A stretch of DNA of 64,000 nt from Nocardia miyunensis NBRC 108239. Its GTDB lineage: Bacteria > Actinomycetota > Actinomycetes > Mycobacteriales > Mycobacteriaceae. The stretch lies in NCBI RefSeq assembly GCF_001613065.1, contig NZ_BDBQ01000013.1:186001-250000 (forward strand), in the 5' to 3' direction. Positions 1 to 64,000 of this stretch are shown piece after piece. The notes beneath the pieces are model-generated. The model ran no database searches. It was not told the DNA's origin and saw nothing but the letters and a program-made list of their open reading frames with translations. The position numbers and the translations under genes were made by a program. The stretch's first letter is position 1. Each line of letters opens with the position of its first letter.

Positions 1-208
1 TCTGGTCGCGGCTGAGCGTGGCTGTGTTGGCTGCGCCTGCTTCGATGAATGCTCGAACCTGGTCGAAGACGGCTGTAGCGCTTGACTTTTCCCACTCGGG
101 TGTGTCGTCCCAGGGGGTGATGTAGCTGGCTTTGGGTTCGCCGGGGTAATGAGTGTTGACTCCGTCGATCCAGGCTTGGCGAAAGATTCGTCCGCGGTCG
201 TCGTGCAC
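1..208 (-). CDS. Hypothetical protein, N-terminal part (runs off the window)
   Basis: The minus-strand frame is open from a GTG at 208 to the window edge, about 69 codons. A GAGGAG box lies about 6 bases upstream of the GTG, which supports the start. The N-terminus reads VHDDRGRIFRQAWIDGV, followed by a HYPGEPKASYITPW segment. It resembles short actinobacterial proteins of unknown function, but I cannot name a family. No catalytic motif is visible, and the C-terminus is missing. Confidence 0.55.
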   Translation of the reverse strand, partial: MHDDRGRIFRQAWIDGVNTHYPGEPKASYITPWDDTPEWEKSSATAVFDQVRAFIEAGAANTATLSRDQ

Positions 209-810
209 GGTACTCCTCGCGTGGGTTGGTCAGGGTAATGCGGTTGCGAGCGTGGTGATTTGATCATGGAGACCCCGGACGCGCCCGTCAATGCCGTGCG
301 CTGGGATGTACAGATTGCAGCTGTTCCAGACGCCGGGCGAGGTAGCCGATGGGTGCGGCGCGCGAGTCAGATGGCGACGTTACTGTACATGACCAACTAG
401 ACCGCATCGCGCTGTTGAGGGTCTCGGTAGCCTAGCGTGCGCTGACCAGCTCTAGCCAGGATCGGCGGAGGGGGACCGGCCTGGACGTGTCCGGCACATC
501 GGTCGAACAAGGGCACCCGTGGCGGCATTTCCTCTGGTATCGCCCCTGAGAGTCAACCCGCCGGGGGCGGAAAGACCGGGCGAGACTGTCATCGCTATCC
601 GGGTGTGCTGCATGTGCGACGAACCGCTGGGCACCTTCCGCGCCGAGACGAGTTGTCCGGAACTCATGTGGCCGAGTGGTGGCCGCGGTATGAGCGCAGG
701 AAGCCAGAGCGTACGCGCCCTTCGCTGGTAGCGGCGACCCAGCACTGCCACTCACCCCGCTGCCTTGGGGTCGATAGGCGAATCGGCTTGCTGTGGTGGG
801 AGTTTGGAGG
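209..810. other. Intergenic region, no gene seen
   Basis: About 600 bases lie between the divergent partial gene and the 3' end of the methyltransferase gene. Short open frames on both strands overlap each other and show no family signature or ribosome-binding site. Nothing else was recognised. Confidence 0.5.
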
Positions 811-1614
811 TCATGGGCGTGTTGCGATCAGGGCTTCGGTGCGAATACTTTCCGGGAAGGTTCCGGAGGGGAATTGTTCGGTCAGGGCATCGCGAAGGTC
901 GCGTTCGAATGCTGCGCGTTGTTCCTCATTGTCGAATTGGGCTGGGGCAGAGAAGGAATAGGAGAACTGCAGCCCGATCAACGAGTCGAGGTCGCGTTCG
1001 AGCGTCCAGGTCCATTCCACGGTCTCGACATGTGAGAAGGGGGAACGGCGTAGTACGTCGACGTGTCCCTCGTCGGGGTGGCTGTACGTGCTGGAGCCAG
1101 CCCGCCGCTGCGGGCCGAGATATTTCGTTCGGATGGCGGTGATGGTGTCGATCCACGGTGGCGGGGTTAGGGTTTCGGGGATTCCACCGCTGACGACCAC
1201 GACGGCCCCAGTGGGCAGTACGCGCCGATCGAGATCCCGGAGAATCGCGCTGCGATCCATCCAGTGGAACGCAGCGCCCATTGTCACCAGTGTCAGGTCG
1301 GGAAGATCAAGCTCGGACAGCCGGTAGGAGTCTCCGACGATCCAATCGACGTCGTCGATATCGCTGTCCCTGGCCAGGCGTTGGCCTTCAGCGAGCATGC
1401 TCGGCTCGGGGTCGACAGCCAGGACGTGACGGACGTGCGTTGCCAGGGGCAGAGCGATTTGGCCTGTGCCGCAGCCTAAGTCGAGTACCTGCTGAGTGCC
1501 GTCGAGCGAAAAACGAGTGACGAGGTGATCGAAGAATTCTGGAGGGTAGCCGGAACGGTATCGCGCGTAGTAGGGAGCGGTCGAGCGGAACAGTTTGCCC
1601 GGGTTGTAGCGCAT
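811..1614 (-). CDS. Class I SAM-dependent methyltransferase
   Basis: The 267-residue protein has the Rossmann motif I VLDLGCGTGQIALPLA (about residues 43-58), an acidic residue ending strand 2 (VLAVDPEPSM) and a motif DLTLVTMGAAFHWMD typical of the UbiE/type-11 group. The fold is known to transfer a methyl group from S-adenosylmethionine to a small molecule; the substrate cannot be read from sequence. The gene stands alone on the minus strand with no operon partner. Length is normal for the family, and no SAM-site residue seems to be missing. Confidence 0.85.
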   Translation of the reverse strand: MRYNPGKLFRSTAPYYARYRSGYPPEFFDHLVTRFSLDGTQQVLDLGCGTGQIALPLATHVRHVLAVDPEPSMLAEGQRLARDSDIDDVDWIVGDSYRLSELDLPDLTLVTMGAAFHWMDRSAILRDLDRRVLPTGAVVVVSGGIPETLTPPPWIDTITAIRTKYLGPQRRAGSSTYSHPDEGHVDVLRRSPFSHVETVEWTWTLERDLDSLIGLQFSYSFSAPAQFDNEEQRAAFERDLRDALTEQFPSGTFPESIRTEALIATRP

Positions 1615-1770
1615 TGGATGACCTTCTCAGGGAAACCACACATCTTGTCGAACAGGTGTCGTAGTGCCGCAGCGGATCCCGACATCGCGATGTACGCGGC
1701 GGCCGGGCACAAGCCCTGACAATCCTGTCACGCTGGCGTCGACCGGATTCCCCGGCGAGGCCAGCGCGCG

Positions 1771-2328
1771 TCAGAGGTCCCCGGGGTGTCCCGGCTCGCC
1801 GACCGAAGTAGTCATCGCCTTCTCTTCCCGTAAGAGAATCTGAGCGAGTTCGTGGTTCAGCAACCGGGTGAGGTCAGTGATCGTCTCCTGGCCGCTGGGC
1901 AATCCCGCCGCGTGTTGGATATAGCGGGCAGCCTTGGCAGAGAACGGAGCAGATACGCCGGGGTCGGCCTTCTTGACCGCGACGAACACCTCGAACGGCA
2001 ATGGTGGCGCCTGGAACAGGATCCGCGCCGCACTGCGCCAGGTGATCTGCGAGTTCTCGGCGGCACCAGGAAGCGTTTCGTCCGGCAGCTGCTCGATGGC
2101 GTCGGCCAGAACATCGGTGATCGCGTCGATACGATGTTCCGCGCTGATCCATGTACCTGGCCGTAACCTTTTCACGATCCGTGTCAGGATCCCGATCGTG
2201 ACGGGGCTCTGCCCACCACGCGGGTTGATCGCGAGTGAAATGCTGTGCTCGCGAAGGTTTTCGAGTTCGACCATCACCATGGACTGCTCCCGGTCGACCG
2301 CGGAAAGCGCTGACATGCGCTCAAGCAT
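1771..2328 (-). CDS. Hypothetical protein
   Basis: An open frame of about 185 residues. The ATG at 2328 was chosen; another ATG at 2316 and a TTG at 2346 are also possible. It contains HSISLAINPRGG and a helical C-terminal half ending EEKAMTTSVGEPGHPGDL. I do not recognise the family, and there is no signal peptide or membrane segment. It precedes neither the methyltransferase nor lsr2 closely enough to suggest a shared transcript. Confidence 0.45.
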   Translation of the reverse strand: MLERMSALSAVDREQSMVMVELENLREHSISLAINPRGGQSPVTIGILTRIVKRLRPGTWISAEHRIDAITDVLADAIEQLPDETLPGAAENSQITWRSAARILFQAPPLPFEVFVAVKKADPGVSAPFSAKAARYIQHAAGLPSGQETITDLTRLLNHELAQILLREEKAMTTSVGEPGHPGDL

Positions 2329-2475
2329 TCCACGGACCAAGATCAACAGGCTACGTGAGCATCAACTCAAAGATGTCGAATGGTCGCTTTTCGAGCCTGT
2401 GGTCGCGGTACGCATCAGCACCGAATCGGGCAGCCTCTCACACCCCGACACGATCCCGGTGTGGTGGCCGCTGAG

Positions 2476-2811
2476 CTAACTCGCCTTGTTGTACGCCTCC
2501 AGGATGCTGGCTTGTATCCGCCCGCGACTGGGTACGTCATAGCCGTTCTTGCGGGCCCACTCCCGAACCGCTTTGGTCTGTTCCTTATCCGCCACAGTGC
2601 GATTGCTGACCGTGCTCTTGGCCTTGGGGATCCGGCCGACCTTGCGAGCGGGCTCAGCCCACTGCTCGAACGCGTTGCGCAGCTTGCCCGCGTTTTTCAC
2701 CGACAGATCGATCTCGTATTCGACACCATCGATACCGAACACGACGGTCTCCTGCGCTGCGGACTTACCGTCATAATCGTCGATCAATTCGACGGTGACC
2801 TTCTTCGCCAT
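2476..2811 (-). CDS. lsr2: Lsr2 family nucleoid-associated protein
   Basis: The 111-residue product begins MAKKVTVELIDDYDGK and ends with the C-terminal DNA-binding domain VREWARKNGYDVPSRGRI, whose RGR loop inserts into the minor groove of AT-rich DNA. Length and domain order match Lsr2: N-terminal oligomerisation domain, then AT-hook-like domain. The ATG at 2811 is preceded by AAGGGG, and the longer open frame upstream does not match the family. Lsr2 is known to bridge DNA and silence horizontally acquired genes in actinomycetes. Whether this is the main chromosomal copy or an accessory paralogue cannot be told from the window. Confidence 0.93.
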   Translation of the reverse strand: MAKKVTVELIDDYDGKSAAQETVVFGIDGVEYEIDLSVKNAGKLRNAFEQWAEPARKVGRIPKAKSTVSNRTVADKEQTKAVREWARKNGYDVPSRGRIQASILEAYNKAS

Positions 2812-3222
2812 ACGAGCCTGCCCCTTGTCTTCATCACACTGCCGGAGAAGTAAGCGTAGAACGTCGACAGGCAATGCGCACGATCGGCACGCGACAGGGC
2901 AACATCCCGCGCGGGCGCGGATGGGGGTGTAACCCCTCACCCAGAGGGGATTTCAAGCGGTCGCGGCGTGTCGACAACAGTTCACGGGCACCGCGCTCGG
3001 GATCCCCGAACGCGATCGTCAGTGTCTGCGAAACCCTCACCAGTTCCAGGACTGCTTGTCCGCGCAAGACAATCCGTTCACCGGCACTCCCTGCCGGGCA
3101 TTACGATCGAACCTATATGCTCGAAAACGAATCGGTGTTGTCCCAGCAGGGAAGAGCTGAGCGCACGCTCGGCATCAGCCGTTCGGCACGAACAGGGCAG
3201 ATTCGGTCGTAGTCCACGACCT

Positions 3223-3732
3223 TCACGATGGTGTCTCGGAGATGGTTCGGGTCATCTCGAATTCTGCACGCGGATCGTCGCGGGAGATCGTGCCGATACG
3301 ACCCGTGCGCGTGAATCCGTTTCTCGCATAGAGGCGTTCGGCGCGGGAATTGTGCTCGGTGACCTCGAGGTGAATGGTTGTGTGGCCGTTGGCGGCCGCC
3401 CAGGCGACAACTGTCTGCACCAATTGGTCGGCGATGCCGGTTCCGCGGACACGGGGATCGACCCACATGGAGAACAGGTGCACGCTGTTGCGGTCGGTAT
3501 CGACGGCGCCGGCTACGGTCCCGACCGTTCCCTGTTCGGTGACCGCGACGAATTGCGTTCGCTGGGAGATGCGGTTGCGCCATTGCTGTTCGGTCCGAGA
3601 CTGTGCCTCGGGCAGGTTCGCCCCGAACGCGGCAGGGGCGTCGGCGAGAGCCCGGAGCCTGATGTCGCGGAACAGTGCCCAGTCATCGCCGGAGAGCACA
3701 TGGATCTGTGTGGTGGATGCAGACACTCGCAT
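3223..3732 (-). CDS. GNAT family N-acetyltransferase
   Basis: The 169-residue protein has acetyl-CoA-binding motif A, VDPRVRGTGIADQLV (R/Q-x-x-G-x-G/A type), at about residues 91-105, and motif B with the typical N..A..LY..NGF ending (NSRAERLYARNGFTRTG). GNAT enzymes move an acetyl group from acetyl-CoA to an amine. The substrate is not predictable, although the architecture resembles small-molecule or peptide N-acetyltransferases. The gene is monocistronic on the minus strand. Confidence 0.88.
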   Translation of the reverse strand: MRVSASTTQIHVLSGDDWALFRDIRLRALADAPAAFGANLPEAQSRTEQQWRNRISQRTQFVAVTEQGTVGTVAGAVDTDRNSVHLFSMWVDPRVRGTGIADQLVQTVVAWAAANGHTTIHLEVTEHNSRAERLYARNGFTRTGRIGTISRDDPRAEFEMTRTISETPS

Positions 3733-4409
3733 ACCTTCCCTTCAGGCGGTTCACGCTGCGCTATGGCATTCTTGAGAGATTGCTGTCCAGACTCGTGGTG
3801 GGCTCCTTCTCGCGGGGTCGTACGAGTGGCTGGCAGGGAGGTGTTGGGCGCACATCAAAGCCCGGTCAGGTGCTCATGGCTTTGGTCGGCTGCGGCGTAG
3901 AGCGTGGTCCGCGGCGTCGAGATCTCCGGGCACCGCCACACCTGTAAATAGACGCGCGAGACCGAATTCGTCGTGACCAGCTTGTCCATCATCGATGCCG
4001 ACGACCAGTGATCGCTGACTGGCTGCAAGCACCATCGCGATCGCTGAAAGTCGTAGCCTCATGCTCGTGGATAGATGCGGGCCGACCGGGAACGACCATG
4101 GCACCCGTCTGCGTGTGATGCGAGAGGCACTTGACGCTGGCGAACGCAGTGGTCCCTCCACGGTGTTCGACTTCGATGTCTTCCTGGCTGCGGCTGCTGC
4201 CCGGTCGGCTTGCCGCTTAGACGATGGTTCTCACTGATCGTTCTGTATCGGTCATCGGTCGCGAAGGCCCGGGAAGGTTTCGTGTTCGGTGCTGGAAATT
4301 CACGCATTGCGGGTAGCCGGGATGTCCGTTCCCGAAGTGCCGAAATCTGTTCGCTCGCTGGGGCTGAGGACGACTGGCCGACGTTGGCCGAGATGGGGCC
4401 GGTGATCGC
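3733..4409. other. Gene-poor stretch
   Basis: About 680 bases lie between the GNAT gene and the 3' end of the phosphotransferase gene. A minus-strand frame at 3874-4161 is open, but it lacks a convincing start and a family match. No hairpin terminator was obvious. Confidence 0.45.
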
Positions 4410-5291
4410 CTACGGACGAAGGTTTTCGAGGAGCTCTGCTGCTTGTTTCATGGTGGGTTCGTAGGCGGGGGTGGAGGCGAAGCTGGGGTCGCTGAGTTCC
4501 TTGGCGGCGTAGAACAGGGCCATGATTCTGCCGGACCTGGTGGTCAGATCTGCTCGGCGTTCGGCGTATACGCGGTCGGCGAGTGCGGGGACCATGATCG
4601 AGTTCATCCACAGTGTGGCGGCGTCGAGGCCGCGGGGAGCCAGGCCGAGGTCTTCCCAGTCCAGGATCCAGCAGACCGGCGCGGTGAGGTTCGACCACAC
4701 CAGATCGGCGTGTGCGGGGACCCACGGGTGGTCGGTGATCGTGGTGTCGACTCGGCCGGGGAATACCTGTTCGATGGTGTCGGTGACCAGCGCTTGAGTG
4801 ATCGATTGTGTATCGGGCGTGGCGATTCGGGAGGTGTGTTGGCGGGCGAGGTTGTCCAGGGACTCGTTGAGGGTGCGCCACCAGGCCGGGGATAGATCGG
4901 GTTCGGTGAGTGGGTATCCGATCGGTTGTGCGGCCGGGCCGGTGATCAGTTCGCATTCGTCGGCGCGCCACAGCACCTGGGTGGGTTCGTCGAGCCAGGA
5001 CACCGTCTGGTGCCAGCGGGGTTTGGCGATGCCATCCAGCAGCGTCGAGGCTTCGATGCCGTTGTTGATCTGTGCTTGGGCTGCGGCTTTGCCGATCGGG
5101 CGTGCTTCGATCCGTATCCACGTATCACGATCGGATTGCACACCGACCGAGCGTCGCTTGCGCACCATGGTGGATTCGGCGAAACGTGTTCCCAGCCGGG
5201 CTTGCAGTTCGGTGAGTATCTGCTCGATCGGCTGCTTGCGCAGGTCACCGGCTTCCGCTACCTGCGTCGGCTCGGTTGCGGCCTCTGCCAC
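4410..5291 (-). CDS. APH-type phosphotransferase of the peptide cassette
   Basis: The 293-residue protein carries the kinase-like catalytic motif HADLVWSNLT (H-x-D-x4-N) followed by ILDWEDLG, which supplies the metal-binding Asp. These define the aminoglycoside phosphotransferase/choline kinase fold. The GTG at 5291 has AGGAG just upstream; the open frame continues farther 5' but runs under the aldo/keto reductase gene in another frame. It is the last gene of the operon read from 9540 to 4410. Family members phosphorylate small molecules, and in some RiPP pathways (class V lanthipeptides, thioviridamide group) they phosphorylate Ser/Thr of a precursor; that role here is an inference. A decayed relative lies at 15311-15490. 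Confidence 0.8.
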   Translation of the reverse strand: MAEAATEPTQVAEAGDLRKQPIEQILTELQARLGTRFAESTMVRKRRSVGVQSDRDTWIRIEARPIGKAAAQAQINNGIEASTLLDGIAKPRWHQTVSWLDEPTQVLWRADECELITGPAAQPIGYPLTEPDLSPAWWRTLNESLDNLARQHTSRIATPDTQSITQALVTDTIEQVFPGRVDTTITDHPWVPAHADLVWSNLTAPVCWILDWEDLGLAPRGLDAATLWMNSIMVPALADRVYAERRADLTTRSGRIMALFYAAKELSDPSFASTPAYEPTMKQAAELLENLRP

Positions 5292-5335
5292 GCCCTGTCT
5301 CCTTTTCCTGTGTGCCCCGGCCTGTTGGAGGGTGC

Positions 5336-6211
5336 TTACTGATCTGTTGCTGGTGTTCGGGTCTCGGTGCTGATCAGCTGGCGGTACTGGATGATCGCGT
5401 CGGTGTCGATGTTGATGTCGGTCGCGGCGATCAGGTCGGTCAGGTGCGCAGGATCGCTGGTTCCGACGGCAAGCCGGGTGACGGAGGGGAGTTCGTATGC
5501 CAGCCGGAAAGCTACCGGTATCGCTGAGCTTTGTCGATGCGACGGCGCGAATGCGGACAAGTCCGTTGACTGCCACACCGCCTCGGTGGTGCTGCCTGCG
5601 AAAGGGCTCATGCCCCAACGCATCTGCGAAGGGATTCGGCACGCCGCACTGATTTTCTCCGCCGAGGTCAGCACCACCTCGGGCACGGTCAATCCGGCGC
5701 GGACGAGCAGCACCTCTGGTGCGTGATCGCGTGTGCTGGCCTGGATTATGGCCGCTACCGGGCGTGGGTCCCAGGTCGAGAGGCCCCAGCGTCGGGCCAG
5801 GCCTGATCGGACTGCGTCGGCGAGCGCGGCGCAGGCGCCAGCGAACCGGTCGCTGCCTTCGTCGGTCGACAGGCCGGACAGGGTGCGCTCGGGGTTGTGC
5901 AGGAACACGACGTCCGGTGTGCGGCCGAGGTCATCGGCGGTCTGTTCGATGGCGGTGCGCAGCCGGTCGGGTTCCAGGCAGTGCGTGGAGTGCCCGCGGG
6001 GGCCGGGGAAGAACCCGACCTTGGTCGAGAGGGTGAATTGGGGGAGGAGGTCACCGGCGGTCCGGGCGAGTTGCCGGTGTGCGGTGAAATCGCGGTAGTT
6101 GTAGGCGGTGTCCACACCGCGCACCCCGAGGCTCAGGGCGTGTTCGAGCAGGCGCCGGTCGGGATCATTCCGGTATAGCCCGAGGACAACGCGTCGGTCA
6201 TTTCTGCGCAT
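5336..6211 (-). CDS. Aldo/keto reductase
   Basis: The 291-residue protein has the AKR barrel: LGLYRNDPDRRLLEHALSLG, then GVDTAYNYRDF (the D..Y pair of the active site), a STKVGFF strand with the catalytic Lys, DVVFLHNPE with the active-site His region, and a late IPVAFRLAYELPSV segment. The ATG at 6211 has GGAGGG upstream, giving normal AKR length. AKRs perform NADPH-dependent carbonyl reduction or the reverse. The gene overlaps the JmjC gene by 79 bases and is followed 44 bases later by the phosphotransferase, so it is part of the peptide operon. The substrate is unknown. Confidence 0.85.
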   Translation of the reverse strand: MRRNDRRVVLGLYRNDPDRRLLEHALSLGVRGVDTAYNYRDFTAHRQLARTAGDLLPQFTLSTKVGFFPGPRGHSTHCLEPDRLRTAIEQTADDLGRTPDVVFLHNPERTLSGLSTDEGSDRFAGACAALADAVRSGLARRWGLSTWDPRPVAAIIQASTRDHAPEVLLVRAGLTVPEVVLTSAEKISAACRIPSQMRWGMSPFAGSTTEAVWQSTDLSAFAPSHRQSSAIPVAFRLAYELPSVTRLAVGTSDPAHLTDLIAATDINIDTDAIIQYRQLISTETRTPATDQ

Positions 6212-7371
6212 ACACCCTCCGTGATCAGTGTCTGTGCCACCACGTCGGCGTCGATGCCGGTCGCAGCGGTTGCGGTGGCCAGCTCGACCGGGTGCCCGGA
6301 CAGCAACAGCCGCAGCACCGGTTCGGCGGCGGTGGCGAAGGTGATCCGCTTCCCCGCGGCCACGACGTCGACGCCGTGGTCGTGTGTCTGGATGTGCGGG
6401 GGAAAGTCGCTGATACACGCCGCGGCCTGGGCTGGGCCGAAGACGCCACCGGTTGCTACGTGGCGGGGTGGTTGGCGTTGTTGTTCTCGGGCAGCCAGAT
6501 ACGCCGAGATGGGGTATTCGGCGAGCAGTTGCGTCATGCCTGCCGCGAGCTGTTCCTCCTCGCGAGCGCGGTCGTGGATGCCCGTGGGTTGGGATAGATC
6601 GGGTCGGGACAGGTCGTGGCGGAACAGTTCGCGTTCGCGACTGCGGTCGGCGACCCAGGACATCCAGTCGACCCCGGTTCTGCGTACGAACCCGAAGGTC
6701 ATGTGCAGGCTGTAGCCGGCGCCGCAGTTGGTGCGTGTGGCGTGATGCCAGTAGCCGCGGGGGATGTGCATGACATCGCCGGGTCGCATCGTTCCCGACC
6801 ACACGATGTGTTCGGGTGCAACGGAATTGGGTGCGGCGTCCCGATACATCGGCACCGGTCGTGATGTGCCCCGCACTTCCCAGGACTTCTCGCCACCGAT
6901 CTGCACGATGATGACGTCGTGGTCGTCCCAGTGCAAGTCGAACCCGTCGGCGTCTTGGGTGGTCAGATAGGTGTTGACCTGCACAATTTCCCGCGACCAC
7001 CATTGCAGTGCTCGGCACGCGACCTCCATGGTCGCGTCGAAGGAATCCAGCGCATCGAGCACGACCGAGCACCCGGATTGCATGAACTGGTTCAAACGAT
7101 CCATGTTCACCATCGGCAGCACCTGCGACCGGCGGGTGACCAGTTGCGTCAGGTAGGCGTCGGGGTGCAGTTCCTGGCCGTTCTGAAAGCATCGGAACTG
7201 CGGAGGAGAAAGGCTGCGGCGCATGAGGATATCGAGCAACCCCGCTGGGGTGAGCATCCTGGTGCACAGGCCCGGGTCGGGCATGGTGCCGCGCGCGAAC
7301 GCGGCACCGAGCCCGTCGACCCCGTGCCATCCCAGCGCAGTCTCGATTGCCCGGGTCAGGTAGTGGTCCAT
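6133..7371 (-). CDS. JmjC/cupin-type Fe(II) 2-oxoglutarate oxygenase
   Basis: The 412-residue protein shows the JmjC iron site: FDLHWDDHDV (H-x-D) near residue 143, a QIGGEKSWEV strand, and MRPGDVMHIPRGYWHHA leading to the distal YSLHMTF histidine. A C-terminal helical region of about 150 residues resembles the dimerisation and wing part of ribosomal-oxygenase-like (cupin_4) proteins. Known relatives hydroxylate amino-acid side chains in proteins. It starts 11 bases after the small peptide gene, so the peptide is the natural candidate substrate; that is inference. There is no strong ribosome-binding site, which suggests translational coupling to the peptide gene. Confidence 0.82.
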   Translation of the reverse strand: MDHYLTRAIETALGWHGVDGLGAAFARGTMPDPGLCTRMLTPAGLLDILMRRSLSPPQFRCFQNGQELHPDAYLTQLVTRRSQVLPMVNMDRLNQFMQSGCSVVLDALDSFDATMEVACRALQWWSREIVQVNTYLTTQDADGFDLHWDDHDVIIVQIGGEKSWEVRGTSRPVPMYRDAAPNSVAPEHIVWSGTMRPGDVMHIPRGYWHHATRTNCGAGYSLHMTFGFVRRTGVDWMSWVADRSRERELFRHDLSRPDLSQPTGIHDRAREEEQLAAGMTQLLAEYPISAYLAAREQQRQPPRHVATGGVFGPAQAAACISDFPPHIQTHDHGVDVVAAGKRITFATAAEPVLRLLLSGHPVELATATAATGIDADVVAQTLITEGVCAEMTDALSSGYTGMIPTGACSNTP

Positions 7372-7382
7372 GGGTCGTGTCT

Positions 7383-7535
7383 TCAGGACTCGGGGATGTT
7401 CAGGCCGTCACCACCGGAACTGCCGTGCCCGTCTCCACCACCGCTGGTGCTGGAGTCCGAGTGCACCGCATCCAGGCGTCCCCGCACACCGGCCAACTGC
7501 TCGACCGCAATGACCAGGTCCTTCTTAGCCTTCAT
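7383..7535 (-). CDS. Small Ser/Gly-rich peptide, putative RiPP precursor
   Basis: A 50-residue product with a helical, charged N-terminal half (MKAKKDLVIAVEQLAGVRGR) and a C-terminal half made almost entirely of Ser, Thr, Gly, Asp and His (HSDSSTSGGGDGHGSSGG) ending DGLNIPES. The ATG at 7535 has GGGAG 8 bases upstream. The layout looks like leader plus core of a ribosomally made, post-translationally modified peptide. It sits directly upstream of a JmjC oxygenase, an aldo/keto reductase and a phosphotransferase. I do not recognise a named precursor family, and no transporter or protease is next to it. Confidence 0.65.
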   Translation of the reverse strand: MKAKKDLVIAVEQLAGVRGRLDAVHSDSSTSGGGDGHGSSGGDGLNIPES

Positions 7536-7840
7536 ACTCAACTCCCACCTCTCGACAACGAGCGCCGGATACGCGCTCATCGTCCAGAATGCCTGCCCGG
7601 CAGGGCATTTGACCCGACCACGGCTGCGGACCTTTTCTCCGCCACATCACCCGCCGGTGACCGGCCGAAACAACGGATCGACACGGCCAAGGTCCGCACC
7701 CCTGGGGAGTTCGAGCGGCGACTCGGAAAGTGAGTGCCAGCGCGGCCCCGCGCCCCCCGGGACTGACGGACTGCCGGGGCGAGTCGACGCGAGAAACAGG
7801 ACAGCAGCGGAGCCTCGGGCCCAGGGCGTGGGCGGGGGGC
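7536..7840. other. Spacer between isochorismatase-like gene and peptide gene
   Basis: 305 bases without a gene, on the 5' side of the peptide gene. It could hold an independent promoter for the peptide operon. I see no clear -35/-10 pair or riboswitch. Confidence 0.4.
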
Positions 7841-8416
7841 TCAGATCGCTGGCTGGTCGTCCAGAGCGCGCGTGCGGAATTCGGTCAACCGAACACATTC
7901 GGCGTCGATGAGCCAGTCCAGATATGCCACCGAGGCGTCCTTGCTCTCGCGGAAGGACTCGATACCCTCGTAGACCAGAGATACGCGGTAGCCGCGGTTG
8001 TAGGCGTCGACGGAGGTGAATCTGAGGCAGACATCGGCGGAGTAGCCGATGACGTAGATGTGGTCACAGTCCAGGCTGCGAAGAATATCGTCGAGGTTCG
8101 TGTTGTAGAAGCCGCTGAAGCGTTTCTTCTCGACGATGAAATCGTCCGGTTTGATCGACAATTGATCGATGACCTGAGCCTGCTCCACACCGCGGACGAG
8201 GTTGCCGCACCAGGTATCCCCGGCCTGCCATGCTTTCGGCCAGTCGACGCGGTCCTCACGGTACAGCGTGACCACGTAGATCACCGGGATGCCCGCTTGG
8301 CGAGCGATGTCGACGATCTCGTGGCATCGTTGCCCCAACTCACCCCGATCGAGTTCAGTGTTCTCCACGAAGAAGAACTCCTGCATATCGATAACCACCA
8401 GCGCGCTCTGTTTCAT
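7841..8416 (-). CDS. Isochorismatase-like cysteine hydrolase
   Basis: The 191-residue protein has the catalytic triad of the family: Asp in ALVVIDMQ (residues 5-12), Lys in VEKKRFSGF (about 100), and the nucleophile Cys in VIGYSADVCLRFT (about 145). Known relatives hydrolyse isochorismate, nicotinamide or N-carbamoyl compounds. The substrate here is unknown. Its ATG at 8416 overlaps the regulator's stop codon (ATGA), so the two are co-transcribed and translationally coupled. Length is typical. Confidence 0.87.
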   Translation of the reverse strand: MKQSALVVIDMQEFFFVENTELDRGELGQRCHEIVDIARQAGIPVIYVVTLYREDRVDWPKAWQAGDTWCGNLVRGVEQAQVIDQLSIKPDDFIVEKKRFSGFYNTNLDDILRSLDCDHIYVIGYSADVCLRFTSVDAYNRGYRVSLVYEGIESFRESKDASVAYLDWLIDAECVRLTEFRTRALDDQPAI

Positions 8417-9540
8417 GCGGTCCTATCCTTCTGTTGATGTCTCGCAATCGCTTTCGATATGAGCCGCAACGCAGGTTCCAGAATATCCAGAATCGCAGCC
8501 GATCTGTGCGGTTCGAGAGTGTCATTGTCTCCCACGGGGTTTTCGGTCGTGAAATTCAGATTGAGCACACCCACCGCATCCGAAACCCCCGGTTCCGGTG
8601 ACCGGATCGCCACCGCGAGCAACGCAGCGAAGTAGCATTCCTCACGCCAGTACTCGTAGCGGGATTCGATCTGCGACACGACCTTCGGTGCCAAACCGTA
8701 CTCCGCGCGCGAATACAAGCCACGGAACGAGCCGACATAATCGATCCCGCCAGACAGGAACGCGTTGCCGCTGCCACGCCACGCAATGCCGTGCACTTGA
8801 ATAGGAATCAGGCTCGGCCGCGTGGTCCGGCGCACCCCGCTGGCCCACACCTGCAACCACCCCAGATCGCTGACCACCCCGTCCGCTACGGGCGCTGCCG
8901 CACCAGCGGGAGTTGGGTTCTGCACCGGCACAACGACATCGAGCCACGCGACATCCCGGCACACCAGCGCCGCGATGACACGGTTCAGCGTCGCCAGCAG
9001 CTCATCGATCTCCTCGCAGTAGTACGTCCCCCGTTCAACGATGCCCACACAGCACTTCACGTACGCCCCCCAGTCGGCGGCGGCATCCGCGAAATCAGCC
9101 GTGCTGCTGGCAGAGACCGATTCCTGCACCGCATCCGCGCGAGCCACCGCCGGATCGGTGGCGCGCAACGCAACTCGCTCGGCGCGGGTCATCGCTTCGA
9201 AATCCGCGAAATCCACCAGCATGTGCACCTGCGTACCGTACAACCGGGCCAATACCGACAACGTCTGCACAGTAGGTTTTACACCGCCGGTCGGCCACGC
9301 TTCGAAATCGGAAATCCGCTTGCCGCTCATCGGTGCCCGAGGATCGCCCAGTACCTCGTTGAACTCGGCGGCGACTTCGTCTTGGGTCATCCCGCGCACA
9401 TGCCGCCACGCCTGACGAGGGCGAAATCCCCACCGCATCCCGAACTCTCGCGCAATCTGCTCGACTGCAAACCCCTCCCGTTGCATCGCGCGACGCAGAC
9501 GCTCACGCGCGGCCCTGCCACCGGATTCCTGCCTCGCCAC
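8413..9540 (-). CDS. XRE-like regulator with C-terminal sensor-like domain
   Basis: The 375-residue protein begins at a GTG (9540) preceded by a purine-rich GGGGGGAG box. Residues of about 20-100 contain a helix-turn-helix of the XRE type (MTQDEVAAEFNEVL, ISDFEAWPTGG, TLSVLARLYGT), as in actinobacterial cluster regulators. The last 150 residues (YFAALLAVAIRSPEPG, AVGVLNLNFT, ILEPALRLISKAIA) look GAF-like, suggesting ligand sensing. It is the first gene of the transcription unit that continues into the isochorismatase-like gene and probably the peptide cassette, which it may control. The ligand is unknown. Confidence 0.75.
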   Translation of the reverse strand: MARQESGGRAARERLRRAMQREGFAVEQIAREFGMRWGFRPRQAWRHVRGMTQDEVAAEFNEVLGDPRAPMSGKRISDFEAWPTGGVKPTVQTLSVLARLYGTQVHMLVDFADFEAMTRAERVALRATDPAVARADAVQESVSASSTADFADAAADWGAYVKCCVGIVERGTYYCEEIDELLATLNRVIAALVCRDVAWLDVVVPVQNPTPAGAAAPVADGVVSDLGWLQVWASGVRRTTRPSLIPIQVHGIAWRGSGNAFLSGGIDYVGSFRGLYSRAEYGLAPKVVSQIESRYEYWREECYFAALLAVAIRSPEPGVSDAVGVLNLNFTTENPVGDNDTLEPHRSAAILDILEPALRLISKAIARHQQKDRTA

Positions 9541-9825
9541 CGCTCCCCCCCGAACCCTGAAAGTGCACTGTGCGACCCGAGCTCGCGCAGTCATCGAATG
9601 ATCAGATGTACTGTACGCCAACCAATTTCCGCTAGAAGGCAGATCCCCAGCGGGACAGGCCGACCAGAATCGGCAGGCCGGTGTACTTGACCATGGCGGT
9701 GGAGGGAGATTCTGCTCGTGATGTTCTGCACGCAAAGAGGATGTGCCTGAAGGATGTTCGTGTTCCGTGATGCCCTGTGGGGCGTGCGGGGATTCGAAAT
9801 ATGGCTAGACTCATCGGGTCTGGTC

Positions 9826-10151
9826 GACCGGCACCGCCGGTCCTCCCGGCTCGAACTGCGCTTCTCGCCTGGTCCGAGAACCTCGTGCTTCGCCTCGCCG
9901 TGGTGAGGCGAAGGCCCGCCCCGGTAGTTGGGCTGGGTCTGCCGCCGGAAATCGCCGGTGGCATCGCAGAACGAGCCGGAAGGACGGTTGGCATGTCGAA
10001 CGAGGCTCCCGAGCCTCGGCGCCCGCGAGGGCGCTCGAGCAGATGGGTGGATGCGATCGGGTGGATGAGGACGGTTGTTTCGGCAGCTGACCTTCTCGCG
10101 CGCGTTCGATCGGAGGGCTCCACCAACTCGGCGAGAAAGCTTCTCGCCGAG
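9826..10151 (+). other. Hairpin-rich region, possible structured RNA
   Basis: Six perfect inverted repeats occur in 326 bases: 9826-9842 (arms GACCGGC/GCCGGTC), 9862-9880 (TTCTCG/CGAGAA), 9888-9913 (CTTCGCCTC/GAGGCGAAG), 10001-10018 (CGAGGCTC/GAGCCTCG), 10019-10034 (GCGCCC, loop GCGA, GGGCGC) and 10127-10151 (11-base arms CTCGGCGAGAA/TTCTCGCCGAG). The GCGA loop is a GNRA tetraloop if the plus strand is transcribed. A plus-strand frame (9777-10175) also covers the region, without a family match. The rest of the 9541-10510 interval holds nothing I recognise. Confidence 0.4.
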
Positions 10152-10510
10152 CTGATGGAGTGGCTGCAGCACTGATTCGGATGCTTGGTAGGGCTCGGAT
10201 CTAGCCGCAGCTGCTTTGTCGGCCGGGTCGCTGCGAACACCGCGGCCCGGCCATCAGCTTGTCACTGTGGATCGGACGCGTTGGCCGCATCCATTCCAAC
10301 TTGTGTATCTTTTTGTCCCTCGGAACTTTACCCCCGTGACGAGAATGATCGTATGCTAGCGTCCTATCATTTTTCGTATGGCCAGGTCAGAGTGGTGAAT
10401 TGTTCCTCGCCGCACGGGAAGTGTGTGGCGCGGGGCGCCCCGCGGGCGGTGGGAAGGGCAGGTGACAGCGTTGCTCGCCACCACCGGATGGTTGTCGTCG
10501 CCCTGGTTTG

Positions 10511-10993
10511 TCAGGTGGTTGTTGGCGGTTGATAGATGGTGGTGGTTCCGGCGGTGAGTACGGTGTCGATGCGGTGCTGGACGTGCTGGTCGATATCGGG
10601 CAGGTCGGTCCGTGGGAACCACTCGACGGCGAGGGATTCCTCGTCGTGGACATGAGCGTGGCCTGCGACGGGCCGGCATCGGAACACCAATTCCAGGTAG
10701 TGGCAGCGGTCCCCGGAGGGGTACTCGATGATGGGTGAAACATCCACGAGTGCAAGCGATTCGGGCACGACAGTGAGTCCGGTCTCCTCGAAGCATTCAC
10801 GCACAACCCCGTCCGCGGGCTGCTCGCCGGGATCGAGGATGCCGCCCACCAACGACCAGCGACCGTCGTCGGCGCGACGATTCAGCAGCAGTTGCTCATG
10901 CTCATCGAGCACGACCGCGGTGACAGCAGGAAGCCACAACAGGCGAGTACCGACCAGTTGACGGAGCTCGGCCAGAAAACTGGGGATCGCCAT
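10511..10993 (-). CDS. NUDIX hydrolase
   Basis: The 160-residue protein contains a complete Nudix box, GGILDPGEQPADGVVREC followed by FEETGL (G-x5-E-x7-REU-x-EE-x-GU), at about residues 48-70, with the preceding strand LLLNRRADDGRWSL. Nudix enzymes cleave nucleoside diphosphates linked to another moiety, using a divalent cation bound by the box glutamates. The substrate is not predictable; the N-terminal LLWLPAVTAVVLDE pattern is common in actinobacterial NUDIX proteins of unknown substrate. It is one of four NUDIX genes in the window. Confidence 0.88.
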   Translation of the reverse strand: MAIPSFLAELRQLVGTRLLWLPAVTAVVLDEHEQLLLNRRADDGRWSLVGGILDPGEQPADGVVRECFEETGLTVVPESLALVDVSPIIEYPSGDRCHYLELVFRCRPVAGHAHVHDEESLAVEWFPRTDLPDIDQHVQHRIDTVLTAGTTTIYQPPTTT

Positions 10994-11109
10994 GAACCCG
11001 AAGCCTAACCGCGCTCGCTCGGGAGCGGGGGAGATTGAGCGGCAACAGATCTCGGAACAGCGCGACGAAGCGCCTCAGCCATCACAGCCCGTTGCGTCGC
11101 GCTGGCACT

Positions 11110-11646
11110 TCAGTTACCAGTTGCCGAAGCGGCGTGTCTGCACTGACCGGTACGAATGTTGTCGTCGTGGTGAGGAACCGCGATTGAACCTTGGTGCGTT
11201 ATGCCTGATGTCTGGGCCTCGAGTGGGTCGGCGAATCGGGCAATGTAGTCATATGCTCGACGCCAGGGATCGTGGGCAAACTCAGCGCGGGTGCGGTGCC
11301 AGTGCCGAGCACAGAACTCGTCCAGATCCATGTCGATCCGCCGTCGCTGATGGTCAGCATTGGGCTCGGCGGTTCGGGAAACCTCGAGCAGTTCGGTTTC
11401 CAATGTCCAACCACAGTGGTCGAAAGCCCATGTGCCGTTGGAGGCGTACACATGGCCAGGATCGGCGGCGTCCTTCGGCCACAGGCCCATGGCCGCGAAC
11501 TCGTTGGGATGCGCGTCGAGGAACGCGTACGCCAAGATGTGACAGGCGCCAGCAGCGAAGAACCACTGATCGTCCCGGTCCCAGGCCAGGTGTTGGTCGG
11601 CGCGTTCCAAAGGAGTTCGCCGGAACATCGAACACGGAACGTACAC
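11110..11646 (-). CDS. Hypothetical protein
   Basis: A 178-residue protein starting at a GTG (11646) with a GGGGG box upstream. It has an aromatic WDRDDQWFFAAGACHILA segment and FLDAHPNEFAAMGLWPKDA near the N-terminus. The conserved-looking WFFAAGACHILA part suggests a real family of unknown function. No signal peptide, metal-binding cluster or P-loop is visible. It is divergent from the aldolase gene that follows. Confidence 0.55.
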   Translation of the reverse strand: MYVPCSMFRRTPLERADQHLAWDRDDQWFFAAGACHILAYAFLDAHPNEFAAMGLWPKDAADPGHVYASNGTWAFDHCGWTLETELLEVSRTAEPNADHQRRRIDMDLDEFCARHWHRTRAEFAHDPWRRAYDYIARFADPLEAQTSGITHQGSIAVPHHDDNIRTGQCRHAASATGN

Positions 11647-11740
11647 GCCCCCAGTATATTCCGCGACAGCCGGACCCAGGAAGTCATACGCTGGCCCCTG
11701 CCCGGGATGTCCGCGCGCGTGCGGTCTAGCGTGCGAATGT

Positions 11741-12655
11741 ATGAGCGGGACGCAGGATGTCGTGGGTATCGAGTCACCGGTCGTGGCGTTGCTGATGCCC
11801 TTTCGCGAGGGTGGCGCGATCGATTTCGCGGCGCTGGGTGACTATCTGGATATGGTCGACGCGGCCGGTGTTCGGACGGTGTTGGTGAACGGCACGACGG
11901 GGGAGTTCTCCTCCCTGACTCTCGCTGAGCGACGCGGGGTGCTCGAGTTCTGCCGCGGACGCTGGCGGGGCAGGTTGATTGCGCATGTCGGGGCGCCCGC
12001 GGTGGGTGATGTGGTCGAGCTCATCGCCCATGGCAACGATCTCGCTGACGCTCTGGCGGTGATCGCCCCCTATTTCTTCGCCGCACCGACCGAGGCGGGT
12101 GTGGAGGCTTTCTTCGCTCAGGTACTCGGGAGTGCGCGAAAGCCGGTGCTGCTGTATAGCTTTCCCCGGCACACGCAGACCGTGCTGAGTCCTGAGATGG
12201 TGGCACGGCTGGCTGCTGAGTTTCCGTTGATGTGCGGGGTGAAGGATTCCGGGAAGGACCTCACGGTCAGCCAGGGGTACAAGCAGCAGACCCCGCGACT
12301 GCAGGTGTTCCTGGGCGATGACCGTGTGGGGGTGCGAGTGCGCGAGTTGAGGCTCGACGGGGTGGTGACCGGTGCCGGTGGCCCGGTCGCCGAGCTACCG
12401 GTCGCGATCGCCGCCGCGGTCCGGGCTGGTGACGGGCAGAGCGCGCAGCAGTGGCAGAGGCTGTTCGATCGCTACACCGATCACCGCAAAACCAGCGGAC
12501 TCTCGGATATCGCCTTCGCCAAGGCCGCAACGGCCGCCCGCCTGCCGGGCTTTCCTGCCTATGTCCGGCCGCCCTTGGTGGCCGCGAGCGGCCACCGACA
12601 CCCCGATATCACCCGGACCGTCCGTGACACTCTCGACGCCTTCCAGAGACGCTGA
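11741..12655 (+). CDS. DHDPS/NAL-family (DapA-like) aldolase
   Basis: The 304-residue TIM-barrel protein has the family signature GTTGEFSSLTLAE (about residues 50-62), VIAPYFFAAP, the tyrosine in LLYSFPRHT, and the Schiff-base lysine in CGVKDSGKD (about 168). Family members condense or cleave pyruvate with aldehydes (dihydrodipicolinate synthase, N-acetylneuraminate lyase and others). The weakly conserved C-terminal half suggests a specialised rather than housekeeping enzyme. No lysine-pathway gene is nearby. The ATG at 11741 gives the usual length. Confidence 0.85.
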   Translation: MSGTQDVVGIESPVVALLMPFREGGAIDFAALGDYLDMVDAAGVRTVLVNGTTGEFSSLTLAERRGVLEFCRGRWRGRLIAHVGAPAVGDVVELIAHGNDLADALAVIAPYFFAAPTEAGVEAFFAQVLGSARKPVLLYSFPRHTQTVLSPEMVARLAAEFPLMCGVKDSGKDLTVSQGYKQQTPRLQVFLGDDRVGVRVRELRLDGVVTGAGGPVAELPVAIAAAVRAGDGQSAQQWQRLFDRYTDHRKTSGLSDIAFAKAATAARLPGFPAYVRPPLVAASGHRHPDITRTVRDTLDAFQRR

Positions 12656-12732
12656 CCTGCCGGTCTTCCCACTGTCCCTGCAACGACTTCATCGGTCACC
12701 GTGCTGAGGGAGGTCTGGTGAATGGGGACGGG

Positions 12733-13329
12733 TCAGTTGGCGATGACGAGGTCTACGACCGAGCAGGCGAGCTCGCGCAGGCCGCTGTCGAGTACACCGG
12801 TCCGATAGGCGTCCCAGTCCGCGAGTTTGCCTGCGTCGCGCTCGAATCCCCGATCGTGCATCCGTGTACGGATATCGGCGTGTGCGGAGTCGATCCAGAT
12901 CGTGGTCACCGGTACCGGCTCGTCGAGGTCCGCGATCGCGCACAGGCGCTCACGCAAACTCGTCCCATGATTCGAGGCTTGCTGGATGGTACTCAGGAAC
13001 GGCGCGTCCAGCACTACCGGGCACTTGGCCGCGACCCTCAACCCGGTGCGGATCAGCCCGGTGTAAATATGCGGTGCCACAACGGATTTGTAGACATCGC
13101 TGTCCCGATCATGGGGGTGAGTCAGCACACCCATCACCGATTCCTCGACCTCGGGTGCGAAGCGGTCCTTGTCCAGGATCACCGCGCCGCTCAGCGAGGC
13201 GAGATACCGCGCCGCAGTTGATTTGCCCGCCCCGGGGAATCCGCAGAACACGACCGCGCCAGGCTCGTCCAGCCGCTTTGCGGTCTCGCGCAGAGCGGCA
13301 TCAGTAACGGGCCCGAATTGCGTAGACAC
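12733..13329 (-). CDS. P-loop NTPase, small-molecule kinase-like
   Basis: A protein of about 198 residues has a Walker A motif, VVFCGFPGAGKSTAARYL, near the N-terminus and an ILDKDRF segment after the second strand, as in shikimate/gluconate kinase-like and zeta-toxin-like ATPases. A later VTTIWIDSAHADIRTRMHDR stretch fits the lid and base-binding region of such kinases. The GTG at 13329 was chosen; an ATG at 13374 would add 15 residues. The phosphoryl acceptor is unknown. The gene is convergent with the aldolase gene. Confidence 0.72.
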   Translation of the reverse strand: MSTQFGPVTDAALRETAKRLDEPGAVVFCGFPGAGKSTAARYLASLSGAVILDKDRFAPEVEESVMGVLTHPHDRDSDVYKSVVAPHIYTGLIRTGLRVAAKCPVVLDAPFLSTIQQASNHGTSLRERLCAIADLDEPVPVTTIWIDSAHADIRTRMHDRGFERDAGKLADWDAYRTGVLDSGLRELACSVVDLVIAN

Positions 13330-13697
13330 GAAGACGACTGTGCCGTACGAGACTCGATTCCGCCACGACCGCATCCGAATTCGTCAATGTCGCAGGCCAA
13401 CCCACGGGACAGAACATGTCGCCGCCTACGGTCGGCTGCAGGGCGGGACGGCAGATCCGCGCCGCACTGTTCTAAGTCACTGGCGCCTTCGGTACCGGTG
13501 CCGCCGGGCACGCCCTCCGGCTCCAGGGCTCATAAAACCGGGCGGGCCAGACGAATGGTGAGAGCCGGGGACCGGGACGCGACCGGAAATCCAGCTCGTA
13601 TCCGCGCGAATACCAGTCAATTGCTGAAAGCTGCGGTGGTAATCGGTTCCGCGCCTCGGGCTGATGAAACCCGAATGTGTTGAACGCTATTCGAAAC
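13330..13697. other. Intergenic region, no gene seen
   Basis: About 370 bases between two minus-strand genes. Only short overlapping open frames occur, and no repeat or RNA gene was recognised. Confidence 0.45.
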
Positions 13698-14294
13698 TCA
13701 TTGGACTCGATTGTCCGGTATATCCGATGATAGCTGTGACACGATGGATCGGACGGTGAGGGCTCGTCCGATGCGGGACCCGACCAGGCACTCGGCTACC
13801 GAGAGTGGGTACCACCCGGCACTGGTCACCTCGGAGGCTTGGATGTTCCCGATGTCTGCCTGTGCTGTGGCGGAGAAGCAGTACCCGATATCGAGGTGGG
13901 AGTGCTCCGGTTCAACCTTTTCCGATCGGGCCGGAACCGTGCCGTGCTCGATATAGACGGGAGTGTGTGACACTGCAGAGATCTCGTGCGGGTCGAGTCC
14001 GGTCTCTTCGGTCAGTTCGCGGACTGCTGCGCCGATCAACGACGTGTCGTGTGGCTCGAGGTGGCCCCCTGGCTGCAACAGGATCCCGTAGGCGCGATGC
14101 TCGACCAGCAGGATCTCGTCGCCGCGGACGAGCAGTGCGCCGACGGTCACGTGCAAGGGGAAGGTTCGCCGTGAGGCGAAGTTCGTTCCCCGCTGCAGCA
14201 GACGCATCGGTTCGGACAGTTGCGCGGCGTCTTGAGGGTGGCTCGCGAGGTAGGCGGACAGCGTGTTCGAGATATCCGAGTCACTGATCGCCAT
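13698..14294 (-). CDS. NUDIX hydrolase, coupled to the formyltransferase-like gene
   Basis: A 198-residue protein starting MAISDSDISNTLSAYL. It has a Nudix box of the form PGGHLEPHDTSLIGAAVREL followed by TEETGL, at about residues 79-104, and upstream strands ILLVEHRAYGILLQ. The ATG at 14294 lies inside the last codons of the preceding formyltransferase-like gene (14-base overlap), so the two are translated together. Nudix enzymes hydrolyse X-linked nucleoside diphosphates. The pairing suggests a role in processing a nucleotide-linked product, but this is inference. Confidence 0.85.
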   Translation of the reverse strand: MAISDSDISNTLSAYLASHPQDAAQLSEPMRLLQRGTNFASRRTFPLHVTVGALLVRGDEILLVEHRAYGILLQPGGHLEPHDTSLIGAAVRELTEETGLDPHEISAVSHTPVYIEHGTVPARSEKVEPEHSHLDIGYCFSATAQADIGNIQASEVTSAGWYPLSVAECLVGSRIGRALTVRSIVSQLSSDIPDNRVQ

Positions 14295-14901
14295 GGGTCG
14301 TCTCCCGCGAGAGCCTGGTGCTGGCGATCTGCTGCACGACCCGCGGCAGCAGTAGGTGCTCGGCCTCGAGGACACGTGCGGCGAGCGTGTCGACGGTGTC
14401 GTCGGGAAGGACCGGGACTTCGAGTTGGGCGAGGATTTCGCCGGTGTCGTAGTCGCCGTCGACGAGATGGACCGTCGCGCCGCTGATCGTGTCTCCGGAG
14501 TCGAGGACAGCCCGGTGAACATGGTGCCCGAAGAATCCGGCCCCTCCGAATTTAGGAAGGCATGCGGGGTGGACGTTGAGGATTCGCGCAGTGAAGTCCG
14601 TCAGGGTGCGCGCGCCGAGCTTCTTCATGTAGCCGGCGGTGACGACCCAGTCGACCGAATGTGCCACGAGCACAGCGCGGATCGCGTCGTCGAGTTGATC
14701 GGGATCGGGGTGGGTCTTGCTCGACAGATGCTGGAAGGGAATAAGGTTCTCCCGCGCATGCGCCAGGCCGAGCGATCCGCTGTTATTGCTGATCACAACC
14801 ACTATTTCGAACTCAGCGTCGGGTTCGAGCGATGCTCGGTGTAGCGCACGAAGATTCGAGCCGTTGTGCGAGACCAGGACGCCGATGCGAAGCTTGGGCA
14901 C
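14281..14901 (-). CDS. PurN-like formyltransferase domain protein
   Basis: The 206-residue protein has the GART/formyltransferase fold: IGVLVSHNGSNLRALHRA at the N-terminus, the catalytic ILNVHPACLPKFGGAGFFG (Asn and His), and VHLVDGDYDTGEILAQ with the catalytic Asp. PurN transfers a formyl group from 10-formyltetrahydrofolate to GAR. This copy stands apart from purine genes and is coupled to a NUDIX gene, so an alternative amine acceptor, for example a nucleotide sugar, is as likely as GAR. Length matches PurN. Confidence 0.82.
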   Translation of the reverse strand: MPKLRIGVLVSHNGSNLRALHRASLEPDAEFEIVVVISNNSGSLGLAHARENLIPFQHLSSKTHPDPDQLDDAIRAVLVAHSVDWVVTAGYMKKLGARTLTDFTARILNVHPACLPKFGGAGFFGHHVHRAVLDSGDTISGATVHLVDGDYDTGEILAQLEVPVLPDDTVDTLAARVLEAEHLLLPRVVQQIASTRLSRETTHGDQ

Positions 14902-15158
14902 AGCAGCAAGTCTCCCACACGACCGTCTCGCCCGGTCGAAGGGCAGCGCCGGATTGCTGATGAGCCGCGGTTAGCAGTGCACGGCGCGGTCAGGAACAGC
15001 TGCCTAAGAAGGGCAGAATTGCGTTGTCGGACAGCATGTTCGCCAGATGCTTTTTGCCGGGTGAGCCGTCCTGAAGCGCCCGTCCTGCAGTGAATAGTGT
15101 TGGGCCTCACGGCAGCGCATCGCGCAACGTGGGTTCAGGGTACCGGCATCCTGTTGGC

Positions 15159-15310
15159 GTGAACGGTAGTACCTCTACGGTTGCTGAAGGGGTGGAAGTG
15201 TTCGCGGACATGCCTGGAAGGTCGGTGCTGGTGGTCGTGGACGTGTAGAGCGGGTTCGTTACATCGTCCTCGGCGCACGTGGTTCCGGTACGGAGTGCTG
15301 GAGCCTGTTC
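15159..15310 (+). pseudogene. Isochorismatase-like hydrolase, N-terminal remnant
   Basis: From a GTG at 15159 the frame encodes VNGSTSTVAEGVEVFADMPG and then RSVLVVVDV, stop, SGFVTSSSAHVVPV. This is the start of an isochorismatase-family domain (VVVDVQ.GFV) in which a Gln codon has become TAG. Nothing after the first strand survives, and no ribosome-binding site is needed to explain it. It abuts a phosphotransferase remnant, mirroring the outer genes of the operon at 4410-9540. Confidence 0.6.
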
Positions 15311-15490
15311 TAGGAGGATCTCGGCCTGGCCTCCGGTGACCTGGATGCAGCTACCTTGTGGATGACTTCGATCATGGTTCCTGCGCTGGGTGCCGCACGC
15401 ACGCGGAACACCCCACCGATGCCGACCTTGATCGGCAAGTTCATGACCCTGTTCTGCCGTGCCACCACACTGGATTTGTCTCCACGCGCG
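15311..15490 (+). pseudogene. APH-type phosphotransferase, C-terminal remnant
   Basis: The frame reads stop-EDLGLASGDLDAATLWM and then TSIMVPALGAARTRN. It matches the segment WEDLGLAPRGLDAATLWMNS of the intact phosphotransferase at 4410-5291, with the Trp codon turned into TAG. Similarity continues to about KFMTLFC and then fades. The catalytic HxDxxxxN motif is gone. Bases 15491-15607 hold nothing recognisable. Confidence 0.65.
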
Positions 15491-15607
15491 CTTTCGAACC
15501 TCTCGATCCGGGACGCCGAATTGGTCGAAACCTCAGCCCCCGAAGGGAATTCGACTGTGCACGTTGGTGGTCCACGGTACGAGCGGGCCAGCGTGCTGTC
15601 TGATGAG

Positions 15608-16474
15608 TTAGCTGTGCCGTTGTGCTAGCGCGGTACGCGCCATCGACGCGACGCAACGTAGCGCCAATCCGGCCGCTACCAGCGGGGCCAGCGCGATCCA
15701 GGGGCGGTGGCGGTTGTAGTCGGTGAAGAATCGTAATGCGCTGCGGTGGTGATTGAGTACCTTGCGGATCGGGGCGTGCTGTGTGCTGCCGCCTTCGCGG
15801 TGGTGGATCTGCACAGCTGGGTCCAGGACGACCCGCCACCCACCACGGTGCATGTCCAGGGCGATCTTGGTTTCCTCGAAGTACATGAAGTAGCGCTCGT
15901 CGTAGCCGCCGATGGTCTCGAATGCGGTGCGGCGGAACAGCATGCAGCAGCCGCTGATCCAGTCCACATCGCTGACGGCGTCGACGGGTCGGCCGAAGTA
16001 GGCGCGGGTGGCAGGGTTGGACTTCCACACCGACCCGATCAGTCCGTGCACGATCCCCACCGCGACTCCGGGAAACCGGCGCCCGGTGGGATACGGGGTG
16101 CCGTCCAACCGTGCGATCCGCGGTCCTATCAGGCCGATCCGTTCATCGGTCGAGGCGGTCTCGACCAGCCTGGCCACCGAACCCGGTGACAGTACCGTGT
16201 CCGGGTTGGCTATCAGGATCCATTCCCCGGTCCCCTCTGCGGCGCCTTGATTGAGGGCCCGGGTCAGCCCGAGGTTGTCCTGGTTGCGGATCACGCGGGC
16301 ACCGTACTGCTCGACGATGTCGGCGCTTGCGTCCCGTGACGCATTGTCCACCGCAATAACGTTGACTGTGAGCGGTTCTACCGCGGTGGCCAGAGTCGGC
16401 AGGAAACGCTCGAGGTCCTCGCCGCTGTTGAAGGTACACAGAACAAGATCGACGGTCTTGTCGTCGTAGGACAT
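15608..16474 (-). CDS. GT2 family glycosyltransferase (rhamnosyltransferase-like)
   Basis: The 288-residue protein has the GT-A fold of family 2: VDLVLCTFNSGEDLERFLP, VIAVDNASRDASADIVE, LGLTRALNQGAAEGTGEWIL, the metal-binding ANPDTVLSPGS (DxD-like), and VDWISGCCMLFRRTAFETIG with YFMYFEETKIALDMHRGGWR (the ED-type catalytic base region). It resembles WbbL-type dTDP-rhamnosyltransferases that act in cell-wall or exopolysaccharide assembly. The start at about 16474 is chosen because earlier residues do not fit the family. It is a single gene in this window. The sugar and acceptor are inferred only from similarity. Confidence 0.85.
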   Translation of the reverse strand: MSYDDKTVDLVLCTFNSGEDLERFLPTLATAVEPLTVNVIAVDNASRDASADIVEQYGARVIRNQDNLGLTRALNQGAAEGTGEWILIANPDTVLSPGSVARLVETASTDERIGLIGPRIARLDGTPYPTGRRFPGVAVGIVHGLIGSVWKSNPATRAYFGRPVDAVSDVDWISGCCMLFRRTAFETIGGYDERYFMYFEETKIALDMHRGGWRVVLDPAVQIHHREGGSTQHAPIRKVLNHHRSALRFFTDYNRHRPWIALAPLVAAGLALRCVASMARTALAQRHS

Positions 16475-16779
16475 GGCGGCGAACCTATCAGCAGACCCCA
16501 CCCCGCATCGGCATGTGCCGAAAGTAGGGCCGAATGACCGATTCACCATCGCCGAGGAGCAGATCCAGAGCCGCGCGTTGAGGCTGAGCCGCACCAGGTC
16601 TCACACGTCGCCGCCGACGAGGTCGTGAGAAGATCGGACACCGGGTATACGGATGTATGTGCTCGTATCGGCCGCAGCCGTGCTCGATGTAAAAGGCTGT
16701 GCAGGTGCCGGATTGAGTCGGTGTAGCGGTTGTTCTACTTGTGCGGGCTCTTTGTTCGGAGAGAAGGGAATCGAGGTTG
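16475..16779. other. Divergent intergenic region
   Basis: About 300 bases between the glycosyltransferase gene (minus) and a NUDIX gene (plus). It should contain both promoters. I cannot assign -10/-35 elements with confidence. Confidence 0.4.
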
Positions 16780-17214
16780 ATGCGCGAGAAGCTGGTCAAG
16801 GACAAGGTAATGGCCTATGTGGTCCGCAGCGGGAGGTTGTTGGTGTTCCGGCACACCGATTTCTCCTTCGAACAGGTCGGGATCCAGGTGCCGGCCGGTA
16901 GTGTCCGTGACGGTGAAGCGCCTGAGGATGCGGTGCTGCGTGAGGCGCGAGAAGAGACCGGGTTGTCGGAGTTCACCGTGGTGCGCAAGCTCGGGGAAGC
17001 CGACTACGACATCAGCCCGTACAGGTTCGAGATCCAGCACCGGCACTTCTTCCAACTAGCGCTCGCACAGGACACGCCTGATCGGTGGGCGAGTCAGGAA
17101 GACCACGACGGCCAGCAGGAACCGACACGGTTCGAATGCTTCTGGATCCCACTGGAAGCTGCGCACATTCTGCAATCGGGACAAGGTGCTTTACTGGGGC
17201 GCCTCTGCGACTGA
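16780..17214 (+). CDS. NUDIX hydrolase
   Basis: A 144-residue protein starting MREKLVKDKVMAYVV. Its Nudix box is PAGSVRDGEAPEDAVLREA followed by REETGL, at about residues 36-60. Strands LLVFRHTDFSFEQVGIQV precede it, and FECFWIPLEAAHILQSGQG follows. The ATG at 16780 is preceded by GAGG; a GTG at 16741 is possible but less well placed. Similar stand-alone proteins accompany actinobacterial antibiotic and nucleotide-salvage genes. The substrate is unknown. A broken ddl-like gene follows on the same strand. Confidence 0.85.
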   Translation: MREKLVKDKVMAYVVRSGRLLVFRHTDFSFEQVGIQVPAGSVRDGEAPEDAVLREAREETGLSEFTVVRKLGEADYDISPYRFEIQHRHFFQLALAQDTPDRWASQEDHDGQQEPTRFECFWIPLEAAHILQSGQGALLGRLCD

Positions 17215-17282
17215 CCGCAGCTGCGGTCCTTGCATTGGGTCGGGTACATTCGTTCGATCGTTGTATCTGCCAGTGGCGGTGA

Positions 17283-17671
17283 TACTTTCGGGATCGGGCA
17301 CATGATCAGGCCCCGGTAGGGCGCTGGTTCTCCCGCCTTGACGCCGTGGTGCATGACGCCGAATTCTATGATGCTGCAGCGAAACTCGACTGCAGTAAGC
17401 CAGGAGCCGTCTCCCTCGAACCGGCGGATCTGCCCGCCGCCGTGTTGGAAGCGCTGGCGGTGTATGCGCGAACTCTGTGGATGCGCTCGGCTGCCGCGGT
17501 GCCGTGTGCGTGGACTATGTCGCCAGCTCGGCTGGGCCGGTGTACGCGTTGGGAGTGAACACCACGCCGGGCTTGTCTTGGGGCAGCAATTTCGCGGTCG
17601 CCGCCGAGTTCTGCGGGCTCGATCTCGCCGTCGTCGTGCATGTCGTGCTCCATGAGGCGCTATCGCGGTGA
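17283..17671 (+). pseudogene. D-Ala-D-Ala ligase-like ATP-grasp protein, C-terminal remnant with frameshift
   Basis: The first part reads WFSRLDAVVHDAEFYDAAAK, then LEPADLPAAVLEALAVYART, and shifts frame near 17475-17480 into DALGCRGAVCVDYVAS, VNTTPGLSWGSNFAVAAEFC and GLDLAVVVHVVLHEALSR. Each block aligns with the intact ligase at 62565-63653 (for example ADFYDADAKLD and VNTTPGLSRESNFVTAARWC). The N-terminal half of the ATP-grasp domain is missing. One base inserted or lost explains the frame change. It is dead as it stands. Confidence 0.75.
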
Positions 17672-18086
17672 GGAGGCGGGCGTGCGCTGCGGCGAGGATA
17701 GATGCTGCCTGGTCAGGGTGCGGCTGGGTCAGCCAAACCCGCAGTCGGCGTAGGGAGTGCGGCCATAGTCGGTCCGCAGCCCAACGCGGATGACCCCGAG
17801 ACCGCCCCCGACCACGCGGTTTCGATCACATCGACTTCGGCACGATGCCTTTAACCGAGCAATGGGACACCGTTGCACTCCCGGCCCGGCCCTTGGCCCA
17901 TTGCCACAGGCTCGGTGACGATCCTGGCCAGCGAGCGACCATGTCATCCACGACGTCGTGGCTGTTGTCGAACAGAACAGGAACGCGCCCAGGGTATTTC
18001 GATCGGTGGTGATCGCATCTAGTTTGTCGGACCTCGTGTGTACAGTCCTGCGCTGTACGTATCGCTGCAGGTCGGGAGGGTATCTT
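17672..18086. promoter_or_regulatory. Upstream region of the cas operon, with an inverted repeat
   Basis: About 415 gene-free bases precede cas3. The inverted repeat GTACAG-7 bases-CTGTAC sits at 18040-18058, 29 bases before the cas3 ATG, and GGGAGGG at 18073-18079 is the likely ribosome-binding site. The repeat could be an operator, but no regulator gene is adjacent. Confidence 0.35.
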
Positions 18087-20315
18087 ATGGCGTCGGATCT
18101 GTGGGCGCACAGCATGAATTCGGCGGGCACGCGAGATCGCCTCAGCGACCATCTGGAGGGAACCGCCAGGCGCGCTGGTGATTTCGCCGAGGTATTCGGA
18201 GGACGCGAGGTCGCCGAGTATTTCGGTCGTGTCCACGACGTGGGCAAGGGCCGGTGTGCGTGGCAGGATGGTCTGGATCGCGCGGACAAGTGCGGCGGTC
18301 GGGTGGTTGATCAGCATGGCAAGAGCATCGATCACAAACTTGCTGGAACGTGGTTGGCTGCCCGTCACGCGGGTTTGGGCTATTTCGCGATGGCGGTGCT
18401 GGGCCACCACGGCGGTCTGGGGGACCGGCAATCGCTCAAACAGGCCATCGCTCGTGCCGAGGGGACGGCGCGGGATGCGGTGCAGGAGGCGATATCTCGG
18501 GTCGCGGCACTGGTTCCGGCGATCATGCCGCGGCAGTCACCAGCGGTGCCGGATCGAATACTGCACGCGTTGGATCCGTGTGTCGGAGAACTGTGGCTTC
18601 GGATGGTTTTCAGCGCCCTGGTGGATGCCGACTTCCTTGACACCGCACAGCATTTCACGGGCGTTCCGCGTGTGACGCCGCCGTCGTTGTCCGGTATGGC
18701 GGAGGTGTTCGAGGCCAACCGTCGAACGTTGCTGGCCGACGCCGGTGTGGCGGGGGCGAAGGTCAACGTGATCCGAGAGCAGGTCTATCGGCAGGCGGTG
18801 GCCGCTGCCTCGGCGCGGCGGGGGATTTTCCCGTTTCCGGCGCCGACCGGTGTCGGAAAGACCATCGCGGCAGGAGGTTTCGCTGTTCATCACGCGGCTC
18901 GGCACAATCTGAGCAGGGTGATCATCGCGGTGCCGTTCTTGTCGATCACCGAACAGAACGCCGCAGTGTATCGGGGGTTGTTCGGAGCCGAGAACGTGCT
19001 CGAGCATCACAGCGGGGTGGACCTGGATGATCTGCCCGCCGAACACCGTTGGCAGCGGCTCGCGGCCGAGAACTGGGATGCACCGGTGGTGGTGACAACG
19101 ACCGTGCGGTTGTTCGAGTCGCTGTTCAGCCGCAAACCCGCGGCGATGCGCAAACTACACCGGCTGGCGGGGGCGGTGATCGTCCTGGACGAAGTCCAGT
19201 CTCTGCCGGACGAGCTGCTGGTTCCGATCTTGTCAGCGCTGCGGCACCTGAGCGAGCACTTCGGTACGAGTGTGTTGCTGGCCTCGGCGACACAACCGGA
19301 ATTCTTCAGCCTCAAAGTTTTTCAGGATCTGAAACCACGGCCGGTGATCACCGAGCCACAGCCGCTGTACGACAGCCTGCGCCGGGTGCGATTCGAGTGG
19401 CGGTGTGACCCTAAGCCCACGTTCGAACGGATCGCTCACGAGGTGGCCGCCGCTCACCAGGTGCTGCTGGTGGTCAACACCACCCGCGATGCTGGTGTGC
19501 TGCACACGGCGATCGAGCATGGACGCCGCTGTGGCGGGCCGGTGTTCCATCTGTCCACTCGGATGGCCGGTGCACATCGCCGGGACACACTCGAACGGAT
19601 CCGCCGACTGCTCGCGGACGAGCTGCCGGTGGCGGTGGTCAGCACCCAGCTCGTCGAGGCAGGCGTGGATGTGGACTTCCCGCTGGTGTATCGCGCGTTC
19701 GCCCCGGCGGAGGCGCTGCTGCAGGCGGCGGGCCGCTGTAACCGCAACGGGCTCTTGGACGAAGGCGTGGTGGTGGTGTTCGATCCCGCCGACGGCAGCG
19801 TGCGGGGCACAAGAATGGTCTACGGGGCTGCCCTGGATGCGACGCGATCGTATTTCGGGCCCGGCCGGGACCCGGATCGGCTGGATCTGCTCACCGCCTA
19901 CTACAACACCCGCTACGCGGTGAAGAACATCGACAACGCCAGCCTCGGCACCAGAATCCAGAAGCTTCGCGCGGACTTCGACTTCATCAAGGTCGCCGAG
20001 CTGTTCACCATGATCGAGGAAGGCACCGTCCCGGTGCTTGTCCCCTACGGGGACGAGGTGGAACGCGAAGACCTGCGGTCACAGTTGGTGGGACCGGATC
20101 CTGTTGAGCCATGGGTCTTTCGACGACTACAGCCCTATCTTGCGGCGTTGCCCAAACAGCTGGCAGCCCGCGCGGTCACCGACGGATATGCGCGTGTACT
20201 GCTCGGCGACCCAGCCACACCCCACCAGGCCCGCATGTATGAGTTGATCAGCGGTTACCACGACCAGCGGGGCATCGAATTGAAGGATCTCGAGCCGAAG
20301 GAGTACGTATTGTGA
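18087..20315 (+). CDS. cas3: Type I-C CRISPR-associated helicase-nuclease Cas3
   Basis: A 742-residue protein with an N-terminal HD nuclease (H22, FGRVHDVGKG with H50-D51, then LGHHGGLGD near residue 112) and an SF2 helicase: Walker A PAPTGVGKTIAAGG (about 252-265), DEVQSLPDELL (motif II, about 368), LLASATQPEF (III) and LQAAGRCNRNG (VI, about 546). Cas3 is known to be recruited by Cascade and degrades the non-target strand of invading DNA. The ATG at 18087 has a strong GGGAGGG box. It is the first gene of the cas operon and overlaps cas5 by 4 bases. Length fits type I-C. Confidence 0.95.
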   Translation: MASDLWAHSMNSAGTRDRLSDHLEGTARRAGDFAEVFGGREVAEYFGRVHDVGKGRCAWQDGLDRADKCGGRVVDQHGKSIDHKLAGTWLAARHAGLGYFAMAVLGHHGGLGDRQSLKQAIARAEGTARDAVQEAISRVAALVPAIMPRQSPAVPDRILHALDPCVGELWLRMVFSALVDADFLDTAQHFTGVPRVTPPSLSGMAEVFEANRRTLLADAGVAGAKVNVIREQVYRQAVAAASARRGIFPFPAPTGVGKTIAAGGFAVHHAARHNLSRVIIAVPFLSITEQNAAVYRGLFGAENVLEHHSGVDLDDLPAEHRWQRLAAENWDAPVVVTTTVRLFESLFSRKPAAMRKLHRLAGAVIVLDEVQSLPDELLVPILSALRHLSEHFGTSVLLASATQPEFFSLKVFQDLKPRPVITEPQPLYDSLRRVRFEWRCDPKPTFERIAHEVAAAHQVLLVVNTTRDAGVLHTAIEHGRRCGGPVFHLSTRMAGAHRRDTLERIRRLLADELPVAVVSTQLVEAGVDVDFPLVYRAFAPAEALLQAAGRCNRNGLLDEGVVVVFDPADGSVRGTRMVYGAALDATRSYFGPGRDPDRLDLLTAYYNTRYAVKNIDNASLGTRIQKLRADFDFIKVAELFTMIEEGTVPVLVPYGDEVEREDLRSQLVGPDPVEPWVFRRLQPYLAALPKQLAARAVTDGYARVLLGDPATPHQARMYELISGYHDQRGIELKDLEPKEYVL

Positions 20316-20995
20316 ACGACCATCCCCGCTACCGGAATCCGCCGCTGGTGGTGGAGGTTGCCGGTGAATTCGCCTGCTTCACACGGCCCGAGGCGAAAGC
20401 CGAACGGGTCAGCTACGAGGTCATGACGCCCTCCGCGGCGCGGGGTGTGCTCCATGCGATCTTCTGGAAGCCCGAGTTCGAGTACGTCATCACGAAAATC
20501 GAGGTCCTCAAACCCATCTCGTGGTTCTCGATCCGCCGTAACGAAGTCAAAACGATGTTGTCGCAGGACTGGGTGCGCCGGGCAGCGGCCGACACCACGG
20601 TGCGCTACGACGTGGAGACCGACCGCGACCAACGCAATGCCGTGTGCCTGCGAGAGGTGTCCTACCGGATCTACGCCCAAGTACAGCTTCAGGCGCACGC
20701 GACCACGAGTGAATCGGGGTACCGCGAGCAGTTCCGGCGGCGCGTCAACAAGGGGGCGTGTTTCAGTCAGCCGTTCCTGGGCACCAGGGAATTCTCGGCC
20801 AGTTTCGGAAACCCCACGGCGGCAAAGCCGATCGCACTGAGCAAGCAACTCGGGATCATGTTGCACGACATCCACTACGACGAATCCGGCGAGTCCTACA
20901 GCTGGTTCTCCGCTGCCCTCGACCACGGTGTGCTGCAGGTGCCGCGCTACGGGCTGCAACTGCCGTCGTCGCGTTCGGCGGCCGGACGCGGGTGA
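20312..20995 (+). CDS. cas5c: Type I-C Cas5 (Cas5d), crRNA-processing endoribonuclease
   Basis: A 227-residue RAMP protein starting at a GTG that overlaps the cas3 stop. It contains VVEVAGEFACFTRPEAKAER, VSYEVMTPSAARGVLHAIFW and a final EYVITKIEVLKPI strand, the usual Cas5d N-terminal block, including the Tyr of the family's processing site. In type I-C systems, which lack Cas6, Cas5d cuts the pre-crRNA and stays on the 5' handle. The gene order cas3-cas5-cas8 confirms subtype I-C. No defect was seen. Confidence 0.93.
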   Translation: MNDHPRYRNPPLVVEVAGEFACFTRPEAKAERVSYEVMTPSAARGVLHAIFWKPEFEYVITKIEVLKPISWFSIRRNEVKTMLSQDWVRRAAADTTVRYDVETDRDQRNAVCLREVSYRIYAQVQLQAHATTSESGYREQFRRRVNKGACFSQPFLGTREFSASFGNPTAAKPIALSKQLGIMLHDIHYDESGESYSWFSAALDHGVLQVPRYGLQLPSSRSAAGRG

Positions 20996-20999
20996 TCGG

Positions 21000-22715
21000 G
21001 TGCTGATCGAACAACTCGTCCGCGCCCATACCGACGACGGCACTGTGCGCTACCACCGGTCCCGGGCTGTGCGCTGGGCAGTGCACCTGACCCGGGACGG
21101 AAACGCTCAACTGATCGACCGGGCCGACAGCGATCACAAGAGCGGACCTCCGATGAGCACTCCGTACGTCGTGCGGGCCAGTGGTGATACTCCGACATTG
21201 CTGGTCGACACCATGGAATACGTTCTGGGCATCGCGGAGAACGACACCGCCGCCGCGCAGACGCGCGCGGACAAGCGGCACGCGAACTACCTTGCGCTGC
21301 TACAGGAATGGAACGCGGCAAGCGGTGATCCGATCGCGGCTACCGTGATCGAACTCTTCTCGGCGCAGGTTCGCATTGAACTCGCTGCGCAGGCGCGCAT
21401 TCGTGAAGCCGCGTCGTCGGATCTGGTGTGCCTGGTCATCGATGCGGAGCTGGTTCATATGTGCGGGTCGGCCGTCGAGTTCTGGGCGCAGGTGGCGCGG
21501 ACGCGGAAGGGCTCGGGTGTGACCGGTGTGTGTCTGTCGTGCGGGGAAGTCGGGCCGTTGCTGAAGTCGGTGCCCGACATGGTCAAAGGACACCTCATCC
21601 CCGTCGGCATCGACGCCAAAGGCCAGCCCAAACGCGGCCGGGACGCAGCACTGGTATCGATCAACACCTCCGCGCAGGGCCGATCGGGACGAAAGCAGCT
21701 GGTCAACACCCCGTTGTGCGAGGACTGCGGTGGCCGCGCGATATCCGCACTCAACACGATGCTCGCCGACCAGAACCATCGCCGCCGCGGTGATGACACC
21801 GTATTCGTCTGGTGGCTGCGTACTCGGGCGGCATTCAATCCGCTGATTATCGACGACCCTGATCCGAACGACGTCACCACGCTGCTGAACGAGATCAACA
21901 CCATCGACTCCTCCGGGGCGTTCGAGGACAACGAGTTCTACGGATTGCTGCTGTCGGCCAACCAGAGTCGCGTCATCGTCCGCGACTGGATCGATGTCCC
22001 GCTCACCCGGATCAAGGCTCGCCTCGCCGAGTGGTTCACCGACCACGAGTCCACCCAGCTATGGGACGACGGGGTCCACGCTGTCGCGCTGTGGCGGATG
22101 GTGCAAGCCAGCGGCCGGTGGGACCGCGGGAGTGAGAAATACGTTGCAGGAAGCGCTGTCCGAGGTCTGGAACGTGATCTGTTGCGGTGCGCACTGCACG
22201 GCAGCGCGCCGCCGCCGAGCCTGGTCCCGCAGTTGCTTCATCGCATCCGTAACGACCACCGCATCGATGCCCCCCGCGTCGCCATGCTCCGGCTGGCCCT
22301 CACCAGACCCCCGTACAAGGAGACAGTCATGCCCGGCCTCGATGACACGGCCACCGATCCCGGCTACGTGTGGGGCCGGATGTTCGCCGTCCTGGAAGCG
22401 ATCCAGCGCAAAGCCATCCCCGACATCAACACCACCATCCGCGACAAATACCTGGCGCTGGCCATGAGCCGACCCGAAGCAACGATGCGCACGCTGCGGC
22501 TCGGTGCCAACGGCCACCTCAAGAAACTCCGCGGCACCGAAGCCACCCGGGGCGCTGGCTATGCCCTCGACGCGAAGCTGGCCGTGCTCAGCGAACACCT
22601 CCAGACTCTCCCGGCACTCCTGGACGGTCACGGTCAGATCCGATTCATCCTGGGATACGACCACCAGCGCGCTGCGGACATGGCCGCCGCCCGCGCCGCC
22701 AAGGCCGCCAAATAA
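21000..22715 (+). CDS. cas8c: Type I-C Cas8 (Csd1), large Cascade subunit
   Basis: A 571-residue protein from a GTG at 21000, five bases after the cas5 stop. Typical Csd1 features are the N-terminal LIEQLVRAHTDDG, TPYVVRASGDTPTLLVDTMEY and the late WGRMFAVLEAIQRKA motif. Two Cys pairs, CLSCGEVGPL and CEDCGGRAI, lie about 65 residues apart and could bind zinc. Cas8 recognises the PAM and opens target DNA in Cascade. The C-terminal ARAAKAAK is a short basic tail. An internal start giving a small Cas11-like product is common in I-C systems, but it was not assigned here. Confidence 0.93.
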   Translation: MLIEQLVRAHTDDGTVRYHRSRAVRWAVHLTRDGNAQLIDRADSDHKSGPPMSTPYVVRASGDTPTLLVDTMEYVLGIAENDTAAAQTRADKRHANYLALLQEWNAASGDPIAATVIELFSAQVRIELAAQARIREAASSDLVCLVIDAELVHMCGSAVEFWAQVARTRKGSGVTGVCLSCGEVGPLLKSVPDMVKGHLIPVGIDAKGQPKRGRDAALVSINTSAQGRSGRKQLVNTPLCEDCGGRAISALNTMLADQNHRRRGDDTVFVWWLRTRAAFNPLIIDDPDPNDVTTLLNEINTIDSSGAFEDNEFYGLLLSANQSRVIVRDWIDVPLTRIKARLAEWFTDHESTQLWDDGVHAVALWRMVQASGRWDRGSEKYVAGSAVRGLERDLLRCALHGSAPPPSLVPQLLHRIRNDHRIDAPRVAMLRLALTRPPYKETVMPGLDDTATDPGYVWGRMFAVLEAIQRKAIPDINTTIRDKYLALAMSRPEATMRTLRLGANGHLKKLRGTEATRGAGYALDAKLAVLSEHLQTLPALLDGHGQIRFILGYDHQRAADMAAARAAKAAK

Positions 22716-22767
22716 TCCGCTGCAACACCCCGTGAAACACCCCGTAGGACAAGGAGCATCCCGGAAC

Positions 22768-23649
22768 ATGAGCACCGGACCGCATGTGGACCCTGCCCGT
22801 AAACACGACTTCGTGTTCTTGTACGACGTCACCGACGGCAACCCCAACGGAGACCCCGACGCCGCGGGGACACCACGCACCGACCCCGAAACTATGCAGG
22901 GTCTGGTCACCGACGTGGCCATCAAACGCAAAATCCGGAACATGGTGACGCTCTTCGGAGAAGGAAAGCCCAAGCCCGGCAACGACATTTATGTCGAAGC
23001 CGGCGTATCGCTCAACTCTCAGCACGAACGTGCTTACGAGGCACTGGGCCTGCCCGACGGCAAAGACTCCGAGGCGATCGCGCAACAATGGATGTGCCAA
23101 ACCTTCTTCGACGTCCGCATGTTCGGCGCGGTCATGTCCACCGGGAAAAAGCCCGCAGGACGAGTGCAAGGCCCTGTGCAACTCACCTTCTCGCGCAGCA
23201 TCGACCCCGTCCTCCCACACGAACACGGAATCACCCGCGCCACCCGCACCAGAGAAGAAGACTCGAAAAAGACTGACATGGGCAGCAAACACACAGTGCC
23301 GTACGGCCTCTACCGAGGTATCGGACATTTCAGCGCCCCCCTGGCCAAACGCACCGGTGTCACCTCCGAAGACCTGGCGATGTTGTGGCGGAGTATGGAA
23401 TGGATGTTCGAGCACGACCATTCCTCCTCGCGTGCGGAGATGGCACTGCGCGGCCTGTATGTGTTCACCCACTCCGATGCCTTCGGCACCGCACCGGCCC
23501 ACGTACTCACCGATGCCGTCAAGATCGAGCGCGCGGTCGACTCCGGCAATACGATCGCGCCACCAATTCGCTCGTTCACCGACTACCGCGTCACTATCGA
23601 TGAAACCGAGATCCCCAACGGGATCACCCTCACCAAAATTGTTGGATGA
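22768..23649 (+). CDS. cas7c: Type I-C Cas7 (Csd2), Cascade backbone
   Basis: A 293-residue protein starting MSTGPHVDPARKHDFVFLYD, with the RNA-binding loop motif DVTDGNPNGDPDAAGTPRTD and TDVAIKRKIRN typical of Csd2. Residues MFGAVMSTGKKPAGRVQGPV form the thumb-like region. AAGGAG lies 11 bases before the ATG at 22768. Cas7 polymerises along the spacer part of crRNA. The gene is followed by cas4, with 28 bases between, so it is co-transcribed. It is full length. Confidence 0.94.
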   Translation: MSTGPHVDPARKHDFVFLYDVTDGNPNGDPDAAGTPRTDPETMQGLVTDVAIKRKIRNMVTLFGEGKPKPGNDIYVEAGVSLNSQHERAYEALGLPDGKDSEAIAQQWMCQTFFDVRMFGAVMSTGKKPAGRVQGPVQLTFSRSIDPVLPHEHGITRATRTREEDSKKTDMGSKHTVPYGLYRGIGHFSAPLAKRTGVTSEDLAMLWRSMEWMFEHDHSSSRAEMALRGLYVFTHSDAFGTAPAHVLTDAVKIERAVDSGNTIAPPIRSFTDYRVTIDETEIPNGITLTKIVG

Positions 23650-23677
23650 GAACCGGCCTCGACGCGGTAACGGCCAG

Positions 23678-24316
23678 ATGAGCCGCACTCTGGACACCGA
23701 TGAACGCTGGAATGTGCCGATTTCAGCGCTCGAGCATTACGCGTACTGCCCTCGCCAAGCGATCTTGATTTGGCAGGAAGCGTATTTCGAGTCGAACATC
23801 GACACCGTGCGCGGTGACCTCGCTCATGCCGCCGTCGACCGAGGCGGAAAGCTCACAGGGCGGGCAGGTGCGACCATCTGGCGGTCTCTCCCCGTCCTTC
23901 ACTGTGAACTCGGCATGCACGGGATCTGCGACACTGTCCACTGGACTGCAGCAGGCCCGATCCCCGTCGAGCACAAATCCGGAACCTACAGATCCGGGGG
24001 CGCGGCGGACCTGCAGGTCGCCGCCCAAGTGATGTGTCTACGTGAGATGTTCGACAAAGACATTCCCTACGGCGAGGTGTTCGCTGGGCGATCCCGACGC
24101 CACTACCGGGTCGACGTCGATGACGCATTGACCTGCACAGTCCGCGATGCTGTCGAAAACCTGCGACAAGCCATCGCCGCCGCTGCACTACCGCCAGCTG
24201 TCAACGACAGCCGCTGCAACCGGTGCTCTTTGCGCCCGGGATGCCTTCCCGAAAGCACCCACCATCGACCCGTCGACCTGTTCCTCCCGCGCCGCCTCGG
24301 AGACTGGAATGACTGA
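23678..24316 (+). CDS. cas4: Cas4 exonuclease (adaptation)
   Basis: A 212-residue RecB-type PD-(D/E)XK nuclease. Four cysteines place the Fe-S cluster: HYAYCPRQA near the N-terminus and CNRCSLRPGC near the C-terminus (C-x2-C-x5-C). The nuclease residues are GICDTVHW and PVEHKSG (D...E-x-K). Cas4 trims prespacers and helps select the PAM for Cas1-Cas2. The ATG at 23678 was chosen because the upstream frame overlaps cas7. The gene overlaps cas1 by 8 bases. Confidence 0.93.
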   Translation: MSRTLDTDERWNVPISALEHYAYCPRQAILIWQEAYFESNIDTVRGDLAHAAVDRGGKLTGRAGATIWRSLPVLHCELGMHGICDTVHWTAAGPIPVEHKSGTYRSGGAADLQVAAQVMCLREMFDKDIPYGEVFAGRSRRHYRVDVDDALTCTVRDAVENLRQAIAAAALPPAVNDSRCNRCSLRPGCLPESTHHRPVDLFLPRRLGDWND

Positions 24317-25325
24317 GCTGCTCAAAACCCTATACGTGACTACACCCGGTACCAGCCTGCACCTCGATGGCGACGCGATGCGCGTATACCACCCGGACAA
24401 GTCGGGCCGCCATCTGTTGCCACTGTTCCGTATCAACGACATCGTCGCGTTCAACGGCGTCACGCTCACCGACGCTCTGCTGCACCGATGTGCAGCAGAC
24501 GGCCGGACCGTGACCTGGGTGACCCGCAACGGCAAATTCCTCGCCCGCGTCGCCGGACCGCTGCACGGCAACCCCCACCTGCGGCTCCAGCAGGTCCGCG
24601 CCCACGACGATCCCGACCGCAGGCTGACACTGGCCAAGTCCATGGTCGCCGGCAAACTCCACAACTACCGGCAACTACTCCTGCGCGCCGCTCGCGACCT
24701 GACCGGTACCCGTCAAACCAACCTCCGAGATACCGCCAACCGCCACGCCACCGCACTCACCGCCCTCGGCGCCGCCGAACACCTCAACGAAGTCCTCGGC
24801 ATCGAAGGCCGCGCCGCACGAGATTATTTCCAATGCTTTCCGTCGATCGCACCGTCAACGCAACCCGGCCGCCGCAAGCGACCACCAACCGATATTGCGA
24901 ACTGCCTGTTGTCGTTCGGCTACGGCATGCTTCGGGCATCGGTCCACGGCGCACTCGAACAGGTCGGACTAGACCCCTACATCGGGTATCTGCACGGTAT
25001 CCGTCCTGCGAAACCTGCACTGGCCCTGGACCTCATGGAGGTATTCCGCCCGCTGCTGGTTGATCGACTAGTGCTCACACTGATCAACAGAGATCAAATC
25101 GTCAAGTCTTATACCCAGACACTCCCCGGCGGGGAAGTGCAACTCACCGACACAGGTCGTCGATCCTTCCTTGAGCAATGGTCTGTAGCGCGAGAACGAG
25201 AATGGCTACACGCATATCTCGACCGCCACGTGCCCGCCGGGCTGCTGCCGCTCATTCAAGCCCGGCTGCTCGCACGGCACTTGCGGGGCGACACCGATAG
25301 ATACATTCCCTGGATGGTTAGCTGA
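24309..25325 (+). CDS. cas1: Cas1 integrase
   Basis: A 338-residue protein starting MTELLKTLYVTTPGTSLHLD, the usual type I-C Cas1 N-terminus. The three metal ligands are visible: Glu in GIEGRAARDYF, His in DPYIGYLHG, and Asp in ALALDLMEVFRPLLVDR. Cas1 and Cas2 integrate new spacers at the leader end of the array. It overlaps cas4 by 8 bases and shares one base with cas2. It is full length, with no disrupted motif, so adaptation should be possible. Confidence 0.96.
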   Translation: MTELLKTLYVTTPGTSLHLDGDAMRVYHPDKSGRHLLPLFRINDIVAFNGVTLTDALLHRCAADGRTVTWVTRNGKFLARVAGPLHGNPHLRLQQVRAHDDPDRRLTLAKSMVAGKLHNYRQLLLRAARDLTGTRQTNLRDTANRHATALTALGAAEHLNEVLGIEGRAARDYFQCFPSIAPSTQPGRRKRPPTDIANCLLSFGYGMLRASVHGALEQVGLDPYIGYLHGIRPAKPALALDLMEVFRPLLVDRLVLTLINRDQIVKSYTQTLPGGEVQLTDTGRRSFLEQWSVAREREWLHAYLDRHVPAGLLPLIQARLLARHLRGDTDRYIPWMVS

Positions 25326-25615
25326 TGGAGTTGCTCGTTACCTATGACATCGAATCCGTCAGCCCGGAAGGAGCGGCCCGGCTTCGCCGCGTCGCGAAGA
25401 TCTGCGAAGGTCATGGGTACCGGGTCCAGAAGTCGGTATTCGAGATCACCTGCACCACGCCTGACCGGCTGCGCTTGGAAGCGGCTCTAGCCCAAGCCAT
25501 CAAACCTGGTACTGACAGCGTCAGAATCTACCCACTCGACGGTGGAACACTAAGAGCAGCACGCCATCTGGGCAGAGCTGTAGATCCACCACACGATGCG
25601 CCGCTCATCCTGTGA
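25325..25615 (+). CDS. cas2: Cas2
   Basis: A 96-residue ferredoxin-fold protein with the signature LVTYDIESVSPEGAARLRRV and GYRVQKSVFEI, matching Cas2 of types I-C and II. Its start codon shares a base with the cas1 stop (TGATG). Cas2 dimerises and bridges two Cas1 dimers in the spacer-integration complex. The array begins about 200 bases downstream on the same strand, the expected arrangement. Confidence 0.95.
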   Translation: MELLVTYDIESVSPEGAARLRRVAKICEGHGYRVQKSVFEITCTTPDRLRLEAALAQAIKPGTDSVRIYPLDGGTLRAARHLGRAVDPPHDAPLIL

Positions 25616-25818
25616 CCCGTTCTCCCGTAGGTCTTTTCTACGGACCCCGCAACGAGGCATGCAGAAGCAGGGCCCAGTGGCCAGAACAAGTTCGGAACCC
25701 CAAATGCGATCATCAACCCGGACAGGTCCCGAAGTCGCATCCAGGACGGAATGCCCCGCAGAGCCGTCAAGGCAATCGAAAACCAACAACAGCCTGCCAA
25801 ACTTGCTGGTCATCCAGC
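25616..25818 (+). promoter_or_regulatory. CRISPR leader
   Basis: 203 bases between cas2 and the first repeat. It contains a short hairpin (CCGTAG 25625-25630 with CTACGG 25638-25643), and the 3' part is richer in A and C than its surroundings. The conserved leader-proximal repeats and the degenerate repeat at the other end show that this is the leader side. The array promoter should lie here; no exact -10 box was assigned. Confidence 0.6.
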
Positions 25819-27148
25819 GCAGCGTCGGTCCTTGAGGACCGACGAGAATCGCAACGATTTCGGGCCGGGCAAGGCGCGGGGGGACTGGAAGCAGCGTCGG
25901 TCCTTGAGGACCGACGAGAATCGCAACGCGCGCATCCGCGCCTGCGTGCCATGCAACTGGCGGCAGCGTCGGTCCTTGAGGACCGACGAGAATCGCAACA
26001 CCCGGTCCTGCTCGTGGCCGGTCAGATCGCCCAGCAGCGTCGGTCCTTGAGGACCGACGAGAATCGCAACCCCTTCTCGTCCTCCCAATTGCGCTGCGTC
26101 AGAGGCAGCGTCGGTCCTCGAGGACCGACGAGAATCGCAACACGTGCAGGGAGCCGGGATGCCTGTCGCGGTGGCAGCAGCGTCGGTTCTCAAGGACCGA
26201 CGAGAATCGCAACGGTTTCGGGGATCAGCTGTCGGCACATCGGGAAGTCGCAGCGTCGGTTCTCAAGGACCGACGAGAATCGCAACTTCTGGTCAGTTGT
26301 GGTGGTGTCAGGTTGAGCCAGCAGCGTCAGTTCTCAAGGACCGACGAGAATCGCAACCATCTCGAGGCACGCGTCGCGGGCCCGGTCCAGCAGGCAGCGT
26401 CGGTTCTCAAGGACCGACGAGAATCGCAACACCACCCAGCACGACGACCTCGACATCGCGGTCGCAGCGTCGGTTCTCAAGGACCGACGAGAATCGCAAC
26501 AACCTCGGTGGGCCGATGCGTGCGTCGATGATGGCGCAGCGTCGGTTCTCAAGGACCGACGAGAATCGCAACACGGTCTTGCCGACGCCACCCTTCTGGT
26601 TGGCCACAGCAGCGTCGGTCCTCAAGGACCGACGAGAATCGCAACCGCTACCGCCTGGCGGCGCTGCCCGATGGGCACGCGCAGCGTCGGTCCTCAAGGA
26701 CCGACGAGAATCGCAACAGCCGCGCTGGCTCGGGAACGTACGTGAAGGAACGGCAGCGTCGGTCCTCAAGGACCGACGAGAATCGCAACCAGCTCGGCGG
26801 CCGCCGCCTCGTCCAGGGCTTCGGCAGCGTCGGTCCTCAAGGACCGACGAGAATCGCAACATCGCGTCGGTGCAGGAGCGGATCGACGCACTCGACGGCA
26901 GCGTCGGTCTTCGAGGACCGACGAGAATCGCAACGATATCGACGCGATCATTGCGGATGCTTTGGAGGCAGCGTCGGTCTTCGAGGACCGACGAGAATCG
27001 CAACGATCGCTGGCGGGCAGAACGCACCGGACCCCGCGGGCAGCGGCGGTCCTCAAGGACCGACGAGAATCGCAACGGATTGGCGGGCAGGCCGATCCCG
27101 ATCTGCGGGTGGCAGCGTCGGTCCTCGGGGACCGGTGAGAATCGCAAC
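25819..27148 (+). CRISPR. Type I-C CRISPR array, 19 repeats and 18 spacers
   Basis: 37-base repeats start GCAGCGTCGG and end GAGAATCGCAAC. The centre is an inverted repeat (GTCGGTCCT/AGGACCGAC) that forms the crRNA hairpin. Repeat starts are 25819, 25891, 25963, 26034, 26105, 26177, 26250, 26321, 26394, 26464, 26536, 26609, 26681, 26753, 26824, 26898, 26968, 27040 and 27112. Spacers are 33-37 bases. The last repeat (27112-27148) is degenerate (CTCGGGGACCGGTGAG), marking the old end. Loop and upper-stem variants occur in blocks along the array. Spacer 11 (26573-26608), read on the minus strand, encodes VANQKGGVGKT, a ParA-type Walker motif. Confidence 0.97.
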
Positions 27149-27578
27149 ACCGCATACGTGCGGCTGGAGAGCCTGGAAAAGTTCGAAAGCCTATTGCGCG
27201 CTGTACCCCATCACCAAAACATGCTGGGGTAGAACATATCTCAGCGCCCGATGCGCGGGGCCGGTCAGTGAGTCGCGACGGCCTGTTGTTGTGTCGTTCG
27301 AGGCGGCTGTGGTCCGGGGAGCGGTCAATGGAAGGGAGGGCCATGGTCGGCGAATTCGATGCCTACCAGTGAACGCCGTGGGTCGTGTATCGCGCATTGG
27401 TCGGCGGGAAGTGCTGGTGCGCATAGACGTTGACCATGACGTTGGTCGGTTTGTTCGGTGCCGGTATCGTACGAAGACGGCGTCATCGGCAGAGCCCCAG
27501 GACCGTGAGTGCGGATCATCTTCTCGACGGGGGTCGTTCGTGGCATCGCTTGTGGCGTGTCGAGTACGGGAGGGCGGG
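27149..27578. other. Gap between CRISPR array and toxin cassette
   Basis: 430 bases with no convincing gene. It should hold the promoter of the WXG100 operon. The GGAGGG at 27569-27574 is that operon's first ribosome-binding site. Confidence 0.5.
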
Positions 27579-27908
27579 ATGGGCGTGAGTGGGGAACTGC
27601 GGGTCGATCCGGATCGGTTGCGGGAGGCGTCCCGGTTCGTCTCCGATCAGGCTGTGGCGATGCGGTCCCGGCTGAAGCAGTTGGACGAGACGATCGGTAA
27701 GCGACTGCTGGCCGAGGGCTGGGATGGTAAGGCCGCCTCGGCGTATGAGGGGTCGTGGATCGAGTGGAAGCGTGGCGCGGACACGATCCTTGCTGCTCTT
27801 GATGATTCGTCGACGGCATTGGCTGATGCGGCGAATGGTTATGTGGCCCAGGATGATTCCTTCCGTGACAGTATCGCGGGCTCCAGCCTGGATCTGCCAG
27901 GGTTGTAG
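27579..27908 (+). CDS. WXG100 family protein (type VII secretion)
   Basis: A 109-residue helical-hairpin protein beginning MGVSGELRVDPDRLREASRF, with the turn motif LAEGWDGKAASAYEGSW, where WDG is the W-x-G signature. WXG100 proteins form antiparallel pairs that carry type VII (ESX) secretion signals, here probably with the next gene product. It starts the toxin operon. The ATG at 27579 has GGAGGG 5 bases upstream; a GTG at 27585 is also possible. No ESX machinery lies in the window, so an ESX system elsewhere must export it. Confidence 0.82.
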   Translation: MGVSGELRVDPDRLREASRFVSDQAVAMRSRLKQLDETIGKRLLAEGWDGKAASAYEGSWIEWKRGADTILAALDDSSTALADAANGYVAQDDSFRDSIAGSSLDLPGL

Positions 27909-27910
27909 TC

Positions 27911-28210
27911 GTGGCCGGTAGTGAGGACAAGTTCACGGTCGACCTCGAGCTGCTCGAGGAGTCGGTCGATGCGATGACGAAGTTCGGTGTGGCCGTGGAC
28001 AATTGGCTGGCCGAGGTGGATCGCCACATCAAGGATCTGCACATGTCGTGGTCGAGCACCGCGGCCGATGCGCAGCATGTCGCACACGACAAATGGGTGT
28101 CCGGGGTCGGTGAGATGCGCGAGAACCTCGAGGATCTGCGCAAGATCGCCGAACGCGCGCATGCGAACTACAGCAACGCAGTACACACCAACACCCGTAT
28201 GTGGCCCTGA
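27911..28210 (+). CDS. WXG100-like partner protein
   Basis: A 99-residue protein from a GTG two bases after the previous stop. Two amphipathic helices flank the turn HMSWSSTAADAQHVAHDKW, a degenerate W-x-G type turn (W-S-S). The C-terminal ERAHANYSNAV resembles the Y-x3-D/E-type end of ESX substrates. It most likely pairs with the upstream WXG100 protein and acts as a targeting partner for the toxin. It overlaps the toxin start by one base. Confidence 0.8.
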   Translation: MAGSEDKFTVDLELLEESVDAMTKFGVAVDNWLAEVDRHIKDLHMSWSSTAADAQHVAHDKWVSGVGEMRENLEDLRKIAERAHANYSNAVHTNTRMWP

Positions 28211-29628
28211 TGGCTCCGATCGTGGCCGTCGATCCCGAGGGGTTCACCAAGGCGGCCGGGGTCTACGCCGCCGTGCACGACGATCAGCTCGTTCCGGCGA
28301 TTACCGATCTGTGCAACGTCCTGGCCGGCTGCGGGAGTTCGGCGGGTTCGGACAATGCCGGGCTGGCGTGGTCGAAGGATTACGACCCGGCTGCTTTCGA
28401 CACGGTTGATGCTCTGGGGGACCTGGCGTTGGCGTGCGGGCAGATGCATGACCTGCTGCAGCACACCGCGGCGAACTACAAGAACGCCAACGCGCAATCC
28501 GCACCCGATCCGAAACCGGACGATCTGGTGTTCCCGCCCGGATCACTGGCGGTGTACAACCCGCCCGAACCGCCGGTCACCTTCGGGGGCGATGACCCCG
28601 AGCCCACCGGCTGGGATTGGGTGAAAGGCGCTGTCCAGGGCGAGGTGTGGCCCAACGGCGACCCCGGCAAGCTTCGTAAAGCAGCGCAGGCGTGGCGCAC
28701 GATGCGCGACAAACTCTGGGCATCCACGGTGCCGCAGGCTCGGAGCTTCATCGACGCCCAGCGCAGCCCTGACACCGCACAAGCGCTGGACCAGCACGAC
28801 ATCGTCAAGGGGCAGTTCACGGCGCTGGCCGATGTCTGCGGCGGCCTGGCCAAATCCTGTGACGCGTATGCAGATTCGGTCGACAGCACGAAGAAGGCGA
28901 TCATCAAATCACTGGTCGAGATGGTCGGGCTCATCCTCGCCGACCAAGCCGCCGGTGCCGCGCTGGCGTTCTTCACCGGCGGTTCTGCCGAGGCCGCCGC
29001 GCAGGGCGCTATGGCGCTGATCATCGCGCGCACCGGGTTGGACATCGCGAATCTGATTCGCACGCTGATCGGGCTGGCCGAGCTGTCCCGTGTCCCGGCC
29101 GCGGTCTCCCAGGCGATCGCACGCGGCGCCGAGCTACTCATACCGTTGCTACGTGCGGAACCCGCGCTGGCCGGACCTCTGGGGACGGAGGCAGGGCCAG
29201 GATCGTTCACCGCCTGGGCCAAGCTGCGTCGCCCGTCACTGCGCCAGGGCACACAGGATGCGATCCTGGCCAAAACCAAGACGTGGGGCCGGCCGGGAGA
29301 GCCTGAGGACTTCTACCAGGTCGACTCCGAGCCCGAAGTCAAAGTACCGATCAACAAGTCCTACACCGACAAGCCGTGGGTTCAGCAGCTACCCAAGACT
29401 CCCGACGGCAAGTACTACATCGACACTGCCAACGGATCCATGTATCCGGTCAATCCGAGCTGGGAGTTCGGACACAACAGCGGCTTCGAGAATCGAAGGC
29501 TGCTCGCTGATGCCCAGGCGCAGAATATGACTCAGGAGCAGTTGAACGACTACGTCAACACACACCCTGACTACTTCCACGTCGAGGATCAGTACGGTAA
29601 CCGCAGTCACCGAAGGGAGCAGAAATAG
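28210..29628 (+). CDS. Type VII polymorphic toxin with C-terminal GH-E nuclease domain
   Basis: A 472-residue protein. The first ~330 residues are helical and LXG/WXG-like (PIVAVDPEGFTKAAGVYAAV), with an apolar central part (VGLILADQAAGAALAFFTGG). The C-terminus WEFGHNSGFENRRLLADAQA then NMTQEQLNDYVNTHPDYFHV and GNRSHRRE matches the GH-E branch of the HNH/Endo VII nuclease superfamily, with the GH and E residues in place. It starts at the stop of the WXG100-like gene and is followed by an ankyrin protein, as expected for a toxin-immunity pair. Delivery by type VII secretion to rivals is inference. Confidence 0.8.
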   Translation: MAPIVAVDPEGFTKAAGVYAAVHDDQLVPAITDLCNVLAGCGSSAGSDNAGLAWSKDYDPAAFDTVDALGDLALACGQMHDLLQHTAANYKNANAQSAPDPKPDDLVFPPGSLAVYNPPEPPVTFGGDDPEPTGWDWVKGAVQGEVWPNGDPGKLRKAAQAWRTMRDKLWASTVPQARSFIDAQRSPDTAQALDQHDIVKGQFTALADVCGGLAKSCDAYADSVDSTKKAIIKSLVEMVGLILADQAAGAALAFFTGGSAEAAAQGAMALIIARTGLDIANLIRTLIGLAELSRVPAAVSQAIARGAELLIPLLRAEPALAGPLGTEAGPGSFTAWAKLRRPSLRQGTQDAILAKTKTWGRPGEPEDFYQVDSEPEVKVPINKSYTDKPWVQQLPKTPDGKYYIDTANGSMYPVNPSWEFGHNSGFENRRLLADAQAQNMTQEQLNDYVNTHPDYFHVEDQYGNRSHRREQK

Positions 29629-30056
29629 TGACCGAGTTGGATGAATACGGTCGATCACTACTGCACTACGCCGCACTCGAAGGCGACCTGGCCGAGGTCG
29701 AACGTCTGCTGGCCACCGAGGACGTCAATCTCCCTGACTCGGAGGGGTGGACGCCGCTGCATTTCGCGGCGAACAGAGGACGGCCACAGGTCGTCGAACG
29801 TCTCCTCGACGCGGGGGCCGATGTCAACGCGGTCACCGCAAAGGGAATGCCCGCAATATATTGGGCTGCGGTTGCCCGTGTCGGCGAACCCGTGCAGACG
29901 ATCCGCATTCTCCGGACCCGTGGGGCCGACCCGACCGGAAAAACGATCACGGACAAGTACGGTTATTTCCCACCGAAGAGCACCCTGGACGTGATAAGGG
30001 AATGGCGCAACTTCCCCGAGATCGTCGCCGAGTTCGCGGACCTGCTCGATGAGTGA
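29628..30056 (+). CDS. Ankyrin-repeat protein, probable immunity protein
   Basis: A 142-residue protein with three ankyrin repeats: YGRSLLHYAALEGDLAEVER, EGWTPLHFAANRGRPQVVER and then LLDAGADVNAVTAKGMPAIY. It starts at a GTG sharing one base with the toxin stop. Ankyrin proteins are a known immunity class for HNH/Endo VII-type polymorphic toxins. Its position directly after the nuclease supports this role; binding has not been shown. The final third (REWRNFPEIVAEFADLLDE) is non-repeat. Confidence 0.75.
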   Translation: MTELDEYGRSLLHYAALEGDLAEVERLLATEDVNLPDSEGWTPLHFAANRGRPQVVERLLDAGADVNAVTAKGMPAIYWAAVARVGEPVQTIRILRTRGADPTGKTITDKYGYFPPKSTLDVIREWRNFPEIVAEFADLLDE

Positions 30057-30480
30057 CTCCACCGAGATCGATACCACGCTGGCGGAGATCCGCGCCAAGG
30101 CCGATCGCGTTCGCGCAGCGATGGCGAAGATCCGGGGCGTCGGCAGGGCAGGCAACGGGACCATCTTCGCCACCGTTGACGCCGCTGGGCGTCTGCGTGA
30201 CCTTCACCTGCCCCGCGACGTGTCCCGTCTGGGACCCCGGCTCGCCGACCTGATCCTCGAAGCCACCACCGCCGCCGAACGCGACGCCGCGAAACAAGCT
30301 GCGGCCGCAACGCAGCCCTTGACCGGAGACCCCCGAGTCCGGACCGGGATAGAAGCTGTCCGCGAAACAATAACCGGCACACCACGACCCGCGAAGACCA
30401 AGCCGATGACCGAGCAGGAGATACAAGCTGCCGACGACGCCTACTTCGAACGAATGAATCGCACCGGATGGCGTCAGTGA
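30049..30480 (+). CDS. YbaB/EbfC-like DNA-binding protein of the type VII cassette
   Basis: A 143-residue protein with an N-terminal helix (TTLAEIRAKADRVRAAMAKI) and the YbaB-type strand pattern GNGTIFATVDAAGRLRDLHL, then PRLADLILEATTAAERDA. YbaB-like proteins (EspL group) are often encoded beside ESX substrates in actinomycetes, where they bind DNA or stabilise partners. It overlaps the ankyrin gene by 8 bases. The C-terminal half is Ala-rich with a short acidic end. Placement at the end of the operon is unusual but coherent. Confidence 0.7.
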   Translation: MSDSTEIDTTLAEIRAKADRVRAAMAKIRGVGRAGNGTIFATVDAAGRLRDLHLPRDVSRLGPRLADLILEATTAAERDAAKQAAAATQPLTGDPRVRTGIEAVRETITGTPRPAKTKPMTEQEIQAADDAYFERMNRTGWRQ

Positions 30481-30917
30481 GTTGCCGCGCCACCGGGCAG
30501 GTGTCGGCGACGACACAGCTGCCCGCGAGCAGGTTCTCCGACATCGGCGGTGTACACCACGAATACCTCCACCACTACGACGAAGCACACAGCTATTTCC
30601 GGCAGGTCATCCCGGTCAGCCTGCATCCGCCCTTGAGGGCTCCCAACACGTGGTTCGGTCACAGAGGCTTCTGGTCGGCGGCAGGTCGGATCATTCTGCG
30701 CGTCGCCCTCCGCCCTACGAGTGCTCACACCAAAAAGACTCATGACCGAATAGGCGCAGGTGAGTCACATGCACTGTTGGTTCCGTTCCCGCGGACTCAG
30801 TGGCGGGTGAAGTCTGCCTGGGTGGACGCGGGGCGCCTCGAGGTTCCGTGACTGAGAGATACTGAGCGGCTTGTCTTTCCGGCTTCTGTGTCGGTCACCC
30901 GACGTACTCTGGCGCTG
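30481..30917. other. Gap between toxin cassette and Wadjet operon
   Basis: 437 bases with only weak open frames and no family match. It is likely to contain the Wadjet promoter. No repeat or RNA gene was seen. Confidence 0.45.
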
Positions 30918-32399
30918 ATGAGTATTGCAGGTGTAGAGGGTGCGTATCAGGGGGCTCTTCGGGCGTTCAAGACCCCGATGCTCGATTTGCTCCATCAGAC
31001 GTATGCGCCATTTGTGGTGACCATGCTGGCGACGGTGTTCACGGCTGAGCGTTCTGCGGTGACTGTGGCGGACGCGCATGCGGAGATCAGCGATGCGTTG
31101 GACCAGTTGCGGGCAGTGGGATACGGCGAGGAAGACCAGTTGCCGTTGCCGGTGGGCAGCGCGCGTGATCTGTGCCGTCAGTGGGTGAACGCCGGGTGGC
31201 TGGTGCGTCAGGTGCTGGACAACAAGGTCGAGGTGTATCGGCTGTCTGCGCACGGCGTGGGCGCGTTGGAAGTTGCGGGCCGGGTGGGAGGTTCGCGGAC
31301 GCGGGTGTCGGAGTCGCGGGTCCGGACGCTGTTGGAAGCAGTAGAGCGGCTGGCGCAGGACGCCGATCCGGATGTGACGGCGCGGATCGCTCGGCTGAGG
31401 GGCGAAATCCAGGAACGGCAACAGGAGTTGGAGCGGCTCGAGGCCGGTGGCGACGTCGAGTCGATCGACGATGAGCGGCTGGTGGAGGAGACGGAAAACG
31501 TGCTGCACCTGGTGCGGGAGCTGCCAGCGGACTTTGCCCGGGTGGCGGAGTCGATCAAGGCTATGCAGCGGGATGTGGTCGCTGATCTGCGGCAGGATGT
31601 GCGGCCGACGGGAGAGGTGTTGCGGGAATACTTGGAACAAGGACAGCAGATCATGGATGCAACGCCGGAAGGGCGGGCGTTCGCGGGGGCGTTGCGGTTG
31701 ATCGGCGATCCCGAGCAGATCGATGATTTGTCGAGCAGGTTGCGTACGGTGCTGCGGCATCGGTTCACCGCGCAGTTGACCGAACCGCAGCGGCGGGAGT
31801 TCACCGATATCGCGCGCCGGATCGAGCGAGGCGTCAAGGAGGTGCTGACAGCGCAGCGGCAAGCGTCGCATGTGATCACGACCCAGGTCCGCAACCACGA
31901 TCCGATGCGGGACCGGCAAGTGGACGAGTTGCTCCGTGAGGTGATGACCGGCTTTCAACGATGGATGCCCGGCTCCCGGCGCGGTGAGCTGATCGAGCCG
32001 CTGCGCCGCCTACCAACCGCGAGTGTCGAGCATCTGCGTCAATCGGTGAGCGATCTACGCCCATTCCAGCCGCCCGCACCGCTGGCCGAGTGGAACCGGG
32101 ACATGGTGCCGGACACCGATACCCGGGCGTGGGGCGGTCCGAATTACGCGGCGCTGGATGAGCATCTAGCACGGTTCACCGCCGAAGCGGACGCGATCGA
32201 CATCGCGGCCGTGTTCGGTGCGGCACCCGAAAAGGTCCGCCGCCCAGTCGATTTGCTCGGTCTGCTCGAGCTCGCGCATCGCGCCGGTATGACCGAAACT
32301 GGAGAGGTCGTCACCGTCGAGGCGGTCCGACCGGATCGGACGCGGCGGCGATTCGCGTTCGGCGGTGTGGCCGCGACGAAAGAAGGGGGCGACGGATGA
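30918..32399 (+). CDS. jetA: Wadjet subunit JetA (DUF3375)
   Basis: A 493-residue protein with the DUF3375 N-terminus [20 protein letters not shown], a winged-helix-like core and long helices (about 130-230). In type I Wadjet, JetA is the kleisin-associated MukF-like subunit that, with JetB and JetC, forms a condensin-like complex sensing closed circular DNA. The ATG at 30918 was chosen; a GTG at 30888 is also possible. It overlaps jetB by 4 bases (ATGA). Length and neighbours fit the family. Confidence 0.88.
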
Positions 32400-33103
32400 G
32401 TGAGACGAATGCCGGCGATGACTCGTGGCCCGAGAGCGAGGACACCGGGTTCATCGATCCGGTCTCGATGGAGGAAGACCCGACCGAGTTGTTCGCTGGC
32501 GACACCGGCACATTGGACGCGCAGGTGCGGCGGGTGCTGGTGCGGCTTCTGCAGCGCCGGTACCTGCTGGCCGACAAGAATCCGACGCAGTGGCGGACGC
32601 TACTGGAGAACCAGCAACTCATCGAGTCGCGGCTTCACGACATGTTCGTCCGGCTCGTGATCGATCACGAGCGCGGCATCGCCCACAAGCAGCAAGTGCG
32701 CTCAGCGGAACTCGACGTGCCGATCCTGTTGAGAGACGACCCCTACAACCGCGCCGAGACGCTGGTACTGGTCCACCTGCGCACGGTATTCCAACAGGAA
32801 AGGGTCGCGGGTGAGAACTCGGCGCGCGTCGATATCGAAGAACTCGAGCAAACAGTGCTGACCTACTTCGACCCGGATGACACCAACCTGGCACGAGGAC
32901 AGCAAGAGATCCGCAGCGCGGTGGCGCGGTTGGCCAAGGAGGGATTGATCGAGGAGGAAACCGCGGGCCGGTACCGGATCACGCCGCTGGTGGAGGTCGT
33001 GATGAGCACCGAGAAACTCAGCGAGCTCAGTCGGTGGTTGCGTGAACGCAACGACGGCACGGGCCCCATGGTCGAGGACGCCACGGGAGATATCGCGTCA
33101 TGA
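32396..33103 (+). CDS. jetB: Wadjet subunit JetB (DUF4194)
   Basis: A 235-residue DUF4194 protein with [20 protein letters not shown] and a winged-helix C-terminus ([32 protein letters not shown]). JetB corresponds to MukE and completes the condensin-like complex. The acidic N-terminus ([15 protein letters not shown]) is normal for the family. Its start and stop each overlap the flanking jet genes by 4 bases, indicating tight co-translation. Confidence 0.87.
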
Positions 33104-36100
33104 ATATGATCGACACGCTGTTCGGGCTGATCCCCGAGGCGTCTCGCGGCGAGCAGTGGGTGGCGCAGGATCTGCAGCTGGTCAACTGGGGCGGATACGA
33201 CGGGCATCATCGTGTGCGTTTCGCGCCCGGCGCGACCCTGCTGTGCGGTGAGTCCGGATCGGGCAAATCGACTCTGATGGACTCCTATATCGCGTTGATC
33301 ATGCCGCACACGATGCCCTTCAACGGGGCCTCCAATGGCGGCGTGGTCGGTCGGCCGCGCGGCAAGGACCAGCGCAACATCCTGTCGTATGCGCGGGGAA
33401 AACTCGACGAATCCCGTACCGCGGGTGAGACGAAGGCGCGGGTTCTGCGCGGCGACGGCCGGGACACCTGGTCAGCCATCGCGATGACATGGGCGGATCG
33501 GTCCAATGCGCAGTTCACTGCCGTCCGGGCATGGTATGTGCCGTCCTCGGCGCGCTCTCTCGACGACCTCGTCAAGGTGAGAGCCACCTGCGACGGGCCC
33601 TTCGACCTGCGCGAGCTGGCGGGACCGGCGAACAAGCGGCTTGCCGAGCCTGCAGTGAAAGGACTCGGGCTGATCTGTTACCCCACCGACCTGGAGTACA
33701 CCGCGAGGCTGCACGCCGCGCTCGGGATCGGCGCCGCCGGTGACGGGAACAAAGCCGTCGCGCTGTTGGGCCGGATTCAAGCAGGACAGCAGATCACCAC
33801 GGTCGACGCGTTGTACAAGACGATGGTTCTCGAGGAACCCTCGACCCTTGCCACGGCCGATGAGGTGGTTAAGCAGTTCGACGAACTGTCCAGCACGCGC
33901 ACACAGATGACCACCGCGCGCCAGCAGGTCAGGGCCCTGACGCCGATCCGTGAGCATCGCCGCGCCATCCACGAGGCGACCGATCGACTGCACATGATCG
34001 AAGCCATCGGATCGTTCACCGACTCCTCATCACCGGCGTGGTTGTGGCGGCACGAACGACGAGTCGAGTTGATGCGCGCTGCTGTAGAAGACCTACAGCG
34101 ACATCGCAAGCGAGCCGGCGAAGCAGCCGGTGTGCAGTCAGCCCTGGCTGAGGCGGCCACATCCGAACGGGACGGAGTAGCGGAGACTCTCCGTGCTTCC
34201 GGTGGCGACAGGCTCGAGCGAGCACATGGAGCGCTTCGTGAGGTGGAGAAAAGGCTTGACGACGTTACGCGGGCGCGCACGCGACTGGACGAGGTGTTGA
34301 ACGTTCTCGACGCCGAGGTAACCGGTGAAGAGGATTTCGCTGCCTTGCTCGCACAGGCGCGCCGATCGATCGATGACAAGACAGCCCGGAAGACTGCTCA
34401 GAACCAGTTCGCCGAAGCGAAGGTGCACCAGACGAGCGTTTCGCGTGAACTGACGGCGTTGCGCGCCGAGCGTGACGCCACCGCCGCTTGCCGTGGCAAT
34501 ATCCCCACCGAGCTGCATCGCGCGCGTGCCGAGCTCGCAGAGGCGGCTGGTCTCACGCCGGATGATCTTCCGTTTGTTGGCGAACTGATCGAGGTGCGTA
34601 CGGGTTTCGAACCGTGGCGCGAAGCGTTCAACCTGGCTTTGGGCGGCTTCGCGACGAGGATGTTGATCGACGTCGCGCACCTGAACACGTTTCGCGAGAA
34701 GATCAACACCGTGCGCACCGGTCGGCGCATCCAGTTCGAGGGGGTGCGGACCGGATTGCGGGACGTGATCGGGCTCGACGATCGCAGGCTCCCCGGCCGC
34801 CTCGACTACCGTCCCTCGCCGTTCACGGCCTGGCTCAAAAGCGAACTCGTCAGCCGGTTCGACTATGTGTGTGTCGAGACTCCCCGCCTGCTGTCACAGC
34901 ATGCCAAGGCGCTCACGATCACCGGTCAGATCTCGGACGGTGCGCGCGGTGCGCACGGCGGCCAGGGACGAGCCAACGTCCTCGGCTTTACCAACGACCG
35001 GCTGCTGAGGGGTCTCGATGAACAGATCAGCGACACCGAGAAGCGCGAGACCATCGCGGGCAAGCGATTGAAAGCAGCGCAGGACGCCCTCGACTCCTTC
35101 GAAGACCGGCGCGGCGCGTACCGCACTCTGACCGAACTGTCCTGGGACCAAATCGATGTCGACTCCGTCTCGGCCGAACGGGACCGATGGACAAAAATCA
35201 TCGACGAGGTTCACTCCGACAACCCCGAGATCGACCGGCTGCAGACACAATTGAACGCACTGAAGGTCAAGGCGAAGGACCTCGCCGAGAAAGCGATCCG
35301 GGCCAAGCTCGAGAAGGAAGACCTCGACAAAGCCTGGGAAAAGCTCACCGCCGAGGCAGCCACCGCCACAGAGGAACTCGACACCGCCCACCAGTCCGGC
35401 CACGAGATCACCGCGGAGCACCGCGACTATCTCACCGCATCGCTCGGGACAGATGGGGCCACCGATGTCTCGGCCGGCGAGGCCCTCGAGCTATTCGATA
35501 GCTCTGTGCACCGTGTGGCCGATCGGCTCACCACCGATCGACAGACCTCGGCGAGCGCAATCGCCAGGGCCAGAAACGCACTGTCCGAAACATTTTCGAC
35601 ATTCGTCGAACGCTGGCCGAACCCGAACCTCGGTACCGACCCCGAAGCCTCCTACGACGATTTCGAACGCCTGCTCACCGACCTGGAGACCAGCCGACTG
35701 CACGAGCTGGAAAGCCAATGGCGCGATAGCCTGCTGAAACTGTCGGGCAACGACCTCACAAGCCTCGACAGCGAACTCGCCTCGGCCATCCGGGAAATCC
35801 GCGACCGGATCGAACCGGTCAACCGCATCCTCGCCGACCTACCCTTCAGCGATGACGACCATCGACTGCAGATCGACCCACAGGAAAGCCACTCGACAGT
35901 CCGCGCCCGCTTCCGCAAAGAGCTGCGTGATGTCCGCCGCTTGATCGACCAGGCCAGCACCGACACCGACCGGGAGCGTGCCTACGGTCGAATGTCCAAG
36001 GTGATCGACCGCATCCGCCGGGCAGCCCCGGACTTCGCCGACCTTATCGATGTACGCACCCACATCCGCATCAGCGCCGAAAAGCGCAACGCCGCAAACG

Positions 36101-36453
36101 AACACGTCGCGCTCTACGACCACATCGGAGAGAAATCCGGCGGCGAGTCCCAGGAACTCGTGGCCTTCATCGTCGGCTCGGCCCTGCGTTATCAGCTGGG
36201 CGACGCGGGGGCCGAACGACCCCGCTACGCTCCGGTCTTCCTCGACGAAGCACTCATCAAGGCCGACGCCCGCTACACCGGTCGCGCCATCGGCGCCTGG
36301 CGTGGTCTCGGATTCCAGCTCATTGTCGGTGCCCCCAACGACAAGAACAGCGCCATCGAACCGCATGTCGAGGCCGAGTATCTGGTGCTCAAGGACCCCC
36401 AAAGCCGCTCGTGGGCCAAACCCATTATCGGCGTGTCCGGGGAGCCGGAGTGA
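33100..36453 (+). CDS. jetC: Wadjet subunit JetC (SMC/MukB-like ATPase)
   Basis: A 1117-residue SMC-type protein. Walker A is [12 protein letters not shown] (residues 49-60). Long coiled coils span roughly 280-480 and 650-900, with the hinge region between them. Near the C-terminus come the ABC signature [17 protein letters not shown] (about 1010-1025) and Walker B-like [14 protein letters not shown] (about 1042-1055). ATP-driven loop extrusion by JetABC lets JetD find circular plasmid DNA. It is full length with both halves of the ATPase intact. It overlaps jetB and jetD by 4 bases each. Confidence 0.93.
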
Positions 36454-37739
36454 CCGCCCGACTGGTGACAGTGCAGGCGGCCCTTGACACGATCCGCCGC
36501 AAGATCGACCAGAAGTGGGCCGACGCTGTGTGCGCCGAACGCGGCATCGGTGTCCCCGTCTCCTTTTCGGTGCCGCTTCGCCCCGGCGTGTCGACCGGGA
36601 AAAGCGTCGGACAGATCGGGTACGACCACTGGCACGCATGGCATGCGGCGTGGCGCTTGTTCGAGACACAGGTCATCAGCGGAGTCGAACGGGTCAAGAT
36701 CATCCGTAAGCCGGTGACGATCCGCGGTGTGGCTGATGAGTTCCCGGCAATGCTCGTAGCCGAAACTTTCTCCGCCGCTATCGAACTCGCGGGCCGAGCT
36801 CAAGCGAGCCCCCTGGCCGTCGACGTCGATCGTGCCCGCATCCTCGCCGAATCGCTCGACGCCATCGGTGCGACTCTGACCCCAGCCACCTTGAAGGGCG
36901 CCCACCGGCTCGCCGATTCCGACACTGAGATTCTGTTCGCGGCTGTGTCCTGGTTACGTGACCATCCCGACGTGGGTGAGTGGACTGCTCGCCAACTTCC
37001 GGTCCCCGGGATGCACTCCAAGTGGCTCGAAACCCACAGTGCGCTCCTGGCGATGGTCGCCGGCCGTGACGTGCGCGCCGAAGTCCGGCCGCGACTCGCC
37101 GTCGTGCACCTGACCTACGTCGACCCCGACTACACCGATTCGGGTAGACGCAGGCACGACTCGTGGACCACCGGCGACGTCCACGATCTCGCGTACGAGC
37201 CACGGGTCGTCCTCATCGTCGAAAACCGTGACTGCCGCCTCTGGTTCCCCCCTGCCAAGGACACGATCATCGTCGAAGGAAGCGGCAAGGCCGCTGCGTC
37301 TCTGCTTGTCGGCATCACCTGGATACGCGCGGCCGAACACGTTGTCTACTGGGGTGATATCGACGCCGACGGGTACGCGATCCTCGACCGGCTGCGCGCT
37401 GCGATGGGCACACCCACCACAGACGGCTTGCCTGCCAAGACCGTCCACTCCCTCCTCATGGACGCTTCCGACCTGCACCGGTATGCCCGCCATGGCGTGA
37501 ACCACGACAAGGCCGGTCACCCGATCAAGCCTTCCCCGGCGCGGCTCACCCACCTCACCCAGACCGAAGCCGACGCCTACGACTTCGTCGCCACCGCAGG
37601 ACCCGCGCTGTTCCGGCGAATCGAGCAAGAGGCAATGCCACTGTATGACGTTGCGGCACAGCTTGATCTTTTGATCAACACTCTCTCGACTCCGACGCTG
37701 CCCCCGAACGATGACACGCGAACTACACGCCAGATCTGA
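36450..37739 (+). CDS. jetD: Wadjet nuclease JetD (DUF3322/DUF2220, Toprim-like)
   Basis: A 429-residue protein with an N-terminal DUF3322 part (QKWADAVCAERGIGVPVSFS) and a C-terminal Toprim-like domain: Glu in VVLIVENRDC (about residue 256) and the D-x-D-x-D motif YWGDIDADGYAILDRLR (about 300). In Wadjet type I, JetD cleaves the DNA once the complex is engaged on a circle. It starts at a GTG overlapping the jetC stop. A clean four-gene operon is completed here, and no active-site residue is missing. Confidence 0.92.
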   Translation: MTARLVTVQAALDTIRRKIDQKWADAVCAERGIGVPVSFSVPLRPGVSTGKSVGQIGYDHWHAWHAAWRLFETQVISGVERVKIIRKPVTIRGVADEFPAMLVAETFSAAIELAGRAQASPLAVDVDRARILAESLDAIGATLTPATLKGAHRLADSDTEILFAAVSWLRDHPDVGEWTARQLPVPGMHSKWLETHSALLAMVAGRDVRAEVRPRLAVVHLTYVDPDYTDSGRRRHDSWTTGDVHDLAYEPRVVLIVENRDCRLWFPPAKDTIIVEGSGKAAASLLVGITWIRAAEHVVYWGDIDADGYAILDRLRAAMGTPTTDGLPAKTVHSLLMDASDLHRYARHGVNHDKAGHPIKPSPARLTHLTQTEADAYDFVATAGPALFRRIEQEAMPLYDVAAQLDLLINTLSTPTLPPNDDTRTTRQI

Positions 37740-37956
37740 GATATGTCCGACCTCGAAGATCGGTTTGACCGGTGGGTTTATTACGGAACTCCGACGATCC
37801 GAGCGGATTCGGCTACCTGACGCCTCGGTGACCGCTCGCGAGTACCGAGGCCGAGCACTGGTCGGTTCGATGTGAACGGGCTACCTCACGACGCGTACAG
37901 CAAAAAAGATTGGAATAGTTTGGAAGTCATTGGAGCTTTGGGGTACGGTGCGTGGT

Positions 37957-38754
37957 GTGGCCGAGTCCTTGGAGGAGCTTCAGCGGCGCATCGACGATCT
38001 GCGGACCGAGGTGCAGCGAGTGGTGCGTGCGGGTGATCCCCTGCGCCTTCGTGAGTTGAGGGCCGAGCTACGTCGCGCGGACAGCGCGTACTACGAGGCG
38101 TTGGACGCTGTGGACATGCCCAAGGCTGAGTCCGGCCCATGTGAGCAACCGGGAACGATGCTGCCTGTGCGTGATCAGGTCCATCAAGCGCTGACACTGC
38201 TGAGTGTGCCGTCGGCTCCGAAAATGATTGTGGCAGTGCAGGATGCGTTTTTCGCTGGAGAACTGACCGGGGCTCAGCTGGCTAGTCTGCGGCGGGACGA
38301 GGAACGGTCGTTTCGTTCTTCACCGCATGCGCGGCCCTTCTACCTGTGCAGCGCGTTGACTGCCGATCGGCTGGTCGCCGCTCGTGGTCTTGTGGCGGTG
38401 TCGACCTGGGCGATGAGTCGCCGGGTCATCGGGCCGCTGAGTCCGCGCGTGGATTTCCTGACCGCGGGAATTGCGGTGGCAGAACGGATCACGCGGATGC
38501 CTGTCCCCACGCTGCCGGTGTTGCGGCTGCTGTGGCGGTTTGCGACCAGCATTCCTGATGCGGCTGCGTCCTTCGACGTGATGGACGCAGCCACCGTTGC
38601 GGATGCTGCGCGGGCGGAGTTGGCGATCCACCGGGACGCCGACGACGCTGAGCGAGAGTCGACCGCGTTGCGGGCGCGCCGACAACTCGACGACGCCGAG
38701 CAATTGTTCGGCTCGGCTCTGAAGGTTGTTACGCGCGTTACAGCTCCAGACTGA
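37957..38754 (+). CDS. Unknown protein with coiled coil and winged-helix-like region; first gene of the nuclease-helicase module
   Basis: About 265 residues from a GTG at 37957; GTG 37948 and TTG 37930 are alternatives. An N-terminal coiled coil (SLEELQRRIDDLRTEVQRVV) is followed by a helix-rich DQVHQALTLLSVPSAPKMIV and then SLRRDEERSFRSSPHARPFY, which could be a winged-helix DNA-binding or protein-contact domain. I do not recognise a named family. It lies 61 bases before the Fe-S nuclease gene and about 220 bases after jetD, so it opens the next operon. Its role may be regulation or target recognition. Confidence 0.6.
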   Translation: MAESLEELQRRIDDLRTEVQRVVRAGDPLRLRELRAELRRADSAYYEALDAVDMPKAESGPCEQPGTMLPVRDQVHQALTLLSVPSAPKMIVAVQDAFFAGELTGAQLASLRRDEERSFRSSPHARPFYLCSALTADRLVAARGLVAVSTWAMSRRVIGPLSPRVDFLTAGIAVAERITRMPVPTLPVLRLLWRFATSIPDAAASFDVMDAATVADAARAELAIHRDADDAERESTALRARRQLDDAEQLFGSALKVVTRVTAPD

Positions 38755-38815
38755 CCGGCGACCCGGTCATACTTTCCCCTATCCCTTGCTTGCTTCCGTT
38801 GTGAAGGAAGATCAC

Positions 38816-39946
38816 TTGAACGACACCGACTTTCGTCTGGATGTCATTCGCGGCCCGGTCGCGCCGGAGAAGTTCAACGCGCGCGCCATCGCCGCGTTGA
38901 CCGGCAATCCTGGGTGCGCGCGGCGCGCGGTGCTGGACGCGGCCGCGATCGACAAACATGCCCTGGCCCAACACCTGGGGTACCCGCCGCGATTCGGTAT
39001 GTCCGAATTCGCCATCGCCCGTGGCATCGCGTTCGAGACCTTCGTCAAGGCCCACGGGTGCGCGGAGGTGCTGGCTCTGCTGCGCGATCGCCTCGGCCTG
39101 CCCGTGCGCGAGGCGTCCTACACCGACCTCAACAGCGTCGCGGGCCGGGAAACCTTGCAGGCGCGGTGTCTTCGTTCGCGTCAGGTGCTCGCGCAGGCTG
39201 TGCGCGCCGGGGACGATTCGGGGACGTTGTTCGATCATCCGGTGCTGCAGATGACGATCGCGGGACATCAGGTCTACTTGGAGCCGGATCTTGTTGCGTT
39301 CCAACTACACAACACCCTGTTCCATGTGGTGGAGATCAAATCGTTCCCTATCATCGACGGTCGCGCTGATCCGGGCAAGGTGTCCGCGGCCGCGACGCAG
39401 TCGGCGGTGTATGTGCTGGCGTTGCGGCAGTTGCTGGCCGAACTCGGCGCCGATCCGGGGCGGGTGTCCGATGAGGTGTTCGTGGTGTGCCCGCAGGATT
39501 TCTCGAACCGCCCCACTGCGGCGCGCGTGGACGTGCGCAAACAGTTGTTGGTCCTGCGCCGCCAGCTCGCCCGGATCGAGCAGATCGGCTCACTGATCTC
39601 TGCGCTGCCGCCAGGGCTGACCCTGGACCTGCGGATCGACGCGGCGGGAGTGGCGCGGCGACCGGTCAGTGAGCTGCTCGAGGCGGTGAATCGGCTCGAG
39701 CCGCGGTACGCGCCGGAGTGTCTTGCCACCTGTGAGATGAGCTTCTTGTGCCGGACCCAGGCCCGCGGATCCACTGCCGCGCTGGGGCGCTCGGTTCGCG
39801 AGGATCTCGGCGGTATCGAAACAATCTCTGCAGCACTGGAGTTGGCGGTCGGTGATCGCGATCCCGGCGACCACGAGCGGGAGGCTGCCGAGCTGCTGCA
39901 GCTGGCGCAGACACTGCGCGAGGAGTGCCTGGGCGGTGTGGCATGA
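38816..39946 (+). CDS. Cas4/AddB-like Fe-S PD-(D/E)XK nuclease
   Basis: About 376 residues from a TTG at 38816 with GAAGGA upstream. The nuclease core is LEPDLVAFQL (Asp, about 155) and HVVEIKSFPI (E-x-K, about 172-174), followed by the helix GKVSAAATQSAVYVLALRQL. One cysteine near the N-terminus (NPGCARRAVL) and three near the C-terminus (PECLATCEMSFLC) repeat the Fe-S pattern of Cas4, AddB and Dna2, though with C-x3-C-x5-C spacing. Such nucleases degrade single-stranded DNA at ends. It overlaps the next gene by 4 bases (ATGA). It is not part of the cas operon 13 kb upstream. Confidence 0.75.
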   Translation: MNDTDFRLDVIRGPVAPEKFNARAIAALTGNPGCARRAVLDAAAIDKHALAQHLGYPPRFGMSEFAIARGIAFETFVKAHGCAEVLALLRDRLGLPVREASYTDLNSVAGRETLQARCLRSRQVLAQAVRAGDDSGTLFDHPVLQMTIAGHQVYLEPDLVAFQLHNTLFHVVEIKSFPIIDGRADPGKVSAAATQSAVYVLALRQLLAELGADPGRVSDEVFVVCPQDFSNRPTAARVDVRKQLLVLRRQLARIEQIGSLISALPPGLTLDLRIDAAGVARRPVSELLEAVNRLEPRYAPECLATCEMSFLCRTQARGSTAALGRSVREDLGGIETISAALELAVGDRDPGDHEREAAELLQLAQTLREECLGGVA

Positions 39947-41421
39947 GCACGTTGACCGCGTTGGCGCGGGCGAGGGCGTTCGATCGGGGTCGCGCACAAC
40001 CGATCACCACCGCACGGCATGTGCACATCGCCCGAGAACCTATGGTGTGTGTACCGCTGACCATGGCGGGGGAGGCGAACGCCCCATTGGCGCTCATGGC
40101 CGGTACCGAGCGGGAATCCCCGCGCCTGTGGGTTGTTCCTCAGCCTCGGGCTCGTGATCTGCGCCTGGAATTCGCTGGCAGCTTCGCGAAGACGCTGCAC
40201 CGGTATCTCGGCGCTTCCATCGGCACGGGCCCGGGAGGCATGGGCTCGCACATGGACGGCGCGCCGCAGTTGTGGGTGCCCAACCGTGGAGGGATCGAGT
40301 TTCTGCGATTGCTGGGCCGCTCCACCCGCTTTCGGTCCACCACCGGTCCGCACGCGGTCAGCGGTGCTGTGCCGCGCTCGGGGATGTGGCTGACGTTCTT
40401 CACCGAGCAGGCCGAACACGCAGGGGCCTGTCTCTTGCTGGCCGCGACCGATGTCCTCGGGCAGCACTGGGCCAGCGGGCAGAGCGCGGTGGAGGACCAG
40501 AATCTGGCGGCCTTGCTGGCATGGATCGCCCCGCCGTCGGATTCCACCGCAGCCCACGGTGCGCTCGAGGCCGAGGATCCGTTGTTGTGGCCCCCGGCCG
40601 GGCCGAGCACGGACCCGGGGTTCGACCGGGAAGTGTTGGCGCCGTGCATCGCCGAGTACGATCGCGCCACCGGGGAGCGGGCTCGGCGGCGGGCGGTGGC
40701 GCGTATCGAATCGGCGTTGCGCAGCCAGCTCGACCCGACCTGGCAGTTGATGTGGCGGGCGATCGATCAGCTCCGCCAGCTGCGGCCCGCAGCGCATGTC
40801 CCGCAACGCTGGGCGCGCGACGTCGATGCGTTCGGCGCGTTCAACACCTATGTGGCCGAAGGAGGGCGGCCCCAGCCCAAGCGTGACAGCGCGGTAGCCG
40901 CAGCGATTCGTCTCAACCAGCTCGAACGCTGCCGAGCCGAATACGATGCGCAGCGCGCATTCGACGACCCCCTCGTGATGGCCGAGTTCCGGCTGATCGG
41001 CGAGGCGTTCGCGGGCACCCTCGCCTCGATCACGGCCGATCGGCGCATCGGAACAGGCCGGCACGCGGTGCTGCGACCGCTGGCCACCGTGGTCACCCGT
41101 GATCCGGTCCGGTTCGCCCCCGGTGACGGACCGCTCACCGATCCCGCACGCCCACAACAGAAAGCGACCATCATCTCCGTCGACGACGTGCCGGAGGGTG
41201 TGCAGGTCACGCTCGAGCTCGCAGGCGGGATGGGTCGAGCCTCCATCGCCCCCGAGGGCAGCGTGCCCGTCGTCGGGCAGCGGGTGTGCTACAGCACCTT
41301 GAGCGCCGCCTACCAGCCGCAGGGCAGTTTCCCTGCGCGCCAGGACACCCCGTGGACACATGGCGGCTCCACCGAACCTCCCGCCTGGTCGATGGAAGAT
41401 GCCGATGAGGAGTGGTCGTGA
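39943..41421 (+). CDS. Unknown protein between nuclease and helicase
   Basis: A 492-residue protein starting MSTLTALARARAFDRGRAQP. It has no P-loop, signal peptide or membrane segment. The N-terminal 150 residues contain PLTMAGEANAPLALMAG and a strand-rich WVVPQPRARDLRLEF part. The C-terminus (ATIISVDDVPEGVQVTLEL, GQRVCYSTLS) looks like a small beta barrel. I cannot name a family. Its start overlaps the nuclease stop by 4 bases and its stop overlaps the helicase start by 1 base, so the three products are probably made in equal amounts and may form one complex. Confidence 0.7.
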   Translation: MSTLTALARARAFDRGRAQPITTARHVHIAREPMVCVPLTMAGEANAPLALMAGTERESPRLWVVPQPRARDLRLEFAGSFAKTLHRYLGASIGTGPGGMGSHMDGAPQLWVPNRGGIEFLRLLGRSTRFRSTTGPHAVSGAVPRSGMWLTFFTEQAEHAGACLLLAATDVLGQHWASGQSAVEDQNLAALLAWIAPPSDSTAAHGALEAEDPLLWPPAGPSTDPGFDREVLAPCIAEYDRATGERARRRAVARIESALRSQLDPTWQLMWRAIDQLRQLRPAAHVPQRWARDVDAFGAFNTYVAEGGRPQPKRDSAVAAAIRLNQLERCRAEYDAQRAFDDPLVMAEFRLIGEAFAGTLASITADRRIGTGRHAVLRPLATVVTRDPVRFAPGDGPLTDPARPQQKATIISVDDVPEGVQVTLELAGGMGRASIAPEGSVPVVGQRVCYSTLSAAYQPQGSFPARQDTPWTHGGSTEPPAWSMEDADEEWS

Positions 41422-42734
41422 TGAGCGAGGACGCGACCGTCGTCGAGTCGGTGATCTCGGGGGTCCTGGACGATTTCACCGGCGGCGCCGGTCGTGGTGT
41501 CGTGGTCGATTCCCCACCCGGAGCGGGCAAGTCGACGCTGGTCGTGCGCGCGGCCACACAGATTGCTCGCGCAGGCGAGCCGGTCATGGTCGTCGCGCAG
41601 ACCAACGACCAGGTCGACGACCTGGTCGACCGCATGGCCCGCGAAGCCCCGGCCACGCGCATCGGCCGCCTGCGCGGGGGTGACTACGTCCCCAGCGCCC
41701 GCGTCGGTCATCCGAATGTGATTGTGGCCGACAAGGTCCCGGACCTCGGTGAGGCGGCGATCGTGCTCGGCACCGCAGCCAAATGGGTCCACATCAACCA
41801 GGGGCCTTGGCCATGGGCGATCGTCGATGAGGCCTACCAGATGCGCTCGGATATGTTGCTGCGTGTCGCGCCGCGCTTCGACCGGGCTTTGCTGGTCGGG
41901 GACCCGGGGCAGCTCGACCCATTTTCCACGATCGACATCAACCGGTGGACCGGGCTGGCGTGGGATCCGATGCAGAGCGCTGTGGCAGCGCTGCTGGCTA
42001 ACAACCCTGACATTCGCCCGCACCAGCTGCCGGTGTCCTGGCGGCTGTCGGCCACCGCGGCGCCCCCGGTCTCCGCAGCGTTCTACCCGTTCACCGGGTT
42101 CCGCGCCGCCACCACCGCCCAACAGCGGCAGCTGACCTACCGGACCCGTGGATTCGGCGGTCCGATCGATGACACCCTCGAAGTGGCCGCGCGCACCGGA
42201 TGGGCCCTGCACGAGTTGCCTGCCCGGCATACGATGCGCACCGACCCCCAAGCCGTGCAGGCGATCACCGACATCGCCGTGCGCCTGCTCGAGCGTGGCG
42301 CGATGGCCCGGTCCGAACGCGACCCGGACGGTGTCGTGGTCACTCAGGAGCGCATCGCCATCGGCGCGGCCCACCGCAACCAGGTCGCCGCCATCGGGCA
42401 GGCCTTGCACGCGCGCGGCGTCGACCGGATCCGGGTCGATACCGCCAATCGGCTCCAAGGCAGCGAATACGACATTGTCCTGGTGCTGCATCCGCTGTCG
42501 GGGCGCCGGGACGCCACCGCGTTCCATCTCGAGTCCGGGCGACTATGCGTGCTGACCTCCCGGCACCGGCATGCGTGCATTGTGGTCGCCCGCGCAGGGA
42601 TTCAACAACTTCTGGACGCCCACCCGCCCGGTGAACCGCTGCACATCGGCGTGCCGGCCAAGTTCCCGGACGGATGGGAGGCCAACCAGGCCATGCTCAC
42701 CCACCTGCACGCCCACCGCGTTCGCAGCGCCTGA
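41421..42734 (+). CDS. SF1 (Dna2/Upf1-like) helicase
   Basis: A 437-residue protein with a full SF1 motif set: I SPPGAGKSTLVV (about 31-42), Ia VVAQTNDQVDDLVD, II AIVDEAYQM (about 135), III LLVGDPGQLDPF (about 160), IV-like PVSWRLSA, V VDTANRLQGSEYDIV (about 340) and VI TSRHRHACIVV (about 380). Motif II DEAY and the NRLQGSEYD form of motif V fit SF1B Upf1/Dna2-like helicases. With the upstream Fe-S nuclease it would recreate the nuclease-helicase pair fused in eukaryotic Dna2. No nuclease domain is fused here. SbcD follows after 75 bases. Confidence 0.82.
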   Translation: MSEDATVVESVISGVLDDFTGGAGRGVVVDSPPGAGKSTLVVRAATQIARAGEPVMVVAQTNDQVDDLVDRMAREAPATRIGRLRGGDYVPSARVGHPNVIVADKVPDLGEAAIVLGTAAKWVHINQGPWPWAIVDEAYQMRSDMLLRVAPRFDRALLVGDPGQLDPFSTIDINRWTGLAWDPMQSAVAALLANNPDIRPHQLPVSWRLSATAAPPVSAAFYPFTGFRAATTAQQRQLTYRTRGFGGPIDDTLEVAARTGWALHELPARHTMRTDPQAVQAITDIAVRLLERGAMARSERDPDGVVVTQERIAIGAAHRNQVAAIGQALHARGVDRIRVDTANRLQGSEYDIVLVLHPLSGRRDATAFHLESGRLCVLTSRHRHACIVVARAGIQQLLDAHPPGEPLHIGVPAKFPDGWEANQAMLTHLHAHRVRSA

Positions 42735-42809
42735 CCCGCACGATTCGCAGACAGTTCGATCGCTCCCGACGGCGGGTAAGCCCCGTCGACCATTCCTGGA
42801 AGAGACCTG

Positions 42810-44066
42810 ATGAGAGTTCTGCATACCTCCGACTGGCACCTCGGTCGCATCCTGTACAAAGAGCCCCGCGCACAAGACCACGACACAGTCCTGCAAGAAA
42901 TCATTGCCATCGCTCGTACCGACAAGCCGGACCTGATCGTGCATTCCGGCGATCTGTTCGACCACGCCCGCCCGTCCTACCCGGACCAGGAAAGAGCCCT
43001 GCTGGTCCTGCAGGAACTCGAAACCGTCGCTCCCGTGGTGGTGTTGCGCGGCAACCACGATTCGGCGTACCTTTTCCGGCTGTTCGCCACCGCGGCCGGA
43101 CCACACAGCCGCATTCACTACATCGACAGCCCCCGAGACCCGAAAAACGGTGGCGTACTACGTTTTCCTGGCCCAGACGACACGGTGCTGCGCCTGGCGG
43201 TGCTGCCGTTCGTGCACGCCAACCGGCACCTGGACATGCTCGCAGATCCCGACCGGTGGCAATCCGCATACACGGAACGCATCGGTGCGATGGAACGCGA
43301 GCTCGCCGACGAACTCTTTCGTGATTTCGACCCTCACCGGGAGATCGCGATGTTCGCCGCTCACCTGCACCTCAACGGCTCCAACCTGGCCCGCAGCGAA
43401 CGCAAGGCACACATCGCGGACTACTACGCCACCGACACCGCGCACATTCCCGAGGTGTCCTACGCCGCATTCGGGCATATCCACAAACCACAACCGCTGC
43501 CGGGCAAGGTCACCGGTTGCTACGCCGGATCACCCATCCAGCTCGACTTCGGCGAACTCGGCGAAACCAAGAGCGTGGTCCTGGTCGACGCCGAACCCGG
43601 CCGCCCGGCCCAGATCACCCTGCGGGAGCTGTCCGGCGGCCGGCAACTACGTCGCTTCCACGGCACCCTCGACGAACTGCGCTCGCAAGCCACACTCATC
43701 GGACGGGACCTGTGCCACATCACCATCCGCACCGACGCCCCCGACCTCACACTGTCCGAGCAGGTGCGGACCATCATCCCGGACGCGACCGTGCTCGAGG
43801 TAATCACCGACTGTCCCGGGCAAAAGCTGCCCATCCTCAGCCCCGACCCTGAGACCGCAGGCACCGAACCCAGCATGCCCGCATTGTTCGACGACTACCT
43901 GTCCGCTCACGGCAGCAAAACCGTTACCGCCGACGCGGTCAGCCGGGTATTCGCCGACATCTGGTCCTGCCTGGAAGAAGAACGCCCCTTCCTGATGCCC
44001 GAGGAACACACCCTGACTCAACCGCTCAGCGCGAACCCGAGTCTGCCGACCGAGGAGAACCTCTGA
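42810..44066 (+). CDS. sbcD: SbcD (Mre11-like) nuclease subunit
   Basis: A 418-residue metallophosphoesterase with all Mre11 motifs: MRVLHTSDWHLGR (D8, H10), VHSGDLFDHA, VLRGNHDSAY, FAAHLHLNGS and AAFGHIHKPQPL. SbcD with SbcC opens hairpins and processes blocked DNA ends. The C-terminal 130 residues are the usual capping and SbcC-binding part. The ATG at 42810 lies after GAAGAGA. Its stop shares a base with the sbcC start, so the pair is translationally coupled. Length is normal. Confidence 0.95.
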   Translation: MRVLHTSDWHLGRILYKEPRAQDHDTVLQEIIAIARTDKPDLIVHSGDLFDHARPSYPDQERALLVLQELETVAPVVVLRGNHDSAYLFRLFATAAGPHSRIHYIDSPRDPKNGGVLRFPGPDDTVLRLAVLPFVHANRHLDMLADPDRWQSAYTERIGAMERELADELFRDFDPHREIAMFAAHLHLNGSNLARSERKAHIADYYATDTAHIPEVSYAAFGHIHKPQPLPGKVTGCYAGSPIQLDFGELGETKSVVLVDAEPGRPAQITLRELSGGRQLRRFHGTLDELRSQATLIGRDLCHITIRTDAPDLTLSEQVRTIIPDATVLEVITDCPGQKLPILSPDPETAGTEPSMPALFDDYLSAHGSKTVTADAVSRVFADIWSCLEEERPFLMPEEHTLTQPLSANPSLPTEENL

Positions 44067-47062
44067 TGCGACCGCTCACACTGACGATCAAAGGCCTGCG
44101 CTCCTACCGAGAATCCCAGCACATCGACTTCAGCGACATCGGCCTGATGGCGATCATCGGAGCCACCGGCGCGGGGAAATCCTCGATTTTGGAAGGCATC
44201 TGCTTCGCCCTCTACGGGCTTCCCACCTGGCCCGAAGGATCGGCCAAACCACTGATCGCCGACGACGGCGACGGCACTGCCACCGCAATCCTGACCTTCG
44301 TGGCCAAAGGCAAAACATGGCAGGTGACCCGCACCACCTCCCGCCGACGGCCCGCCAACCACGAACTACGCTGCCTGGACGACGACCGAGTCGAACCCCT
44401 GGACTCCAGCACCGAGATCAAAGCCAAGATCGAACAGCTCGTGGGCCTGAACTACAAAGCATTCCTCAAGGCGGTCATCCTCCCCCAAGGCAAATTCCAG
44501 GAGCTGCTGCACGCCGGAGACTCCGAACGCCCCCCGATCCTCAGAGCCGTCCTGGGACTCGAGCAGATCTCCGAGGTCCGCAAACAAGCGTCCGCCACAC
44601 AACACCGCCTCGAGCCGCATCTGCTCCAGCTCGAGCGGCAACGCGCTCCGCTCACTCCCGACCCCGACGCAGTCATCGCCACCACCACACGGGAACTGAC
44701 CGCGCTCGACGGCCAGATCACCGAACTGACCTCGATCAAGAAAACGCACACCGAGGCCAGCAACACCCACACCGAGGCCACGCAAGCCGCTGCCGTGCTC
44801 CGCACGACCGCGCACGAACTCGAACAACGCATAAGGCAGGATTTCGCCGCCCGATACCAGCAACTGCTCGACCAGCACGCCGCACTCACCACCGAACTCT
44901 CCACGGCCCGAGCATCGCTGCGCGAGACCAGCACCCAGTCCGAACGCATCACCGAAACCCTGGCCCGTGCCGACGACGACGGCACCGGCGTCGAGGCCAC
45001 GGTGGCACTTCTGAAAGATCTGGGATCGGTGCAACGCCAGCTCCCGGACATCGAGGAAGAACAACACGACCTCGCCGACCAACACACCAGCATCGCCACC
45101 GACCGCGCTCACCTCGAACACCGCCGCGGCGAGCACGCCGGACTGCTCGAGCGTGCCGAACAAGCACGCACCTACGCGGCCAGTCTCGAATCCGAGGTCG
45201 AGGCCGCCGCCCAGACCCTGGAGAAGTACCAGTCGCTCCTGCGGGAGGTTCGGCGCACCGCAGGCGACATCGAGACCACCACCGTCGCACAGACCACTGC
45301 GCGAGGAGTTCTCCAGGAAGCGACAACAGCGCTCGCTGAGGCGAAACACGCCGCAGCACAGGCACGTTCGCAGGCCGAGACCGCCACAACCGCACTAACG
45401 GACGCCCATCGTGCCGACGCCGCCGCTCATGCCGCCGAGGGCCTCGACGCCGGTGACCCGTGCTCGGTGTGTACCCGGCCATTGCCCACCGACTTCGAAC
45501 CCCCGCACTCTCCCGACATCGCCGCGGCAAAACGCCTCCAGAGCAGTGCGACACGACGCGAAAGCGCCACCGCAGACAAACTTCAGGCTGCCGAACGGAA
45601 CCATGCCGCCGCCGAATCGACGCTCGCCGTAGCTACCGAAGCCCGCGCCCACGCCGGTGTCGACTACATCACCGCGGTCGAATCCCTCACCGCCGCAGTC
45701 GGTTCCGTCGATCTCGAATACCCCGACGAAGCCCTGCTCGGCGCACCTCGCCTGGCCCACAATACAGCCAAGGCTGCCCACAAAGACGCCGGTGACGCTG
45801 CGGAGAAAGCCCGTGCGGACACCATCAAGGACGAGACCGAGATCGCAGGCCTCCACGAGGCGGTCGAGGCCCGACACAATGTGCTGACCAAATCGGTTGC
45901 AGCACTGGAACGCCGGAAAACTGCAGCGCTGGACATCTACAACGCCACACCCGCTCGATACCGCACCAGTGGCCCGATGGGGCAGGACACGATCGGTGAC
46001 GCGATCGAGCAGGTCCAACGCCGCAAACACGAACTCGATCAGTTCACCGTGGAATTGAAAAACATTCAGGCACAAGCAAAAAAACACCGGGCAGCACTCG
46101 ATGAGGTGAATGACCGCCTCGGTGCCGAGGTCTTCACACCAGCTGAACGGATCGCCGGGGAAATCCGTGTACTCGCCGACCGCGCCGCATCCAGCACACC
46201 GCTGACCACCGCCGTCCTCATCCCGCCACGTCCGGAGCCCACATCGCTCACCACCGATGCGCAATGGGCGGACCAGGTCATCGCCGCGGCCGAGGCGATA
46301 GTTCGCAACTGCTACGCGGCGGCGACAGTTCGTGACCAAACCGCTCACGACGCACACACTGCGATGACCAGCATCCTGGACAGCGCGCAGGTATCCAGCG
46401 CGCAGGACCTCGACGATCAACTCGACGACGCGCGGGCACGCAGACGGATGGCCATCGCCGAACAGGACAAAGCACGAGCCGACAAGCCACGGGCAGACGA
46501 GATCGATCAGCGCATCGACCTCCTCACTCCGCAACTCGCTGTACTCGGCGAACTGCACTCGTTGCTGTCCGACGGAAGATTCATGAACGCGGTACTCAAA
46601 CGCCGACAAGGTGTCCTACTGGGGCGGGCAACCAAGATTCTGCTCGAGATGACCAAAGAACGATTCGCCTTCCACCACGACTTCAAGATCTTCGACTGTG
46701 TAACCGCACAACCACGCTCAGCCAAGACCCTCTCGGGCGGCGAGACATTCCTGGCCAGCCTCGCGCTCGCTCTCGCTCTGATCGAACTCACCTCCAGCGG
46801 AGGCGGGCGAATCGAATCCTTGTTCCTCGACGAAGGATTCGGCACACTGGACCCCCGCACCCTGGACGAAGCCATGGACGCCCTCACTCAACAAGCCGAC
46901 GCCGGCCGCCTGGTTGCCGTGATCACCCACATGGAGGATGTCGCTGAATACTTCGACAACATCCTCATCGTCGACAAGATCGACGACAGCAGCCACACCC
47001 ACTGGGCAACAGGACAAGAACGCGAACACATGATCATCGGCCGCTCCGGGCCTACACAGTGA
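44066..47062 (+). CDS. sbcC: SbcC (Rad50-like) ATPase subunit
   Basis: A 998-residue protein. Walker A is IIGATGAGKSSILEG (residues 30-44). Coiled coils extend from about 170 to 850 around the zinc hook GDPCSVCTRPLP (C-x2-C, about 466-469). The signature KTLSGGETFLASLALALAL (about 887-905) and Walker B SLFLDEGFGTLDPRTLDE follow near the C-terminus. With SbcD it forms the MR-type complex that tethers and processes DNA ends. It is the last gene of the six-gene run. All key motifs are intact. Confidence 0.95.
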   Translation: MRPLTLTIKGLRSYRESQHIDFSDIGLMAIIGATGAGKSSILEGICFALYGLPTWPEGSAKPLIADDGDGTATAILTFVAKGKTWQVTRTTSRRRPANHELRCLDDDRVEPLDSSTEIKAKIEQLVGLNYKAFLKAVILPQGKFQELLHAGDSERPPILRAVLGLEQISEVRKQASATQHRLEPHLLQLERQRAPLTPDPDAVIATTTRELTALDGQITELTSIKKTHTEASNTHTEATQAAAVLRTTAHELEQRIRQDFAARYQQLLDQHAALTTELSTARASLRETSTQSERITETLARADDDGTGVEATVALLKDLGSVQRQLPDIEEEQHDLADQHTSIATDRAHLEHRRGEHAGLLERAEQARTYAASLESEVEAAAQTLEKYQSLLREVRRTAGDIETTTVAQTTARGVLQEATTALAEAKHAAAQARSQAETATTALTDAHRADAAAHAAEGLDAGDPCSVCTRPLPTDFEPPHSPDIAAAKRLQSSATRRESATADKLQAAERNHAAAESTLAVATEARAHAGVDYITAVESLTAAVGSVDLEYPDEALLGAPRLAHNTAKAAHKDAGDAAEKARADTIKDETEIAGLHEAVEARHNVLTKSVAALERRKTAALDIYNATPARYRTSGPMGQDTIGDAIEQVQRRKHELDQFTVELKNIQAQAKKHRAALDEVNDRLGAEVFTPAERIAGEIRVLADRAASSTPLTTAVLIPPRPEPTSLTTDAQWADQVIAAAEAIVRNCYAAATVRDQTAHDAHTAMTSILDSAQVSSAQDLDDQLDDARARRRMAIAEQDKARADKPRADEIDQRIDLLTPQLAVLGELHSLLSDGRFMNAVLKRRQGVLLGRATKILLEMTKERFAFHHDFKIFDCVTAQPRSAKTLSGGETFLASLALALALIELTSSGGGRIESLFLDEGFGTLDPRTLDEAMDALTQQADAGRLVAVITHMEDVAEYFDNILIVDKIDDSSHTHWATGQEREHMIIGRSGPTQ

Positions 47063-47173
47063 ACACACATCCGATAGCAGCGATCCCCAGACGAACCCGT
47101 CGCATTGGTGGGTTTGTCGGCGCCGTGCGGCATGATGAAATTCATTCGGCCGTCGATCCTCACGGAGTGCACG

Positions 47174-47479
47174 ATGTTATCCGCGCGAACCAGTCCAGAG
47201 CCCCTGTCCGACAGTGATATTCGGCAGATCTCGGCGAATATCACCGATGGTCGACCGCCGATAGTGTGGTTCACCGCACATGCAGTCGGTATGCGAGAAG
47301 GCTATTCGGGCAAGGTGATTGGGGTTGACGATCGCGTCGACCCTGACTTTCTAAGGGTCCGGCCCACCGGATCGAAGGACACGCTGTGCTTCTCACCTGA
47401 AGAATTGACCCTGACGAAACCAGCCCGAGGTAAACGCCGCGGGACCGTCGGCCTCAAGGCCCAGAACACATTGTGGTAG
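47174..47479 (+). CDS. Small conserved actinobacterial protein of unknown function
   Basis: A 101-residue protein from an ATG at 47174 with GGAG upstream. The core LSDSDIRQISANITDGRPPI, VWFTAHAVGMREGYSGKV and RPTGSKDTLCFSPEELTLTK matches a short actinobacterial family I have seen without assigned function. No membrane segment or metal site is present. It is a separate transcript after sbcC, with a gap of about 110 bases. Confidence 0.6.
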   Translation: MLSARTSPEPLSDSDIRQISANITDGRPPIVWFTAHAVGMREGYSGKVIGVDDRVDPDFLRVRPTGSKDTLCFSPEELTLTKPARGKRRGTVGLKAQNTLW

Positions 47480-47721
47480 CTGCGGCTGGCCGTGCCGACT
47501 TTGGCTCCCGCTCGACCGCCTGGGAGCCGCAGCATGGCCTGCGTAGACGCGATCTCCTGAGCACTTTCAGTCCGGAAACCGCGGCGAGTCGAGCTAGGGA
47601 TCATCGAAATAGCCTGGGGTGGAACCATATTAGTCCCCGGGCGAGGGCCGATTGTGAGTCACACGCGGGCGAGTGCTCTGGCGGCTATGAACAAAGCAAT
47701 ACCCGCTGCGGCCCTCACACC

Positions 47722-47883
47722 TGGAACCCGTACATGCCGGTTATCGACGAAATGCTCACCGATCCGGCGTATCCCGCAGGAGCGCGGGGAACCATCAGAA
47801 GCTTTTTCGATCGCCTGGTCACCGAATGCGGCGCGACCGGCATCTCCTCCAGCATGGTCCGCGGCGTCGCTCACCGCCGCCGG
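47722..47883 (+). pseudogene. IS21-type transposase (IstA) remnant
   Basis: The frame encodes WNPYMPVIDEMLTDPAYPAG and RSFFDRLVTECGATGISSSM, followed by VRGVAHRRR. This pattern, P-V-I-D-x-M-L then a helix-turn-helix ending V-R-x-x-V-x-x-R-R-R, resembles the N-terminal region of IS21 IstA transposases. The catalytic domain is absent and there is no partner IstB. The flanks (47480-47721 and 47884-48408) hold no gene I recognise. Confidence 0.45.
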
Positions 47884-48408
47884 ACGACCACATTGCCGCA
47901 GCGCTCACCCACGCATCAAGCCGTCGATGACTACGACTTGGATCGGCTCTGCGCTCTCCATAACTAAATCCGGCCGAAGACAATACACAGTGCGGAGCGA
48001 CTCGCAGGTGCGGAGCCAACCCGCCTGCGCCAACCGGTCAGCCCACTCGCACCTGGCCTCTCCCACCGAACCCATTGCCCGTGGCACCAGTGGCCGTAGT
48101 CACCCTCTACTGGCAGTTCCTTGCGCCCCTCGGCAATGAAAGCGTCACTCAGAGTGCCGGTTCCTGCGCCCGAAGCCACTGTTCGGCCACGTGCTCCTCG
48201 TAGGGGCGTTCTTCTTCTGGAACATCTTCGCGCATTCTGGCGAACGTCTTCTCCGATGCCTTTGCAGCGGTTCCGGGCTCGTCCATAGCGAAAGGGTCTA
48301 TCGCTCAACACCGACAGCAGAGGCCAGAACGGTTGAAGCTCCTGAAGTAGATGCGGCGCAAGCTTCGGTAGCCGTCGGGGTGTCGGACCGTTCTGCCAGA
48401 ATGCGAGA

Positions 48409-49818
48409 ATGCCCCAAGTTGATGTGACAGTCCTGCGGGGTCCGCTGTACACGCTGCTGAACACGGGCACGCACGAGGACATCACCAAGAGATTCGCGAC
48501 TCTCGGTCTCTCAGAGCACTGGTCCGAAACTGATCACCGACAGTCGAAGGCTCAGCGAGTCGAGTCGGTACTGGCTGCAGCACCGGCCGAGGAGTTGCGG
48601 CGGATCGCCGAGTCGTTCGTGGCCACTGGGGCACTGGATGCTATGGTGCGCAACGAGATTCAGGATCTTCTGTGGGCCGGTCAGGAGCCGAAGATTCGAG
48701 AACGCACACGCCGTACGCTGGCCTCCGCCCTCGATATCGACGCTCTTGTCGTCGATATCGACCGCTTCGAAGCCATGCTCGACCGCTGGTGGGTTCTGGG
48801 CACACCATCCCCTTTCGAAGGAATCTTCAATAGCAGCGATACCTCAACGTTCGCCCAGATATTCGGCCCCGGCAGCGGCGCGGACCGGCTCCGCAAGGAC
48901 ATCCACCAACATGTTTTCCGCAATCGAGACTGGTCGACTGCGCAACTGTTTGACAAGCTGGGCGCATTCGAGGCCGTCGACCGCCGATTCCTGGGGTTCA
49001 TCGAAGAACTTGTCTCGCATCGGGTTGTCATCGAGGAGACCAATCAGCAGCGCATCGTCGCGGCAATGACTCCGGTCCTGCGCGAGGCCGGCCTGGAGCT
49101 GCGAGAAACCGATGACGACAACGGCTACCCCGAATTCCGGATCGTCTCGACCAGCGTGCCGAAAACACGGCCGAAGACGGTCATCTTCGGCTCAGAACAC
49201 AAACCCGACCTGCGAGTCAGCGACACCGTCGACAGCGAGATCGAGATCGTCGACGCGCGCGGTTCGCTCGTCTACGACGACCCGATCGGCCCAGCCGGAC
49301 TGCGATGGCAGGACCTGCAAGCTTGGTGGCAACGCCACCATCCGGAGCTCGATGACGATGCTGCCAAGAAAACCCTGTTCAACCGGCTGAAATACGCTGT
49401 GCCGGATGGCTCGCCACCACAACGGCGCCTGTTCGAGCTGTATCATGACATCTACCGTGAGCAGATCCCTTCTCTGCCAGCGCTTCTCCCTGAAGTGTGG
49501 CTGCACTGGGACCACAAGACCGTTCGCGAGCGCGGTGCGGGGGCGCTGCTCGGACAGCGGATGGACTTCCTGCTGCTGGCCCCTAACCATCACCGCATAG
49601 TCCTTGAGGTCGACGGCGTAACCCACTACACCGACACGGCCGGCAAGCCCTCGCCGAGCCGTTATGCGCGCAACACCGCACTCGACCGCGACCTCCAACT
49701 GCGCGGCTACACCGTTTACCGATTCGGCGGCGCGGAACTCCCCGACCACAGCGGCCCAACCCCGATGCTCACCCAGTTCTTCCGAAGGATGTTCGCCAAG
49801 CACGGCATCGCCACCTGA
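48409..49818 (+). CDS. AbiJ-like protein with C-terminal PD-(D/E)XK (DUF559/Vsr-like) domain
   Basis: A 469-residue protein. The N-terminal ~130 residues are helical; the middle (LRKDIHQHVFRNRDWSTAQL, FDKLGAFEAVDRRFLGFIEE) resembles AbiJ N-terminal domain 3 proteins of abortive-infection systems. The C-terminus has a nuclease core: GQRMDFLLLAPNHHRIVLEV then DGVTHYTDT, with Asp and E-x-D/H spacing as in Vsr/DUF559 enzymes, and LQLRGYTVYRFGGAEL. It stands alone, with IS21-like and IS110-like remnants on either side. A role in phage defence is inferred from the domains and location. Confidence 0.68.
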   Translation: MPQVDVTVLRGPLYTLLNTGTHEDITKRFATLGLSEHWSETDHRQSKAQRVESVLAAAPAEELRRIAESFVATGALDAMVRNEIQDLLWAGQEPKIRERTRRTLASALDIDALVVDIDRFEAMLDRWWVLGTPSPFEGIFNSSDTSTFAQIFGPGSGADRLRKDIHQHVFRNRDWSTAQLFDKLGAFEAVDRRFLGFIEELVSHRVVIEETNQQRIVAAMTPVLREAGLELRETDDDNGYPEFRIVSTSVPKTRPKTVIFGSEHKPDLRVSDTVDSEIEIVDARGSLVYDDPIGPAGLRWQDLQAWWQRHHPELDDDAAKKTLFNRLKYAVPDGSPPQRRLFELYHDIYREQIPSLPALLPEVWLHWDHKTVRERGAGALLGQRMDFLLLAPNHHRIVLEVDGVTHYTDTAGKPSPSRYARNTALDRDLQLRGYTVYRFGGAELPDHSGPTPMLTQFFRRMFAKHGIAT

Positions 49819-50061
49819 GACCGCACCGGCACCTCAAGGGCCCTATTACCCGCCCGACCTTTGCCGACCCGGGGCGGATCCTATATCTCCAACAACTACA
49901 CGAACGTCGGCTACCTGTCCGTCGATCTGGAAAGACACCGGTACCGGTCAACATTGGGTAAACGCCCGGACACCATCGAAATCATCGACCCTGACGTGCA
50001 GATTCTCGCGATCGGTCGTTGCGGCGCCGTCACCGCCGGATGCGGTGAAGTGCCTACCACC

Positions 50062-50235
50062 GCACGACGATTCCCAGAGCGCGTGGGGGCAATCGAGGGC
50101 TGCAACGGTGTCGGCCAGCGCCTGGTTCACCAGCTGGTCACCGCAGGGGAAACCGTCATCGATGTGCCCACGAAACCAACGGCATTCGCCACCAGCAACG
50201 GCCGTAAAGCCCGGGGCCGACTTAGGCGTGCCATC
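50062..50235 (+). pseudogene. IS110-family transposase remnant
   Basis: The frame reads FPERVGAIEGCNGVGQRLVH, then QLVTAGETVIDVPTKPTAFA and TSNGRKARGRLRRA. This matches the DEDD-type N-terminal domain of IS110/IS1111 transposases around the (W)A-x-E-G-x-x-G-x-G-x-x-L motif and VDVP.K..A. The rest of the gene is missing and the final D-x-x-D is mutated. Bases 49819-50061 hold nothing else recognisable. Confidence 0.6.
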
Positions 50236-50394
50236 GTAGGACGTCGGTGCCTCCGATCGCTGGCTGACCTGACGTTGGTTCCACGATGGCGATCTTGAAA
50301 GACGAGCCGCATTCGGAGTCGCCGGCTTCGGGAGGCGCTACCACTGCCGTGGCGCTCGTGGAGCATCCGAAATCTCGGCAGTAGGGTTGCAGGG

Positions 50395-51411
50395 GTGGCG
50401 AATTGGATGGCCTGGTTGCCGGAAGACCTGGATTCAGTGGCGCTGCGACTGGCCCGCGTGGATGGGCTGGTGTTCGAGCTGGGCCAACTCGCGATGAACT
50501 GGTCCCAGAACGATCCGCTGGAGCTGGCCCCAGTGGAGACTCAGCCCAATCAGCTTGATCTGACGGTTGAAGCCGTTCGCCCAATCCCCCCGATGATGTC
50601 GTTGATGTTCAGCGAGGCCGTGCATCATCTGCGTGCTGCGATCGAGAACACTGTCTACTACACGGTCGAAACCGGGCGTGGCGCACCACTGTCGGAAAAG
50701 CAGGCCAACGCGGTCGCCATGCCGGTCTCCAAGGACGCCGCAGGGTTCGAAGACTGGCAGAAGCAACGAGTCCAGCGCGGAGTACCTGAACTCGGTCCCG
50801 GAACGACCTTGGGGACACGAATCCAGAAGCTCCAACCGTACGCGGACAGTGCGGCGGGCATGGGGTCCACCAGTCAGCGGTTCGCGGAACTGACAGGCAC
50901 ACAAATGGTGGTCGAGCATCCAATGGTGCTGCTACAGCGGTACTCCAATCTCGATAAGCACCGCGCTCTGCGGGTCGCCGCCGCACAGGGGATTGTCGAC
51001 GACATCAATGCGCCACTCGGAAGCAACAACCGGGCCCTGCGCACGCTTACCGTGGGCGATGTCTTGATCTCTTGTCCGCTCGGCACCCCCGTGGTGGTCG
51101 ATGTATGGCCGGTCGTCGCCATCCAACGGCCGACCAGTCAGGTGTGGGTCGCACCTGTGCCCGAGCTCGACAACCTGCACTGGTATGTCAGCAACATCGC
51201 CATCCCCTCCCTACTACTGCACGTGATTCCGCCGCCACCAGCAATGCCACCGGGTATCGACCTTGGCGACACAGGCCAACGACCCCGACAGAGGATGGAG
51301 TCCGCGGGCCAAGCCGTAGCCCGCGAGCGACTGGAACCACTCGTGCGCAAGATGTTGCAAGAAGGCTTGAAGAAGCCGGTAAAGATCCCGCCGGTCGGGC
51401 GGCTCAGGTAG
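50395..51411 (+). CDS. Hypothetical protein
   Basis: A 338-residue protein from a GTG at 50395. The N-terminal half has SLMFSEAVHHLRAAIENTVY and LTGTQMVVEHPMVLLQRYSN, followed by LDKHRALRVAAAQG, which looks like a helical core with conserved His residues. The later PPPPAMPPGIDLGD is proline-rich. No known domain, P-loop, signal peptide or membrane segment was recognised. It follows the IS110 remnant and has no partner on the same strand within 400 bases. Confidence 0.6.
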   Translation: MANWMAWLPEDLDSVALRLARVDGLVFELGQLAMNWSQNDPLELAPVETQPNQLDLTVEAVRPIPPMMSLMFSEAVHHLRAAIENTVYYTVETGRGAPLSEKQANAVAMPVSKDAAGFEDWQKQRVQRGVPELGPGTTLGTRIQKLQPYADSAAGMGSTSQRFAELTGTQMVVEHPMVLLQRYSNLDKHRALRVAAAQGIVDDINAPLGSNNRALRTLTVGDVLISCPLGTPVVVDVWPVVAIQRPTSQVWVAPVPELDNLHWYVSNIAIPSLLLHVIPPPPAMPPGIDLGDTGQRPRQRMESAGQAVARERLEPLVRKMLQEGLKKPVKIPPVGRLR

Positions 51412-51866
51412 GCAGAGCCGATCCTGCAGCGTCGTACCCACCTCTGGCTTCGGAAATCGACCGCCCGCCAGCCGGATTCCGTTACACCTTACCGACTCGC
51501 CGAGACTTGTATTGCTGTGACGGCTGTACCGGTCCTCGGGCCTGAGCAACTCGCCTTCGAGATCACCACCGGTGTAACCAACCTGACGACACGTCGCAAC
51601 TAGTGGCTGCTTGAGGGGGCGAAGACGGTGGTGCACAGGACTGAACACGGCTCATCGCCGTGGACACCCACCACAACCCGATATCCGAACCACGCCCGTC
51701 AGTAGATCAGCCAATAACATTGGTGCACTGTCGGATTCGATGCACTGTAATGGCTTCGTACCTGGGGCGGCCGCAGCGGAACGGGATTGTCCGCGGATGC
51801 GCGTGTTCGATGGTCGGGCCGGAAAATGGGTTGCTGTGCGGAGCAATGCCGGGTGTGCTAGCAGCC
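51412..51866. other. Intergenic region, no gene seen
   Basis: About 455 bases between a hypothetical gene and a GNAT gene. Overlapping frames without family signatures occur on both strands. Its 3' end must contain the GNAT start region. Confidence 0.4.
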
Positions 51867-52508
51867 ATGGTGCTCCGATTCCCCGACGATGTTCCTGTCC
51901 TGAGCGACGGCGGCTCGCTGGTATTGCGTACCCATCGCCCCGAGGACCTGCCCGCGATCGTCGAACAATGTGTAGATCCGGATATGGTGCGGTACACCAC
52001 GATTCCGCGGCCGTACACCGAACGGAACGCACAGGAGTTCCTCGAGCTCGCCGGCTCGAGCTGGACGCAGCACACGTCTACTTCCCGCCGGATCTGGGCC
52101 GTCACCAATGAGACTCGGTTTGCTGGGACGATCGACTACCGACCGTCCGGACATGGGACAGCGGTCGTGGGCTTCGGGCTGCATCCCGACCACCGTGGTC
52201 ATGGGCTGATGTCCCGCGCGTTGTCGCTGGTGCTGGATTACGCGTTCGGGCACGACGGCCAGAAGCTCATGACGTGGCGGGCCATAGTCGGGAACTGGGG
52301 ATCGGCGAAGACAGCGTGGCACAACGGATTCCGATTGGAAGGCCGCGTTCGCGGGCTGTGCGTGCAACCTGACGGCGCGTTCGACGGCTGGATCGCCACA
52401 CTCGCGCGTGAGGATCCACGCACCCCGTGTCAGCCGTGGCCCTGGCCGACCGGCCATCAGCCGTACGGTATCGACCGGGCCGAACCGGAACAGTCGAGGC
52501 CACGGTGA
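51867..52508 (+). CDS. RimJ/RimL-like GNAT acetyltransferase
   Basis: A 213-residue protein from an ATG at 51867; a GTG at 51855 is also possible. The N-terminal LVLRTHRPEDLPAIVEQCVD is typical of the RimJ/RimL group. The acetyl-CoA motif is VVGFGLHPDHRGHGLMSRAL, and the WRAIVGNWGSAKTAWHNGFR block holds the A-x-x-N-G-F end of the fold. Substrates range from ribosomal proteins to antibiotics. It overlaps the following phosphotransferase gene by 4 bases, and both modify amine or hydroxyl compounds, so they may act on the same molecule. Confidence 0.82.
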   Translation: MVLRFPDDVPVLSDGGSLVLRTHRPEDLPAIVEQCVDPDMVRYTTIPRPYTERNAQEFLELAGSSWTQHTSTSRRIWAVTNETRFAGTIDYRPSGHGTAVVGFGLHPDHRGHGLMSRALSLVLDYAFGHDGQKLMTWRAIVGNWGSAKTAWHNGFRLEGRVRGLCVQPDGAFDGWIATLAREDPRTPCQPWPWPTGHQPYGIDRAEPEQSRPR

Positions 52509-53413
52509 ACAACCGGGACACCGGGAGCGATGGCTGGTCGATCCCGTCGCGCGTGTTCGACGAGCTCGGCTCGGTGGGTGTCTGCCCCTGCGGGATCGTC
52601 TCGCGGACCGAGAAATCGGTGGTGCTCGCGGGCTGGTGCGAGGAGGCGCGTGTCGCGGTCAAGGTGCTGCGCGAGGGTGTGGATGATTTCTGGATTACCG
52701 CGTGGCAGCGGGAGATCGGGGTCAATCAGGTGTTCACCGCGCCGGGGGCGGTTGTGCCGGTGACTGTTCCACGTCTGCGGCACACCGACCACGCGAGGGT
52801 GATGGTCTTCGACTGGGTGGCGGGACGGTGCCTGGACCAAGCCCGGTATCCGCGAGGTCGGCTGACCGATCGGGAGATCGAGACAATTCTGTCTGTGATC
52901 TCGGCGATCACCCGATGGCAGCCTCCCCGAGCGGTGGGGGTTGGTCCGGTGGGTGACTACTGGGACAGGGTGGCGCGGTACCACCGGCTGGGCTTGCTGA
53001 CCGACGAGGACCACGCGGCATTACAGGTTCTGCTACCTGCGGCTGGGCCGGTTGATCAGTTCAACCACGGCGACCTGTTGGCCACGAACGTGATGATGGC
53101 TGAATCGGCTGCGACAGTGATTGATTGGGAATTCGCCGGATACTTCCTTCCCGGCTACGACCTGGCGGTGGCCTACATTTTGTTCGGTGCCGCGACCCCC
53201 GCGATCCGGGATCGCATCGACGCGATCGTCACCGCGGGTGCGATCGAGATCGGCTTCGCGGTCAACCTCATCGTGATCGCTGTGCGTGAGGTGCGCATGC
53301 ATCGCGACCTGCCCGGCGAACCAGCAGTGCGTAACCACGCCCTCACCGTTCTCGGACCGGTCCTCGAGCAGGCCCGGCGCAGGCTGCAAGCTCTGGCCCG
53401 GGATCGCCGGTGA
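52505..53413 (+). CDS. APH-type phosphotransferase
   Basis: A 302-residue kinase-like protein from a GTG overlapping the GNAT stop (GTGA). The N-terminal lobe has ARVAVKVLREG (the ATP-binding Lys), and the catalytic loop is QFNHGDLLATNVMM (H-x-D-x4-N) followed by VIDWEFAG with the metal-binding Asp. It fits aminoglycoside phosphotransferase/choline kinase proteins. It is only distantly like the phosphotransferase at 4410-5291. The pair may be a self-protection or tailoring unit; the substrate is unknown. Confidence 0.8.
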   Translation: MNNRDTGSDGWSIPSRVFDELGSVGVCPCGIVSRTEKSVVLAGWCEEARVAVKVLREGVDDFWITAWQREIGVNQVFTAPGAVVPVTVPRLRHTDHARVMVFDWVAGRCLDQARYPRGRLTDREIETILSVISAITRWQPPRAVGVGPVGDYWDRVARYHRLGLLTDEDHAALQVLLPAAGPVDQFNHGDLLATNVMMAESAATVIDWEFAGYFLPGYDLAVAYILFGAATPAIRDRIDAIVTAGAIEIGFAVNLIVIAVREVRMHRDLPGEPAVRNHALTVLGPVLEQARRRLQALARDRR

Positions 53414-53541
53414 GAGAGCCTTCCAGGCTAGCTGTCTTCGAGGGTCGGCTGGTGTCCGGGATCGCAAGCAGCCAGATGCCGTTGCCGGTATGACTGTGCA
53501 GCAGCCGCTCATGCTCCTCAACAACTGTCACCGCAGAAAAT

Positions 53542-54063
53542 CTATTGTCCTGCACGGTATTCGATGACAGGCACCGCGGGGTCGCCCCAGCCGTGAATAC
53601 TCAGGACACTGTCCCCCTGCAGGATTCGGTGGATCGCTGAGGCGGGATAGGGCACCGCGTCCTCGGGGATGTCGGAGATGTTGCGCCACAGGAGTTCTGA
53701 GCATTTGTCCGGCTCCTGGTTGGTCGGTTCTCCGTGCCAGCGTTCGACTTTGAAGAAGAAGCCGAGCCGTGGTTGATCGGATCCGTTGCGGTGGTGCACC
53801 ACATGTACACACTGGAGATCGTGGCGCCGGATGCGGATCCCGACCTCCTCGTGCGCCTCGCGAATTGCCGCGTCCAGGACGTCTTCGTCCTGCTCCAGGT
53901 GACCGGAAACCAATGCGACGAGGCCATCCGCGTAACCGGTGTTGGCCCTGCGCGACCACAACAGTTGCCCGTTGCGTATGAGGACCAGATGCACATCCAC
54001 CACCGTTCCGTACCGCACGAGAACCGCTCCCTCCACGTCGGGGCCGCAGCCCACCGCACCCAC
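53542..54063 (-). CDS. NUDIX hydrolase
   Basis: A 173-residue protein with the Nudix box SGHLEQDEDVLDAAIREAHE followed by EVGI, at about residues 53-76, and preceding strands HLVLIRNGQLLWSRRA. The C-terminal part RWHGEPTNQEPDKCSELLW is a common extension in MutT-like hydrolases. It is the fourth NUDIX gene in the window and is convergent with the phosphotransferase gene. Substrate unknown. Confidence 0.85.
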   Translation of the reverse strand: MGAVGCGPDVEGAVLVRYGTVVDVHLVLIRNGQLLWSRRANTGYADGLVALVSGHLEQDEDVLDAAIREAHEEVGIRIRRHDLQCVHVVHHRNGSDQPRLGFFFKVERWHGEPTNQEPDKCSELLWRNISDIPEDAVPYPASAIHRILQGDSVLSIHGWGDPAVPVIEYRAGQ

Positions 54064-54501
54064 GATCGCCGAGGCTAGCGGTGCACACCGACATTTCGGC
54101 TGGGGGTGCGCTACGCCGTATGGACTCGGGCCCGCCCCGAGTGCCGCTTTCCCGTCGTTGCGGCCGGGCGGACTGTTGGAGGTGTCTGAAACGCGTTGTC
54201 CGAGTTGGACGCGCGAGTTAGCGTCGCGTGGGTGTGGCGAGTCGAGTTGGAGCCGTTGGCGGTCGGGCCCGGTGGCGGCGAGATAGTGGTTCTCGAGGCG
54301 CGGCGATCGGGATCCAGGGCTGATGGGAGCCGGGCGTGCTGTACGTGCGCACCACCGACGGAGCTGACCTGCGGATTACGCTGCCCTCACCTCGCCGTGC
54401 ACCGCCAGCAGGGTAGCGGTGAAAATCGTTGCCGCCCTCCGGTCTGCCGGTGTCTGGACGGTAGTTCAGCGAGTCCGTGATCGACTTGAGAGGCTGTGTG
54501 C
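54064..54501. other. Divergent intergenic region
   Basis: 438 bases between a minus-strand NUDIX gene and a plus-strand hypothetical gene. GAGAGG near 54488 is the downstream gene's ribosome-binding site. Nothing else was recognised. Confidence 0.45.
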
Positions 54502-55923
54502 ATGACCGGAACCAACACGGGCCCCCACGGCGGGGAGGCCGCGAACTCGACCACACCGTGGAGTGCGGCCTACACCTACGCGGCGGCAATGCGCGAGCTG
54601 TCGGTCTCCCGGCACAACGCCGACGGCACGATGCCCGACGAGGTTTTCGATGTGCCGACCATGCTGATCACCTACGCGCTCGCGGACTACGCCTGGCGCG
54701 AAAACCTCACCGTCAACGGGCCTTCGGACCTAGGAAATCTATCGGGCATGGAGTTGTGGGAGAGGTTGGCGACCGGCCGGTTGATGGACTCGCTGTCGTG
54801 TCTGTCGCCGTTCAACCAGGCGGTCGTCCCCGCCGAAGGCGAACCGCTGTCCAGGGAGTTCCATCGGATGATGGACGAGATCGACCGCCGCCGCCACGAG
54901 GGCCCGGCGCTGGCGGGCCAGCAGTCGGCAGCCGCAGGGCGCACCGGTGAGCGGGCCTGGTACGAGCGGGGTGAGGACGGCCAAGCCCTCGTGGCGCTGG
55001 CACTGCTCACCCATGTCCCTGACGAGGTGCGGGACGCTGGTTCCACACCGCTGCGGTACGTCATCGAAGCAAGTTCCCAAGCGCGCGAGCCTTACCGGCC
55101 CGCGCGCCCCTACGAGCTGTCGGAATATATGGCCGCTGATTCACCGCAGCCCGAGCGCGGCGATCCGCAATGGGCCGTGCGCGTCATGCAGGGGCATCTG
55201 GGTGGTCGGACTTTGCTGGTGCACTACCTGTGCTCGATCGACGACCGTGAACTCGACCTGCCCGACCGGCTCGTGGCACCACGCCTGCCCGGTGAATCCG
55301 ACGCCGATTACACCCAACGCACGCAGCTGGCACAAGACTTCTCCGAAGCCCACGTGATGTCCGCCGACTACTCGGCCGAGGTCGCCGACGAGCTGATGCA
55401 CATCCGGCCCTCCGACGCCGGCGACGCGGTCGAAGCGATCATCACCATCGCCACCGACTGGTGGACCACCAGCCGCTACGAGGCCACGATCGGCGACCTG
55501 CTCCCGGCGATGACGGTGCTGTTGGACGGCCTGGTCGCACCTGAACGCCGCGCCGATGTGCAGCGCGCACTCGACACCGTCGCCTACGGTGTTGTCCCGC
55601 TCGAGCGCGCTCGGCTGCGGATCGTCGGTGCCGCACGCGACCAGCCGTACGAAGCATTGCATCTGGCGGCGGCATTCGCTGGCGCGCTCTACCAGATCCC
55701 CGCCTGCGTGCCCGACCAGCGCGCCGAGTTCCGGCATCTGTCCGAAGCGAGCATGAAGCTCGCCCAGGGCGATATCGCGGACTTCGAGGCCGCGTCCCGC
55801 CGGGCCCCGGCACCGACTTCCCAGACAACCCCCGCACCGTCAGCTACGGCGCGGCAGGCAGACGCCCGGAAGAAGAAGGCCCGCAAAGCATCCCGGAAGG
55901 CACGCAAGCAGGGACGCCGATAG
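54502..55923 (+). CDS. Hypothetical protein with basic C-terminal tail
   Basis: A 473-residue, mostly helical protein from an ATG at 54502. The N-terminal half contains AYTYAAAMRELSVSRHNADG and LITYALADYAWRENLTVNGP. The last 25 residues are strongly basic (RKKKARKASRKARKQGRR), like a DNA- or RNA-binding tail. Repeated APTSQTTPAPSATA precedes it as a linker. I do not recognise a family, and there is no P-loop or metal site. It has no partner genes on the same strand. Confidence 0.6.
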   Translation: MTGTNTGPHGGEAANSTTPWSAAYTYAAAMRELSVSRHNADGTMPDEVFDVPTMLITYALADYAWRENLTVNGPSDLGNLSGMELWERLATGRLMDSLSCLSPFNQAVVPAEGEPLSREFHRMMDEIDRRRHEGPALAGQQSAAAGRTGERAWYERGEDGQALVALALLTHVPDEVRDAGSTPLRYVIEASSQAREPYRPARPYELSEYMAADSPQPERGDPQWAVRVMQGHLGGRTLLVHYLCSIDDRELDLPDRLVAPRLPGESDADYTQRTQLAQDFSEAHVMSADYSAEVADELMHIRPSDAGDAVEAIITIATDWWTTSRYEATIGDLLPAMTVLLDGLVAPERRADVQRALDTVAYGVVPLERARLRIVGAARDQPYEALHLAAAFAGALYQIPACVPDQRAEFRHLSEASMKLAQGDIADFEAASRRAPAPTSQTTPAPSATARQADARKKKARKASRKARKQGRR

Positions 55924-56048
55924 CGCCCTGAACACGCCGGTGCCCGACCACGGCGATCCCGGACGGGGCTGGTCGAGATGAATCAGCGCTGTGCGCCTAC
56001 GATCCGACCCGCAGAGTCCACGTCGTAGGAACCACCTGGTGAGGCAGG

Positions 56049-56993
56049 TCAGCGAAGCGTTTCGGCGTCGATGCGGGAAAAGACGAGTTCGGTTTCGTCT
56101 TCGATTCGGCCACGCCAGCGCACCGGTGGCTGTGGGTGGCGCAGCGCGGGCGGGTAACTGCGTGCACGGTAGTCGGTGGGCAGCCGGTAGCTGTGAAAAC
56201 CACTGTCGCGCATGATGGTCAACAGCTCGTCCACGTCATCGCCGATGCGGCGCATCCGGTCGGGAGTGACCTCGATGACGAACTCCGCGTCGGGCCGCAG
56301 CCGGTCCAGCAGCGCGGCCAGGCCCCGCACCACTCGGCCTTCGGCCCCTTCGACGTCGATTTTCACTATTCGCGTCGCGGCGATCTCGTCGGGGGTGAGC
56401 AGGTCGGTCAACGGGCGAGCGTCCACGGTGAACACCGATTCGGCGGGACCGTCGTAGGGCACCATGCTGGCGGCCCCCAGGTTGCTAGTACTGGCCAGGA
56501 TGAACGTCAATTCCTCGTCCCGGTCGGACACCGCGGTGTTCACCGCGCGCACGTTGGCGCGGCCGTTGAGATCAGTGTGCTCGACGAGGCGCCGGTGGAA
56601 CTGCGGTGAGGCTTCCAGCGCCACGACCCGGCCGTGCTCGCCCACCATCGCGGAGGCCAGCAGCGTGAAGACTCCGATGTTGGCGCCTACGTCGACGAAG
56701 CCGTCGCCGGGACGTAGTCGTGTGCGGAGCCAGGCGCTCAGATGTGGCTCCCACACCCCGAACAGCGCGATGTAACGCTGAATCAGGTCGCCGGAATCGG
56801 TGATGGTTCGCTCTCCGGAGCGCGTGCGCGCCAGACGCTCCCGCGGCTGGGACCGAAGAACGCGATTGACCCACTCAGCGAGCAAGCCCGGCACCAGGAT
56901 CGGCGCGGCATGGCGAACATACCCTCGTCCCAGCGTCCCCAGCACATCCGACACGATCGCGGGAGCCGACCTACTGTGGGCTGCATCCTCCAC
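56049..56993 (-). CDS. FkbM family methyltransferase
   Basis: A 314-residue protein. The SAM-binding motif is FVDVGANIGVFTLLASAM, followed by RVVALEASPQFHRRLVEH and the FkbM block IVKIDVEGAEGRVVRGLA. FkbM-type enzymes methylate hydroxyls of polyketides, peptides or glycolipids. The N-terminal 90 residues (RERLARTRSGERTITDSGDL) are unlike the core and may bind the substrate. The GTG at 56993 is the likely start, although its ribosome-binding site is weak. It is a single gene. Confidence 0.85.
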   Translation of the reverse strand: MEDAAHSRSAPAIVSDVLGTLGRGYVRHAAPILVPGLLAEWVNRVLRSQPRERLARTRSGERTITDSGDLIQRYIALFGVWEPHLSAWLRTRLRPGDGFVDVGANIGVFTLLASAMVGEHGRVVALEASPQFHRRLVEHTDLNGRANVRAVNTAVSDRDEELTFILASTSNLGAASMVPYDGPAESVFTVDARPLTDLLTPDEIAATRIVKIDVEGAEGRVVRGLAALLDRLRPDAEFVIEVTPDRMRRIGDDVDELLTIMRDSGFHSYRLPTDYRARSYPPALRHPQPPVRWRGRIEDETELVFSRIDAETLR

Positions 56994-57117
56994 TGTCTGT
57001 CATTCCCCCTGGTACGCAACCGCTGTCACTGGAACCATGCTCACTCACCCTAACCGGTGGCGGGCGGGCGAGGAGAATCGAGAACTGCACCGTGCGTCGC
57101 TGAATTACACTGCGTTC

Positions 57118-57417
57118 ATGAGCGATTCCCTCCAGAGGGCGCACGCACCGGCCGACGCCGATGTCAACGCGGCGCGGCGCGGCGCGATCGCTGTTCCGGC
57201 CGTCCTGTTCGTGATGCTCGCCGCGATCACGGTGACGGTAGCGCCGGGCAGTATAGGCGGGCGACTACTGCTGGCCGGTGTCGACGGCGTGTGCCTGGCC
57301 GCATTCGCGGCCCTCGGGCTCGTGGTCGTGGCCCGGTGCAAGCGCGAGGACAGCGTTCGGAAACCAGCAGTCCTGACGCGCTCGCCAGCACCACGGCGGG
57401 CCTCACGCGGGATGTGA
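57118..57417 (+). CDS. Small membrane protein
   Basis: A 99-residue protein with two hydrophobic segments, IAVPAVLFVMLAAITVTVAP (about 25-44) and LLLAGVDGVCLAAFAALGLV (about 51-70). A basic N-terminal stretch (ADVNAARRG) and a basic tail (CKREDSVRKPAV) flank them. It looks like a two-pass membrane protein of unknown function. It overlaps the convergent gene downstream by 15 bases at their 3' ends. No family was recognised. Confidence 0.45.
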   Translation: MSDSLQRAHAPADADVNAARRGAIAVPAVLFVMLAAITVTVAPGSIGGRLLLAGVDGVCLAAFAALGLVVVARCKREDSVRKPAVLTRSPAPRRASRGM

Positions 57418-57987
57418 TTCGATCACCGAGATGTGTTCGGCGGCAATCAGTTCGATGCGGAAACCGTGATCGGAACCGAGGTTGACGCCGTAACGCGCCG
57501 GCGGACCCGGCGCCAGGTCGTGCCGATCATCGGCAGCACGCTCGAAGACCGCGACTTCCACGTGGCCCACAACACCGGCGTGCGGGCCGGTGGTGACTTC
57601 GACCGTCGTTCGGTGCGCGAGGCCGCCTCGCTGCGCCACCAGTGGTACTTCCACCGCCCCGCGTGCCCAGCTGTGCAGCACATCGATCGCCGGATCAGCC
57701 AGCCCTCGCGCGATACCGCGGGTCATTCCGTCCCACCGCGCTCCCGGCGTCTCCTGCGGATCCCATGTGCGTAGCAGCCATTTCCACTGCTGTGCAACAG
57801 GATCCTCGCCAGTGTCGGACCCGGCGGCGGTGTCGGTGTCCAGATCGTGCCCCGCAGCCGACAGCACCTTCGCCTGGGCGAGGAAATCGTCTCGGTCCAG
57901 CAGCGGAACCAGGATCCGGCTCAACGTCACCTCGGGAATCGGCTGCTGGTCACGGAGAGCGAGGGCGTAGAGCGTGATCGCCAGCAT
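57403..57987 (-). CDS. Hypothetical protein
   Basis: A 194-residue protein from an ATG at 57987. Helical N-terminal half (ITLYALALRDQQPIPEVTLS), then a strand-rich part with VEVTTGPHAGVVGHVEVAVF. No domain was recognised. The late GHVEVAVFERAADDRHDLAP could be a beta-sheet ligand-binding domain. It is convergent with the small membrane protein. Possibly a regulator or binding protein, but nothing supports a firm role. Confidence 0.5.
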   Translation of the reverse strand: MLAITLYALALRDQQPIPEVTLSRILVPLLDRDDFLAQAKVLSAAGHDLDTDTAAGSDTGEDPVAQQWKWLLRTWDPQETPGARWDGMTRGIARGLADPAIDVLHSWARGAVEVPLVAQRGGLAHRTTVEVTTGPHAGVVGHVEVAVFERAADDRHDLAPGPPARYGVNLGSDHGFRIELIAAEHISVIESHPA

Positions 57988-58249
57988 GCCCCTTGTCTTC
58001 GCAGTGGCCGTGTGTGGTCGGCTTCGTGTTGTATTCGGCAAGGCCGAGTTCGAAGGGTGACCCGAATACGCCAGAAGAGGCAATGGCGGGATCTGGTAGC
58101 TGAGGCCGGTGTCTGTCGCTCGGGGGTTCGGGAGCGACTGCTAATCGCCAACAGTCGGGCAGCGCGGGAAAGCAAACCGACCGCCCTACCTGCTGAAATG
58201 GGGCATTTTTCAATCTGAAACCTGTCGGTGGCGCGTGGGAGTATCCGGT

Positions 58250-59017
58250 ATGCAGATCGGGCGATCGTCGCCCGAAGGTTCCACCGACGCAAAGGAATTG
58301 ACCACCGTGGGATACATCTACGCATTTCGCCTCGGGGCGCTGGAGAAGTTCAAGATCGGCCAGACCACGATGACGCCCGAGAAACGCAGATCCTCGCTGC
58401 AAACCTCGTGCGACCAGCCGTTGAAGTTGTTCGATGCCATCGAAACCGACGAGCACAAGGCTCTCGAGCTGCACATCAAGGACGTATGGGGTCATCGGCG
58501 CAGCACGGAGGGCGGAACCGAGATCTACCACCTCACCGAAACCGAAGCCGCGCAACTGTTCTCCGACTGCCGGACCTGGGTCACCGAGGATCTGCCCAAG
58601 CAGCGCCGGACCGAGGAGTTGGAAGCCATCGAACCGGACCCGACCGAGTTGCCCAGTGACGAGCAGACCCGCGAGCTGCGTAGTCAGTGGATCAAGCTGC
58701 ATGACGAGGAGATTCGGGCGAAGCAGGAGTTCGACCGGGCTGTCGCCGCGCGGGCGCGGGTGGAGACCGAACTCAAACTCACCATCGGCACCGCCGCGGG
58801 CATCGAGGGAGTAGCCACCTGGGAGACCGACGTCAAGAGCCGCCGCATCAGTCCCGATCTGGTCCAGGCGCGGGAACCGGAGCTGTTCGAACTGTCGCTG
58901 GTGCCGACGCTGAACGCGAAGAAGTTCGAGGCGCTGTTGAAGGGCCTGGGACGTGAAGGAGAGTACGAGAGTTTCCAGGAGATCCGGTACACCAGGAAAT
59001 TCAAGATCGCCGAATAG
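58250..59017 (+). CDS. GIY-YIG (T5orf172-like) domain protein with a YqaJ-type C-terminal segment
   Basis: A 255-residue protein from an ATG at 58250 with GGGAG upstream. Residues 20-110 have a GIY-YIG layout: VGYIYAFRLGALEKFKIGQT, then the arginine in TPEKRRSSLQ and the late Glu in STEGGTEIYHL. The C-terminal IGTAAGIEGVATWETDVKSR and RYTRKFKI resemble the tail of phage YqaJ-type recombination nucleases. Such a fusion suggests a phage-derived or anti-phage DNA-processing protein. The nuclease activity is inferred from the fold. It lies 28 bases before an HNH gene, so they probably form an operon. Confidence 0.65.
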   Translation: MQIGRSSPEGSTDAKELTTVGYIYAFRLGALEKFKIGQTTMTPEKRRSSLQTSCDQPLKLFDAIETDEHKALELHIKDVWGHRRSTEGGTEIYHLTETEAAQLFSDCRTWVTEDLPKQRRTEELEAIEPDPTELPSDEQTRELRSQWIKLHDEEIRAKQEFDRAVAARARVETELKLTIGTAAGIEGVATWETDVKSRRISPDLVQAREPELFELSLVPTLNAKKFEALLKGLGREGEYESFQEIRYTRKFKIAE

Positions 59018-59045
59018 ACGGCGTCCGATTCCGGGCGACTTCGAC

Positions 59046-59615
59046 ATGATCGACTACACCGCCGCCGGTATCGGCGCTGGCCAGGAGACCGATCCCGTGG
59101 ACACCGCCTACACCACACGCGCTTGCATCCACTGCGGCAAGACTGTTCGCAGCAAGACAGGCGCGGATTTCCACTCCACGTGCGCGCGACGCGAAGCGGA
59201 CCGGCTGGCGCGGCGGGGCGCTCGGCGAGCCGCCGGGGAACCGTCGGTTTGCGTGCAATGTCGCGGCGAAATCAACTATGACCAGGGGTTCAGCGGGCGG
59301 TGTCAGGGCTGCCGGGAACGTGCGCGGTATATCCCCAAACCGCTTCGCAGGATGATCCTTGCGCCCGGCTCGCCGTGCGTGTACTGCGGTGCCCCCGCTA
59401 CCTGCATCGACCATGTTCGACCGATAGCGAGCGGAGGCGATAGCTCCCCTCACAACCTGGAACCATCGTGCGCGGAATGCAATCTGGACAAGAACGGCCA
59501 AACTCTCGCCCAGTGGTTCACCGGCCCCGAATCCACGCCGATCGGGAGAAGGGCCATGGAATTCAGCCTGACACGAAGCACAAAGGTAGCCGCGGAGTGG
59601 AACAGGGCGAGATGA
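59046..59615 (+). CDS. HNH endonuclease with zinc-ribbon N-terminus
   Basis: A 189-residue protein. Two Cys-rich motifs (CIHCGKTVRSKTGADFHSTC and CVQCRGEINYDQGFSGRCQG) precede an HNH domain: CVYCGAPATCIDHVRPIASG, then HNLEPSCAECNLDKNGQ. The D-H pair and the N-x-x-K end are the HNH motif, with Cys residues for structural zinc. It is encoded 28 bases after the GIY-YIG protein. HNH proteins of this type are common as phage, mobile-element or restriction nucleases. Confidence 0.82.
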   Translation: MIDYTAAGIGAGQETDPVDTAYTTRACIHCGKTVRSKTGADFHSTCARREADRLARRGARRAAGEPSVCVQCRGEINYDQGFSGRCQGCRERARYIPKPLRRMILAPGSPCVYCGAPATCIDHVRPIASGGDSSPHNLEPSCAECNLDKNGQTLAQWFTGPESTPIGRRAMEFSLTRSTKVAAEWNRAR

Positions 59616-59988
59616 CTCCAGGCGTACTGCGGGAGCCTCGGGCGTGTGGCCGGGGCTCCCCGCTGCTTGTTCGGTGTGGTTATTCGTCGTCGGGTGGAAG
59701 GACCAGGGCGAAGAAGTCGTCATAGCCCGTTCGGGCAGTTTCCCGTCCAGGCTCAGGTCGATCTCGAGGGGCCGGAAGATACTGCGCCAGGACAGGTTCC
59801 AGGTGCGTTCGACTTCTGGCGTATTCGGGTCACACCCCAGTTCCGGCTTCAGGTGTCGACACAGGTTCATGATGTCGTTCGTCTGCTGTGTAGCGATAAA
59901 ACCAGAATGATGTGATGCATATCACCAACTTGCTGGCTGGAATCTGCTCTGGCGAAAGTCTGACCGCTCGGCGGGCGCGATATGAGAT
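59616..59988. other. Convergent intergenic region
   Basis: 373 bases between the plus-strand HNH gene and a minus-strand hypothetical gene. No gene or hairpin terminator was recognised. Confidence 0.4.
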
Positions 59989-60495
59989 CTATGCGGACAC
60001 CTCGCCCGATCCGATCGCGTAGAAGAGTTCACCGATCGATCCCAAGCCGATGAAGAAGCACTCCATCTGGGCGAGTTGATCGGTGAATTCAGGCGTTTCG
60101 TGGATCGGCGAAGCGGGGGTGTGCTGTCGCTCCCATTGCTCGCTGACGATCGCAAGCTGCAGGACAGCGGTCAGGATGTCGTACAGGGTGACGGTCTGCT
60201 CGGGCTGCGGTGCGGGGATCCAGGGCCGACCCGCCTCCTGGGGAACCGGCCACCCGCCGGCCATGATGGCGAGCCTGACGGCGCCCGCCCACGTCGTCAT
60301 CTGTTGCAACCGCCACCACAACTCGGTGTCCTCGTAGGGCGGCAACGTGGCAGTCGGCCAGCGGGTGGCTCGGCTCAACCACGCGGCGACCGTGGTCTCT
60401 TGCTCGGTCGGGACCCAGATCCCAGCCTGCAGCTGATGCACTGCCTCGCGGTACCAGTAGGTCGCGGTCGCATGGCTGACTAGGAAAGTGCTCAC
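59989..60495 (-). CDS. Hypothetical protein
   Basis: About 168 residues from a GTG at 60495; an upstream start at 60543 would add 16. It has a hydrophobic-helical composition with aromatic WYREAVHQLQAGIWVPTEQE and WWRLQQMTTWAGAVRLAIMA. No signal peptide or known domain. It ends ECFFIGLGSIGELFYAIG. The function is unknown. It lies 100 bases downstream of the murF-like gene and may be read through from that operon. Confidence 0.45.
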   Translation of the reverse strand: MSTFLVSHATATYWYREAVHQLQAGIWVPTEQETTVAAWLSRATRWPTATLPPYEDTELWWRLQQMTTWAGAVRLAIMAGGWPVPQEAGRPWIPAPQPEQTVTLYDILTAVLQLAIVSEQWERQHTPASPIHETPEFTDQLAQMECFFIGLGSIGELFYAIGSGEVSA

Positions 60496-60591
60496 CGGAG
60501 AATCGTGGCAGACCCGCACGCCGCGGCTGGTCGCGGACGGCATCCCATCTCATCACCGCCCGTCACGGATGTTTCCGTCTGCTGAAGTTGC

Positions 60592-61986
60592 CTATGCCCG
60601 GACCGAGGCTTGCAGGACGTTGCCGAACTTCTCCAGCCCCACCGATCGCGACGCCTTGATCAGCACCACGTCTCCGCTCGTCAGCAGGTCGTTCAGCAAG
60701 GGCAGCAGTGCATCCGGACCGTCGACGGACTCTATCCGTGGCGGTATGCGGCCCTGACGGGCACCATCGGCAAGCGCGGCCATCTCATGGGTGCTACCAA
60801 CGGTGACGAGGGTGTCGATGCCGAGATCGGAGACGCAGTTGCCGACCTCGCGGTGGGCTTGGGTGGCCGTGCTGCCGAGTTCACGCATATCGCCCAGGAC
60901 CGCGATAGTTCGCCGGCCTTGGGCGAGGTGGGCGAGGGTTTGCAGGGCAGCGCGGGTGGATTCGCGGTTGGCGTTGAAGGCGTCGTTGACGATTGTGACG
61001 CCGTCGCTGCGTTCGAGAACTTCCAACCGGCCCGCCGATATCGGCCGGGCCGTGGTCAAGGCGTCCGCTATCGCGTCGACCGTCATGCCGAGGCTGTGGG
61101 CCGCTGCGGCGACGGCGAGCGCGTTGTGGACTTGATGTGCGCCGAGCAGTTGCAACGCCACTGGCGCCGAACCGTCGGCTGTGAGCAGCGTGAACACCGC
61201 TCGGCCAGCGTCGAGACGGACATCGGCCGCCCGGATGTCGGCGCACTCGCCGAGGCCGTAGGTCACGACCTTCGCGGTGGTCCGGCTGGCCATCGCGGCA
61301 ACGAGGTCGTCATCAGCGTTCAGGACCGCGACACCGCCATCCACAGCAGGCGGCAGTGCTTGGACCAGTTCACTTTTGGCGTCGGCGATGGCTTCACGCC
61401 CGCCGAATTCGCCGATGTGGGCAGAGCCGACGTTGAGCACGACCCCGAGACTCGGCGGTGTCAGCGAGGCGAGATAGGCGATATCGCCCTGGTGGCGGGC
61501 ACCCATTTCCAGCACCAGGTAGCGGGCGGACTCCTCGGCGCCGAGCACAGTCAGCGGCAGCCCTATTTCGGTGTTGAAAGAGCCTGGGGTGCAGGTGGTT
61601 TCACCGTGCTGGGCCAGTACTTGTGCCAACAGGTCTTTGGTGGTGGTCTTGCCTGCCGAACCAGTCAGGGCAACTACTTGCGCACCCAGACGGCCCAGAA
61701 CGTGGCGGGCCAGCCGACCCAGGGCGTCGACCACGTCGTCGACGACGACTGCCGGTGCACCGACCGGGCGGCTGGCCAGGACACACGCAGCACCTGCAGC
61801 CAGCGCGTCGGGAACGTAGTCGTGTCCGTCGACCCGGGCACCGCGCACCGCCACAAATATGCCGCCGGGGCCGACTGCGCGGGAGTCGGCGGAACTGCGG
61901 CCGGTGACCTGCCGCAGCGGATCCGGTGCGTCGTGAATGGTGCCGCCAGTGGCTTCTGCGATCTCGGCGAGGGTCAGGGGGATCAT
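60592..61986 (-). CDS. MurF-like Mur ligase
   Basis: A 464-residue protein with Mur ligase domains in order: N-terminal (MIPLTLAEIAEATGG), then ATP-binding VVALTGSAGKTTTKDLLAQV (Walker A), GSFNTEIGLPLTVLGAEES and LEMGARHQGDIAYLASL, then the C-terminal VTIVNDAFNANRESTRAAL. MurF adds D-Ala-D-Ala to UDP-MurNAc-tripeptide. Its position after dapF-, ddl- and C39-like genes, away from dcw genes, suggests a specialised peptide-ligating paralogue. It overlaps the C39-like gene by 4 bases. All core motifs are present. Confidence 0.85.
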   Translation of the reverse strand: MIPLTLAEIAEATGGTIHDAPDPLRQVTGRSSADSRAVGPGGIFVAVRGARVDGHDYVPDALAAGAACVLASRPVGAPAVVVDDVVDALGRLARHVLGRLGAQVVALTGSAGKTTTKDLLAQVLAQHGETTCTPGSFNTEIGLPLTVLGAEESARYLVLEMGARHQGDIAYLASLTPPSLGVVLNVGSAHIGEFGGREAIADAKSELVQALPPAVDGGVAVLNADDDLVAAMASRTTAKVVTYGLGECADIRAADVRLDAGRAVFTLLTADGSAPVALQLLGAHQVHNALAVAAAAHSLGMTVDAIADALTTARPISAGRLEVLERSDGVTIVNDAFNANRESTRAALQTLAHLAQGRRTIAVLGDMRELGSTATQAHREVGNCVSDLGIDTLVTVGSTHEMAALADGARQGRIPPRIESVDGPDALLPLLNDLLTSGDVVLIKASRSVGLEKFGNVLQASVRA

Positions 61987-62534
61987 GCCCGCGCCCCGGC
62001 CCGGCCGTACGGTTCGAAGGTGATCGCCCGGCCGGAGTAGGACTTCACCAGCCTGGTCAACCGCACTTGGTCATTGGTCTGTCCCCACGCTGACGGGTCG
62101 CGGAAATGCACAGCGGGATCCGGGCCGTCACCGACGCCGCAGGCGACCACGAGGTGACCGCCGGTGCGGCCGTCGGTCGGGAATTGTTCGGTGACGCTGA
62201 TGATCAGCGGTGCTGCGGCGATGCGGTCGGGGAGTTCCTCGGCCGCGACGGGTTCGGCGCGGCCGAGCACTCCGAATTCGGTTGCCAGTGCGGCGATCCC
62301 GGCGTGTAACCATCCGCGGGGTGTCAGTGCGTTGCGTTCGACGCCGAGTTTCACCAGCTCGGTGACCACCGGCGCGGGCCGCTGGTAGGCGAGCAGGATC
62401 ATGCGCAGCGCTGCCATTCCGCACGCCCGGTTCGACCACTCCATCCGGTCGCCGAGCTCTGAGCCACCGTGCTGGTTCCATTCGGCCGGGTCGATGAGCT
62501 GCCGACACAGCGGGACGTCGTGAACAACGGACAC
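61983..62534 (-). CDS. C39-like papain-fold protein
   Basis: A 183-residue protein with a papain-like layout: the predicted nucleophile Cys in NRACGMAALRMILLAY (about residue 38), a His in GRTGGHLVVACGV (about 130), and FRDPSAWGQT as the Asp/Asn strand. C39-like proteins cleave after Gly-Gly leaders or amide bonds. The protein lacks a signal peptide and a transporter domain, so it probably acts in the cytoplasm. It lies between ddl- and murF-like genes, overlapping murF by 4 bases. It could be a protease, an amidase or a peptide transferase. Confidence 0.72.
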   Translation of the reverse strand: MSVVHDVPLCRQLIDPAEWNQHGGSELGDRMEWSNRACGMAALRMILLAYQRPAPVVTELVKLGVERNALTPRGWLHAGIAALATEFGVLGRAEPVAAEELPDRIAAAPLIISVTEQFPTDGRTGGHLVVACGVGDGPDPAVHFRDPSAWGQTNDQVRLTRLVKSYSGRAITFEPYGRAGARA

Positions 62535-62564
62535 AGGCAGTGCAACCTCCGCGACGGGGCCCGG

Positions 62565-63653
62565 TCAGGCAGCCGGTGGGGACAGGGGCGCCGACGTGTG
62601 GAACTCGGGGTCGGGCAAGGGCACATCGTACGCCGGGCGGGTCATCGCCTCGTGCAGCATCGCCAGCACGACTTCGTTCAAGTCCAGGCCGCACCAGCGA
62701 GCGGCGGTGACGAAGTTACTCTCGCGCGACAGGCCGGGGGTGGTGTTCACCTCCAGCGCATGCACCCCGCCAGCGGAGGTGACGATGAAGTCCACGCGCG
62801 CCGCACCGTGGCAGCCCAATCCGTCCCACAGCCGGCGGGCGTGGAACACCACCGCATCGAGGACCGGCTTCGGGAAGTCGGCGCGCTCGAGCGTGACTCG
62901 GCCTGCCGAGTCGGCGTCGAGCTTGGCATCGGCGTCGTAGAAGTCCGCGGCGAGGACCACGGTGGCCAGCGGAGGGAAGACCAGAACCCCGCCCGGCAAT
63001 TCGAGGAGCCCGACGGTGACCGGGGTGCCCTCGATGTACTCCTCGACCAGCACCGGTGACCGATCAACATCCCAGGCGTGCTCGAGTGCAGGCAGTAGGG
63101 CGGCGCGGTCGTGAACGAGACTCATGCCCAGACTTGACCCGCCGAGTGACGGTTTGACCATTGCAGCCCGTCCTCGCCACTCGGCCCCGGCGCCGGGGAT
63201 CGATACCTGCCAGGGCGGGGTCGGCACGCCGAGCCCGACCATGATCCGCTTGCACAGGATCTTGTCTGCGGCCACGGCGCAGGCGGCCACGGGACTGCCA
63301 CACAGGGGTTTTCGCAGCCAGTCCACCAGGCCCTGTAGCCTGCCGTCCTCGCCGTAGGGGCCGTGCAGATTCGACAACCCCACGTCGTACTCCACAATTT
63401 GCTGCACGAACGAGGAATCACGCGGATCCAGAACCGCGAACCGGATACCCAGCGCGGCCAGAGTGCCGGTCAGCGCGGTTACCGACAGTTGATCGACAGG
63501 GCTGTCGGCGAGATAGAGCTGGTCCTCGGCGGAAAGCCCGCCGGAGATCAGCGCCACCCTTAGTGGTCGATCGAGATCCTGATGCCAGGCATACAGGGTC
63601 TCGGCAGCCCGGCGAATCGGGCGGCCATCGGTTGGAGCGATCGGGGTGCTCAC
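62565..63653 (-). CDS. D-Ala-D-Ala ligase-like ATP-grasp enzyme
   Basis: A 362-residue protein with a Ddl layout: LRVALISGGLSAEDQLYLAD, LHGPYGEDGRLQGLVDWLRK, then ATP-grasp motifs AMVKPSLGGSSLGMSLVHD, LVEEYIEGTPVTVGLLEL, and the metal site DFIVTSAGGVHALEVNTTPG. It catalyses ATP-dependent dipeptide-bond formation between amino acids. The substrate choice is not predictable, and the cassette context suggests other amino acids than D-Ala. Its C-terminal half has a decayed relative at 17283-17671. It overlaps dapF by 4 bases. Confidence 0.88.
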   Translation of the reverse strand: MSTPIAPTDGRPIRRAAETLYAWHQDLDRPLRVALISGGLSAEDQLYLADSPVDQLSVTALTGTLAALGIRFAVLDPRDSSFVQQIVEYDVGLSNLHGPYGEDGRLQGLVDWLRKPLCGSPVAACAVAADKILCKRIMVGLGVPTPPWQVSIPGAGAEWRGRAAMVKPSLGGSSLGMSLVHDRAALLPALEHAWDVDRSPVLVEEYIEGTPVTVGLLELPGGVLVFPPLATVVLAADFYDADAKLDADSAGRVTLERADFPKPVLDAVVFHARRLWDGLGCHGAARVDFIVTSAGGVHALEVNTTPGLSRESNFVTAARWCGLDLNEVVLAMLHEAMTRPAYDVPLPDPEFHTSAPLSPPAA

Positions 63654-64000
63654 GAGAGTTCTCCTTCGAACACGCAGGTCACGGGTCCACCGATCCAGAA
63701 AGCGGTGGTGTGTGAGTCGGGGTGGGGGCGCAAGACGAGTGGGGTTCCGGCCCGGTTGTGCACGATCACCTGCTCGGCGGCGTCGAGGTCGATCAGGTTG
63801 TGCCGGTGGGCGATCACGGCCGCCGCGACCGCACCACTGCCGCAGGACAAGGTCTCTGCTTCGACCCCGCGCTCGTAGGTCCGCAGCCGGACTCGACGAG
63901 GGCCCACGCGCTGCACGAAGTTCACATTTGCCCCGCGTGGCGCCAGGTCGGGGTGATTGCGGACCTGGCGGCCGACCGTTTCCACGTCGATGTCCTCGAC
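63650..64000 (-). CDS. dapF: Diaminopimelate epimerase-like protein, C-terminal part
   Basis: The minus-strand frame is open to the window edge. It contains the DapF segments HPDLAPRGANVNFVQRVG, TYERGVEAETLSCGSGAVAA and WIGGPVTCVFEGELS, where the Cys in SCGSG is the second catalytic thiol. DapF inverts LL- to meso-diaminopimelate by a two-base mechanism. It is the first of four co-directional genes (dapF-ddl-C39-murF) visible here. It may serve a dedicated peptide rather than lysine or wall synthesis. The N-terminal half is outside the window. Confidence 0.85.
   Translation of the reverse strand, partial: VEDIDVETVGRQVRNHPDLAPRGANVNFVQRVGPRRVRLRTYERGVEAETLSCGSGAVAAAVIAHRHNLIDLDAAEQVIVHNRAGTPLVLRPHPDSHTTAFWIGGPVTCVFEGELS

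Follow-up and report, generated by a model that had tools for sequence, protein, structure and literature searches.

The question raised by this locus is what a run of six genes, in which a Dna2-like nuclease and helicase stand beside SbcD and SbcC, does next to a Wadjet system. We favor, at roughly an even balance of probability, the interpretation that the run is a machine for DNA-end resection or degradation whose SbcCD-bearing subtype is a possible partner of Wadjet. No description of this cassette was found in the literature searched. Its composition, conservation, gene linkage, predicted folds and adjacency to Wadjet were established computationally.

Arrangement of the locus

In the window, that is, the whole 64,000-nucleotide stretch of Nocardia miyunensis DNA that was analyzed, six same-strand genes are present at 37957-47062. 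They and the adjoining Wadjet genes are as follows.

JetABCD, 30888-37739, + strand: Wadjet type I, directly upstream of U1 and outside the cassette core
U1, 37957-38754, + strand: GTG start, 265 aa, without known domain
Nuc, 38816-39946, + strand: putative Fe-S PD-(D/E)XK nuclease, Cas4/AddB/Dna2-like (motif and predicted fold)
Mid, 39943-41421, + strand: predicted DnaQ-like fold, helical part and SF1B 1B beta-barrel (AlphaFold and VIA)
Hel, 41421-42734, + strand: putative SF1B helicase, RecA1 and RecA2 (Pfam AAA_11/AAA_12, motifs)
SbcD, 42810-44066, + strand: Mre11-like nuclease, cassette-bound paralogue (NCBIfam sbcd, motifs)
SbcC, 44066-47062, + strand: Rad50-like ATPase, cassette-bound paralogue (Pfam AAA_23, SbcC_Walker_B, motifs)

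The six-gene run of the preliminary description was confirmed, with its overlaps of 4 bases (Nuc/Mid) and 1 base (Mid/Hel) and its gap of 75 bases between Hel and SbcD. SbcD and SbcC overlap by 1 base, and 217 bases separate the end of JetABCD (37739) from the start of U1. The Nuc start is most likely TTG, with GAAGGA at 38803-38808. The claimed location in a defense island is also real: on the flanks of the run lie a type I-C CRISPR-Cas system, which has an array, as well as Wadjet I and an AbiJ_NTD3 protein. The recurring cassette, a gene set conserved among soil bacteria, is U1-Nuc-Mid-Hel(-SbcD-SbcC).

A putative nuclease-helicase in three chains

Nuc matched no family above chance in Pfam, PADLOC or NCBIfam, and it was assigned from its conserved residues and predicted fold. 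The RecB-family nuclease motifs and four Fe-S cysteines are present; among 47 aligned sequences, residues E173-x-K175, Q195, Y199, C34 and C302/C306/C312 were invariant and D158 nearly so. The predicted fold agrees, with VIA matches of the AlphaFold model (pLDDT 90) to Cas4 (Z 9.9), EXO5 (8.3), AdnA (8.0), AddB (6.7) and Dna2 (6.6). On these grounds Nuc is a predicted Fe-S PD-(D/E)XK nuclease, which bears out the Cas4/AddB-like nuclease first proposed for this gene. Assignment to a CRISPR Cas4 or adaptation module was rejected since no PADLOC Cas4 model was matched and the Cas4 of the island is a separate gene. The fold of Nuc is Cas4-like despite the lack of a model match. A phage origin was likewise rejected because no relative of Nuc was found in phage records; in viral contigs, 60 stretches fitted a pattern and none was confirmed.

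Hel matched Pfam AAA_11/AAA_12 and carries the motifs Walker A (K37), DEAYQ, GDPGQ, RLQG and SRHRH, while the best PDB hits of its profile were DNA2 (5eaw) and IGHMBP2 (4b3g). By its sequence it is an SF1B helicase nearest these two proteins, as the earlier SF1B-type assignment had it. Hel is without a 1B barrel, and Mid is predicted to carry that barrel. In the Mid model (pLDDT 89), an N-terminal DnaQ-like fold (approximately residues 31-210) is followed by a helical part, and residues 349-453 are predicted to form the SF1B 1B beta-barrel. VIA matched Mid to a family-B polymerase chain (Z 9.7) and to the IGHMBP2 barrel (Z 9.1, rmsd 2.2 over 81 residues). With VIA Z at most 9.9 and no Foldseek hit at E 0.001 or better, these are moderate structure matches. 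Since the Mid barrel corresponds to IGHMBP2 residues 41-139 and the Hel profile to the IGHMBP2 entry from position ~198, the break between the two genes is deduced to fall between 1B and RecA1. The SF1B set, RecA1 and RecA2 from Hel and the predicted 1B barrel from Mid, is complete across two genes. Given the predicted barrel and DnaQ-like fold of Mid, the three proteins together resemble a three-chain helicase-nuclease of the Dna2/Bad type. The original proposal of a split Dna2-like enzyme gains from the prediction that Mid provides the barrel missing from Hel.

Neither Nuc nor Mid gave an NCBIfam match, TIGR03491 included. The TM0106 fusion was rejected as a sequence relative, as hhalign to the one TM0106-like single-chain protein of the genome aligned Hel alone and not Nuc or Mid; a single-sequence comparison of this sort is weak evidence. 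The Hel-like genes of Rhodococcus and Mycobacterium plasmids were set aside because their ~390-residue neighbor was neither Nuc nor Mid (hhalign, four regions).

Two forms of the cassette

The linkage of Nuc, Mid and Hel exceeds chance. Mid lies beside Nuc in 121/121 loci, all of them located via Nuc, and Nuc and Hel occur in the identical 35 of 249 genomes, so the three genes do co-occur elsewhere. Their copy numbers are equal across the 35 genomes (with the split match in genome G212 counted once), and the co-occurrence holds in Micromonospora-type genomes where Hel is located elsewhere. The order Nuc-Mid-Hel is found also in a distant actinobacterium (L180).

SbcCD is linked in 17 of 126 loci and missing from 109. 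The four-gene core is mostly chromosomal, mostly without SbcCD or Wadjet, and often at stable sites, so it is not a defense system in general, and the dedicated end-processing defense system of the preliminary description is not upheld for it. Stable chromosomal neighbors and the usual lack of SbcCD point instead to genome maintenance, in which the proteins would be a back-up enzyme for double-strand-break resection and the defense-island location would be incidental to some mobile copies. This explanation agrees with the 818 of 1341 flanking genes that belong to families common to at least 4 loci among loci without SbcCD (n=110), with the DUF3418 gene (which we take to be HrpA-like) and other neighbors that Actinomadura loci have in common, and with the presence of Nuc in 38/98 genomes of the window's genus. 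Against it, only 3/93 flanking genes were so shared at the SbcCD-linked loci (n=16), adjacency to Wadjet is repeated, and the Nuc of the window lies closer to the copies of other genera (64-70%) than to the remaining ones listed in the sample of its own genus (49-56%). We consider maintenance unlikely, though the best placed of the alternatives. The SbcCD-bearing subtype appears to be a mobile form with variable flanks, the core being mostly stable.

SbcCD and Wadjet

SbcD scored 122.7 bits against NCBIfam sbcd (cut-off, 77.65) and has the phosphoesterase motifs DWHLG, GDLFD, GNHD and GHIH. SbcC matched NCBIfam sbcc with a score below the cut-off, as well as Pfam AAA_23 and SbcC_Walker_B, and carries the Walker A, signature, Walker B and CSVC zinc-hook motifs. 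The cassette copy is not the only SbcCD of the genome: a second, ~28% identical, lies on contig C29 and is presumably the housekeeping one, which argues against ordinary housekeeping genes in the window. On contig C115 an SbcC piece lies beside a second Wadjet with no Nuc detected, a finding that leans towards SbcCD without the three genes.

Wadjet is an anti-plasmid system that cuts circular plasmids. A Wadjet gene was near 8/17 SbcCD-linked loci versus 1/109 others when type I and II profiles were used, and near 5/17 versus 0/109 with type I Jet profiles alone. Per genome, neither type I (4/14 SbcCD-linked versus 3/18 unlinked) nor type II (8/15 versus 9/18) was enriched. The association is one of adjacency only, without genome-wide co-occurrence. 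The nearest relative locus (L080) has no Jet gene, and among the matches listed the six proteins of the run matched no Jet model, except for weak matches of SbcC to JetC (E 4e-4 and 0.03).

PADLOC on the flanks matched 171 families in the SbcCD-linked set versus 75 in the control, with 81 proteins each, the control being hand-picked. The linked set consisted of those 81 of the 93 proteins that are 120-1100 residues long, with Jet genes retained; for the control, 81 of the 177 proteins of 16 randomly drawn loci were chosen by hand from nine of these loci. Among the matches listed, the families were mostly kinase-like background common to both sets, with JetA of types I and II in the linked set only and PglW and MkoA in the control only. 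A general enrichment of defense genes in the flanks, beyond Wadjet, is not established by this comparison.

SbcCD and Wadjet might also be mere island neighbors that do not work with Nuc-Mid-Hel, which we judge rather improbable. The loci that lack SbcCD, the variable gene order around the core and the absence of Wadjet enrichment per genome would fit this; however, the SbcCD-linked loci are spread over three tree groups, SbcD divergence tracks that of Mid (Mantel r 0.85, n=16), and Wadjet adjacency involves two types (I or II) in several arrangements. From the variable flanks and the repeated Wadjet neighborhood, a defense role of the SbcCD-bearing subtype is plausible.

U1 and linear-plasmid telomere genes

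U1 gave no match above chance to any family of Pfam, PADLOC or NCBIfam. An alignment of 14 cassette sequences was matched by hhalign to a plasmid family (Prob 100, E 2e-55, 241 columns), and a gene of the U1 family lies just upstream of tap-tpg in 6/6 linear Streptomyces plasmid loci. The preliminary description had missed this tie to telomere genes.

A role on linear plasmids or chromosomes, where the cassette would process or protect the protein-capped ends and U1 would be a shared telomere factor, is quite improbable: these six plasmids, an SbcCD-bearing cassette on one 151-kb contig with a full-length Tap gene, and another cassette on a 300-kb linear plasmid speak for it, but Tap was above the cut-off in 4/36 searched genomes, all from one genus (34/36 have Nuc), the window genome gave no full-length Tap and only weak partial matches like those in control genomes, and U1 was not found in the examined stretches around five full-length tap genes.

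Proposed function

For the favored resection or degradation machine, complex formation, polarity, order of action, the role of U1 and defense are inferred as follows. Nuc, Mid and Hel would together make up a single enzyme of the Dna2/Bad type, combining an Fe-S nuclease with a 5'-3' SF1B helicase over three chains; Mid would be the scaffold, binding Nuc and giving the helicase its 1B barrel. SbcCD would recognize DNA ends, blocked or hairpin ones included, and open them for Nuc-Mid-Hel. U1 is proposed to handle or gate the ends because its family also travels with linear-plasmid telomere proteins. For the mobile SbcCD-bearing subtype, the likeliest task is degradation of linear DNA that invades the cell, plasmids linearized by Wadjet among it; given how often it lies beside Wadjet, it may complete the destruction of Wadjet-cut DNA. 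For the core without SbcCD, resection or repair is more likely. A more specific version, which we regard as doubtful, makes the cassette a bacterial counterpart of the MRN-DNA2 resection axis, acting as Wadjet's degradation arm: U1-SbcCD-Nuc-Mid-Hel would recognize and destroy the linear product, and U1, as an end factor linked to telomeres, would distinguish the capped ends of the cell itself from foreign ones.

If the proposal is true, actinobacteria have a simple system that encodes Mre11-Rad50 and a Dna2-like enzyme together, and a fate is suggested for DNA after Wadjet cutting. The Mid model offers a structural guess, a DnaQ-like fold and a helicase 1B barrel, for the central part of bacterial Dna2-like proteins, which has lacked an explanation. 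As the U1 family ties DNA-end processing to the telomere genes of linear bacterial replicons, recognition of own versus foreign ends becomes testable.

Comparison with known systems

The Tap-Tpg telomere operon resembles the run through U1: on the six linear plasmids, a gene of that family comes before the divergent tap-tpg pair. The run in the window has no Tap gene, and U1 is the sole shared element. Wadjet (JetABCD) adjoins the run here and lies near 7 further SbcCD-linked loci, as type I or II, whereas no Jet protein is among the six genes and the cassette is mostly without Wadjet nearby. Compared with bacterial SbcCD (Mre11-Rad50), the copy in the run has the catalytic and zinc-hook motifs but is an extra, cassette-bound copy divergent from the other one in the genome. 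In eukaryotes, Mre11-Rad50 opens DNA ends for DNA2, and the same enzyme classes lie side by side here; the cassette differs in its split chains and in the DnaQ-like part of Mid.

The remaining comparison, made by description, is with Bad, a bacterial DNA2-like helicase-nuclease. Bad has nuclease and helicase activities in one chain with an unexplained central domain, is, like the cassette, sporadic in bacteria, and is suspected by its authors of a restriction role (PMC7430649). An Fe-S RecB-family nuclease, a central domain and an SF1B helicase follow in that order in both (PMC7430649). Bad is one polypeptide, whereas the cassette consists of three genes plus U1 and, in one subtype, SbcCD. Nuc, Mid and Hel may work like Dna2 and Bad while falling outside the one-polypeptide type, as a split variant.

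The gene run and its defence-island setting

The preliminary description had proposed a six-gene run with overlapping genes, and this was borne out by the sequence reading, with the overlaps as proposed and all genes on one strand. Its placement in a defence island beside Wadjet also held, since CRISPR-Cas, Wadjet and a WXG100/GH-E protein lie upstream and an AbiJ_NTD3 protein downstream.

Features of the defence island (window coordinates)
17958-27000: type I-C CRISPR-Cas locus and array, further upstream of the run than Wadjet
28201-29628: WXG100-like protein with a C-terminal GH-E HNH-type nuclease domain, between CRISPR and Wadjet
30888-37739: complete type I Wadjet (JetABCD), directly upstream of the run
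37957-47062 (+): six-gene run, U1-Nuc-Mid-Hel-SbcD-SbcC
48409-49818: AbiJ_NTD3-domain protein, just downstream of the run

Cas3, Cas5, Cas8c, Cas4 and Cas1 were found among the genes tested in the type I-C locus, and its array, with at least 17 repeat copies at a period of about 72 bases, runs from near 25819 up to the limit of the searched stretch. The WXG100/GH-E protein is likely a secreted toxin. The window belongs to contig C13 of a 10.5-Mb genome, and among named relatives of Nuc, the genome scan placed that of Nocardia sp. SYP-A9097 closest (84% identical).

Predicted structures of Nuc, Mid and Hel

No family above chance was found for U1, Nuc or Mid in Pfam, NCBIfam or PADLOC, and neither the Nuc model (pLDDT 90) nor the Mid model (pLDDT 89) gave a Foldseek match at E 0.001 or better. 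In an alignment of 47 Nuc sequences, four nuclease residues (E173, K175, Q195, Y199) and four cysteines (C34, C302, C306, C312) were invariant, and D158 was nearly so. Comparison of the Nuc model with Cas4, lambda exonuclease, EXO5, AdnA, AddB and Dna2 gave moderate scores (Z 6.5-9.9). Hel contains Walker A, DEAYQ, GDPGQ and RLQG motifs, and the top PDB matches of its profile were DNA2 and IGHMBP2.

The Mid model has two recognisable parts. The best match to residues 349-453 was the IGHMBP2 1B beta-barrel (residues 41-139 of 4b3g; Z 9.1; 81 residues, rmsd 2.2), followed by Senataxin and Sen1, with Upf1 lower and unrelated barrels at 6 to 7.8. Since the Hel profile aligns with the same IGHMBP2 entry starting at about position 198 of the IGHMBP2 sequence, the gene boundary was deduced to fall between the 1B barrel and RecA1. 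For residues 31-344 the match was to chains of family-B DNA polymerases (Z 9.7; 175 residues, rmsd 3.5), over a region that, from its residue numbers, we take to be the DnaQ-like exonuclease domain. This part is probably not catalytic, as a nearly invariant A42 stands where the first catalytic aspartate is expected and D185 is absent from the distant homologue in locus L180; E44 is conserved (positions judged by eye, without coordinates). The anatomy of the cassette is considered secure with high confidence.

Distribution and inheritance

Nuc was found in 35 of the 249 genomes of the order and Hel in exactly the same 35, in equal copy numbers (39 each, a split match in genome G212 counting as one; cut-offs 0.001 and 1e-40). 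U1 was found in 12 of the 249, every one Nuc-positive, the match in G236 being weak and on a different contig. The window's own genus had Nuc in 38/98 genomes, and a phylum sample gave matches in 13/296, two of these weak. Among 121 loci, all found via Nuc (41 came from searches of the order and of plasmids, the others being the best 80 of 490 from one genome scan), Mid was present in 121, Hel lay inside 93, and SbcC or SbcD was present in 18. Micromonospora-type genomes such as G015 have Hel tens of kilobases from Nuc-Mid. Two loci are from distant actinobacteria: L180 has Nuc-Mid-Hel in order, and L181 gave no Mid by profile, though space for one exists.

The L180 genes (1-6222) adjoin a ResIII helicase, an N6/N4 DNA methyltransferase and a UvrD-PDDEXK protein, and in L181 a PF13482 RNase_H_2 protein (4759-6453) is immediately 3' of Hel. 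A GGDEF-EAL neighbour is common to Nuc-Mid (Micromonospora-type) and Nuc-Mid-Hel (Streptomyces-like) loci (L060, L063, L175 and others). Plasmids of Mycobacterium, Rhodococcus, Xylanimonas and Mycolicibacterium (L189-L192) carry a VWA gene, an unknown gene about 390 codons long and then a Hel-like gene of about 32-34% identity.

A tree was built from 126 loci, after removal of five same-contig duplicates and one short locus and addition of ten Streptomyces-like loci and the window; L180 and L181 stood outside it. SbcCD occurred in 17 of these, in three tree groups, one of which comprised twelve loci, eleven with SbcCD, and included Nocardia, Kibdelosporangium, Amycolatopsis, Crossiella, Actinokineospora, Pilimelia and Micromonospora. 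At the 16 SbcCD-linked loci (window excluded), just 3 of the 93 flanking genes were in families common to at least four loci, versus 818 of 1341 at the 110 other loci, a count inflated by many Actinomadura genomes with common neighbours, e.g. a DUF3418 protein. From this difference, the core without SbcCD was deduced to be largely inherited vertically, whereas the SbcCD-bearing subtype looks mobile. The divergence of SbcD tracks that of Mid (Mantel test, r 0.85, p 0.0001, n 16). The window genome has a second SbcCD, about 28% identical to that of the run.

Wadjet neighbourhood

The fetched locus contained a Wadjet gene of type I or II at 8/17 SbcCD-linked loci versus 1/109 others (L140); the Fisher p of 1.6e-7 ignores kinship, and linked loci L037 and L038 are close relatives. 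Placement varied: upstream of U1 in the window (type I), downstream of SbcC in L135 (type I) and L122 (type II), convergent beyond SbcC in L085 (type I), beyond a divergent SbcC in L170 (type II), and downstream of Hel in L037, L038 (both type I) and L158 (type II), type II being profiled by JetA alone. Per genome, neither type I (4/14 linked vs 3/18 unlinked) nor type II (8/15 vs 9/18) was enriched. JetA was above cut-off in 48/249 genomes of the order sample; of the Nuc genomes in that sample, just the window genome and G248 had it beside Nuc. The Wadjet link is thus one of neighbourhood in one subtype, not of general co-occurrence. Simple neighbourhood within a defence island is a rival to a joint defence role with Wadjet, which we put forward tentatively, at somewhat less than even likelihood.

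Elsewhere in the window genome, on contig C115 (L078, 2524-11810), a second Wadjet-like JetA-D set is convergent with an SbcC piece near the contig end; this piece is 45% identical over 157 residues to the window's SbcC, and no Nuc was detected there.

U1 and linear-plasmid telomere genes

A plasmid search with U1 returned nine records, namely two Streptomyces cassette plasmids, one Nonomuraea record with the core and six other Streptomyces linear plasmids (L193-L198). On each of the six, the U1-family gene lies ahead of a Tap-like and then a Tpg-like gene, assigned by annotation and mutual similarity in five and by tblastn in the unannotated sixth (L198); an HU gene precedes it in five, L194 being the exception. 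In L193 and L194, NCBIfam assigned the Tap-like proteins to Tap (E 1e-92 and 5e-83, both under the equivalog cut-off) and the Tpg-like ones weakly to Tpg (6e-4 and 1e-9). Profile comparison placed cassette and plasmid U1 in one family (Prob 100, E 2e-55, 241 columns), without a name in the libraries searched. As this family lies beside Tap- and Tpg-like genes, and Tap is described as binding the terminal protein and structures of telomere 3' overhangs (PMC4513846), we infer a role for U1 at DNA ends. One rival explanation is a role in linear replicons. No U1 was found in the examined stretches around five full-length classical tap genes, and of the 36 genomes searched for Tap, 34 of which are Nuc-positive, only 4 had it above cut-off.

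Proposed function and comparison with known systems

End processing by the cassette is considered probable. Nuc, Mid and Hel may form one Dna2-like enzyme that would load onto a 5' single strand, travel 5'-3' and cut, with SbcCD readying blocked or hairpin ends and U1 perhaps marking or gating DNA ends. Housekeeping resection is the remaining rival. Under the end-processing proposal, the mobile subtype would destroy linear DNA, Wadjet's product included. Wadjet reportedly cleaves closed-circular plasmid DNA, and JetD has been named as its nuclease (PMC10586767).

The main text of a Cas4-family nuclease survey mentions no SbcC, Wadjet or TM0106 (PMC5704561), and that of an actinobacterial defence survey no SbcC (PMC10482375). 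Among the literature matches listed (titles and abstract openings, mostly outside subscription journals), none described the cassette. A close published comparison is with Bad, the bacterial DNA2-like single-chain helicase-nuclease, for which a restriction role was suggested and a second class was described in Mycobacteria and relatives (PMC7430649). The window genome also encodes, on contig C29 (L188, 2116-6096), a single-chain protein of 1326 residues that contains TIGR03491-like stretches and ends in an SF1 helicase; this protein is a candidate member of the second class.
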